A stretch of 35,790 nt of DNA from a virus. The notes below the pieces were generated by a model. That model searched no databases, was not told the DNA's origin, and worked only from the letters and a program-made list of their open reading frames with translations. Below are positions 1-35,790 of this stretch, one piece after another. The stretch lies in the IMG/VR virus record IMGVR_UViG_3300030328_002396, positions 4,791-40,580 of that record. One strand, given 5' to 3'. How positions within the stretch are numbered: position 1 is the stretch's first letter; every line of letters begins with the position of its first letter. Made by a program: the position numbers and the translations under genes.

Positions 1-1
1 A

Positions 2-352
2 TTAGACGCAGACTTAGAACTTTTATTTTATTTAGATTGTGAAGGAAGATTCACACGAAAAGATTTCATGGACGGAGCATATACATTTTCTTGGGACAAA
101 GCAAGATGGGATAGACTTAGACAAGACGGATGGATAGATGTATGGAGACATAGAAATCGCACTACTATTAAATATAGTGTGTACAAGACGTCATATAGAT
201 GTAAACAATTGATAAATAGGATTTATAGAATCTTATTAGGAGAAGAAGATATGCCTACTTCGGAAAGAAGTATATTTTATAACAATAAATCATATACGGA
301 TAAAGTTTATAATAAAGCTATAGACGATATGATTAAAGACAAAAACAGATAA
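2..352 (+). CDS. Winged-helix-like small protein, 5' end cut by window
   Basis: The frame is open from base 2 through a stop at 350-352, so the N-terminus lies outside the window; the ATG at 68 is probably internal because the residues before it (LDADLELLFYLDCEGRFTRK) fit the first helix of the same domain. The visible order is helix, helix, a Trp-rich recognition-like helix (WDKARWDRLRQDGWI), a strand-turn-strand with basic residues (VWRHRNRTTIKYSVYKTS), then a helix (YRCKQLINRIYRILLGEED). This is the pattern of a MarR-like winged helix, which binds DNA in known families. I infer DNA binding only from this pattern. In the family context it could be a phage regulator or a packaging-associated DNA-binding protein. 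The basic 31-residue gene follows after four bases. Confidence 0.55.
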   Translation, partial: LDADLELLFYLDCEGRFTRKDFMDGAYTFSWDKARWDRLRQDGWIDVWRHRNRTTIKYSVYKTSYRCKQLINRIYRILLGEEDMPTSERSIFYNNKSYTDKVYNKAIDDMIKDKNR

Positions 353-356
353 TATT

Positions 357-452
357 ATGCCAAGAGGAAAAGGAACATATGGATCAAAGGTTGGAAGACC
401 TAAGAAGAAAAAGTCTACTAAGAAAAAAACGACTAAGAAAAAGAAAAAGTAA
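357..452 (+). CDS. 31-residue Lys/Arg-rich basic protein
   Basis: A short frame starts at ATG 357, four bases after the preceding stop and behind 'atatt', and ends at TAA 450-452, which overlaps the next ATG (TAATG at 450-454). The product begins MPRGKGTYGSKVGRPK and ends in runs of lysine broken by Ser/Thr; 14 of 31 residues are Lys and 2 are Arg. The Gly-rich GTYGSKVGRP head is, from memory, a recurring motif in tiny proteins of marine phages, where the role is unknown. The charge suggests binding to DNA, RNA or an acidic surface, for example packaged DNA. The tight stop-start overlap and conserved-looking head argue that it is translated despite its length. Confidence 0.7.
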   Translation: MPRGKGTYGSKVGRPKKKKSTKKKTTKKKKK

Positions 453-697
453 TGTGGAGCTTGTTTAAGAACCAAAACGACATAAATGAAAAAAATGTTA
501 TTGGTTTTATATCTTTCGCTGTAATGGTGTTGTTTGCTATTATAGACTTAGGTACTGCCGTTATATACATGGGATATGTAGGGGGTGGAGAATTAGAAAT
601 TAACGACACTATATACAATTCGTTTGTTATGGTAACATTAGGATGTTTTGGTATTAGTGCTTTTGAAAAAGTAAAAACAAATACAGATGTTAAGTAA
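452..697 (+). CDS. Small two-helix membrane protein, possible holin or antiholin
   Basis: The 81-residue product has two hydrophobic segments, at about residues 16-43 (with an Asp at 32) and 54-71, a short charged N-terminus and a Lys-containing tail. Its start overlaps the previous stop (TAATG) and its last 11 bases overlap the next gene, which is a GTA-holin-like protein. Two adjacent small membrane proteins are a common lysis arrangement, so this may be a holin partner or antagonist. No catalytic or family motif was recognised, and another inner-membrane role is possible. Confidence 0.6.
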   Translation: MWSLFKNQNDINEKNVIGFISFAVMVLFAIIDLGTAVIYMGYVGGGELEINDTIYNSFVMVTLGCFGISAFEKVKTNTDVK

Positions 698-1073
698 AAT
701 ATTTTCAGCAGGAGCTGGTGAGTTAGTAAAAAACGTAGGTGGAGTATTAGATAATCTAATAACAACTAAAGAAGAAAAGCTAGCTGCAGAAGCTAAGATA
801 AAAGATTTAATTATGGGTTACGAGGCTGAGATGCAAAAACAAGTAACTGAAAGATGGAAACTAGACATGAACTCAGACTCGTGGTTAAGTAAAAATATAA
901 GACCGCTAGTATTGATATTTTTAGTAGTATGCACAATGCTTCTTATATTTATAGATGCGGGAAAAATAAATTTTAACGTAAAAGACTCATATGTAGATCT
1001 TTTACAATTAGTATTAATAACTGTGATCGGTGCTTATTTCGGCGGTAGATCACTAGAAAAAGTAAAAAAATAA
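687..1073 (+). CDS. Holin-like protein of the GTA_holin_3TM type
   Basis: The 128-residue product starts with an amphipathic segment (about 1-25), then a charged helix (28-62), then the hallmark stretch SDSWLSKNIRPL (63-74) leading into a hydrophobic helix (about 71-90) and a second one (103-119), and ends GGRSLEKVKK. The W-L-S-x-N-I-R-P-L sequence before the first strong membrane helix and the Gly-Gly-Arg-x-x-E-K-V tail match my memory of the holin family first described for gene transfer agents (PF11351). Holins open the inner membrane at the end of infection. The start at 687 overlaps the preceding gene by 11 bases, consistent with coupled translation. No endolysin lies nearby. Confidence 0.72.
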   Translation: MLSKIFSAGAGELVKNVGGVLDNLITTKEEKLAAEAKIKDLIMGYEAEMQKQVTERWKLDMNSDSWLSKNIRPLVLIFLVVCTMLLIFIDAGKINFNVKDSYVDLLQLVLITVIGAYFGGRSLEKVKK

Positions 1074-1077
1074 AATT

Positions 1078-1857
1078 ATGATAAAAGGAAGATATCACTT
1101 GGCTAAAGTAAGGCCAAATATAGATGTAACCGGAGCTACTGCTTACGCTCAGCACGATGTACTATTTGACTGGCATCGTTTTGAAATACCTAGAGGAGCT
1201 TGCGCTATAAAATCATTTAATATGATTGTAGCAGGTACAGAGGGAGCAGCTGCCGCAGGATTAGATATGGAAATATTTTTTGCAACAAGTGTAAACGGGG
1301 TAGCGCCAACTTCAATAGCCGCTGCTAACGTTGATTCTAGAGTTAAAGCTACCTGGACTGCTTGTAGAAACAATATAATAGGGCACAAGATTTTAGACGC
1401 TTCAGCAATGGAAAATAGTGATACATATACGTTATCATACAATGTATGGGATCAAACAGCTGTTGGAGATCAAGTGCAAAACCAAATAGATATTGTGTTA
1501 GAAGGAGATCCAACCTACCCGGGTACTACAACAGGTTATCAAAGTATATGGATAGCCGCGGTAGCTATTGAAGGTGGTGAAGATTTTGGTACTGGAGTTT
1601 TATTAAACGAAACTGATGCGGCTACTTTAGCGGCAGGTGGAACCGCTTCACTTGATGTAGACGGTGTAGATCCTAGAAATGTGTTTGCACCTGGCGATGA
1701 ATTAATTGCTGCTGACGGAGCTTTAATTGGTGTTGTAAAAAGTGTAGATAGTGATGTACTAATTACTTTGGAAGCTGCACATACTGACGCCTTAGCTAAT
1801 AATGACGAAATATGTTTCAGAGGACCTATCCAATTCAATTTTGGATTAGAATATTAA
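1078..1857 (+). CDS. Beta-rich probable virion structural protein
   Basis: The 259-residue product is rich in Ala, Asp, Thr and Val, has no signal peptide or membrane helix, and alternates hydrophobic and polar residues as in beta sheets. Residues about 1-165 look like one domain; residues about 185-255 form a second small beta module (Asp-Val-Asp-Gly... Gly-Asp-Glu-Leu... Leu-Ile-Gly-Val-Val... Asn-Asn-Asp-Glu-Ile-Cys-Phe-Arg) that has the same style as an inserted module in the capsid protein near 9300-9540. A capsid decoration or head-fibre role is plausible. Four bases separate it from the holin-like gene, and an A-rich gap follows. No specific family was recognised. Confidence 0.6.
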   Translation: MIKGRYHLAKVRPNIDVTGATAYAQHDVLFDWHRFEIPRGACAIKSFNMIVAGTEGAAAAGLDMEIFFATSVNGVAPTSIAAANVDSRVKATWTACRNNIIGHKILDASAMENSDTYTLSYNVWDQTAVGDQVQNQIDIVLEGDPTYPGTTTGYQSIWIAAVAIEGGEDFGTGVLLNETDAATLAAGGTASLDVDGVDPRNVFAPGDELIAADGALIGVVKSVDSDVLITLEAAHTDALANNDEICFRGPIQFNFGLEY

Positions 1858-1889
1858 AAACAAATTAAATTAACTTAAATTAAATAAAA

Positions 1890-2162
1890 ATGGCAAAAAA
1901 GAAAGAAAAGGTAGTAGACCTTAAACCTACAAATATTACTGAAGAGCAATTAAAAGCAATTCAAGAAATAGTTTCACCTATTAACAACATGCAAATGGAA
2001 GTAGGTAGAATAGAATCTAGAAAACACATGCTTATGCATGAGGTTGGTATGCTTCAAGGAAAACTTCAAGAGCAACAAAAAGCTTTAGAAGAAGAGTATG
2101 GTAAAGTAAATATTAACATACAAACTGGAGAAATAAACTACGATGTCGAAGCTGATTCGTAA
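1890..2162 (+). CDS. Short coiled-coil protein of unknown function
   Basis: The 90-residue product has a basic head (MAKKKEKVVDLKP), a long helix from about residue 17 to 72 with heptad-like hydrophobic spacing and many Gln/Glu (for example EQLKAIQEIVSPINNMQ and LQGKLQEQQKALEEEYG), and a beta-like tail (KVNINIQTGEINY). The ending EEYGKVNINI is familiar to me from small uncharacterised proteins of marine phages. The start is preceded by 32 noncoding bases that are nearly all A and T. It overlaps the next gene by 20 bases. A virion or assembly-helper role is inferred only from the neighbours. Confidence 0.62.
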   Translation: MAKKKEKVVDLKPTNITEEQLKAIQEIVSPINNMQMEVGRIESRKHMLMHEVGMLQGKLQEQQKALEEEYGKVNINIQTGEINYDVEADS

Positions 2163-2364
2163 AATATCTATAGGTAAAGATTATAAGAATGACGCCATGC
2201 ACTATGCCGTTGGGCAAGAGGTGTATGGTGGTCATACTATATGTGATATTATAGAAGAAGATGATAAGTTTAGTGTTTATATTAAGAAGAATAAAGATGT
2301 ACTTCCTTGGAAAGATTTTAATAAAAACATGGCTGTATCTGTAGAATATAATTTAGAGTATTAA
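2143..2364 (+). CDS. Small conserved-looking hypothetical protein
   Basis: The 73-residue product reads as a compact mostly-beta protein: a basic head (MSKLIRKISIGKDYKN), a strand-rich middle with Gly-Gly-His-Thr-Ile, an acidic turn (IIEEDDKFSVYIKKN) and an aromatic tail ending VEYNLEY. No motif was recognised. It overlaps the previous gene by 20 bases and its stop overlaps the next ATG (TAATG), placing it in a tightly coupled run of small genes ahead of the terminase. Confidence 0.6.
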   Translation: MSKLIRKISIGKDYKNDAMHYAVGQEVYGGHTICDIIEEDDKFSVYIKKNKDVLPWKDFNKNMAVSVEYNLEY

Positions 2365-2942
2365 TGAGGTCGGTGTACAACTTTGTTGTAACACCAATAA
2401 ATTCAAGGTACAATAATACAAAAGACATAGGCGGTAAAGAGCTTATAGTTAACACAGAAATATCTAACCACCAATATGTGAGTAGAAAAGCTGTTGTCAA
2501 AGAAGTACCTATTATTGGTGATACAGACATTAAAGTAAATGATATTGTGATTGTTCATCATAACGTTTTCAGAAGATGGCATAATCAACACGGTGCAGAA
2601 AAGAATAGCAGAAGTTATATAAATGAAGAAACTTATTTAGTACAACCTGATCAAATATTTTTACATAAAGACACCGAATGGCGCGCACAGAAAGGTTATT
2701 GCTTTGTCGCTCCAATAAAATCTACAAATAATCTAAATGTAGATATAGAAAGACCTTTAGTTGGTATTGTTAAATATACAGATGGCACTGTTAACAAGGG
2801 TGACTTAATAGGTTTTAGACCTAGCTCAGAATATGAGTTTATTATAGACGGTCAAAAACTATATAGAGTATTATCAAATTTTATTACAATCAAATATGAA
2901 TATCAAGGAGACGAAGAAGAGTATAATCCAAGCTGGGCATAA
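2364..2942 (+). CDS. Protein with two GroES-like (co-chaperonin) halves
   Basis: In the 192-residue product two segments each follow the GroES pattern: a Gly/Val strand, a hydrophobic-x-x-(Gly)Asp-x-Val strand, then a 'tyr-leu-val ... ile' closing strand. Half one has RKAVVKEVP (41-49), IKVNDIVIVHHNVF (56-69) and a YLVQPDQIFLHKD closing strand. Half two has VGIVKYTDGTV (133-143), NKGDLIGFRPSSEYEF (144-159) and KLYRVLSNFITIKYE. GroES caps GroEL, and phage co-chaperonins such as T4 gp31 adapt it for folding the capsid protein. That role here is an inference, supported by placement just before terminase and head genes. No GroEL-like gene is in view. A plain beta-barrel virion protein is the alternative. 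Confidence 0.55.
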   Translation: MRSVYNFVVTPINSRYNNTKDIGGKELIVNTEISNHQYVSRKAVVKEVPIIGDTDIKVNDIVIVHHNVFRRWHNQHGAEKNSRSYINEETYLVQPDQIFLHKDTEWRAQKGYCFVAPIKSTNNLNVDIERPLVGIVKYTDGTVNKGDLIGFRPSSEYEFIIDGQKLYRVLSNFITIKYEYQGDEEEYNPSWA

Positions 2943-3171
2943 AGCAGTTGAAGAACTGATTAAAGTTGCTAAAGAAGCTATTGTAGACTCTGATGACGAT
3001 ATATCAGCTGATAGATTAAAAAATGCCGCAGCTACTAAAAAACTAGCTATATTTGACGCATTCGAAATACTTAATAGAATTCAAGAAGAAGAAAACTTAC
3101 TTGAGGGAAAAACACCTGAAAAGAAAGAGGAAAAAATCTTTAAAGGATTCGCCGAAGGTAGATCTAAATAA
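2896..3171 (+). CDS. Putative small terminase subunit
   Basis: The 91-residue, all-helical, charged product has one long helix pair: about 5-30 (IIQAGHKAVEELIKVAKEAI) and 38-68 (ADRLKNAAATKKLAIFDAFE...RIQEEENLLEG), then a Lys/Glu-rich tail. It lies directly before the large terminase, sharing one base with its start (TAATG), which is the usual place for the small subunit that recognises phage DNA. The size fits T4 gp16-like small terminases rather than longer ones. No helix-turn-helix is obvious. The start lies 47 bases inside the previous gene; no downstream Met exists to shorten it. A terminase-adjacent helper remains possible. Confidence 0.5.
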   Translation: MNIKETKKSIIQAGHKAVEELIKVAKEAIVDSDDDISADRLKNAAATKKLAIFDAFEILNRIQEEENLLEGKTPEKKEEKIFKGFAEGRSK

Positions 3172-5384
3172 TGTACGAGCAAGATTTAGTTAAGACGGTA
3201 GAGCCTATAAAAAAGACTACAATAAGTAGACTTAACAAGGGTAAGAAATGGGAATACGGTTACAATAAAGAACATGATATTGTCGTTATATCTAAGAGCG
3301 GTCAGATAGGAGAGATAATTGAAATACAAAATTTCCAAATAGCTTTACCAAAGGAGCGTAGTGTGTATAGCAACAAGGAGAAAAAGTGGAAACAGTTTGA
3401 ATATCCTAAAGAATTAAGTAGACTTAAAAATATATTTGACTGGAGAGCATATCCTGAAGAGAAGAAATCACAGTGGTATGATTATATAGACGAAGAATTT
3501 AAACGAAGAGAAGAAGGTTTCTGGTTTAACAACAACGGTATACCAACATACATAACAGGTACTCATTATATGTACCTGCAATGGAGTAAGATTGACGTAG
3601 GTGCTCCTGATTTTAGAGAGGCAAATAGATTATTCTTTATATTTTGGGAAGCTTGTAAAGCAGATAAAAGGTGTTACGGAATGTGTTATCTTAAAAATAG
3701 ACGATCTGGATTCTCTTTTATGTCATCAGCTGAAACAGTTAACCAGGCTACAATATCAAGTGATGCAAGGTTTGGAATACTATCCAAAACAGGTGCTGAT
3801 GCTAAAAAGATGTTTACTGACAAAGTAGTGCCAATTAGTATAAATTATCCATTTTTCTTCTCACCCATCCAAGATGGTATGGACAGACCCAAGTCCGAAC
3901 TTGCTTATAGGGTTCCGGCTAGTAAGTTTACTAGAAAGAAAATAACGTCTAATGAAAAGCTAGAAGATTTACAAGGATTAGATACAACTATAGATTGGAA
4001 GAACACAGGAGATAATAGTTATGATGGTGAAAAGCTAAAACTATTAGTGCACGATGAGAGTGGTAAGTGGGAAAGACCTGATAATATTTTAAATAACTGG
4101 AGAGTTACAAAAACATGTTTACGATTAGGTAGTAGAATTATAGGTAAATGTATGATGGGCTCAACATCAAACGCTTTAGATAAAGGTGGAGAAAACTTTA
4201 AAAAACTATACAATGCATCAGACGTTACTAAGCGAAACAGAAATGGACAGACAGCGTCTGGTCTATATTCTCTTTTTATCCCAATGGAGTGGAACTACGA
4301 AGGATTTATTGATGAGCATGGAAGCCCAATCTTCAATACTCCGGATCATGATGTCTTCGACCCACATGGGGAATTAATAGACATAGGAGTTATAGACAGT
4401 TGGCAGAACGAGGCCGACGGTTTAAAAAACGATCAAGACGCGTTAAACGAATTTTACAGACAATTTCCAAGAACTACTGAGCACGCTTTTAGAGACGAGA
4501 CTAAGAACAGTATATTTAACTTAGTTAAAATATATGAGCAGATAGATTATAACGAAGAAATGTCTAGGACCTTGGGAATTACAAGGGGTAATTTTCAATG
4601 GATTAATGGTGTTAAAGATTCTAAAGTAATATTTTATCCAGATCCTAAAGGTAGATTTAAAATAAGTTGGACACCGCCCTCTAATATACAGAATAACATT
4701 ATTATAAAAAATGGTATTAAATGGCCTGGTAATGAACACATGGGAGCTTTTGGTTGTGATAGTTATGACATATCAGGAACCGTAGATGGTGTGGGATCTA
4801 AAGGAGCTTTACACGGTTTAACTAAGTTTAGTATGGAAGATGCGCCTGCTAACAGCTTTTTTTTAGAATACTTAGCAAGACCACAAACTGCAGAAATATT
4901 TTTTGAAGATGTTTTAATGGCATTAGTATTTTATGGAATGCCAATACTTGCGGAGAACAATAAACCAAGATTATTATATTATTTAAAAAGAAGAGGATAT
5001 AGAGGCTTTAGTATGAATAGGCCGGATAAAATATGGAACAAACTATCTGTTTCAGAAAAAGAAGTTGGTGGAATACCTAACTCAAGTGAAGATATAAAAC
5101 AAGCCCACGCTGCTGCTATCGAAATGTATATTCAAGATCACGTAGGTATAAAGCAAGATGGAACGTTTGGAGATTTGTACTTTAATGAATTATTAAACGA
5201 TTGGGCTAGATTCGATATAAATAAGAGAACAAAGCATGATGCATCTATTAGTTCTGGTTTAGCTATTATGGCTAACAATAGACACCTTTACAGACCAAAT
5301 GCACCAATACAAAAACCTAAACTGAACTTAAGTATTGCTACATATAACAACAAAGGTAATACATCTAAATTAATTAAAAAATAA
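3171..5384 (+). CDS. terL: Terminase large subunit (DNA packaging ATPase-nuclease)
   Basis: The 737-residue product has the two domains of phage packaging motors. In the ATPase half the Walker A-like loop is LKNRRSGFSF (174-183), which lacks the usual GKS/T but matches the deviant lambda gpA style with lysine early in the loop (K175) and G-aromatic-S. Walker B is LLVHDES (291-297) with catalytic-type E296. In the nuclease half (RNase H-like fold) acidic positions include D530 in AFGCDSYD and D690 in KRTKHDASISSG. The long N-terminal part (1-165) includes aromatic segments such as FWFNNNGIPTYITG. It pumps DNA through the portal encoded three bases downstream. Its start overlaps the putative small subunit by one base. 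Confidence 0.93.
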   Translation: MYEQDLVKTVEPIKKTTISRLNKGKKWEYGYNKEHDIVVISKSGQIGEIIEIQNFQIALPKERSVYSNKEKKWKQFEYPKELSRLKNIFDWRAYPEEKKSQWYDYIDEEFKRREEGFWFNNNGIPTYITGTHYMYLQWSKIDVGAPDFREANRLFFIFWEACKADKRCYGMCYLKNRRSGFSFMSSAETVNQATISSDARFGILSKTGADAKKMFTDKVVPISINYPFFFSPIQDGMDRPKSELAYRVPASKFTRKKITSNEKLEDLQGLDTTIDWKNTGDNSYDGEKLKLLVHDESGKWERPDNILNNWRVTKTCLRLGSRIIGKCMMGSTSNALDKGGENFKKLYNASDVTKRNRNGQTASGLYSLFIPMEWNYEGFIDEHGSPIFNTPDHDVFDPHGELIDIGVIDSWQNEADGLKNDQDALNEFYRQFPRTTEHAFRDETKNSIFNLVKIYEQIDYNEEMSRTLGITRGNFQWINGVKDSKVIFYPDPKGRFKISWTPPSNIQNNIIIKNGIKWPGNEHMGAFGCDSYDISGTVDGVGSKGALHGLTKFSMEDAPANSFFLEYLARPQTAEIFFEDVLMALVFYGMPILAENNKPRLLYYLKRRGYRGFSMNRPDKIWNKLSVSEKEVGGIPNSSEDIKQAHAAAIEMYIQDHVGIKQDGTFGDLYFNELLNDWARFDINKRTKHDASISSGLAIMANNRHLYRPNAPIQKPKLNLSIATYNNKGNTSKLIKK

Positions 5385-5386
5385 AT

Positions 5387-7798
5387 ATGGCAGAGTCTGT
5401 TGTAAAAAATTTCTTTCCAAGCCAAGCTGTTAGTGATGCTGAAAAGCAAAGCGAAGAATATGGGTTAAAAGTAGCTAAAGCTATTGAAGCAGAGTGGTTT
5501 AATACCGATACAAATAATAAGTATGAAAATTACCAAAACAATTTTCATAATTTAAGGATGTACGCTAGAGGTGAACAATCAATACAAAAATATAAGGATG
5601 AGTTATCTATAAACGGTGATTTGTCCTATCTTAATTTAGACTGGAAACCAGTCCCTATTATACCTAAGTTTGTGGATATAGTTGTAAATGGTATTGCAGA
5701 AAGAACTTATGATATAAAAGCATATTCACAAGATGAGTATGGTGTAGCAAAAAGAACTGATTACATGATGTCTGTTATGTCTGATATGGACGAGAGACAG
5801 TCAGATGAGGCAAATTTACAATTAGGTATTGATACTAGAGAGACAGATATTGAATTACCCGAGACTATAGAAGAGTTGCAGTTACACATGCAGTTAACTT
5901 ATAAACAAAGTATAGAAATAGCAGAAGAGCAAGCGTTAAACACACTATTTGAGGGTAATAATTATGAGTTAATTAAAAAACGTTTTTATTATGATTTAAC
6001 TGTTTTAGGTATAGGTGTGGTAAAAACATCATTCAATACCTCTCGAGGTATAGTAATAGATTATGTTGATCCAGCTGATATAGTTTATTCTTATACTGAG
6101 TCTCCTTATTTTGAAGATATTTATTATGTAGGAGAAGTTAAAACTATACCTTTAAACGAACTTGTTTCACAGTTTCCAAATTTAACACAAGAAGAGATAA
6201 AAGATATTGTTAAAAACAAAACTCATAACCAAAACAATTACCATACTAGGAATTTAGCTAAAAACAACGATAATAACACTGTTCAAGTTTTGTACTTTAA
6301 TTACAAAACTTATATGAATCAAACTTATAAGATTAAAAAAACTGGTACTGGGGCTACAAAAGTAATACCTAAAACTGACGCTTATAATCCTCCAAAAGAT
6401 ATGGAGGGTAATTTTGGTAAATTACAAAATTCAATAGAAGTTTTATACGATGGTGCTATAATATTAGGTACTAAAAAGATGTTAAAGTGGGAGTTGGCTA
6501 AAAACATGGTTAGAGAGAAAAGTAATTTTACCAAGGTTAAAATGAATTACGCTATAGTTGCACCTAGAATGTACGAGGGTAGAATAGAGTCTTTAGTAAG
6601 TAGAATAACTGGATTTGCCGATATGATACAGTTAACACATTTGAAACTACAACAAGTGTTATCACGTATGGTTCCAGATGGTGTTTATTTAGATGCTGAT
6701 GGACTAGCTGAAGTTGATTTAGGTAATGGTACGAATTACAATCCACAAGAAGCTTTAAATATGTTCTTCCAAACAGGATCTGTTATTGGTAGATCTTACA
6801 CTCAAGAAGGTGAGACTAATGCTGGTAAAATACCTATTCAAGAAATTACATCAGGATCTGGTGGTAATAAAATGCAATCACTTATAGGTAATTACAATTA
6901 TTATCTACAAATGATAAGAGATACAACTGGATTAAACGAGGCTAGAGATGGTAGTATGCCAGAAAAAAATGCTTTAGTTGGAGTACAGAAGTTAGCGGCA
7001 GCAAACTCAAATACAGCAACAAGACACATATTACAAGCGGGATTATATTTAACTGCACACACTGCAGAATGTTTATCTCTTAGAATATCAGATGTTATAG
7101 AATACTCTCCAACTAAAAAAGCTTTTATACAATCTATAGGTGCACATAACGTAGCTACGCTAGAAGATATGAAAGAATTACATCTTTACGACTTTGGTAT
7201 ATTTATAAACTTACAACCAGATGAAGAAGAAAAGCAATTACTTGAAAATAATATTCAAATGGCACTTCAGCAACAAACTATAAATCTTGAAGACGCTATA
7301 GATATTAGAGATGTTAAAAATATAAATGTTGCCAACCAACTACTTAAATTGCGTAGAACTCAAAAGCAGCAATTAGATAGACAGATGCAGATGGAAAATA
7401 TTCAAGCTCAAGCGCAATCAAACTCTCAAGCTGCTCAACAAGCAGCTCAGATTGAAATACAAAAATCACAAGCTGTTGTTCAAAATGACATTCAATTAGA
7501 GCAAATGAAAGCACAGTTAGACGCTCAAAAAATGCAGCAAGAAGTAGAGTATAAGAAACAGTTAATGCAATTAGAGTTTGAGTATGGCATGCAACTTAAA
7601 AACGCTGAAACAAAAGGTTTAAGCGCTAGAGAAAAAGAAAAGGAAGATCGTAAAGATGAGAGAACAAAAATTCAAGCAACGCAACAGTCAGAAATGATTG
7701 AGCAAAGAAATAGTGGTAAAGCACCTAAAAACTTTGAGTCCGCAGGTAATGATATACTAGGAGGAGGATTTAATTTAGAGGCTTTTGACCCTAGATAA
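5387..7798 (+). CDS. Portal protein
   Basis: At 803 residues it follows TerL by two bases, the normal position for the dodecameric portal through which DNA enters the head. The N-terminal half has wing/clip-style features: a conserved segment LDWKPVPIIPKFVDIVVNGI near 81-100, then PADIVYSYTESPYFEDIYYVGEVK. The middle has a long helical stem-like region with SLVSRITGFADMIQLTHLKLQQVLSR. From about residue 650 on it is a Gln/Ala-rich helical tail (MQMENIQAQAQSNSQAAQQ...), resembling the barrel or crown of podovirus portals. The PVPIIPKFVD segment is, from memory, typical of crAss-like and related marine phage portals. I am confident of portal identity from context and length, less so of the subfamily. 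Confidence 0.85.
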   Translation: MAESVVKNFFPSQAVSDAEKQSEEYGLKVAKAIEAEWFNTDTNNKYENYQNNFHNLRMYARGEQSIQKYKDELSINGDLSYLNLDWKPVPIIPKFVDIVVNGIAERTYDIKAYSQDEYGVAKRTDYMMSVMSDMDERQSDEANLQLGIDTRETDIELPETIEELQLHMQLTYKQSIEIAEEQALNTLFEGNNYELIKKRFYYDLTVLGIGVVKTSFNTSRGIVIDYVDPADIVYSYTESPYFEDIYYVGEVKTIPLNELVSQFPNLTQEEIKDIVKNKTHNQNNYHTRNLAKNNDNNTVQVLYFNYKTYMNQTYKIKKTGTGATKVIPKTDAYNPPKDMEGNFGKLQNSIEVLYDGAIILGTKKMLKWELAKNMVREKSNFTKVKMNYAIVAPRMYEGRIESLVSRITGFADMIQLTHLKLQQVLSRMVPDGVYLDADGLAEVDLGNGTNYNPQEALNMFFQTGSVIGRSYTQEGETNAGKIPIQEITSGSGGNKMQSLIGNYNYYLQMIRDTTGLNEARDGSMPEKNALVGVQKLAAANSNTATRHILQAGLYLTAHTAECLSLRISDVIEYSPTKKAFIQSIGAHNVATLEDMKELHLYDFGIFINLQPDEEEKQLLENNIQMALQQQTINLEDAIDIRDVKNINVANQLLKLRRTQKQQLDRQMQMENIQAQAQSNSQAAQQAAQIEIQKSQAVVQNDIQLEQMKAQLDAQKMQQEVEYKKQLMQLEFEYGMQLKNAETKGLSAREKEKEDRKDERTKIQATQQSEMIEQRNSGKAPKNFESAGNDILGGGFNLEAFDPR

Positions 7799-7826
7799 CA
7801 ATTATTAATTATTATTATATTATATT

Positions 7827-8996
7827 ATGGAAGAAAACAAAGAAGTAGTTGAAGAAACTACACAAGCAACTGAACAATCAGTTGAAGAAACTAAAAAACC
7901 AAACGTTAACGAAGATGGAGATTATGTCGTTAACTTAGACACACCAAAAGAAGATGAAGTTAAAGAAGATAACGCTGACGACAGCGGAGTGGTTGCAGAG
8001 TCTGAAAATGCCGAGCCCACAGAAAAACAAGAAGAAGTACAACCGGAAAAAGAAACACAAGAAGAAGCCCCAGTATTAGAAGAGATAACTGAAGAAGAGA
8101 CTCAAGAACAAGCGGAAGATTTAGCTGAGCAAGTTGAAGAGGCTATGACAGAGGCTCAAGAAACTGGTAAAGCAATACCTGAAAATTTACAAAAAGTTGT
8201 AGATTTTATGGAAGAAACTGGTGGTACATTAGAAGATTACGTTCGTCTTAATCAAGATTTTTCTAATTATGACGATATGACAGTACTAAGAGAGTACTAT
8301 AAACAAACTAAATCTCATTTGACATCTGAAGAAGTAGAGTTTTTAATTGAAGATTCTTTTTCGTATGACGAGGAAGTAGATGAAGAAAGAGATATTAAAA
8401 GAAAAAAATTAGCATTAAAAGAGCAAGTTGCCAGTGCTAAGGCCCATCTGGACGGGCAAAAGTCCAAATACTATGAAGAAATTAAAGCTGGGTCAAAGTT
8501 GACCAAAGAACAACAAAAAGCCGTAGATTTCTTTAATAGATATAACAAAGAGTCAGAAGAAACTAAAATAGTTGTAGATAATAACACCAAAGTTTTTGAA
8601 CAAAAAACAAACAATTTATTCAACGATAAGTTTAAAGGTTTTGAATACCAAGTCGGTGAAAAAAAGTTTAGATTTAATGTTAAAGATGTTGGTAAGGTAA
8701 AAACAACTCAAAGTGACTTATCTAATTTTATGACAAAGTTTGTCGATAAAAAGGGAGCGCTAGTGAATGCTAAAGAATATCATAAGTCATTATATACAGC
8801 TATGAATGCTGACGCAATTGCCAATCATTTCTACGAACAAGGAAAGGCTGACGCAACTAAAGAAACTATTGCAAAAGCCAAAAATATAAATATGGATCCA
8901 AGAGGAGCTCATAAAGAAATTGTTTCTAATGGAATGAAGGTAAAAGTATTAGGAGACAACTCTTCTGATTTTAAGTTTAAAATTAAAAATAAATAA
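7827..8996 (+). CDS. Acidic scaffold-like protein
   Basis: The 389-residue product sits between portal and capsid genes, where assembly scaffolds are encoded. Residues 1-115 are very rich in Glu, Thr, Gln and Pro with hardly any aromatic residue, consistent with disorder. From about 116 to 260 the chain becomes charged helices (FMEETGGTLEDYVRLNQDF, then KKLALKEQVASAKAHLDGQK). The C-terminal 120 residues are basic (KFDKKGAL-type segments, ending SSDFKFKIKNK), as in scaffolds that bind the capsid shell with a basic tail. Known scaffolds guide procapsid assembly and then leave. The start lies behind a leader of only A and T. No protease gene was seen nearby. Confidence 0.72.
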   Translation: MEENKEVVEETTQATEQSVEETKKPNVNEDGDYVVNLDTPKEDEVKEDNADDSGVVAESENAEPTEKQEEVQPEKETQEEAPVLEEITEEETQEQAEDLAEQVEEAMTEAQETGKAIPENLQKVVDFMEETGGTLEDYVRLNQDFSNYDDMTVLREYYKQTKSHLTSEEVEFLIEDSFSYDEEVDEERDIKRKKLALKEQVASAKAHLDGQKSKYYEEIKAGSKLTKEQQKAVDFFNRYNKESEETKIVVDNNTKVFEQKTNNLFNDKFKGFEYQVGEKKFRFNVKDVGKVKTTQSDLSNFMTKFVDKKGALVNAKEYHKSLYTAMNADAIANHFYEQGKADATKETIAKAKNINMDPRGAHKEIVSNGMKVKVLGDNSSDFKFKIKNK

Positions 8997-9016
8997 CAAT
9001 TTAAAATTACAAAATT

Positions 9017-10537
9017 ATGGCAATTACAGGTGGAACTAATTTGAATAGTGTTCCAGCTCCAATAAAGCAAACACTATCTACAAATTACCTAGACCTCAAC
9101 AGCTCGTCTGGATGGGGACAACAATATGTACCAGACCTAATGGAGAAAGAAGCTGAAGTATTCGGACAAAGAACTATTTCAGGTTTCTTAGCTCAAGTAG
9201 GTGCTGAAGAAGCGATGACTGCTGACCAAGTTATTTGGTCTGAGCAAGGTCGTTTACATTTATCTTATTTATGTGATATCGATAGTACTGCTTCTACTAC
9301 TCCGGTTGTTACAATACAATCTGATATTGATGGAAATAATTACGCTGAAGCTGGTATTTCAGTAACACACGGTGTTAAGTTAAACGATACTGTTATTATA
9401 TCGAATGCTAATGGTGTTTACAAAGGTTTAGTAACAGGTTTTGCTGGTACTAATGATTGTGACGTTACTGTAGCTATATATGACGGTAGCACAGTTGCTC
9501 AAAACACTACTAACAAAGGTACAACTTTAATGGTTTACGGTTCTGAATATGCAAAAGGTATGGCTTACTATACTGCTGCTGGTACAGCTGCTGCTGACAC
9601 TAGAAAAGCTATTGAGCCAAAATTCAAAACTTTTTCTAACAAACCAATTATAATTAGAGATTACTACGAAATATCAGGATCTGATGCTTCTAAAATTGGT
9701 TGGGTTGAAGTAACTTCTGAAACTGGACAAAGTGGTTATCTTTGGTACTTAAAAGCTGAAGCTGATACAAGAGCTCGTTTTACTGATTACTTAGAAATGG
9801 CAATGTTAGAAGGTGAACTTGGTGATGACAACTCTCACAACTTTGGTGCTGGTGCTTCTGGTGCTGCTCAAGGTGTTGATACTTTCTTAGGAAACAGTTC
9901 TGGCGATACAGTTGGTACTGAAGGTTTATTTGCTGCTATCGAAGATAGAGGTAATACAACTTCTGGTGTAACTGGTGTTAATGCTGCTACTGATTTAGCT
10001 GAATTTGATGCTATTTTAGCTGAGTTTGACAAGCAAGGTGCTATTGAAGAAAATATGTTATTCGTAAACAGAGCTACGTCTCTTGCAATGGATGATATGT
10101 TAGCTTCTATGAATTCTTATGGTGCTGGTGGTACTTCTTACGGAGTATTCAACAACTCACAAGATATGGCACTTAATTTAGGTTTCTCTGGTTTCAGAAG
10201 AGGTTCTTATGACTTCTACAAGTCTGACATGAGATACTTAAATGACTTAGCTACTAGAGGTGGTGTAAACGCTACTGCTGGTGCTAACGCGATTAGAGGG
10301 GTTGTAATCCCTGCTGGTGTATCTTCTGTGTATGACCAACAATTAGGAAAGAACATGAAACGTCCTTTCTTACATGTTAGATACAGAGCTTCACAAACTG
10401 ATAACAGACGAATGAAAACATGGACTACTGGTTCAGTTGGTGCTGCTACATCTGCTTTAGATGCAATGCAACTCCACATGCTTTCTGAAAGATGTTTAGT
10501 TACTCAAGGTGCTAACAATTTCATGTTAATGAAATAA
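9017..10537 (+). CDS. Major capsid protein
   Basis: The 506-residue product follows portal and scaffold. Its middle and C-terminal parts carry segments I associate with HK97-fold capsids of crAss-like and marine podoviruses: PIIIRDYYEISGSDASKIGW, SGYLWYLKAEADTRARFTDY and NMKRPFLHVRYRASQTDNRR. Residues about 92-178 look like an inserted small beta domain (TPVVTIQSDIDG through VYGSEYAKG). Gly, Ala, Thr and Ser codons end mostly in T, a stronger bias than in the neighbours and suggestive of high expression. A strong terminator hairpin begins 14 bases after the stop. It assembles into the head shell around the portal. Confidence 0.85.
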   Translation: MAITGGTNLNSVPAPIKQTLSTNYLDLNSSSGWGQQYVPDLMEKEAEVFGQRTISGFLAQVGAEEAMTADQVIWSEQGRLHLSYLCDIDSTASTTPVVTIQSDIDGNNYAEAGISVTHGVKLNDTVIISNANGVYKGLVTGFAGTNDCDVTVAIYDGSTVAQNTTNKGTTLMVYGSEYAKGMAYYTAAGTAAADTRKAIEPKFKTFSNKPIIIRDYYEISGSDASKIGWVEVTSETGQSGYLWYLKAEADTRARFTDYLEMAMLEGELGDDNSHNFGAGASGAAQGVDTFLGNSSGDTVGTEGLFAAIEDRGNTTSGVTGVNAATDLAEFDAILAEFDKQGAIEENMLFVNRATSLAMDDMLASMNSYGAGGTSYGVFNNSQDMALNLGFSGFRRGSYDFYKSDMRYLNDLATRGGVNATAGANAIRGVVIPAGVSSVYDQQLGKNMKRPFLHVRYRASQTDNRRMKTWTTGSVGAATSALDAMQLHMLSERCLVTQGANNFMLMK

Positions 10538-10550
10538 GCAACTTATTATT

Positions 10551-10600
10551 AAAAGGAGGGCGGCATGCATGTAAACGCTCTCTGCCCTCCTTTTATTTTT
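10551..10600 (+). terminator. Intrinsic terminator after the capsid gene
   Basis: AAAAGGAGGGC (10551-10561) pairs perfectly with GCCCTCCTTTT (10584-10594), giving an 11-base-pair stem that can extend by G-T and G-C pairs, with a loop of about 18-22 bases containing GCATGCAT. It is followed by a T-rich run (tttattttttatt). It lies between the capsid stop and the next gene in the same direction, so it could lower expression of downstream tail genes relative to the capsid. Confidence 0.85.
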
Positions 10601-10625
10601 TATTAATTTTATTATATATTATATT

Positions 10626-11447
10626 ATGGCAAAAAAACAAGAAACAAAAAAAGAGGTAGAGGTACCTGTTGTTGAAACACCAGTTGTTGAAACACCAAAA
10701 CCTAAAAAAGTTGAACCTGCAAAAAAAGGATGGGAGATAAAAGATAGAATGTATTATCTAAAGGGCAATAAAAAACCTTTATCTAGAATGATTAGATCTG
10801 CTAATATTTACTATTTTGACGAAGAAAAAGGTTACGAAAGAGAACTTAAATACTGTCAAAATCAAAAAACTCCATTTGTTGACGAAATGGTAGGTGATCA
10901 AAGATTAGATCATATTATTTTTAGAAATGGTAATTTATTTGTAGAAAAAGAAAAAACAGTATTGCAGAAACTATTAAGTTTATATCACCCTAACAAAGAT
11001 CAAATATATTACGAGCACGAACCAAAAGTTGTAGCAGAAAATGAAATTGATGTTTTAGAAATGGAAGTTGAAGCGTTAAACGAAGCAATGAACATGGATA
11101 TTGACATGGCTGAAGCTATCATGAGGGTTGAAATAGGTTCTAGAGTGTCAGAGATGAGTTCTAAAGAACTTAAACGTGATTTATTATTATATGCTAAAAG
11201 AAACCCAGGGTTGTTTTTAGATTTAGTTAACGATGATAACGTTCAACTTAGAAACTTTGGTATTAAAGCTACAGAGTTAGGTATATTAAAATTATCTTCT
11301 GATCAAAGAACTTTTTCATGGGGTTCTAACAACAGAAAATTAATGAACGTACCTTTTGATGAGCATCCATATTCAGCTTTAGCCGCTTGGTTTAAAACTG
11401 ATGAAGGTATGGAAATATATGCAAATATAGAAAAACAATTAAAGTAA
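10626..11447 (+). CDS. Conserved-looking virion-module protein of unknown function
   Basis: The 273-residue product starts with a Lys/Glu/Pro/Val-rich linker (residues 1-38) that contains a perfect PVVET duplication (15-base repeats at 10665-10679 and 10680-10694, differing at one base). The folded part begins at WEIKDRMYYLKGNKKPLSRM (about 37-56). A central acidic helical region (EIDVLEMEVEALNEAMNMDI) and a C-terminal part with NPGLFLDLVNDDNVQLRNFG and DQRTFSWGSNNRKLMNVPFD follow. I recall similar proteins directly after the capsid gene in uncultured marine phages, none with a known role. A head-completion or capsid-associated function is inferred from position. It begins after the terminator behind an A/T-only leader. 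Confidence 0.68.
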   Translation: MAKKQETKKEVEVPVVETPVVETPKPKKVEPAKKGWEIKDRMYYLKGNKKPLSRMIRSANIYYFDEEKGYERELKYCQNQKTPFVDEMVGDQRLDHIIFRNGNLFVEKEKTVLQKLLSLYHPNKDQIYYEHEPKVVAENEIDVLEMEVEALNEAMNMDIDMAEAIMRVEIGSRVSEMSSKELKRDLLLYAKRNPGLFLDLVNDDNVQLRNFGIKATELGILKLSSDQRTFSWGSNNRKLMNVPFDEHPYSALAAWFKTDEGMEIYANIEKQLK

Positions 11448-11460
11448 TCAAACTGTAGGA

Positions 11461-11484
11461 GCGGTCGCTCTACGGGGCGATCGC
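11461..11484 (+). promoter_or_regulatory. GC-rich intergenic hairpin
   Basis: GCGGTCGC (11461-11468) pairs with GCGATCGC (11477-11484) through eight pairs, one a G-T wobble, around the loop tctacggg. It is strikingly GC-rich in an AT-rich genome and occupies most of a 56-base gap. No T run follows, so it is not a classical terminator. It may protect or mark an mRNA end, or pause polymerase. Confidence 0.55.
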
Positions 11485-11503
11485 AAACTACAAAAAACAA
11501 ATT

Positions 11504-12262
11504 ATGGCAATAAGTATAGATACAGTATATCAAAAAGTATTAGCACTCGCTAACAAAGAACAAAGGGGCTACATAACTCCACAAGAGTTTAACTTATTTG
11601 CTGATCAAGCTCAAAAAGAAATATTTGAGCAATATTTTTATGACTTAAATCAATTTAGAAGAATACCGGGTAACAACACGGTTTATTCTGACATGATAAA
11701 CAATTTAGAAGAAAAAATAAGTTTATTTGAAAGGTTTGATCAATCTGCTACTGTGCTAGATGACGGTAGGGTTGATCTTTCTATGTTTCAGGACTTTTGG
11801 AGACTAACAATGGTTAGAGTTGATTATCAAGTTGAATCTGGTTATAAAGTTGCTGAGGAGATGCAATTAACAGAATTAAATAAATATAACGAATCACCAT
11901 TAGGGTTATTTTCAAAAAAACGACCAGTATATACAAGATACTCTGAATTATCAGATGATAAATCTAGATACTGGGATAGAGTGAGGGTTTATCCTAATCC
12001 ATCTACCGATGAAACTGTAGATAAAGTTTATATTAGTTATATAAGAACACCTCAAAAACCAAATTGGAATTATTTCATGGTAGAAGACAAACCGTTTTTT
12101 GCGAATGATACAAACTCTGAAGATTTTGAATTACACCCATCTGAAGAAAGCGAACTAGTATATAGAATATTAACACTAGCTGGTATATCAATAGAAAAAC
12201 CTCAACTTGTTCAAGCAGCTGTAAGTCTTGAAGGGGCTAAGGTACAACAAGAAAAACAATAA
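11504..12262 (+). CDS. Neck ring or head-tail adaptor-like protein
   Basis: The 252-residue product opens with IDTVYQKVLALANKEQRGYI followed by TPQEFNLFADQAQKEIFEQY, a helical segment I recall as a recurring signature of a neck/ring protein in marine and crAss-like phages. The middle (RVDLSMFQDFWRL...MVRVDYQV) is beta-rich, and the C-terminus (LHPSEESELVYRILTLAGIS...QAAVSLEGAKVQQEKQ) is helical. Proteins of this type stack under the portal and join head to tail. It lies four bases before a second neck protein with which it probably assembles. The GC-rich hairpin lies just upstream. Function is by position and remembered similarity, without a domain search. Confidence 0.65.
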   Translation: MAISIDTVYQKVLALANKEQRGYITPQEFNLFADQAQKEIFEQYFYDLNQFRRIPGNNTVYSDMINNLEEKISLFERFDQSATVLDDGRVDLSMFQDFWRLTMVRVDYQVESGYKVAEEMQLTELNKYNESPLGLFSKKRPVYTRYSELSDDKSRYWDRVRVYPNPSTDETVDKVYISYIRTPQKPNWNYFMVEDKPFFANDTNSEDFELHPSEESELVYRILTLAGISIEKPQLVQAAVSLEGAKVQQEKQ

Positions 12263-12266
12263 ATAA

Positions 12267-13874
12267 ATGGGATTACTAGACAATACAACACAACAAAATT
12301 ATTATGATAGTGGTGAATTTGGATCTTACCAGTTTACATCTTTAGACGATATTGTAAGTCAATTTCAAATTGCTTATGTTGGTGAAGATAAAATAATACC
12401 TAGAATAAAAAGAGCGGATATTGCTTTTCATGCAATGAGAGCATTGCAAGAGTTTTCATTTGATACTTTTAAATCTATAAAAGCTCAGGAAATAGTTTTA
12501 CCGCCCTCTCTTAAAATGATTCTTCCACATGATTATGTTAACTACACTCATGTTTCATGGGTAGATACAAAAGGTATAAAACATCCTCTTTATCCTACTA
12601 AACATACTTCAAACCCATTTTCAATACTTCAAGAAGATGATGGTACTTATGACTTTCAAGATGGGTTAGATTTAGTAACAGATCCTTCTTTTGATAAAGC
12701 AGTGCTTCCTATTCAGTGGAAAAAAACAGGAGTGCCACAAGTGGTAAAAAACGCAGCTACTTATCCAGATGTTTTAACTGCTGGGAATTATAGTTTTAAC
12801 TATGCTGGTGGTACTAAAGTGACGCCTTCAAGTGGTAGTTTAGAGTTTAGACACGCATCAACACCAGTAAAAAGATCAAATGTTAATAATTCTGGATCTG
12901 CACTTATTGATGGAAATGGTGTTGTATATTCTGGGCATATTTTAGGCGCATGGCATAGAATAGATGTTAGAAATATGGAGTTTCTAGATTTTGGAGCGAC
13001 TGTTAATGTTGCTGAATCAGCTACTAATCAAGACGCGGGAGAAGTTGTTGTTGCAATTCAAGAAAGACCAGGGCAAAACAATATAAAAGACAGGGGTACC
13101 AATTTTCAGGAAAACAAAGTTGGGTGGCTTAGTAGAAACCTTAGAGTTAAAGAACAATCTTTAGCGTATTTAGAATGGGGTTCTGCTGACGCTGGAACTG
13201 ACACTTTAAAAGAAGAAACCTTAGATGTTTCTCAATATGATTTTCTTTACTTTATGATAACAAGTAGAGTACAATTTCAAGGAGCTGCAAACTTTGCCGC
13301 TATACCACCTAACACACCGACGGCAAGTGGTCCTGTAAAAAACTTAATAAGATCAGTTACCTGCAAAAACAATGTTCCACCAGATAATTTACAACATAGA
13401 GATCCATTAGGAAAAGATTCTACTGCTTGGGATACTTATAAATCAAGTTCTAATAATACAAATGATTCTTATAGCTACGATCAAGAAAGGGGTTTACATT
13501 TGAACGAAGGTAGAAGATATGGTTTAACTCCAGAACATGCTCAAGAAAATGGTAGTTTTTATATTGATAATTTAAAAGGATATATTAACTTTAGTTCTGG
13601 TGTTAGTGGTAAAACTGTAATTCTGGATTATATAAGTGATAGTCTTGGGACTGATGGGGAAATGCAAGTACATAAATTTGCAGAAGAAGCTATGTATAAA
13701 TCAATATTATGTGATATTATGTCTGCTAGACCAAATGTTCCAGAATATGCAATAAGAAGATACAAGCAAGACAAAAAAGCCTCAAGAAGAAATGCTAAAC
13801 TAAGGTTATCAAATATAAAATTAAATGAAATAACTCAAATTTTAAGAAACAAATCTAAACAAATAAAATCGTAA
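12267..13874 (+). CDS. Neck/ring protein with an apparent jelly-roll insertion
   Basis: The 535-residue product has N- and C-terminal core segments of a neck protein: RIKRADIAFHAMRALQEFSF and LPHDYVNYTHVSWVDTKGI at the start, and SGKTVILDYISDSLGTDGEM followed by QVHKFAEEAMYKSI and LRLSNIKLNEITQILRNKSK at the end. In between, residues about 135-380 form a separate beta-rich block beginning DLVTDPSFDKAVLPIQWKKT, the usual opening style of carbohydrate-binding jelly rolls, and including AWHRIDVRNMEFLDFGATVN. Core and block join cleanly in frame. Related proteins I recall lack the block and are roughly 250-300 residues. It likely forms a ring below the portal, with the block exposed outside. Confidence 0.66.
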   Translation: MGLLDNTTQQNYYDSGEFGSYQFTSLDDIVSQFQIAYVGEDKIIPRIKRADIAFHAMRALQEFSFDTFKSIKAQEIVLPPSLKMILPHDYVNYTHVSWVDTKGIKHPLYPTKHTSNPFSILQEDDGTYDFQDGLDLVTDPSFDKAVLPIQWKKTGVPQVVKNAATYPDVLTAGNYSFNYAGGTKVTPSSGSLEFRHASTPVKRSNVNNSGSALIDGNGVVYSGHILGAWHRIDVRNMEFLDFGATVNVAESATNQDAGEVVVAIQERPGQNNIKDRGTNFQENKVGWLSRNLRVKEQSLAYLEWGSADAGTDTLKEETLDVSQYDFLYFMITSRVQFQGAANFAAIPPNTPTASGPVKNLIRSVTCKNNVPPDNLQHRDPLGKDSTAWDTYKSSSNNTNDSYSYDQERGLHLNEGRRYGLTPEHAQENGSFYIDNLKGYINFSSGVSGKTVILDYISDSLGTDGEMQVHKFAEEAMYKSILCDIMSARPNVPEYAIRRYKQDKKASRRNAKLRLSNIKLNEITQILRNKSKQIKS

Positions 13875-13877
13875 TAC

Positions 13878-16800
13878 ATGCCAGAGATTAAGCATAATTT
13901 TACCAGTGGTAAAATGAACAAGGATCTTGATGAGAGAATTGTTCCTAATGGAGAATATAGACATGCGGAAAACATTCAGGTGTCAACTTCGGATGGTGGA
14001 GAGGTTGGTACCATTCAGAATGTGTTAGGTAATTCTTTAATTGCTAACCAAGACTTTATTAGTGATCAAGCTTTTTGTGTGGCAAGTATTGCTGATGAGA
14101 AAAATGACAAGATATACTGGTTCGTTAAAGATGTCGGTAGTGAAGTAGAGTTTGATTCTCCTATTAGTGAAATTGAAAACTCACTCAACTGGTACAACCC
14201 GAATGATCCCGCTTGGTTTGGAGTTGCTCACGCATCATCTCCAGTTCCAAAAATTACAATTCAAACAATTGGTGATAATAGTTCTAACTCAAGTGTTATT
14301 GGTTATCCAGGTTATCGCACTGGTGATGATACTAGTGTGTTACAACTGATAGATGGTAAAAAATACGAAATAGAAATACAGTTTGGTGTTAATAATATTG
14401 GAGGAGCAGTATATCACACATCGGGAAATCCTGCACCAAACAAGGTTTTTATGGCGGGATATACCCCAGGAGATTCTGACTACAGACCATTAAACGACAA
14501 CTATTTGACTAACAGCGGTTCTATGAGCCCTAGTGGTAACACCAACATTTCTACAAATTTATTATATAAAAATACCTTTGTATTTGACGAAGCGTCTAAT
14601 AATGGCTCGCCTAACATGAGATTACAATTTGAGCTTGTAAACGGTCAGCATTTTTCCAAGACTTTAGAAATTCTATCAATATCATTTTTTGAATCACCAT
14701 CATCTTATATTTTAGAGTATGATGTAAAAACTGGTACTATAGAGCCAGTTGTTGTTGATCTTACTAATGATATTTTACAATTTGATTCTACTAATATTAT
14801 AACAGGTCTAAATATAATAGATGATATGCTATTTTGGACAGATGGTATTAATGAACCTAAAAAAATAAATATAACAAACTGTAAATTAGGAACTACTGAT
14901 TTCTCAACCGCAACAAAATTAGTTGTAAACAACACAGATATTAGAACTCTTCACTTAGATGACGTTACTGTCATAAAAAAAGCTCCAAAAATCCCTTTAA
15001 CATTAGAAAAAATAAAAACTAGAAATGCGTTAAGTACATATTCTGGTGTTGTTACTATATCTGATAGTGATTCTGTCTACAACAGTATACTAAACTCCAC
15101 ACAAGGAGATATTTTTGACTTCTCAAGTATAAGTGTTGGAGATAAATTTCAAACAATAATAGAAACAGATATAAATGGATCTAATGATTTTACTTTAGAT
15201 TGGAATACTGGAGACTCTGTTATATTAAAAAGATTTGATTCTCCTGGTGTACCTCCAACGACACCATTAGATTTAAATGCTAATTGGGACCTTAAAGGTT
15301 TTATAACAAATTGGTTTTACAATGAATTTTCTAATTCAGGTCATGACATTCCGTCCGCACATGTTGGGGTTGGGACTGGTTGGACTAGTTTAGGAAGTGG
15401 TGAATACGAGGTAACTGCTGGATCATCTAATCAAAAACTAGTCTATTACACTTATCACGCAGGTAGTGGAGAAGAGATAAAAGATGGTAGACATTACGAA
15501 ATATCTTTTGATTTAGATGTAAACTCAAACTCAGAACTAGAAGGTCGGTTGTGGATAAGATTATTTAATAGTGATACAGGCACAACTCAAGCTCTTTACG
15601 TTCAACATCCTTCCACAACTACTTATACTGCTAGTTTATCAGAGCCATTTGACGAATTATCGACTAGTGACGCTGGTACTTACTCTTTTGTTGTTAACGA
15701 CCAATATGGTGGGTTTTTTGTCAACGGTCCAGCTCAAGGTCAAAATTATCCAAACTCTATTGTGTTCGAAAATAAACCCGTTACAGTTAGCGGTACGACA
15801 TATAATTTTAAAGGAAAAATTAGCAATATAAATATAAGAAGAATTGATAGTACTCAAGCTAAAGTGGAAGTGCAAGTAACTAGTGTAAATGGAATTCCAC
15901 CGATCCCACTTGGAGGAGAGACGCAATTAGATTATTTAATTGATGTATCAAGACAAGCTAATATTTTATTTGAAAAGAAATTACCTAGATTTTCATATAG
16001 ATATAAATATCAAGACGGTGAATACTCTTCATTTGCGCCTTTTACAGATGTAGTTTTTTCACCTGGTGGTTTTTTATACAAGCCAACAGAAGGTTATAAT
16101 GTTGGTATGGAAAATCATATTAAAGAGATTACACTAGGTGGTGAAGGACAAAAATCAATAATGTATAACAAGCCTGACGATGTTGTTTCTGTAGATATAC
16201 TTTACAAAGAAGAAGGTTCACCCTCTGTTTATGTTGTAGATACTTTAAAAAATGACGAAAACGTTTATAAAATAAACAAAGAAACTATCAACGGTATTTT
16301 ACCTGACAATCAGTTGTTAAGACTTTGGGACAATGTGCCTATAAAGGCGTTGTCTCAAGAGGTTATTGGTAATAGAGTAATTTATGGTAACTACACTCAG
16401 AATTATAATTTATCTAGCACAAATAGTTCTTTAAATGATTATCTTTTAGACTTAGATGTAAATATAGATTCTAAAAACTCCGGAAATAACTTTGGTGAGT
16501 CATCAATTAAATCTGAGAGAGAATACCAATTAGGCGTTGTTTACACAGATAAATATGGTAGAGAAACGCCAGTTCTAACAAATTCACAATCTACAGTTAG
16601 ATTAGACAAGTCTTTTGCGGATGAGCAAAACTCATTTTTAGTTCAAATAAAAACAAATGGTCACCCTATTAACATGCAATATTTTAAGTTCTATGTTAAA
16701 GATACTTCAGGAGAATATTACAACATGGCTATGGATAGGTATTATGATGCTGAAGATGGTAATGTATGGTTAGCCTTTCCATCTGTTGATAGAAATAAAG

Positions 16801-19229
16801 TTGATATAGATGATAATATAATCTTAAAAAAAGGTATTGATAGTAATGATGCTATTACAGATGATGCAAAATATAAAATTATAGACATCTCAAACGAAGC
16901 ACCAGATTATATTAAAAAACAAGATTCTTTGTTGATGAAAAAATATCACGCAGCGGGTAATGATCTTTTTAGCACAATCCCGTTGTTTGAAAATGACGAA
17001 TTTCTTTTAAATCAAAACAAGTTTGGTAATAGTGCTTTTGAGGATTTTGATAAATATTATGAACGTAGGGCTGTTGGAACAGAGTATTATTTAGTTTTTA
17101 GTAGCGCTAACTTTTCCAACGTGTCAGAAAAATATAAAATAAAATCAGTTAAAGCCGACAGTACTAGTGGTGATTTTCATGTCAATGTAGAAGGTAAGTT
17201 TGGACTTGATGTTATGCAGTTTACAGATGATCCAACAGGTCAAAACGGAGCAACTTTAGTTTTAGATGCAACTTGGCTTAGTATAATACAAGAACAAACG
17301 TTAAATTTACCAAAATTTGATGGTAGATTTTTTGTAAAAATAGCACAAGATGCCAGTTTCAATAAAATAGATCCAAATCTTACTTTGAGTGAAGAGTATG
17401 TTACGTCGCAAACCACTAGTAAAAAAATATATTTAGCTGAAAGTGACGAATCTAGTGATTTATACAACTTTCCAGATCATCATGGTGGTTATGATAAGTT
17501 TTGGGAAGGCGCTGATACTTTTACTGCTGCTGGTAGTTTTGATTTAGGTAGATCAGCAACTAAAAACATATTATTGCCTAACGATCCACAAGTTGGAAGT
17601 TTAAAAGAATATTGGGAGAGAAGAATAGATAGTTTAGAAAGTCATGGTGATTATGATTATGCTACAGACAGTACTAGCACCGGTTCTGCGGGTTATAGTG
17701 CCAAACATGTTAACAACATGAAAGGATGGAAAGCTTATTTTAGAGGTATAAATACTGAAACTTTAGTCCCGTATGAAATGATGCCTGCTATAGGTAGAAG
17801 TACAAGAATAGATCTTGAAGATGATAGAGATAACAATAAATTTGAAGATGTTTGGTTTATAACAAAAATGAGACACTCTGCAAGTATTCCTATTGACAAA
17901 GGCTACGAGGTTAGTAATGATCAACCACAAAACTCTTCAACAAACCAAACAGTTTGGAAAACTAAATATCCTGGATGGCAAAATTGGTCAAGTACCAGTT
18001 CTAGCGCATTGACAATAAGTTTTGGTGGAATTTCCCCTAACACTAGTTGGCAAAATACATTCCCAGCCCCAAGACCTGACATAGACTTAGGCTTTTTTGA
18101 TATTGGAGAGCAAAATTTAAATTACGCAGCTACTCAAGGAGATTTTGTAAAACAGTTAGCGGTTGGTAGTAGATTTATGTTTAAAGAAGATCCTACAAAA
18201 ACGGTTTATAGTATAACTGATGTTCAATTATTTCACAGAATTGTATATGATAATATAGAAGAAGCATACGACCATAGTCCTCCCAATAATAACAATCACT
18301 ATCAAGGCCAAGTAAAATCTTTATTAGGCAATCATAGTATTTGTGATGATAATGGTGCTGCTTTAACAGATTACAGATGCAGTTCATTTTTAGACGCTAG
18401 TAATTTTACAGTTGTTTACAAATTATTTTTAGATAAAGAGGCTGTTTGGAACCCTGTTGACACATGGAAGGCAAAAGTTCCAAATGGGTTAGATCTTAAA
18501 TTATTAACAGCAGATGCAAGCCCCACTGTTAACAAGAGCAACGGTGACGCAAATATAGTGGTTAATAGTATTACTGGTATTGATCAAGCAACTGGTGAAA
18601 GTCACAAACTGCAAGTGGGTATGGTTTTATATAAGTATGATACGACTGATCTTCATGATGATTCTCTTGGAGTGATTACTGATATAGTGAACAATGGCTC
18701 TAGTTGGACTATTTATTTTAAATGCTACGACGGAAGAGAAAGAGATTTAAATGGAGCAAATACAAGTGGTAAGTTTGGTAATATAGCTACTACTGACGAT
18801 ATTTATTTTGCCCAATACACTATGAATGGTTTAAGTAAAAACTCAGCAAAAAATCTTAACTTTTTTAACGAAGGTGGTTTGAGTCAAACTAAAACTGGCG
18901 TTGATGCTGTTGGTTATACTATGCAGTTTCTTACTATTGCTTCTAGTGAAGAGACTGATGATGTTTTGTCTTCATCTAGTCCAGCTATATTTGAAACAGA
19001 ACCTAAAAAAGATAAAGAGCTAGATATTTACTACGAAGCTAGTCAAGCTATACCAATAACTACTGATGCTAATCGTTTAGAGGATATAATACCAGTGGGA
19101 TCTACTGTAGAGCATATAGGTAGTAATGGTATACCTTTAGGAACAACAATAACAAACGTAAGTTCAAGTGGGGAAATAACTTTATCAAACGATGCTACGG
19201 TTGTAAGAGTTATACCTAACTATAGATAA
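13878..19229 (+). CDS. Very large tail (muzzle-like) protein with two inserted beta domains
   Basis: The 1783-residue product opens HNFTSGKMNKDLDERIVPNG and continues EYRHAENIQVSTSDGGEVG, a signature I recall from P22 gp10-like/muzzle proteins of marine and crAss-like phages that plug the tail end. Conserved-looking segments occur throughout: NQLLRLWDNVPIKALSQEVI, EYYNMAMDRYYDAEDGNVWL, RYKYQDGEYSSFAPFTDVVF. Two blocks interrupt the core: residues about 95-272 and about 455-660, each Trp/Tyr/Ser/Asn-rich with jelly-roll-like strands (for example GRHYEISFDLDVNSNSELEG and GRLWIRLFNSD). No tape-measure features are present. The expected C-terminal part appears in the next gene. It probably forms the tail tube and may touch host glycans. 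Confidence 0.72.
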   Translation: MPEIKHNFTSGKMNKDLDERIVPNGEYRHAENIQVSTSDGGEVGTIQNVLGNSLIANQDFISDQAFCVASIADEKNDKIYWFVKDVGSEVEFDSPISEIENSLNWYNPNDPAWFGVAHASSPVPKITIQTIGDNSSNSSVIGYPGYRTGDDTSVLQLIDGKKYEIEIQFGVNNIGGAVYHTSGNPAPNKVFMAGYTPGDSDYRPLNDNYLTNSGSMSPSGNTNISTNLLYKNTFVFDEASNNGSPNMRLQFELVNGQHFSKTLEILSISFFESPSSYILEYDVKTGTIEPVVVDLTNDILQFDSTNIITGLNIIDDMLFWTDGINEPKKINITNCKLGTTDFSTATKLVVNNTDIRTLHLDDVTVIKKAPKIPLTLEKIKTRNALSTYSGVVTISDSDSVYNSILNSTQGDIFDFSSISVGDKFQTIIETDINGSNDFTLDWNTGDSVILKRFDSPGVPPTTPLDLNANWDLKGFITNWFYNEFSNSGHDIPSAHVGVGTGWTSLGSGEYEVTAGSSNQKLVYYTYHAGSGEEIKDGRHYEISFDLDVNSNSELEGRLWIRLFNSDTGTTQALYVQHPSTTTYTASLSEPFDELSTSDAGTYSFVVNDQYGGFFVNGPAQGQNYPNSIVFENKPVTVSGTTYNFKGKISNINIRRIDSTQAKVEVQVTSVNGIPPIPLGGETQLDYLIDVSRQANILFEKKLPRFSYRYKYQDGEYSSFAPFTDVVFSPGGFLYKPTEGYNVGMENHIKEITLGGEGQKSIMYNKPDDVVSVDILYKEEGSPSVYVVDTLKNDENVYKINKETINGILPDNQLLRLWDNVPIKALSQEVIGNRVIYGNYTQNYNLSSTNSSLNDYLLDLDVNIDSKNSGNNFGESSIKSEREYQLGVVYTDKYGRETPVLTNSQSTVRLDKSFADEQNSFLVQIKTNGHPINMQYFKFYVKDTSGEYYNMAMDRYYDAEDGNVWLAFPSVDRNKVDIDDNIILKKGIDSNDAITDDAKYKIIDISNEAPDYIKKQDSLLMKKYHAAGNDLFSTIPLFENDEFLLNQNKFGNSAFEDFDKYYERRAVGTEYYLVFSSANFSNVSEKYKIKSVKADSTSGDFHVNVEGKFGLDVMQFTDDPTGQNGATLVLDATWLSIIQEQTLNLPKFDGRFFVKIAQDASFNKIDPNLTLSEEYVTSQTTSKKIYLAESDESSDLYNFPDHHGGYDKFWEGADTFTAAGSFDLGRSATKNILLPNDPQVGSLKEYWERRIDSLESHGDYDYATDSTSTGSAGYSAKHVNNMKGWKAYFRGINTETLVPYEMMPAIGRSTRIDLEDDRDNNKFEDVWFITKMRHSASIPIDKGYEVSNDQPQNSSTNQTVWKTKYPGWQNWSSTSSSALTISFGGISPNTSWQNTFPAPRPDIDLGFFDIGEQNLNYAATQGDFVKQLAVGSRFMFKEDPTKTVYSITDVQLFHRIVYDNIEEAYDHSPPNNNNHYQGQVKSLLGNHSICDDNGAALTDYRCSSFLDASNFTVVYKLFLDKEAVWNPVDTWKAKVPNGLDLKLLTADASPTVNKSNGDANIVVNSITGIDQATGESHKLQVGMVLYKYDTTDLHDDSLGVITDIVNNGSSWTIYFKCYDGRERDLNGANTSGKFGNIATTDDIYFAQYTMNGLSKNSAKNLNFFNEGGLSQTKTGVDAVGYTMQFLTIASSEETDDVLSSSSPAIFETEPKKDKELDIYYEASQAIPITTDANRLEDIIPVGSTVEHIGSNGIPLGTTITNVSSSGEITLSNDATVVRVIPNYR

Positions 19230-19263
19230 TATGAGACAGTCCCAATAATAAAAATAAATAAAA

Positions 19264-20910
19264 ATGGTATATACTCCAGCAAGAAACATAAATATAGGTG
19301 AGTTACTTAAAATAACAACTCCAAACGGAACTGTGTATCATATACAAGTTGCTGGTATTGGCGCTTTAACCAATGGTAAAACTAATGAGTTTACTTTAAA
19401 CCCTAACACTCATAACTTTGGCTATACCTTAAGTTGGCACAACTGCTATTCTTTTGGCAATGGTGTAGAGTCTAACAGAATTAGAGATAACTTTAATCAA
19501 CCTTTTTTAACACCTGGAGCTAGGGTTTCTACTATTTTTGAAGATTATAAGCAAGAGGAAAGATCTAATAGTTTGATATTTTCTGGTATATATAACAGCA
19601 TTGGTAGTGTTAATAATTTAAATCAATTTATTCAAGCAGAAAAAATTACTAAAGAAATAAATCCTACTTATGGTAGTATTCAAAAACTTCACACTAGAGA
19701 CTCTGATTTAGTTGTTCTTTGTGAAGATAAGGTTCTTAGAGTTTTAGGAAATAAAGATGCTGTTTATAATGCCGATGGAAATCCCCAGCTCACAGCAAAT
19801 GAAAACGTATTAGGACAATCTATGCCTTTTGTTGGTAATTACGGTATATCTAAAAATCCAGAATCTTTTGTTTCAGAAGCTTACAGATCTTATTTTACAG
19901 ACAAACAAAGAGGTACTGTTATGAGGTTATCTAAAGATGGCTTAACGCCTATATCTCTACATGGTATGAAAGATTTTTTTAGAGATGAGTTAAAAGATGC
20001 CGACACTTTGCTAGGTACTTACGATAAAAAGAAAGACGAATACAATGTAACTTTGCCGTTATCATCAAGATCAGTCACATTTAATGAAAATGTAAAAGGC
20101 TGGACAAGCTTTAAATCTTTTGTACCAGAATCTGGGCTTGGATGTTCTGGAGATTATTATACGTTTGACAAGGGTAAAATTTACAAACATCATGATGAAG
20201 CGCAAAGTAGAAATAATTTCTATGGAGATCAATATTTTTCTAGAGTTAACGTTTTACTAAACGATGCGCCTAGCGTTATAAAAACTTACAACACTGTAGA
20301 TTATGAAGGTACAAAAGATTGGTATGTTCTTGCCAACGGAGTTAAAACGGATCAAGGAATGGCCACTGTAAGTGAATTTGTAGAAAAAGAAGGCAAATAC
20401 TATAATTATATACATGGTATAGAGCGACCTACAATTGCCGCTGAAGATCTTGCTTTAACAAGCGTGCAAAGTGCCGGGCTACTATTGCTTACGCCAGAAT
20501 TTGAGGAAACAGATGTCAACGGTGTTATAACGCCACTAGATGATTTAAGCTTGCAAGTTAGAAGTGTAAATTCATCTATGCAAGTAAATGATATTTTATA
20601 TTACGTAAAAGCATCTGACTTAGCGGGTGGTGCGGATCACTCAAATATTGTGAAGTATGGTCCCATAAAAAATATTAACGAAGAGATTTATCCTGGTTAC
20701 ACTGTTAAAACTATTGTTGTAGAACAACAAAACTACGTATCAAACACCCCTGTACTTGAACAGGGAGATCTTTTAATGTTTGCCAAAGATTTAAGAGCAA
20801 ACAAAGCTAGTATCTCAGGTTATTATGCTGATATAACTATTGTTAACGAATCAACAAGCGATGCAGAATTATTCACAGTTGCTTCTGAAATACAAGAAAG
20901 CAGTAAATAA
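19264..20910 (+). CDS. Tail protein, apparent detached C-terminal part of the muzzle protein
   Basis: The 548-residue product contains segments that I recall as the C-terminal region of the same large tail proteins whose N-terminal region is in the 1783-residue gene: LSWHNCYSFGNGVESNRIRD, YGSIQKLHTRDSDLVVLCED, NPESFVSEAYRSYFTDKQRG and GLTPISLHGMKDFFRDELKD. The repeated beta style suits a propeller- or tube-forming domain. It begins 34 bases after the upstream stop in another frame, behind an A-rich leader (aaataaataaaaATG), so it looks like a true separate start and not a frameshift product. In the virion the two polypeptides would be expected to assemble together. The N-terminal residues carry no signal peptide. 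Confidence 0.66.
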   Translation: MVYTPARNINIGELLKITTPNGTVYHIQVAGIGALTNGKTNEFTLNPNTHNFGYTLSWHNCYSFGNGVESNRIRDNFNQPFLTPGARVSTIFEDYKQEERSNSLIFSGIYNSIGSVNNLNQFIQAEKITKEINPTYGSIQKLHTRDSDLVVLCEDKVLRVLGNKDAVYNADGNPQLTANENVLGQSMPFVGNYGISKNPESFVSEAYRSYFTDKQRGTVMRLSKDGLTPISLHGMKDFFRDELKDADTLLGTYDKKKDEYNVTLPLSSRSVTFNENVKGWTSFKSFVPESGLGCSGDYYTFDKGKIYKHHDEAQSRNNFYGDQYFSRVNVLLNDAPSVIKTYNTVDYEGTKDWYVLANGVKTDQGMATVSEFVEKEGKYYNYIHGIERPTIAAEDLALTSVQSAGLLLLTPEFEETDVNGVITPLDDLSLQVRSVNSSMQVNDILYYVKASDLAGGADHSNIVKYGPIKNINEEIYPGYTVKTIVVEQQNYVSNTPVLEQGDLLMFAKDLRANKASISGYYADITIVNESTSDAELFTVASEIQESSK

Positions 20911-20917
20911 ATAAAAT

Positions 20918-22570
20918 ATGATTATAAGAAAATTTGAAATAGACACTAATTACATTAGTAATGATGGAGAGTCAAGACAATACAGAGTGGTTGGTAGTAA
21001 CGGCTCTATATTTAGCCTTGTTGTTGAAAAACTAACCGGTAGCACAACAACTTACTACAATTTTTCTACAAATACATTTACTAGTACTTATAAGAGATTA
21101 AAAAATAGAAAGGTAATAGGGTCTTATTATCAAGGTGAAATAGTTTTTCCAGCTGGAGGTTTAAGCTCTGGCAATAACCCAAACACTTACACTATAAAAC
21201 TTTTTGCAGAATCTGCTTATGGAACAAGTCATATAGATGGTGTAGAAGCTAGATTTGTTGATGGATCACTGGATTTAAATAAATCTACGGGCTCTAACTC
21301 TGATCTATTACAAAAAGTAATATATCAATATCCAGCAACTACAGTTACTATTGCCGGGTCAACACCAAATAGCGTTACGGCATTTACAAGTCCACAAGCT
21401 AATACAGCTAATTCTATAACTGTACAAAGAGGCGGAAGCACTGGGAAAAATCCTTTCTCGTTAACTTTTACACTTAACGCTGCTAGAACTGGATTTTTAA
21501 AAAGACAACCTAAAGCTTCTGATTTTCTAGCGTTTAGCTCAACAAGTTTTACAGAACCAGTATCAAAACCTAGTAGTAATATAGGGGCTCTTGAAACAGG
21601 TACAACTACTAATCCAAGAACTACTTCAAATAGAGTGGTATTTTCTGAAGGATCAGACATGCCATCAGTTGGGTTCACCCTTATTTCTAACAACTTTGTA
21701 AATCCTACTGGTACACCAATAATAGTTACTCATATAAACCCAGATGGTGATAATTCTTTAGAGGTGCAAATTAATCAAAGTCTTTACTATGGTAGCGCTG
21801 CGCTTAGCGCGACGTTGTCAATAAGCATGCGAAATATTCATTATTATAGATGGAAAGCATCTAATGTGTCTCAACTATCAAGTGGTTTACCATTAATAAT
21901 ACCTTCTGTTGTAGCTGGTAGTGATGCTGTTGTGATATCTGAATTTAAAGATTCTACAACACAAACAATAGAGGACACCGCTCCAGACGGTAGTGTTACA
22001 GAAAGAGAGGTTGAAATTATAAATTCTTATTTTCCACCAATAGATACTTCTGGATATAGCCCAACAGTAGTTAGAGGTGCGGTAACTTCTCAAGCTGGTT
22101 TAGTAACACTTAGTGCAGCACAAAATCCTTCAACATTTAGAAACACAACTGCGAAGTTCTACTCGTATGGACCCCGTGCAATAAAATCTATACACAACAC
22201 TTCTTTAAATATTACTAATCTAGCAGCAGAGTTAACACCTGTCACAACAACTGTTAATGATGCTTCTAATGCTGATGGTGCTACGGCTCAAACAGCTATT
22301 GTTGTAGCTAGTGCAACGGGCATAAGAGACGATGTTAGTATAATGTCTGGAGTTAATGTTACCGCAACATCTGTTAATCCGTTGGTAACAAATATATCTG
22401 GAACAACGTTAACAGTGTCTCCAGCTCAATATTTACAACATGGTGAAACCCTCACGTTCACCGGTGCTGGCCAAACATTCACAATAACAGGTGATTTAGA
22501 GTTTGGAAATGTAGATACAGTTGATTTTCAATTATCTCTTGATTTAGAGAAGTTCATAACTGCTAGTTAG
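20918..22570 (+). CDS. Beta-rich tail or fibre-like structural protein
   Basis: The 550-residue product is dominated by Ser, Thr, Asn, Gly and Val with alternating strands and no signal peptide. Residues 1-120 form a beta domain (YISNDGESRQYRVVGSNGSI...). A Thr/Ser-rich centre includes SGSTGKNPFSLTFTLNAART-like strands. The C-terminal 110 residues hold a module (SNADGATAQTAIVVASATGI...GTTLTVSPAQYLQHGETLTF) that I recall as a recurring beta module in marine phage structural proteins. It starts seven bases after the previous stop. It may be a tail fibre, a decoration or a tail-tube accessory; no receptor-binding motif was recognised. Confidence 0.58.
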   Translation: MIIRKFEIDTNYISNDGESRQYRVVGSNGSIFSLVVEKLTGSTTTYYNFSTNTFTSTYKRLKNRKVIGSYYQGEIVFPAGGLSSGNNPNTYTIKLFAESAYGTSHIDGVEARFVDGSLDLNKSTGSNSDLLQKVIYQYPATTVTIAGSTPNSVTAFTSPQANTANSITVQRGGSTGKNPFSLTFTLNAARTGFLKRQPKASDFLAFSSTSFTEPVSKPSSNIGALETGTTTNPRTTSNRVVFSEGSDMPSVGFTLISNNFVNPTGTPIIVTHINPDGDNSLEVQINQSLYYGSAALSATLSISMRNIHYYRWKASNVSQLSSGLPLIIPSVVAGSDAVVISEFKDSTTQTIEDTAPDGSVTEREVEIINSYFPPIDTSGYSPTVVRGAVTSQAGLVTLSAAQNPSTFRNTTAKFYSYGPRAIKSIHNTSLNITNLAAELTPVTTTVNDASNADGATAQTAIVVASATGIRDDVSIMSGVNVTATSVNPLVTNISGTTLTVSPAQYLQHGETLTFTGAGQTFTITGDLEFGNVDTVDFQLSLDLEKFITAS

Positions 22571-22619
22571 AGTAAAAATACACCAAAAACTGTAACTATA
22601 TTCATATAAATTAAATTAA

Positions 22620-23039
22620 ATGGATAACAGTATAAAATTTCGTAGTTTTAACAACAAAGACTACGACAAGGTCTCAAAGTGGTGGGATTGGTGGTGGGGA
22701 GAACAAGGGGCTATAGAAAGAGAATTTTTACCACATAACGATTATTGTTTTATAATAAGCAAAGGTGAGGTGTGTATAGCATCAGGTTTTTTGTTTGTAG
22801 ATAAACACGCGCCAGTTGCTTATTTAACTTACATCGTTTCAAATCCTGAATACAGGGAAAAAGATAGGAGAAGTATTATAGAACAATTAATACTTAATAT
22901 AGAAGAACACGCAAAACTACAAGGTATAAAGTTTATATTCACAGTGTGCGGCAATGTTCACATGGAAAATATACATAAAAAATTAAACTGGACAATAGAC
23001 AAGTCGGCTCCAGCTTACGAAACTTACAAATACATATAA
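22620..23039 (+). CDS. GNAT-like acetyltransferase domain protein
   Basis: The 139-residue product follows the GNAT layout: a Trp-rich N-terminal helix (KVSKWWDWWWGEQGA), a beta core (DYCFIISKGEVCIASGFLFV, then APVAYLTYIVSNPEYR), a helix after the acetyl-CoA loop (REKDRRSIIEQLILNIEEHA), a strand (GIKFIFTVCGNVHMENIHKK) and a C-terminal tail (LNWTIDKSAPAYETYKYI). GNAT enzymes transfer acetyl groups from acetyl-CoA to amines. The usual R/Q-x-x-G-x-G/A loop here reads YREKDRRS with no glycine, so binding may be altered. The substrate is unknown; neighbours are all virion genes. The start is preceded by 49 noncoding A/T-rich bases. Confidence 0.68.
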   Translation: MDNSIKFRSFNNKDYDKVSKWWDWWWGEQGAIEREFLPHNDYCFIISKGEVCIASGFLFVDKHAPVAYLTYIVSNPEYREKDRRSIIEQLILNIEEHAKLQGIKFIFTVCGNVHMENIHKKLNWTIDKSAPAYETYKYI

Positions 23040-23040
23040 A

Positions 23041-23949
23041 ATGGGAGGAAAAGCACGTAGAAGAATAGCAAGAGAAGCCAACGAAATGGCTGCTCAACAA
23101 CTTAAGGTTTATAAAGAGGAACAAAAAATACAAAGAGGTATTTATGAAAAACAAAAAGCTGAATACAAAAGTTTTCAGTTTAAAAATCCTTATGCAGGAT
23201 TACAAAATTACTACGAAGGCATGGAAAATGTTTTTGAAGATTTAACTGTTGATACTCAAGCGGCAGAATTCCAAATGGAAAGAGGTGAGCAACAAAGAGC
23301 AAATATTATGGAGGCTTTCCGAGCTTCTGCTGGTGGTTCTGGTATAGCTGGTTTAGCGCAATCGCTAGCCAATCAAGGTATTTTACAAGCTAGTCAAGTC
23401 TCTGCTAGCATAGCTCAACAAGAAAGACAAAATCAAATTATGATGGCTAAAGGAGCTAGTCAAATCCAAACAATGGAAAGACAAGGTTTGTCTGCTGCAG
23501 ATATGGCTATGAGAGGTGGTGAGGCTATGGTTCAGCAGGCAGAAATGTCTAGACAGTCAACGCTTCTTGGCGTAGAAATGAGCGGTATGGCTGGTGCCAA
23601 TGCTGGCGTTCAATCTGCTTACGCAAACCAGATGAGTGCAAAAGCTTTAGATGCTCAAATGTTAGGAGCTCAAATGGGTATGTGGGGTAATATAATAAGT
23701 GGTGTTGCTCAAGGTGCTGGTACTGGATATGCTTCTGATAGAAGATTAAAGAAAAATATTAACTTAATAGGTAAATCACCTAAAGGTTTAAATATATATT
23801 CTTTTGAATACATAAACAAAGATTATGGATCTGGAGTTTACCAAGGCGTAATGTCTGATGAGATGCCAAGAGGAGCTGTTTCTATTGATTTTGACGGCTA
23901 CGATATGGTTGATTATAGTATGATTGACGTAGACTTTAAACAAATATAA
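23041..23949 (+). CDS. Ala/Gln-rich likely ejection protein with C-terminal S74-type motif
   Basis: The 302-residue product has a basic helical head (KARRRIAREANEMAAQQLKV), a segment YKSFQFKNPYAGLQNYYEGM with FEDLTVDTQAAEFQMERG, and a long Gly/Ala/Gln/Met-rich helical region (about 95-225), reminiscent of small internal virion proteins such as T7 gp14. At 232 it changes to SDRRLKKNINLIG, the Ser-Asp-x-Arg-Leu-Lys signature of peptidase S74 intramolecular chaperones, with S232 and K237 in the dyad positions, then GVYQGVMSDEMPRGAV and VDYSMIDVDFK. Only 71 residues follow the serine, shorter than the usual S74 domain. It begins the 302-690-3084 gene series. Confidence 0.68.
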   Translation: MGGKARRRIAREANEMAAQQLKVYKEEQKIQRGIYEKQKAEYKSFQFKNPYAGLQNYYEGMENVFEDLTVDTQAAEFQMERGEQQRANIMEAFRASAGGSGIAGLAQSLANQGILQASQVSASIAQQERQNQIMMAKGASQIQTMERQGLSAADMAMRGGEAMVQQAEMSRQSTLLGVEMSGMAGANAGVQSAYANQMSAKALDAQMLGAQMGMWGNIISGVAQGAGTGYASDRRLKKNINLIGKSPKGLNIYSFEYINKDYGSGVYQGVMSDEMPRGAVSIDFDGYDMVDYSMIDVDFKQI

Positions 23950-23951
23950 TT

Positions 23952-26024
23952 ATGGCAAAAAAACAAAATCCGTTAGGTTCTTTAGTGCCTGTAACAGACA
24001 CAAATTTAGTTAACCAAGCATATAGAATGGCTATGGCCAACGTGCCTAAAGACTTAAGTGGTATACACAACCGTATAGCCGCTTCTTACGCCGCTGGAGC
24101 AGACGCTCTTGGCAAAGGTATTGCTGAGGTTTTTAAAACAGCTGGTCAAATATATGCTAAAGTAAAAGAAGAGTCAGATCAAGAGGAAACTGACACAAAA
24201 GCATCAAGAGAATTTAAAAATGGTAAAATTGCTGTAGATACAGATTACTCGAAAGTTCAAGGTTATGAACCTGACGGAGACGTATACTATAGATTCGACG
24301 ATGAAGCAACAACTGATGTAGATGAAGGCGACGTCATACTTCGTAGTGAAATAGAAACTCCGATAACATACAATAGCGTTGATTATAATGGTAATAGCGA
24401 AACTATTTCAGTAATGAACTTTGATGAACATCAAAAACATTTAAAAGCTTTAAAGAAAAAAGTTAGATCTAATAAAAATTTAAGTTTTAATGAAAAAAGG
24501 CGTAAATTAAAAAAATTAAGTGACAGGGAAGATATGGCTAGAGAATCTTCTATATTATTTTTAAAAACAGAGGCTGAAATTGATGATTTAATTAAAAACG
24601 GAGACTTATCAGAAAATGCAACTAATGTTCAGAAAATTCAGTTTTTAAGAGCTATAAAAAATAATGGAAAATTAGTTGATGATGGAAACGGCAACAAAAC
24701 AAGAGCTTTAATGGGTTTTAACCAAGAGGGTGAAATTGTATTTAGCTATGTTGACGAAGAAGGAAGACCTATAAAAGATAAATCTGGAAACCCTATAACT
24801 GTCCGTCCGGGCGAAGCTAAGTCTTTAGTTACACCGAAAGATTCGGAAATGAGGAATAAAATAAATACTATTCAAGACGAGTATATAAAACTTGGCTCTG
24901 AAGGTAATCAATTTGACGACGCATACAACAGTAGGCAGGGTACTGCAATTACTGCTGCAATATCAAGTAAGAAAAAATTTAATGATTTTTTAGGGTTTAA
25001 ACCGGAAGGATTTGGCCAAAACTTTGAACAAGCTGTTAATGGTATTGGAGATGAAAATACTGAAGGAATAGAACTAAGTAATCTACCTGAACAATTATTT
25101 AATTCTCTCCCTAAAGACTTTGTGCCAGATAACGATAATAGTGGAGGTGTAAGTGCTGGTGATTTCCAAACAACGGAAAACTATAAAAAACTTAGAGACG
25201 CTATTTTAAACACAGAAGATAAAAATTTTGATTTATCAAGATCAGCTTTGGTTGCTAAAGAATTTTTAATTAGTAAGTTTAAAGTTGACAGCGCGGGTGC
25301 TCTAAAAATATATACAGATGATCCTGCAAATGCTGCTGCTATTGCTAAGAAGAAAAGAGAGCAACAAGTAATACCACAAGTAGTATTAACCCAAGAACAA
25401 CAAGAACTACAAGGTATAATTGCAAACTTAGAAAAAACAGAGGGTGGTAGAAAAGCTTTAAATCAAATAGGTACGTTTACAGAAATTATACAAGCTGGAG
25501 GAGAAGGTCAACAAATTATTGATCTAAACTTAGATTCTGGTGGAAATATTATAAAAAATATTAAAGTAGATTCTAAAGCAGGAAAAATTACTACAACTAA
25601 TGTAGATAAGGGTACTGGTAACACAGTTACGAAAGAAGTAACACTTAGAGAGGCTGTGACTCTTATCTCAAATAATTCTGGTCTTTCTGTCAACAAAGTT
25701 ATTGATTTAATGGGATTAAAAGATGGAAGAAATATAGTAACAACAATGTTTGAGAAAAGTGGGGCTGATAAAGGCTATGGTTTTATTGGAGCTCCAGAAG
25801 GAGGTAGAGGCGAAGATGCAGCCCTTGTGTTATTCCAAGATAAATATAAGGATATAAAAGACCTAAACGTGAGTGTTAAAAGTGATGGAAAAGACAAGTT
25901 ATTCTTCAACTATCCTGGTGCTAGAGCTTTTGAATACGACCCTATGTTAACAGGTGACAAATATAACACGCAGTTGAACGGTCTTAAAGCTTGGTTTCAA
26001 ACATATCAAATTAAATCAAAATAA
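23952..26024 (+). CDS. Likely internal virion (ejection/cargo) protein
   Basis: The 690-residue product has a mixed Ala-rich helical head (QAYRMAMANVPKDLSGIHNR, then IAASYAAGADALGKGIAEVF), a basic helical stretch (HQKHLKALKKKVRSNKNLSF), a disordered-looking acidic centre, and a mixed C-terminal domain (TTTNVDKGTGNTVTKEVTLR, AFEYDPMLTGDKYNTQLNGL). There is no signal peptide, membrane helix or catalytic motif. It sits between a gp14-like protein and a giant protein, matching the place and relative size of T7 gp15 in the gp14-gp15-gp16 ejection set. This comparison is by order and size only, not sequence. It starts two bases after the upstream stop. Confidence 0.6.
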   Translation: MAKKQNPLGSLVPVTDTNLVNQAYRMAMANVPKDLSGIHNRIAASYAAGADALGKGIAEVFKTAGQIYAKVKEESDQEETDTKASREFKNGKIAVDTDYSKVQGYEPDGDVYYRFDDEATTDVDEGDVILRSEIETPITYNSVDYNGNSETISVMNFDEHQKHLKALKKKVRSNKNLSFNEKRRKLKKLSDREDMARESSILFLKTEAEIDDLIKNGDLSENATNVQKIQFLRAIKNNGKLVDDGNGNKTRALMGFNQEGEIVFSYVDEEGRPIKDKSGNPITVRPGEAKSLVTPKDSEMRNKINTIQDEYIKLGSEGNQFDDAYNSRQGTAITAAISSKKKFNDFLGFKPEGFGQNFEQAVNGIGDENTEGIELSNLPEQLFNSLPKDFVPDNDNSGGVSAGDFQTTENYKKLRDAILNTEDKNFDLSRSALVAKEFLISKFKVDSAGALKIYTDDPANAAAIAKKKREQQVIPQVVLTQEQQELQGIIANLEKTEGGRKALNQIGTFTEIIQAGGEGQQIIDLNLDSGGNIIKNIKVDSKAGKITTTNVDKGTGNTVTKEVTLREAVTLISNNSGLSVNKVIDLMGLKDGRNIVTTMFEKSGADKGYGFIGAPEGGRGEDAALVLFQDKYKDIKDLNVSVKSDGKDKLFFNYPGARAFEYDPMLTGDKYNTQLNGLKAWFQTYQIKSK

Positions 26025-26047
26025 ATTAAATAAACAATAAAGCGCGT

Positions 26048-29000
26048 ATGGAAGAGCTAGAAAATTTAGTATTTGACATGTATCAAGCTGGTAAAACTGA
26101 TGAAGAGGTTAGTCAGTTTGTTGCCGAATATAAAGCGAAAAAAGAGGGAAACCAAGACGGCTCTACATCGAATGTGGACGCAACAGTAGAGCCGAATACC
26201 AATATGGCGTCCGCTTCGGGAGGTACTTCTTCGGTTGTATTAAATCCTAATTTTAAACATATAACAGCTGCTGAGCTTAATGATCATGATTTTCACACGG
26301 TTGAAGGAGATATAGCTCCAAAATTAGAAAAACTGTATGGGGAAGATTTTTACATAGATACCGATTATGATGGTTTTCTTTTTGGCGTTGATATGCAGGA
26401 TAAAGTTAGAATTCGAAACAAGAAAAACGGTAAGACAAAAGAATTTCAATTAAACCAATACGTGTCAAGAAACGACGGTATGGCGCTACTTGAAAAAGAT
26501 ATAAAAGAATTTACAGAATCTTCAGCTAGTGCAGATCAAAATGATAAATCAGAAGATTATAAAAGAAGAAAAAATATTTATAATACAACTGGCTCTCTTA
26601 GCGTTGATGATAGTATAAACTATATTGATTTAACATATACAGATTCAGATAAAATATCAAATACGGCTTTTATAAGTAGACAAAAATTTAACCAAAGAGA
26701 TGGTAAGTTTTCAAAACTTACCCCATTTGACAATCTTTTTAGTGGACAATATAATCCAGACAGAACTGAAGCAAATGTTGATAAGATAGAAGAAATAATG
26801 TCTGATGTCTCTAGACACATGCAGTATGAATTAAAACAACTACCTACGTCTGCTTTTGGTAAAGATTTTACTATTCATCCAGACCAAAGACCGAGATTGT
26901 TGAAAAAAGTATTTGATAATATAAATAAAACAGGCGACTACTTATTACCTTGGGATCAATTTGAAAAATTAACAGGAGGGACAAGTGATTCTTTTTTAAA
27001 TAATGAAATTAAAAAAGTAATGAGCAAACCTGTTAATAATCAACATCTCAAAAAGACTAATGACGAGACGTTAGATCCCGTTGTTAAAGAGAAAATATTA
27101 GATAAGTGGTATAAGGAATTACCACCGCAATGGAAAGACAAAGCTGATTTAGTTGAAGAAAGAACTCCTCTAGAAACCTCTAGAAAAGAAATAGAATTCA
27201 AACTTCAAAATGAAACAGATCCATTAGAAGCAATGAAACTTCGAAATAGCTTATTTGACATTGACGCACAGATTGATGATATAAATAAACTTATAAAAAA
27301 TTTACCAGAAAAACATGACGATCTCTGGAGTTGGGAGAAAGAAGACCTAGTTAGTATGTGGGCAGCAAAAGGAATGTCTGAACCTAGAGCACAATTAATG
27401 GCAGAAGCTTTTGATCAAGCTAGAAACGGTGGTGCTGAAGACAATATGGAAAGGATTAAAAGAGAAAATCCTATGTTGACAGATAGAGAGGCAATGCTTA
27501 TGTACTTAGATGAACTAATGTTAAATGAGCAAACCATATTGAAACAAGGCTCGCAAACAATGATCAATATTGATCTATCAAAATTAGGAACTGATAAAAA
27601 GAAAATAGATCAAAACTTCATAAATAAAATCAAACAATCTGGGAATTATGCTGAAACTTTAGACGGTGAGATTGGTGAAATTGAAATTTCTGTAGCTGAT
27701 TTAATGTCTTTAGGTTTCGATGCTAGAGATTTTAAGGGTTGGTTTGATGAGTGGCAAACTAGTGGAGCTATAAACATGGAGGATCTACAGTTGTTGGAAA
27801 GTTACGAAGAAGCTAGAGATTATAACGCTGGATCAATGAGAGCTGTTTATGAACTTACACATTTAGATAGAAATCCTAAGTCTATAGCATCAGGAACCGG
27901 TAGTGTTGAAGGTGTTTTATTGAACACTCTTTCTGCTGTATCTACTTTTTCTGAAAGTGGTGGAAAAACAATATTGAAAGAGTGGTTCGATATGAGCGAG
28001 AGAGAGGCTGGAAAATCAATCGCACAAGGTCGTACAGAAGGTCCAAGTAGAGAATACACAAATAGAGCTCTATTAGATAATATGAATATGGCCGCGGCTG
28101 ATTTTAACGAGGAAAATAGAGAGGCTATCGAAAAAGGAGACATGTCAGCTTTAGTTTGGTCTGAAGAACAGTTGAAATCAATAGAAAGAACTTTTTCTGA
28201 TGGAGTTGCAGAGGGTGTTGGGCAATTTGTCCCAACATTAATAGAGCTAGCCGCTATAACACTAGCTTCCGACGGGATGTTAACGGCGACCGGTGGCGCT
28301 GCTTATTTAGCTCGACTAAAAAAAGCCACTGACGTTTGGAGTAAAATGAAACTTCATACATCTATGCTGGCTTTAGAGGAACTTAAGATGCAAGTTGCTG
28401 GATTCAAAGCTGGTTCTGGTGCTTCTTTTTATATTGGTGGTGCTCTAACACCTTGGTTTAGACCTGGCGCTTTACCAATGGGTGTAGGTACAACTCTTAA
28501 AGGATTAGATCCTCTATGGAATAAAACATTTAAAGCTGGTATTGTTGGTGCTGGTTCTGGAGAGTTTGCTCAAATAACAGAATTAGGATGGGAAACTTTA
28601 ATGGGAGAAGCGGATTGGTCAACAGAAATGAATAATTTATTTGGTGACTGGGATGAAGTTGAACAAAGAATGATGACAAATGCTTTTGTGTTTGGTATTG
28701 CGCATCAAATGGGTAAAGGAAGAATTAAGACAGGACTTCGTTCTAGATATGAAATTGGTGATTTTCACATAACAGCTGGGGCTAAGTTTAGAGTGAAAAA
28801 GAGAATTAATGATAAATTAGAAAAATTAAAATACACAGAGAGTGATAGAAATGAAGTTAATAAACTTGAAAAACAATTAGAAAAGTTAGAAAAAGATTTT
28901 AAATCTAAAAAAATTGAAAAAAACGAGTACGATCTACAAAAAGAACTTATTAAATTAAATATAAAAAGTTATAGAAAAAGAGAGATTTATGAGCTCAAAG

Positions 29001-32000
29001 GAAAAGAAAAAGAAGTGTTTGAGGCTTACGGAAGATCTTGGATAGACCTTACAAATTTAGCAAATGCTCAAGCTCATAGTAGAAAATTAGATCCATTCGG
29101 TGGTTATAGTGAAAGTGCATACAAGAAACTCGATAAAGCAACACAAGATAAGATATCCAGCAGTTTTGAGGCTAATTACCAGAGAATTGTAATTGATCCT
29201 ATAAATACTTTGTTTGGTAGTGCTAATAAAAATTTCAAACCGTTAACAGTTCAGTTTGTAAATTCAAAACAAGCTAAGACTTTATTTGAAGACTTAAATA
29301 ATGTTGCTGAGTATGACAAAAAGAATAACTCTATAATGTTTAATAAAGAAAAGTTTTCAATAGGCACGTCTAATCACGAGTTAGTACACATGGCCTTAAG
29401 ACAAGTTTTTAATAGTTATGGAGAACGTATGCAAATCCGCTTTGAAAAAAGAATAGACAATGTTTTTGAAAAAGCATTTGGTAAAAAACTAAATGATTGG
29501 CTCGCTGAAAATGTTCAAGAATTTTATACCAAAGAAAAAGGTGTTCAAGTAGGTAGAGAAGAGTTTTTAACTAATTTAACAGAGGTTATAACTAATCCAG
29601 ATATTTATTACACACAAGTAAATACTAATTTTATAAAAAATGCAAGTCAAGAAATTAAGAGTTTCTTAGAAGAAATACATCCAGCTTTAGGTAAATATTT
29701 TAAACCTAAAACAGCTAAGGGTTTTGTAGAATTTTTAGGTAGACTTGGAGACTCTGGTAGAACTGGTAGAAAAACAGCTGGAAAATTATTAAATTTATCA
29801 AAGTTAGAAGACATAAGCTTTTTAGGTATAGAATATAGAGGAACTGTTGGTAAGAGCGAGGGTAAAATGGCTGGTAGAGATCTTGCTAGAGAAAAAGAAG
29901 TTCTTAAAAATGAGAATATATCTTTGGGTAAAAATAAACCTAAAGAAACAGGGAAGGTGTTTCCAAAAACAATCAAAGTCGGTGGTAAAGAAAAACCACA
30001 TCCAAAAGCCGGACAGAAAATGACTTGGAGAGATGTTATGACTGAAAATGTTAAGGAAATAAAAGATATTAATAAACTTATAGAAAGAAACGAATTAACA
30101 AAAGAGTTAATTGATAAATATGGGCCTTTAAACGAAAAGGTTAAAGAAGGAAATGCTCCAGAATCTACAAGGCTGCGTCACTCCATGATATTTGAAAAAC
30201 TAAGAGAGAATAACATGTATATCTTAGATCAGTATATTCTCGATCCAATTTATGGTTATAAAGACGTAAAGGGATCAAATTTAACTTTTGAATCGTTTTC
30301 TAAATATGTTAAAAACACCGAGTTTCAAAAACTTGTTGAAACCTATTTAAAAAGAGATGTTAAATTTAAAGACGTTCCATTTGGGGCTTACCTAAGAGAT
30401 AATATAAAGTTTAGAACTGGTAACATACTAAAAGCATTAAAAGTAAATTTAGACCAACAGTTAAAATTTGTATCAAGAGACGCCCCTGGTTATAGTGAAA
30501 AAGAAATAGGTTATGATGGGGGAATGAATTTTGGCGGAGGTAGAACTGAAATTAAAACCGAAAATAATTTGCTAGATATAATTGCAAATTTACCTCTTCA
30601 GCAAAACCATATTACTACAATTGAAAATAAAATAATAAATCAAGAAGGTGTTTTTAAGAATTTTCAATACGATGTTACTAGAAAAAAGGACGGGCAATAC
30701 ATAACGGAAACTTTAAATTTAGATTATTTTGGATTAGAAGATTTAGCGCCTAGTTTAACTAAAAAAATGTTTGGTAAATCTACTCAAGACAAAGCTAATT
30801 TTATAGCAAATGAATGGAAATATCTCCTCTCTTTAAACGCAAAGAACCTAACAGAAACAACTGGTACTAAAACAGGCGTGCCAAATGTTTTAATGACTAG
30901 AAAAGTTCCTAAAGGAACTGAAGGAGCGTACGAAACGACAAATGCAAAGGGTGAAAAAGTATACATGAAAGATGTTTTTTACGAAAAAACTGGTATAGAT
31001 GTTGCATTTAAAGATACTGGCGCTAGAACTGGTACCGAATTACAAAAAGTAAAAGACCTAAATAAAAAGCAATATTTACAAGAATATGGTATTGTAGATA
31101 ATAGGACTAAAGAGGTTATTGAAAGAGCTAGAGAGATACACAATAAAAAATCTGCAGGCGAAAAAATAACAGCGGAAGAAAAAACTTTTATGAAGGAAAA
31201 CGGTAATGTAGATATTTCTAATATGAAGTTAGATAGAAACATTATAGCATCTTTAATTCCAGCAACAGAAGGTGTGACTGGTAGAGCTGTGACAAATAGA
31301 ATTACTGAAAATTTCTTAAGAAAACATCCTCAGTATATTGAGCATATAGCCAGAAAAGAAAGTTTAGAAACAATAATAAATGAATTTACCTCTGGTAAAA
31401 GTGATAAAATAGCTGGTAAGGATTTAGCGAAGATGTATAAGCAGCATGGTTTAAAAACAGAGTATCAAGAAATGGTTGCAGACGTGGCTAGATTCATGAG
31501 AGATGAAGTGAAGTTTAAAAAGCAATCTCCAGAAAGATACAATGCTGTTAAAGATTATATAGAATTACAAAGTAAATACGAAGCAATAAGAGGTAAAGAA
31601 CAAGAAATAAGATTTACTAAAGAGACTAAAAAAATCAACGCAACATGGGCGCGAGGTGGTAGCTGGCAAGTTTCTAGTAGCAAGTTTAAAAATAACAAAG
31701 AATTACTAAAAGAATGGGAAACCTTATCTTTTGAACTAGCTGACATAATAAATTTACCACCTGGATCTACAAAAGGTAATTTAAAGATGATGATTGATTT
31801 GTTTACTGGTCATTATGGTGTTTTAAGAGGTGTTGAAAAATGGGATTTAGTTGATAGTCCTTGGAAAGTTGGGTTAAGAGAAAGACTTACTAATGGTAAA
31901 GAATCTCCTTTGTCAAAAAGCCTTCAAAAAAGACTTAGAGAATTTCCTTGGGACAAATTAAAGGGATCATATGCTTCTCAATTCTTAACTGGATACAAAG

Positions 32001-35000
32001 ACGTTTTAGCGACTGATGGTCTAAAAACTCAGAAAGAAAAAACTAGAAAGTTTATGAATTCTGAAAATGGAAAACTACAAGTTGAACTATACGATCTTTG
32101 GAATAGTGTTTTGCAAGAGTGGGTAAACTTAAGCCCAAGAGATGTAAAATCTAAAAAAGATATAAATTCAGATTATAATAGAAAAATGAATTTTATAGCT
32201 AGAATGAAAAAACATAATTCTAGTATAGGTACCACAGGAGAGCGTGTTTTAGCACCAGCTGGTTATTATTACTTACCTGGCAAGGTTGATATGGGTACAA
32301 TTAAGTTTGAGCATTTAAAATCTAGCAGCGAACAATCATACGAATCTTTATTAATGATTTCTGAAGGCGCTTGGAAAACTAAAGGGAAAAAATCTTTAGA
32401 AAAATATAAAGGAATATGGGGTCTTCTTAGAGATTTTAAAACAATAGACAAAGCAACAGGAGCAACAAATAGTTCTAATATACATAGACTTGCTGAAAGT
32501 TTAGAGCTAGCAAAAAGTATATGGAGTGTTGAAAGTAATTTGAAAAGAAGTTTATACCAAGATATAGTTAAAGAGGTGGGTCAAAAAACGGTAGACCAAA
32601 TAATGAAGACAGATAAAAAGCTAACTAAGAAAAATAGAGAAATGCTGCAAGATCTTGGTTTATTAGCGTCTAAAAATTTAAGTGGAAAAGTTGCTCGAGA
32701 ACATATTAGTGTTGTAGATAAAGCCTTAGCTGAGGGTAGAACGTTTAAAAAGAAAAATAGAGGTATGTCTACGTTTGATTTTGACGAAACCGTAGGTATT
32801 AGTGAAAACTTTATAGTTGCCACTAAAGGAAAACAAAAAAGAAAAATAGCATCTGCTGAATGGCCTTTTGTTGGTGATAAATTATTGTCTGAAGGTTGGA
32901 AAATGGACTTTACTGATTTTAATAAGGTGACTAAAGGTAAACCAGGACCGTTGATGCAAAAAATGAAAAATCAAATTAAAAAATTTGGTCCTGATAATGT
33001 TTATATTTTAACAGCTAGAGCGCCAGAAAGCGCTTCAGCAATTCATGCTTGGCTAAAGAGTCAAGGTGTTGAAATACCTTTAGAAAACATTACTGGCTTG
33101 GGTAATAGCACTGGAGAAGCAAAAGCAATGTGGATGTTAAAAAAGTTTTCAGAAGGATATAATGACATGTATTTTGTTGACGACGCTTTACCTAACGTAA
33201 AGGCGGTTAAAAGCGTTTTAGAACAATTAGATATAAAGTCTAACGTACAACAGGCTAGAATTTTAGCTGGTAAAAACTTTGATTCAAAAATTAATGAGAT
33301 GATGGAGTACTCTTTAAATATAGGTGCTGATAAAGTTTTTTCAAAAGCAGAGGCTAAATTTAGAGGAAAAGATAAAAAAAGAAGAAAGTTTTTTATGACA
33401 GACTCTGCCTCTGATTTAGAATTGCTTATAGAGCCTTTGTATGGTAAAGGTAAAAAAGGTATTGAAAATCAAAAGTGGTTTAAAGACAATTATCTTAAAA
33501 CTTGGGAGAGAGGTATAAACGATTTAAATACAGCTAGGCAATCTATAGTGACTGATTATATGTCACTGCGTAAGGAAAATAAAGGTGTTGTTAAAAAGTT
33601 AGACAAAGTTATAGAAGGAACTAGTTTTACAAACGATGCTGCTATGAGGGTTTATATATGGAATAAAAAAGGATTAGAAGTTCCTGGATTAGCTGAAAAA
33701 TCAAGAAAAAAATTAATTAAACATATAGAGAGTAACCCAGAACTTCTTGTTTTTGCAGAAAGAGCTGCTGAAATAACTAAATTAGAAACAGGTTTTAAAC
33801 CACCAAAAGAAACTTGGTGGGCTGAAAGTATAGCTAGTGAAATCAGCGAAATAGGGCAAGGTGTTAGTAGACAAAAGTATTTGAAAGATTGGATGGAAAT
33901 GTCAAAAGAAATATTTTCTGAAAAAAACCTAAACAAAATGGAGGCTGAGTTAGGTTCTTTATGGAGAGAGTCTATGGAAGATATGCTTTATAGAATGGAA
34001 ACTGGCACAACTAGAAAAAAAGATTTAGGTAGAATTGGTAACACTATAATGGATTATCTAAACGGATCTACTGGTGCGATTATGAGTTTAAACACAAGAT
34101 CAGCTACGTTACAATTAATATCTACGGTGAATTTTATAAACCATGCTGAAAACAATCCGTTTGCCGCAGCAAGAGCTTTTGCTAATCAAAAACAATATTG
34201 GAAAGACTTTATGTATATTATGAATTCTGATATGTTAAAGCAGAGACGTGATGGTTTACAGATAAATGTTTCTGAAGCTGAACTAGCAGCTGCGGTGCAC
34301 AACAAAAATAACAAAGCAAGAAGAGCTATAGCATATATATTAAAACAAGGTTATATACCTACAAAAATTGCGGATAGTTTTGCTATTGCCTCTGGTGGTG
34401 CTACGTATTATCGTAATAGAATTAAAATGTATCAAAAACAAGGCTTGGATTTAAAACAAGCCGAGGCTAAAGCTTGGGTTGATTTTCAAGCTATAGCAGA
34501 AAGAACTCAACAGTCTGCAAGACCAGATCTTTTATCTAAACAGCAAGTTTCTTTCGAGGGTAGGTTAGTTCTCCCGTTTTCAAACACTCCAATGCAAATG
34601 AACAGAATAATGATGAAAGAGGTTCTTGATTTGTCTAAAGGTAGATATGAAGGTTTTTATGGAGAAAATTCGTTTACTAATAAAATGAGTAAAGTAGCTT
34701 ATTATGGCGGTATACAATCAGCTATATTTGCCGGGCTACAAACTGGTTTATTTGCACTTTTAGCTTTTGCGGAAGACACTGATGATAATACGGAGACAAT
34801 AGCTAATAAAAAATTACAAGCAATGAACACTATGTCTGACTCTTTTTTAAGAGGTATGGGTGTTCCAGGTACCGTGGTTTCAGGTTTGAAAAATGGTATT
34901 TTGAAATTTTACGAACAAGATAAGAAAGATTGGACTGCTGATTACAGTGAGGTAGGAGAAGCGTTGTTAAATATATCTCCTACAGTAGGATCAAAATTTA

Positions 35001-35302
35001 GTTTGATGGACGCTGGTGGTAATACTTATAAATACAATAAAAAAGAAATTAAAACTAGAGGACTTAGCATTGAGAACACTAAAGCAGCAGAAGCTGCTTC
35101 ACAATACACACAAGCCATCACAAACGTTCCTGTTAATAGAGTTTTTAAAAAAATAGAAAACATACAAGGGGCTTTAGACCAACGAAACGAAGCTTGGCAA
35201 AGAGTGATGTTGATGATGGGTTGGAGTAAGTGGGATCTTGGAGCAGCTAATGCAAAAAATAAAAAACCTAAAAAAACTAAAAAAATATTTACTGGAATAT
35301 GA
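26048..35302 (+). CDS. Giant virion protein with metallopeptidase and HAD-phosphatase motifs
   Basis: The 3084-residue product starts with an acidic helical region (1-170). Hydrophobic, membrane-like segments lie near 719-750 (FVPTLIELAAITLASDG) and around 800-850. A long charged coiled coil covers about 918-995. A zincin motif HELVH lies at 1110-1114 (SNHELVHMALRQVF), with a possible third ligand in a later Glu (GREEFLTNLTEV). A region near 1443-1480 reads VPFGAYLRDNIKFRTGNI. A HAD-like domain follows at about 2238-2400: D2244 and D2246 in TFDFDETV, T2322 in YILTAR, K2359, and D2378-D2379 in YFVDDALP. A conserved-looking C-terminus contains LVLPFSNTPMQMNRI, a hydrophobic stretch, and NEAWQRVMLMMGWSKWDLG. 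Position and size fit a T7 gp16-type ejected protein. It is likely polyvalent. Confidence 0.72.
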   Translation: MEELENLVFDMYQAGKTDEEVSQFVAEYKAKKEGNQDGSTSNVDATVEPNTNMASASGGTSSVVLNPNFKHITAAELNDHDFHTVEGDIAPKLEKLYGEDFYIDTDYDGFLFGVDMQDKVRIRNKKNGKTKEFQLNQYVSRNDGMALLEKDIKEFTESSASADQNDKSEDYKRRKNIYNTTGSLSVDDSINYIDLTYTDSDKISNTAFISRQKFNQRDGKFSKLTPFDNLFSGQYNPDRTEANVDKIEEIMSDVSRHMQYELKQLPTSAFGKDFTIHPDQRPRLLKKVFDNINKTGDYLLPWDQFEKLTGGTSDSFLNNEIKKVMSKPVNNQHLKKTNDETLDPVVKEKILDKWYKELPPQWKDKADLVEERTPLETSRKEIEFKLQNETDPLEAMKLRNSLFDIDAQIDDINKLIKNLPEKHDDLWSWEKEDLVSMWAAKGMSEPRAQLMAEAFDQARNGGAEDNMERIKRENPMLTDREAMLMYLDELMLNEQTILKQGSQTMINIDLSKLGTDKKKIDQNFINKIKQSGNYAETLDGEIGEIEISVADLMSLGFDARDFKGWFDEWQTSGAINMEDLQLLESYEEARDYNAGSMRAVYELTHLDRNPKSIASGTGSVEGVLLNTLSAVSTFSESGGKTILKEWFDMSEREAGKSIAQGRTEGPSREYTNRALLDNMNMAAADFNEENREAIEKGDMSALVWSEEQLKSIERTFSDGVAEGVGQFVPTLIELAAITLASDGMLTATGGAAYLARLKKATDVWSKMKLHTSMLALEELKMQVAGFKAGSGASFYIGGALTPWFRPGALPMGVGTTLKGLDPLWNKTFKAGIVGAGSGEFAQITELGWETLMGEADWSTEMNNLFGDWDEVEQRMMTNAFVFGIAHQMGKGRIKTGLRSRYEIGDFHITAGAKFRVKKRINDKLEKLKYTESDRNEVNKLEKQLEKLEKDFKSKKIEKNEYDLQKELIKLNIKSYRKREIYELKGKEKEVFEAYGRSWIDLTNLANAQAHSRKLDPFGGYSESAYKKLDKATQDKISSSFEANYQRIVIDPINTLFGSANKNFKPLTVQFVNSKQAKTLFEDLNNVAEYDKKNNSIMFNKEKFSIGTSNHELVHMALRQVFNSYGERMQIRFEKRIDNVFEKAFGKKLNDWLAENVQEFYTKEKGVQVGREEFLTNLTEVITNPDIYYTQVNTNFIKNASQEIKSFLEEIHPALGKYFKPKTAKGFVEFLGRLGDSGRTGRKTAGKLLNLSKLEDISFLGIEYRGTVGKSEGKMAGRDLAREKEVLKNENISLGKNKPKETGKVFPKTIKVGGKEKPHPKAGQKMTWRDVMTENVKEIKDINKLIERNELTKELIDKYGPLNEKVKEGNAPESTRLRHSMIFEKLRENNMYILDQYILDPIYGYKDVKGSNLTFESFSKYVKNTEFQKLVETYLKRDVKFKDVPFGAYLRDNIKFRTGNILKALKVNLDQQLKFVSRDAPGYSEKEIGYDGGMNFGGGRTEIKTENNLLDIIANLPLQQNHITTIENKIINQEGVFKNFQYDVTRKKDGQYITETLNLDYFGLEDLAPSLTKKMFGKSTQDKANFIANEWKYLLSLNAKNLTETTGTKTGVPNVLMTRKVPKGTEGAYETTNAKGEKVYMKDVFYEKTGIDVAFKDTGARTGTELQKVKDLNKKQYLQEYGIVDNRTKEVIERAREIHNKKSAGEKITAEEKTFMKENGNVDISNMKLDRNIIASLIPATEGVTGRAVTNRITENFLRKHPQYIEHIARKESLETIINEFTSGKSDKIAGKDLAKMYKQHGLKTEYQEMVADVARFMRDEVKFKKQSPERYNAVKDYIELQSKYEAIRGKEQEIRFTKETKKINATWARGGSWQVSSSKFKNNKELLKEWETLSFELADIINLPPGSTKGNLKMMIDLFTGHYGVLRGVEKWDLVDSPWKVGLRERLTNGKESPLSKSLQKRLREFPWDKLKGSYASQFLTGYKDVLATDGLKTQKEKTRKFMNSENGKLQVELYDLWNSVLQEWVNLSPRDVKSKKDINSDYNRKMNFIARMKKHNSSIGTTGERVLAPAGYYYLPGKVDMGTIKFEHLKSSSEQSYESLLMISEGAWKTKGKKSLEKYKGIWGLLRDFKTIDKATGATNSSNIHRLAESLELAKSIWSVESNLKRSLYQDIVKEVGQKTVDQIMKTDKKLTKKNREMLQDLGLLASKNLSGKVAREHISVVDKALAEGRTFKKKNRGMSTFDFDETVGISENFIVATKGKQKRKIASAEWPFVGDKLLSEGWKMDFTDFNKVTKGKPGPLMQKMKNQIKKFGPDNVYILTARAPESASAIHAWLKSQGVEIPLENITGLGNSTGEAKAMWMLKKFSEGYNDMYFVDDALPNVKAVKSVLEQLDIKSNVQQARILAGKNFDSKINEMMEYSLNIGADKVFSKAEAKFRGKDKKRRKFFMTDSASDLELLIEPLYGKGKKGIENQKWFKDNYLKTWERGINDLNTARQSIVTDYMSLRKENKGVVKKLDKVIEGTSFTNDAAMRVYIWNKKGLEVPGLAEKSRKKLIKHIESNPELLVFAERAAEITKLETGFKPPKETWWAESIASEISEIGQGVSRQKYLKDWMEMSKEIFSEKNLNKMEAELGSLWRESMEDMLYRMETGTTRKKDLGRIGNTIMDYLNGSTGAIMSLNTRSATLQLISTVNFINHAENNPFAAARAFANQKQYWKDFMYIMNSDMLKQRRDGLQINVSEAELAAAVHNKNNKARRAIAYILKQGYIPTKIADSFAIASGGATYYRNRIKMYQKQGLDLKQAEAKAWVDFQAIAERTQQSARPDLLSKQQVSFEGRLVLPFSNTPMQMNRIMMKEVLDLSKGRYEGFYGENSFTNKMSKVAYYGGIQSAIFAGLQTGLFALLAFAEDTDDNTETIANKKLQAMNTMSDSFLRGMGVPGTVVSGLKNGILKFYEQDKKDWTADYSEVGEALLNISPTVGSKFSLMDAGGNTYKYNKKEIKTRGLSIENTKAAEAASQYTQAITNVPVNRVFKKIENIQGALDQRNEAWQRVMLMMGWSKWDLGAANAKNKKPKKTKKIFTGI

Positions 35303-35790
35303 CAAAAAAACTAATTACAATACTATTAATAATTTTAGCCGCTTGCTCAACACCAAAAGAATGCTGTTCGCAAGTAAACTTAAAAAAATATTTTAAATTT
35401 GCTACGTTTTACGCCGCTGCTAATGGTGGTACTTCTATATCTGATGTAGATGTATTTTCTGTTACTAATGGTTTAGAAACAACTACAGTAAAAACACCAT
35501 ACGATTACAACTTAGCTTTGGGTATACGTAAAATAGCTAGATTTGGCTATGAAAATAGAGCTCAAACTTTTTATGATGGTACTGAAAACTCTTGGTCAGA
35601 CGGTGCTAATGTTGGTAAAGCTCGTGGATTAGAATTTTTATTTGAAGTAGATTACAAAAGACAACAAGGTAATGAATATTTAGATCAGCATCACTTTATA
35701 AGATTTGTAGATAACAAATATATATTAAAAGGTGAGTATTTAGAAGATGGTTTTGCAGACATTAAATACTTTGAAACATCGGAAAGATAT
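35299..35790 (+). CDS. Signal-peptide (lipobox) protein, 3' end cut by window
   Basis: The ATG overlaps the stop of the giant gene (ATGA at 35299-35302), so translation is likely coupled, and the frame stays open to the window end (164 codons). The start MTKKLITILLIILAACSTPK has a short basic head, a hydrophobic core and the lipobox LAAC with C16 as the lipidated residue; CCSQ at 22-25 could instead be a signal-peptidase I site. The mature part has alternating strands rich in aromatic residues (YDYNLALGIRKIARFGYENR, GLEFLFEVDYKRQQGNEYLD), like an outer-membrane beta barrel. I recall similar proteins in marine phages. A role in the envelope, such as superinfection blocking, is conjecture. Confidence 0.72.
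   Translation, partial: MTKKLITILLIILAACSTPKECCSQVNLKKYFKFATFYAAANGGTSISDVDVFSVTNGLETTTVKTPYDYNLALGIRKIARFGYENRAQTFYDGTENSWSDGANVGKARGLEFLFEVDYKRQQGNEYLDQHHFIRFVDNKYILKGEYLEDGFADIKYFETSERY

What the first reader, a model, noticed from the sequence alone, without database searches (positions are those of the whole stretch)
23734..23949. Minimal S74-type self-cleavage motif on an ejection-type protein
S74 intramolecular chaperones normally end trimeric tail spikes and fibres. Here SDRRLKKNI (Ser 232, Lys 237) ends an Ala/Gln/Met-rich helical protein that looks internal, and only 71 residues follow. If it cleaves, the mature protein would be about 231 residues. The long terminal helices of normal S74 domains are missing, so it may act without trimerisation or be a fixed, uncleaved cap.
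Basis: partly seen in the sequence, partly recalled or inferred. Interest (0 to 1): 0.6.

Follow-up and report, generated by a model that had tools for sequence, protein, structure and literature searches.

The report
Short self-cutting tail on phage ejection protein
A marine phage's DNA-ejection protein ends in a cut-down version of a self-cutting protein module known mainly from phage tail fibres; its two catalytic residues never vary across more than 200 related modules, so it probably cuts itself off, but nobody appears to have tested this.

Summary
ORF 23041-23949 (302 aa) ends in a genuine S74 (intramolecular chaperone, ICA) module starting at Ser232, with Lys237 at the catalytic spacing and 71 residues in all. 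It folds on its own in prediction (pLDDT 91.7), matches S74/ICA proteins by structure, and lacks the C-terminal coiled-coil helix that drives trimerisation in characterised members. The body is a long-helix ejection protein of the T7 gp14 / P22 gp7 slot. The arrangement is not unique: it is annotated in cultured podoviruses (Brucella, Sulfitobacter PhiGT1, Rhizobium, Sinorhizobium PhiM5, where the protein was found in virions). Two results go beyond annotation. (1) Ser, Asp and Lys are invariant in 215 of 215 modules, including 108 of 108 found without using the dyad, although the module is an optional cassette: a relative 95% identical to a carrier simply lacks it and stops where cleavage would fall. 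(2) In 68 distinct proteins the module lies inside a fusion, some with a peptidoglycan-hydrolase domain after it, and 17 carry two modules. Best reading: self-cleavage before Ser232 trims a 33-kDa precursor to 24.9 kDa. Cleavage itself is untested. Interest 0.5.

The parts
23041..23949 (+). Ejection (internal virion) protein with S74-type C-terminal module, 302 aa
   Evidence: ORF; phrog_6121 'virion structural protein' 1e-12 and, for the C-terminal part, phrog_4287 'DNA ejection protein' 1e-6; syntenic with ejection/internal virion proteins of annotated phages
23041..23733 (+). Helical body, residues 1-231 (24.9 kDa); predicted mature protein if cleaved
   Evidence: AlphaFold2 model with helices 3-44, 72-96, 102-219; composition and mass; natural module-less relatives L002-L005 end here
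23734..23946 (+). Minimal S74/ICA module, residues 232-302 (8.1 kDa), no terminal coiled-coil helix
   Evidence: Pfam; profile against solved S74 chains; model pLDDT 91.7, pTM 0.75; structure match to ICA proteins
23734..23736 (+). Ser232, predicted nucleophile; predicted cut between Ala231 and Ser232 (not shown)
   Evidence: aligned with MyRF Ser587 / endoNF Ser911 by motif (PMC8326128); invariant 215/215, both TCN and AGY codons among relatives
23749..23751 (+). Lys237, predicted general base (MyRF Lys592 / endoNF Lys916)
   Evidence: five residues after Ser; invariant 215/215
22620..23039 (+). GNAT acetyltransferase gene directly upstream, in the slot of P22 gp14
   Evidence: Pfam Acetyltransf_1 6e-5; same gene order in PhiGT1, pCB2047-C, RHph_I3_18, ct7L0027
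23952..26024 (+). 690-aa protein in the slot of the next ejection protein (no family match)
   Evidence: position directly after the S74 protein as in annotated phages; no significant Pfam or PHROG hit

Best explanation
The 302-aa protein is a precursor of an ejection protein (T7 gp14 / P22 gp7 slot). Its last 71 residues are a reduced S74/ICA module that keeps the cutting fold and the Ser232-Lys237 dyad but not the trimerising terminal helix. Most likely the module folds, the protein assembles through its long helices, the linker is held in the active site, and Lys237-activated Ser232 attacks the Ala231-Ser232 bond, releasing an 8.1-kDa cap and leaving a 231-residue mature protein. SHOWN here: module identity, absence of the helix, strict conservation of the dyad, optional presence. 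INFERRED: cleavage, its timing at assembly, and that oligomerisation of the body replaces the missing coiled coil.
For: (1) Ser, Asp, Lys invariant in 215 of 215 modules from 198 distinct proteins; 108 of 108 among loci fetched with patterns lacking the dyad and located with a profile lacking it. In 68 non-redundant modules (mean identity 50%, minimum 24%) only S1, D2, K6 and one Gly are invariant; residues 3, 4, 5, 7 and 8 between and after them vary. (2) Ser is encoded by TCN (77) and AGY (24) in 101 distinct modules, so the residue, not one codon, is kept. (3) Relative L005 is 95% identical to carrier L001 over the body gene and 94% over the next kilobase, yet lacks the cassette precisely; it ends where cleavage would fall, so a protein of the cleaved length is a natural form. 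(4) In 68 distinct fusion proteins the module sits between the ejection-protein half and a long second half; of those scanned, some carry a peptidoglycan-hydrolase domain there (SLT, phage lysozyme, Hydrolase_2), and 17 have two modules; in related phages ejection protein and hydrolase are separate genes. A self-cutter there would restore separate proteins. (5) Linker 214-235 is predicted at low confidence, as a flexible threaded substrate would be.
Against: In MyRF cleavage occurs only when ICA domains are trimers, and the missing C-terminal helix is the main trimerising element (PMC8326128). No trimeric beta-stalk precedes the module here. No mass-spectrometry or biochemical data on cleavage of any such ejection protein were found; PhiM5's homologue was detected in virions but not as cleaved or intact. 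Fused relatives might simply stay fused. Only monomers could be modelled.
Confidence: 0.6

Rival explanations
1. Uncleaved docking or oligomerisation domain: the module keeps the S74 fold but stays attached, for example to fix the ejection protein to the portal, tail hub or its partner ejection proteins.
For: The helix required for trimerisation, and hence for cleavage in MyRF, is missing (PMC8326128); the module folds as a compact autonomous domain; it is optional, as an accessory docking piece would be.
Against: Does not explain why Ser and Lys, with Asp and one Gly, are the only invariant positions while neighbouring residues vary.
Confidence: 0.25
2. Helper for others: the module is released or acts in trans as a small folding chaperone for the neighbouring ejection or tail proteins, rather than to mature its own carrier.
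For: The same short module sits on unrelated bodies, including fibre-like and collagen-like ones, so its function may not depend on the carrier.
Against: Close relatives with the same neighbouring gene do without it; no direct evidence of action in trans.
Confidence: 0.08
3. Mobile C-terminal cassette spread by recombination, with little function in the ejection protein.
For: Presence changes at least 10 (supported branches) to 20 times on the body tree, and the L001/L005 pair shows a clean plug-in/plug-out.
Against: A passenger would lose its dyad; 215 of 215 keep it, at module identities down to 24%.
Confidence: 0.05
4. Not an S74 module at all: chance resemblance of a 9-residue motif.
For: Window protein is below Pfam's own cut-off; Foldseek and VIA-align against PDB listed no S74 chain.
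Against: 50 of 56 aligned modules hit only Peptidase_S74; the module profile finds a solved long-tail-fibre chain, 6f45, at 5e-4; BFVD structure matches at probability 1.00 to ICA proteins.
Confidence: 0.01

Closest known systems
Peptidase_S74 / ICA domains of endosialidase (endoNF), T5 L-shaped fibre pb1, phage GA-1 neck appendage gp12, and MyRF
   Same: Ser-Lys dyad with five-residue spacing at the domain's first residue; same family by profile and by structure match to S74-annotated proteins
   Different: Those end trimeric beta-structured stalks and carry a C-terminal coiled-coil helix (MyRF N670-K705; T5 pb1 133 residues in all, PMC4690869 abstract); here 71 residues, no terminal helix, helical ejection body
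S74-tailed internal virion proteins of cultured podoviruses: Sulfitobacter PhiGT1 gp17, Brucella phage ORF23, Rhizobium RHph_I3_18, Pseudoalteromonas H6/1 gp17, Sinorhizobium PhiM5 gp27
   Same: Same gene slot (after a GNAT or head-assembly gene in several, before further ejection proteins), same short module where the sequence was read
   Different: Only distant sequence similarity (about 30-45%); annotated by domain name, function of the module not examined in what I could read
T7 gp14 and P22 gp7 ejection proteins
   Same: Slot and helical, Ala/Gln/Gly-rich body; PHROG 'DNA ejection protein' for the C-terminal part
   Different: To my knowledge they carry no S74 module; their sequences were not compared here
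Ejection fusion proteins of other phages (for example L013 'internal virion protein D', L226, L263)
   Same: Body family phrog_6121 followed by the same helix-less module
   Different: Module internal, second half sometimes with a hydrolase domain, sometimes two modules; the marine-type body profile does not detect their N-terminal part directly

Membership tests
Peptidase_S74 / ICA | Ser-x4-Lys catalytic dyad at the domain start | tested here: met
   S232, K237; invariant in 215/215 modules
Peptidase_S74 / ICA | Sequence profile of the family | tested here: met
   Window alone sub-threshold (0.0023), 50/56 aligned modules match only this family, fused relatives 6e-21
Peptidase_S74 / ICA | ICA fold | tested here: met
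   Model matches predicted ICA/endosialidase-chaperone proteins, TM 0.7-0.9, prob 1.00; the PDB search did not list solved S74 chains, which is inconclusive
Peptidase_S74 / ICA | C-terminal trimerising coiled-coil helix | tested here: not met
   Chain ends at the last strand, no terminal helix in the model; 62-85 residues from Ser to the end in most ejection-type proteins against 104-115 in fibre-type L316, L317, L319. This is a hallmark of characterised members, not part of the Pfam definition
Peptidase_S74 / ICA | Autocleavage N-terminal to Ser | not testable with these tools
   No biochemistry or virion peptide data available
Podovirus ejection (internal virion) protein | Slot after neck/tail-tube genes and a GNAT/gp14 gene, before larger ejection proteins | tested here: met
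Podovirus ejection (internal virion) protein | Present inside the virion and ejected | tested here: inconclusive
   Distant homologue PhiM5 gp27 annotated as detected in the particle proteome; nothing for this phage

The most novel reading that the evidence does not exclude
Helix-less S74 modules are self-cutting punctuation of phage ejection proteins: they trim the gp14-like protein in phages like this one, and in other lineages, singly or in pairs inside a fused polypeptide, cut it into the ejection protein and a second protein that can be a peptidoglycan hydrolase. Activation would come from the ejection protein's own oligomer rather than from an S74 coiled-coil trimer.
Probability: 0.4. 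Interest if true: 0.75.

Novelty: new variant of a known kind. Interest (0 to 1): 0.5.

Why it matters
S74 domains are understood as trimer-only chaperones that end fibres and spikes. A widespread, helix-less form with an untouched catalytic dyad on ejection proteins, and inside ejection fusion proteins, would mean that virion-internal proteins are matured by self-cleavage and that the S74 reaction may be separable from its coiled-coil trimer. That is directly testable with cultured phages such as Sulfitobacter PhiGT1 or Sinorhizobium PhiM5.

Tried and rejected
Foldseek and VIA-align of the module against PDB listed only kinase lobes and other small beta folds, no S74 chain; taken as inconclusive for a 71-residue piece. 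Foldseek of the whole protein gave only unspecific helical matches. The Pfam M19, Cuticle_2 and Ku70 hits of the whole protein are sub-threshold noise. The profile of fused C-terminal halves did not match the separate downstream genes of annotated phages, so equivalence of the halves rests on gene order and domain content, not on sequence. Literature searches for S74 with ejection, injection or internal virion proteins found no paper treating the combination; PMC4422536 and PMC9144972 list such genes in tables and PMC10783043 mentions the domain in a phage cluster. The supplementary mass-spectrometry table of the PhiGT1 paper could not be opened. A trimer could not be modelled.

Full report
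WHAT IS THERE. The window is 35.8 kb of a 40.6-kb virus record with a podovirus-like virion module: terminase, portal, capsid, further virion genes, a GNAT acetyltransferase at 22620-23039, the 302-aa protein at 23041-23949, a 690-aa protein and a 3084-aa protein. The 302-aa protein is Ala/Gln/Gly/Met-rich and is predicted as long helices to residue 219, a low-confidence linker 214-235 and a compact beta-rich module from 235 to the end. The module begins with SDRRLKKNI at codon 23734 and has 71 residues.

IT IS AN S74 MODULE. Pfam finds Peptidase_S74 in the window protein only below its cut-off, but the family of aligned modules settles it: 50 of 56 match that family and no other, and relatives reach 6e-21. 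A profile of the modules finds solved S74 chains: a long-tail-fibre distal subunit, 6f45, at 5e-4, the neck appendage 3gud at 0.02 and MyRF at 0.16. Modelled alone the module has pLDDT 91.7 and pTM 0.75, and the model matches viral proteins named intramolecular chaperone auto-processing domain or endosialidase chaperone at TM 0.7-0.9. The PDB structure search was uninformative.

WHAT IS MISSING. In MyRF the dyad is S587/K592 (endoNF S911/K916), cleavage needs trimers, and the triple coiled coil N670-K705 is the main trimerising force (PMC8326128). Here the chain stops at the last strand. Most other ejection-type modules likewise have 62-85 residues from Ser to the end, while fibre-type S74 proteins fetched in the same searches have about 93-115 with a helical end.

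CARRIER. The body belongs to phrog_6121, with phrog_4287 'DNA ejection protein' matching the C-terminal part. The same slot and the same short module occur in cultured phages: PhiGT1 gp17, whose GenBank note names the S74 domain and which lies between a GNAT and a muramidase-bearing internal virion protein; pCB2047-C; RHph_I3_18; H6/1 gp17 'ejection protein'; Vibrio 199E37-1; PAE2; PhiM5 gp27, detected in the particle proteome; and Brucella phage ORF23 'structural protein (peptidase_S74)' (PMC4422536; sequence not read). The arrangement is therefore known at the level of annotation.

CONSERVATION OF THE DYAD. Scans with the dyad removed from the query, with the body and with a fused relative whose search patterns lacked the dyad gave loci unbiased for Ser and Lys. 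A profile without the first nine columns then located 108 modules in them: 108 of 108 have Ser and Lys in place, and over all loci 215 of 215 do. In 68 non-redundant modules, mean identity 50% and minimum 24%, only S1, D2, K6 and one Gly are invariant. Ser uses both codon boxes.

OPTIONAL CASSETTE. Among 83 distinct bodies found by body-directed searches, 10 carry the module (one cut by a contig end and counted as 'without' by the script) and 73 do not. On a tree of 139 bodies the trait changes at least 10 times by supported branches, 20 by parsimony; the tree is a quick one with long branches, and rows were gathered partly by the module. L001 and L005 are 95% identical over the body gene and 94% over the next kilobase, yet one has the roughly 200-base cassette and the other ends directly. 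The module-less form has about the length that cleavage would give.

FUSIONS AND TANDEM MODULES. The annotated protein L013 'internal virion protein D' has body, module at 277 and a transglycosylase domain at 601-694 in one chain. A scan found many more: one search lists 69 proteins with an internal module; one of them (L318) looks fibre-like, leaving 68. Of seven fused proteins scanned by Pfam three showed a hydrolase domain (SLT, phage lysozyme or Hydrolase_2) and a fourth matched an endolysin profile in PHROGs. Seventeen have two modules, both with the dyad. The N-terminal halves match phrog_6121, though not the marine-type body profile. These proteins are predictions from assembled contigs, but their number makes assembly error an unlikely cause.

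MECHANISM. The pattern (dyad frozen, rest drifting, module dispensable, cleaved-length alleles in nature, modules placed between functional halves) is what a self-cutting cap would leave. I put self-cleavage at 0.6. The main objection is the missing trimeriser; the body's own oligomer may replace it, which is inference. The main rival is an uncleaved docking domain (0.25).

NOVELTY. The window feature is one more member of an annotated but, as far as I could search, unexamined arrangement; the helix-less form, its frozen dyad and its internal tandem use make it a new variant of the S74 kind rather than a new kind.

Noticed in passing
window 22620-23039: GNAT acetyltransferase directly upstream of the ejection protein, a pairing repeated in PhiGT1, pCB2047-C, RHph_I3_18 and ct7L0027, in the slot of P22 gp14. 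A GNAT-like ORF lies within 1.5 kb upstream in 39 of 183 module-bearing and 20 of 79 module-less loci. It might modify an ejection protein.
   Followed up: partly
L226, L227, L228, L246, L247, L263, L301 and others: Two S74 modules inside one ejection fusion protein, with their starts about 220-350 residues apart.
   Followed up: partly
L051:1736-4216 and L062:1721-4216: 826-831-aa proteins in which a Hint/intein-like C-terminal block (weak Pfam match, E 0.1) ends shortly before the S74 Ser: possibly two self-processing elements side by side.
   Followed up: no
L027, L077, L080, L130: The same short module on fibre-like and collagen-like bodies, so the helix-less form is not limited to ejection proteins.
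   Followed up: partly
L307:2280-4195 and L308:2355-4195: Two neighbouring genes that each end in an S74 module (Sideroxyarcus and Gallionellaceae bins); phage JC1 likewise lists S74 in genes 57 and 59 (PMC9144972).
   Followed up: no
window 26048-35302: 3084-aa protein after the ejection genes, without a significant Pfam match.
   Followed up: no

Follow-up and report, generated by a model that had tools for sequence, protein, structure and literature searches.

A giant phage protein with predicted zincin and HAD phosphatase domains, probably an ejected polyvalent protein

A single gene at positions 26048..35302 of a viral DNA stretch of 35,790 nucleotides (the window) encodes a giant protein of 3084 residues. 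Judging from its sequence, predicted models and analogy with studied phages, the giant is probably packaged in the virion and ejected as a polyvalent protein of a Bacteroidota-related short-tailed phage. It would be N4-like, with a HAD phosphatase replacing the polymerase as the delivered enzyme. The window covers positions 4791-40580 of a virus record that is 40,580 bases long, classed as linear and hence perhaps a fragment.

Frame and overall layout of the giant protein

The gene lies on the + strand, starts with ATG and forms one uninterrupted frame, as the original prediction had it. Profile matches and modelling place a helical module at approximately residues 700-1040 (28145..29167, approximate, +). 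This module is N-terminal to a zincin-like metallopeptidase domain, which is followed by a predicted HAD phosphatase domain and an all-helical C-terminal domain. The membrane-like segments that had been proposed near residues 719-850 and at the C-terminus fared poorly, being weak in the window protein and rare across the family. A Kyte-Doolittle mean of 1.6 is reached solely by residues 2889-2907, the maximum for residues 719-749 is 1.44, and about 180 residues separate the "C-terminal" segment from the protein end. Among 111 complete members, 19 have a hydrophobic segment within 450 residues N-terminal to HExxH, and eight have one more than 500 residues past the HAD start. These counts rule out a transmembrane reading as a family feature.

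We searched for known relatives of the window protein at the sequence level. Pfam gave nothing above the cut-off, tblastn with residues 685-3084 (residues 1-684 were left out) returned zero matches in 50,697 phage records, and PDB sequence searches yielded no credible match. The PDB row of a murein DD-endopeptidase (phmmer, residues 2108-2278, E 0.092) is weak and was taken as chance, and so were the caspase and coiled-coil rows. A pattern search of genome contigs matched 11 stretches, none of which encodes a relative of the giant.

A large family shares the architecture

The first scan for relatives gave 10 loci. With a C-terminus profile, at least 580 viral-contig stretches encoding relatives were found, and with a HAD profile at least 234; 80 loci were kept from each. 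The kept loci contain 171 ORFs, 141 of which are unique and 116 of the latter complete. The complete unique ORFs have a median length of 2893.5 aa (range 1708-3797), and 114 of them gave matches to both the HAD and the C-terminal domain. At the loci found by the C-terminus profile alone, the HAD is present in 67 of 69 complete unique ORFs, as is HExxH in 67 of 69.

The two complete ORFs without HExxH are that of L101 and the 1708-aa ORF of L032. The giant of L032 (L032:1918-12019) is encoded as two ORFs, an upstream one of 1566 aa with HExxH and the 1708-aa one with the HAD and C-terminal domains, which may reflect a genuine division of the gene or an artefact of contig assembly. L041, with two HExxH motifs, gave no HAD match, and the ORF of L028 ends ahead of the C-terminal domain, which sits in another ORF. 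As L101 lacks HExxH and L041 a detected HAD, it may be that neither enzyme is strictly required. DUF5763 was matched in three of 15 diverse giants (members of profile A9), with a best E of 6.7e-7; the match perhaps corresponds to a short Cys/His-containing tail of the family consensus.

The HAD domain and its candidate substrates

The predicted HAD phosphatase domain spans residues 2237-2397 (32756..33238, +), as delineated by conservation, modelling and structure comparison. All four predicted motifs were located: motif I is D2244-F-D2246-E-T2248, motif II is T2322 (ILTAR), motif III is K2359, and motif IV is D2378-D2379 (FVDD). Over 149 unique rows, gapped rows set aside, D2244, D2246, and T2248 are conserved in 136/136, T2322 and K2359 in 140/140, and D2378 and D2379 in 140/141 each. 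The AlphaFold2 model of the HAD and C-terminus has a mean pLDDT of 80.3 and a pTM of 0.71, and its residues 108-268 adopt the HAD fold. As in the HAD superfamily, the DxDxT, T, K, and DD motifs are carried by a predicted Rossmann-like fold.

Structure comparison of this model with VIA gave HAD proteins for most of the best 50 rows, with a best Z of 9.9 and an rmsd mostly of 2.7-4.3 Å; the unrelated KimA and arginyl-tRNA synthetase also appear at Z 8.1-8.4. Folds missing from the VIA listing were not counted as evidence. With Foldseek, the HAD/C-terminus model had no PDB match reaching E≤0.001; class C acid phosphatases occupy the first six places (probability 0.99-1.00, E 0.13-0.15). At the sequence level, PF11019, which we take to be a HAD-type family, is touched by 43 of 52 members (best E 5.3e-6), the window protein itself giving a weak 0.0095. 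NCBIfam returned weak HAD families for a few of the 11 members whose HAD was scanned (best E 0.0023) and none for the window protein. The ResA rows that HAD profiles gave in the PDB (best E 0.0095) cover a short stretch without HAD motif I or IV and were rejected.

We then inspected the surroundings of the HAD in the relatives, and found a Walker A motif in seven of 139 unique ones. In five of these (L021, L036, L037, L039, and L064), the Walker A belongs to a module of some 200 residues that sits nested between motifs I and II of the HAD. The spacing of the two motifs is 276 residues with the nested module versus a median of 77, with 123 of 132 values in the 60-79 bin. The Walker A of L020 likely also lies between motifs I and II, motif I not being recognised there, and the module of L068 is C-terminal to the HAD. 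The nested arrangement is apparently a domain-in-domain kinase-phosphatase. Among the 15 records scanned, only the L021 module has a family match (PF06414, zeta toxin, E 1.4e-12); for the other six relatives, only the near-identical Walker A sequence suggests a kinase. In the window protein, motifs I and II are 76 residues apart and Walker A is absent, so that it lacks the P-loop kinase fused to a HAD phosphatase that characterizes polynucleotide kinase-phosphatases.

The Walker A module of the five relatives hints at nucleic-acid end healing by the HAD. PMC7824862 describes two jumbo-phage HAD families as RNA-repair phosphatases, one of them mostly found in fusion with polynucleotide kinase. 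Taken together, the Walker A modules and the jumbo-phage enzymes make it reasonable to guess that the HAD heals ends, but no more than that. A somewhat less favored but plausible possibility, compatible with an ejected giant, is that the HAD is an acid phosphatase-like nucleotide or sugar-phosphate phosphatase, the role of which would be to degrade a nucleotide used in signalling or metabolism instead of healing ends. The structure rows include class B and class C acid phosphatases, some of them solved with nucleotides, and the nested kinase of L021 matches zeta toxin, the known substrate of which is a UDP sugar; zeta toxin-like kinases also act on other substrates. However, the commonest PHROG match is phrog_415, "polynucleotide kinase", seen in 35 of 52 members with a best E of 4.8e-8, the window protein reaching only 0.037.

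The zincin-like domain

The zincin-like metallopeptidase domain comprises residues 1019-1254 (29102..29809, +), as supported by modelling, structure comparison and conservation. The HELVH motif, expected near residue 1110, is at residues 1110-1114 (29375..29389, +) and forms a predicted zinc-binding and catalytic motif. HExxH is conserved in 114 of the 116 complete relatives, compared with 1.6 expected from composition. In a 72-sequence alignment of residues 690-1300 with a mean column identity of 12%, the only invariant columns are H1110, E1111, H1114, and E1172; the rows were selected for HExxH, and E1172 was no selection criterion. Glu1172 (29561..29563, +), the predicted third zinc ligand, is present in 126 of 127 unique regions.

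The AlphaFold2 model of the zincin region has a mean pLDDT of 69.4 overall and mostly 82-92 in the zincin blocks. In it, a helix on the N-terminal side is followed by three strands, then by the HExxH helix and by a second, C-terminal helix bearing E1172, together a minimal zincin core. PMC5512222 describes this core for the peptidases of polyvalent proteins. The predicted ligand set, HExxH plus a downstream Glu on the second helix, is of the gluzincin type. Both the zincin and the HAD fold thus appear in the models, so that the refuting outcome named with the original prediction, models with neither fold, did not arise.

The zincin model likewise had no Foldseek match in the PDB at E≤0.001. 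In the VIA comparison, anthrax lethal factor takes the first 16 rows, its catalytic domain aligning to model residues 330-566 with Z of 5.0-6.0, which is middling on the VIA scale, and rmsd of 4.2-4.9 Å. MATCAP, collagenases, and small archaeal peptidases match the same model range at Z 2.9-3.8; the lower rows are mixed with membrane-protein rows matching the N-terminal part of the zincin-region model. We take the likeness of the modelled domain to anthrax lethal factor as fold resemblance only. Anthrax lethal factor is reported as a fold relative of the N4 peptidase as well (PMC5512222).

The zincin might be an assembly protease that matures the giant or other head proteins before packaging, with the HAD acting in assembly and not in the new host. 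According to PMC5512222, P1 DdrB is presumably processed prior to packaging, the zincin and HAD of the family are a median of 1015 residues apart, and one contig encodes them in two separate ORFs. Nevertheless, we consider this role unlikely, as the N4 virion RNA polymerase, which has a related zincin, is packaged unprocessed (PMC5512222), and a role in assembly offers no reason for a phosphatase.

C-terminal domain and resemblance to polyvalent proteins

The C-terminal domain of about 650 residues (approximately residues 2420-3070; 33305..35257, +) is all-helical in the model. Comparison with viral models gave 48 matches at E≤0.001. The first four belong to the same family (28-57% identity), and seven of the 48 are named polyvalent, ART-PolyVal or large-polyvalent-associated. 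The alignments with these seven are long, with TM-scores of 0.26-0.44 (by query length) and large rmsd, so the resemblance is a loose overall one and not close kinship. LPD38 was matched neither in the window's own record (0/1) nor in related records (0/18), and the control was matched in none either. LPD23 has a weak match below the cut-off in L041.

Like the phage polyvalent proteins described in PMC5512222, the giant would be a multi-enzyme protein encoded near late virion genes, with a predicted zincin core and a C-terminal fold resembling that of annotated polyvalent proteins. By motifs and models, it has two distinct enzymatic domains, zincin and HAD, in one polypeptide. Unlike in those proteins, the HAD is nearly constant in the window family. 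The main text of PMC5512222 contains neither "dehalogenase" nor any word starting with phosphatase or haloacid, and its three instances of "had" are the verb. In addition, our literature search found no title or abstract describing a giant with the zincin and HAD architecture. The combination of the two enzymes is apparently a novel form of the known multi-tool polyvalent proteins. The idea of a polyvalent protein, put forward in the original prediction, is well supported by the zincin core, the second enzyme, the C-terminal fold and the position at the end of a virion gene cluster.

Comparison with N4 and T7

In N4, gp52, gp51, and gp50 have 150, 644, and about 3500 aa, the same small-medium-giant order, and gp50 is the virion RNA polymerase; its HExxH domain C1 is followed by a large helical C-terminal region, C2 (preprint PMC12633501). 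The window giant resembles gp50 of this Schitoviridae phage in being the last of its cassette, in having an HExxH domain and a helical C-terminus, and in zincin profile similarity. They differ in that a polymerase is N-terminal to the zincin in N4, whereas the window giant has the predicted HAD phosphatase between the zincin and the C-terminus. At the sequence level, no RNA polymerase figures in the Pfam listings of 24 different members, some of them partial; the T7-type single-subunit RNA polymerase domain of N4 was thus not found.

We compared profile A6, which covers the zincin and the stretch preceding it, with a set of six N4-type C1 sequences, five of which are recorded as Schitoviridae. 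The hhalign probability is 75% with a single-pair E of 2.5e-5. The shorter profile Z gave 37%, and both profiles gave 0.2% against reversed C1. N4 alone as a single sequence gave 0.1% and 2.1%, the latter in the C1 comparison. Homology of the C-terminal domain to N4 C2 found no support, with a profile probability of 0.2-0.6%; one decoy pairing, A7 with reversed N4 C2, outscored the genuine pair (2.3% versus 0.2%).

T7 gp16 is the largest protein of a three-protein ejection set (PMC12633501). The window giant would likewise be the largest of three, but it has two other predicted enzymes. In line with the lack of a recognisable lysozyme motif noted earlier, neither Pfam nor PHROGs listed a lysozyme or lytic transglycosylase for the window protein at E≤1 (a scan of sequence; the models start after residues 1-689). 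The N4 virion RNA polymerase is the closer comparison.

The small-medium-giant cassette and its named relatives

The giant gene is preceded by two smaller ones on the + strand. The first encodes a 302-aa virion structural protein (23041..23949; phrog_6121) with a weak S74 chaperone-like C-terminus. The second (23952..26024) encodes a 690-aa protein, placed in the cassette by position, that has no PHROG match at E≤1. An intact ORF with a median of 520.5 aa ends at most 150 nt 5' of the giant in 96 of 114 complete relatives, and a further upstream ORF with a median of 246 aa is present in 83 of 114. The proposed ejection set of rising gene size gains support from the gene order in N4 and in phi18:3. 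The phi18:3 proteins gp120, gp121, and gp123 have 227, 499, and 1935 aa, and all three are annotated with experimental MS/MS; gp122 (103 aa), between gp121 and gp123, has no such annotation. In phi38:1, the annotation of gp099-gp101 is by similarity. The proteins at the place of the 302-aa protein in MW202828, phi18:3, phi38:1, and elemoA (four tested) match phrog_13764, which is labelled virion structural protein, as is phrog_6121 of the window.

Profile A6 was searched against fetched pieces of six named flavophage-like records, namely the isolates phi18:3, phi19:3, phi38:1, elemoA, and Gundel_1 and the environmental genome MW202828. The search set held 287 stop-to-stop frames, the giants among them, plus 287 reversed decoys. 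Nothing was found at default filters. With filters off, the six giants rank first (E 2.5e-11 to 5.6e-5; next match 0.022), a link that appears only in this setting and via helical, strongly biased sequence (bias 20-45 bits). The helical module before the zincin is matched in five of the six, including phi18:3 gp123, a virion protein to which the window giant thus has homology at the profile level. HExxH is present in the giants of elemoA, Gundel, and MW202828 and absent from those of phi18:3, phi19:3, and phi38:1, so the latter three share only the pre-zincin module.

Like the window giant, the named giants are the last or a large virion gene of related phages, with profile homology before and/or at the zincin. 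They differ in length (1691-3859 aa) and gave no credible HAD match (best E 0.079). The elemoA giant has a DUF3293 domain (E 1e-12), and the Gundel giant is encoded 5' of the terminase. The absence of HExxH from three of these six syntenic giants would fit a purely structural or channel protein of T7 gp16 type that keeps both folds without catalytic use, which is very improbable because the catalytic residues are invariant or nearly so across a widely divergent family, and disuse would not preserve them.

Proposed mechanism and implications

Returning to the ejected polyvalent protein, gene order and the MS/MS annotation of phi18:3 suggest that the giant is the final product of the late cluster and is packaged alongside the two smaller proteins. 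On the model of N4 and crAss001, the small proteins would then form a channel, through which the giant would be threaded in a partly unfolded state; partial unfolding of ejected cargo was proposed for crAss001 (PMC10172136). The zincin, with its HExxH and E1172, may cleave its own chain or a host protein, thereby freeing modules. The HAD would dephosphorylate a host or phage substrate early in infection, most likely nucleic-acid 3' ends or nucleotides. The C-terminal helical domain may anchor or package the giant.

If this holds, ejected polyvalent proteins extend to a phosphatase-bearing family with 141 unique ORFs and at least 580 viral-contig stretches, which would provide a second N4-like case for asking the role of the puzzling zincin in giant ejected proteins. 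A counter-defence delivered ahead of gene expression is a possible function. In a more ambitious version, which we deem improbable, a large and mostly uncultured lineage pre-loads its virions with an end-healing HAD 3'-phosphatase, in some members with a nested P-loop kinase, on a self-cleaving N4-like ejection protein, and repairs damage by host nucleases or tRNA-cutting defences before phage gene expression. Natural variants offer built-in tests: the Walker A module within or next to the HAD, the two-ORF split, and the copy without HExxH.

Phage affiliation and neighbouring genes

The giant ORF is encoded among late virion genes. Its 5' neighbourhood on the same strand is a late cluster with a holin, a GroES-like protein, the large terminase, the portal, and virion structural genes. 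The TerL relatives among named phages comprise 87 records, from Flavobacterium (68), Cellulophaga (15), Tenacibaculum (2), Maribacter (1), and an environmental genome (1); the last, MW202828, has a TerL with 63.6% identity to that of the window. As these relatives are in Bacteroidota phages, we place the window phage near Bacteroidota short-tailed phages.

Directly 5' of the cassette, the window encodes a stand-alone GNAT acetyltransferase (22620-23039; PF00583, E 5.9e-5). MW202828 has an annotated acetyltransferase at the equivalent position, and the Gundel giant contains an internal GNAT-like sequence below the cut-off. The GroES-like protein (window 2364-2942; phrog_13932) is encoded shortly 5' of the terminase. 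GroEL-GroES pairs are annotated in MW202828, elemoA, and phi38:1, and the record of the window phage itself (L002) has a putative GroEL gene (L002:1123-2688) adjoined by a short co-chaperonin-like gene (L002:2675-2932). On the 3' side of the giant gene, an ORF at 35299-35790 overlaps its stop in an ATGA and extends past the record end. The start of this ORF, MTKKLITILLIILAACSTP, is one that we take to resemble a lipoprotein signal. ORFs of 345-369 aa are located 3' of the giant in L004, L006, and L032.
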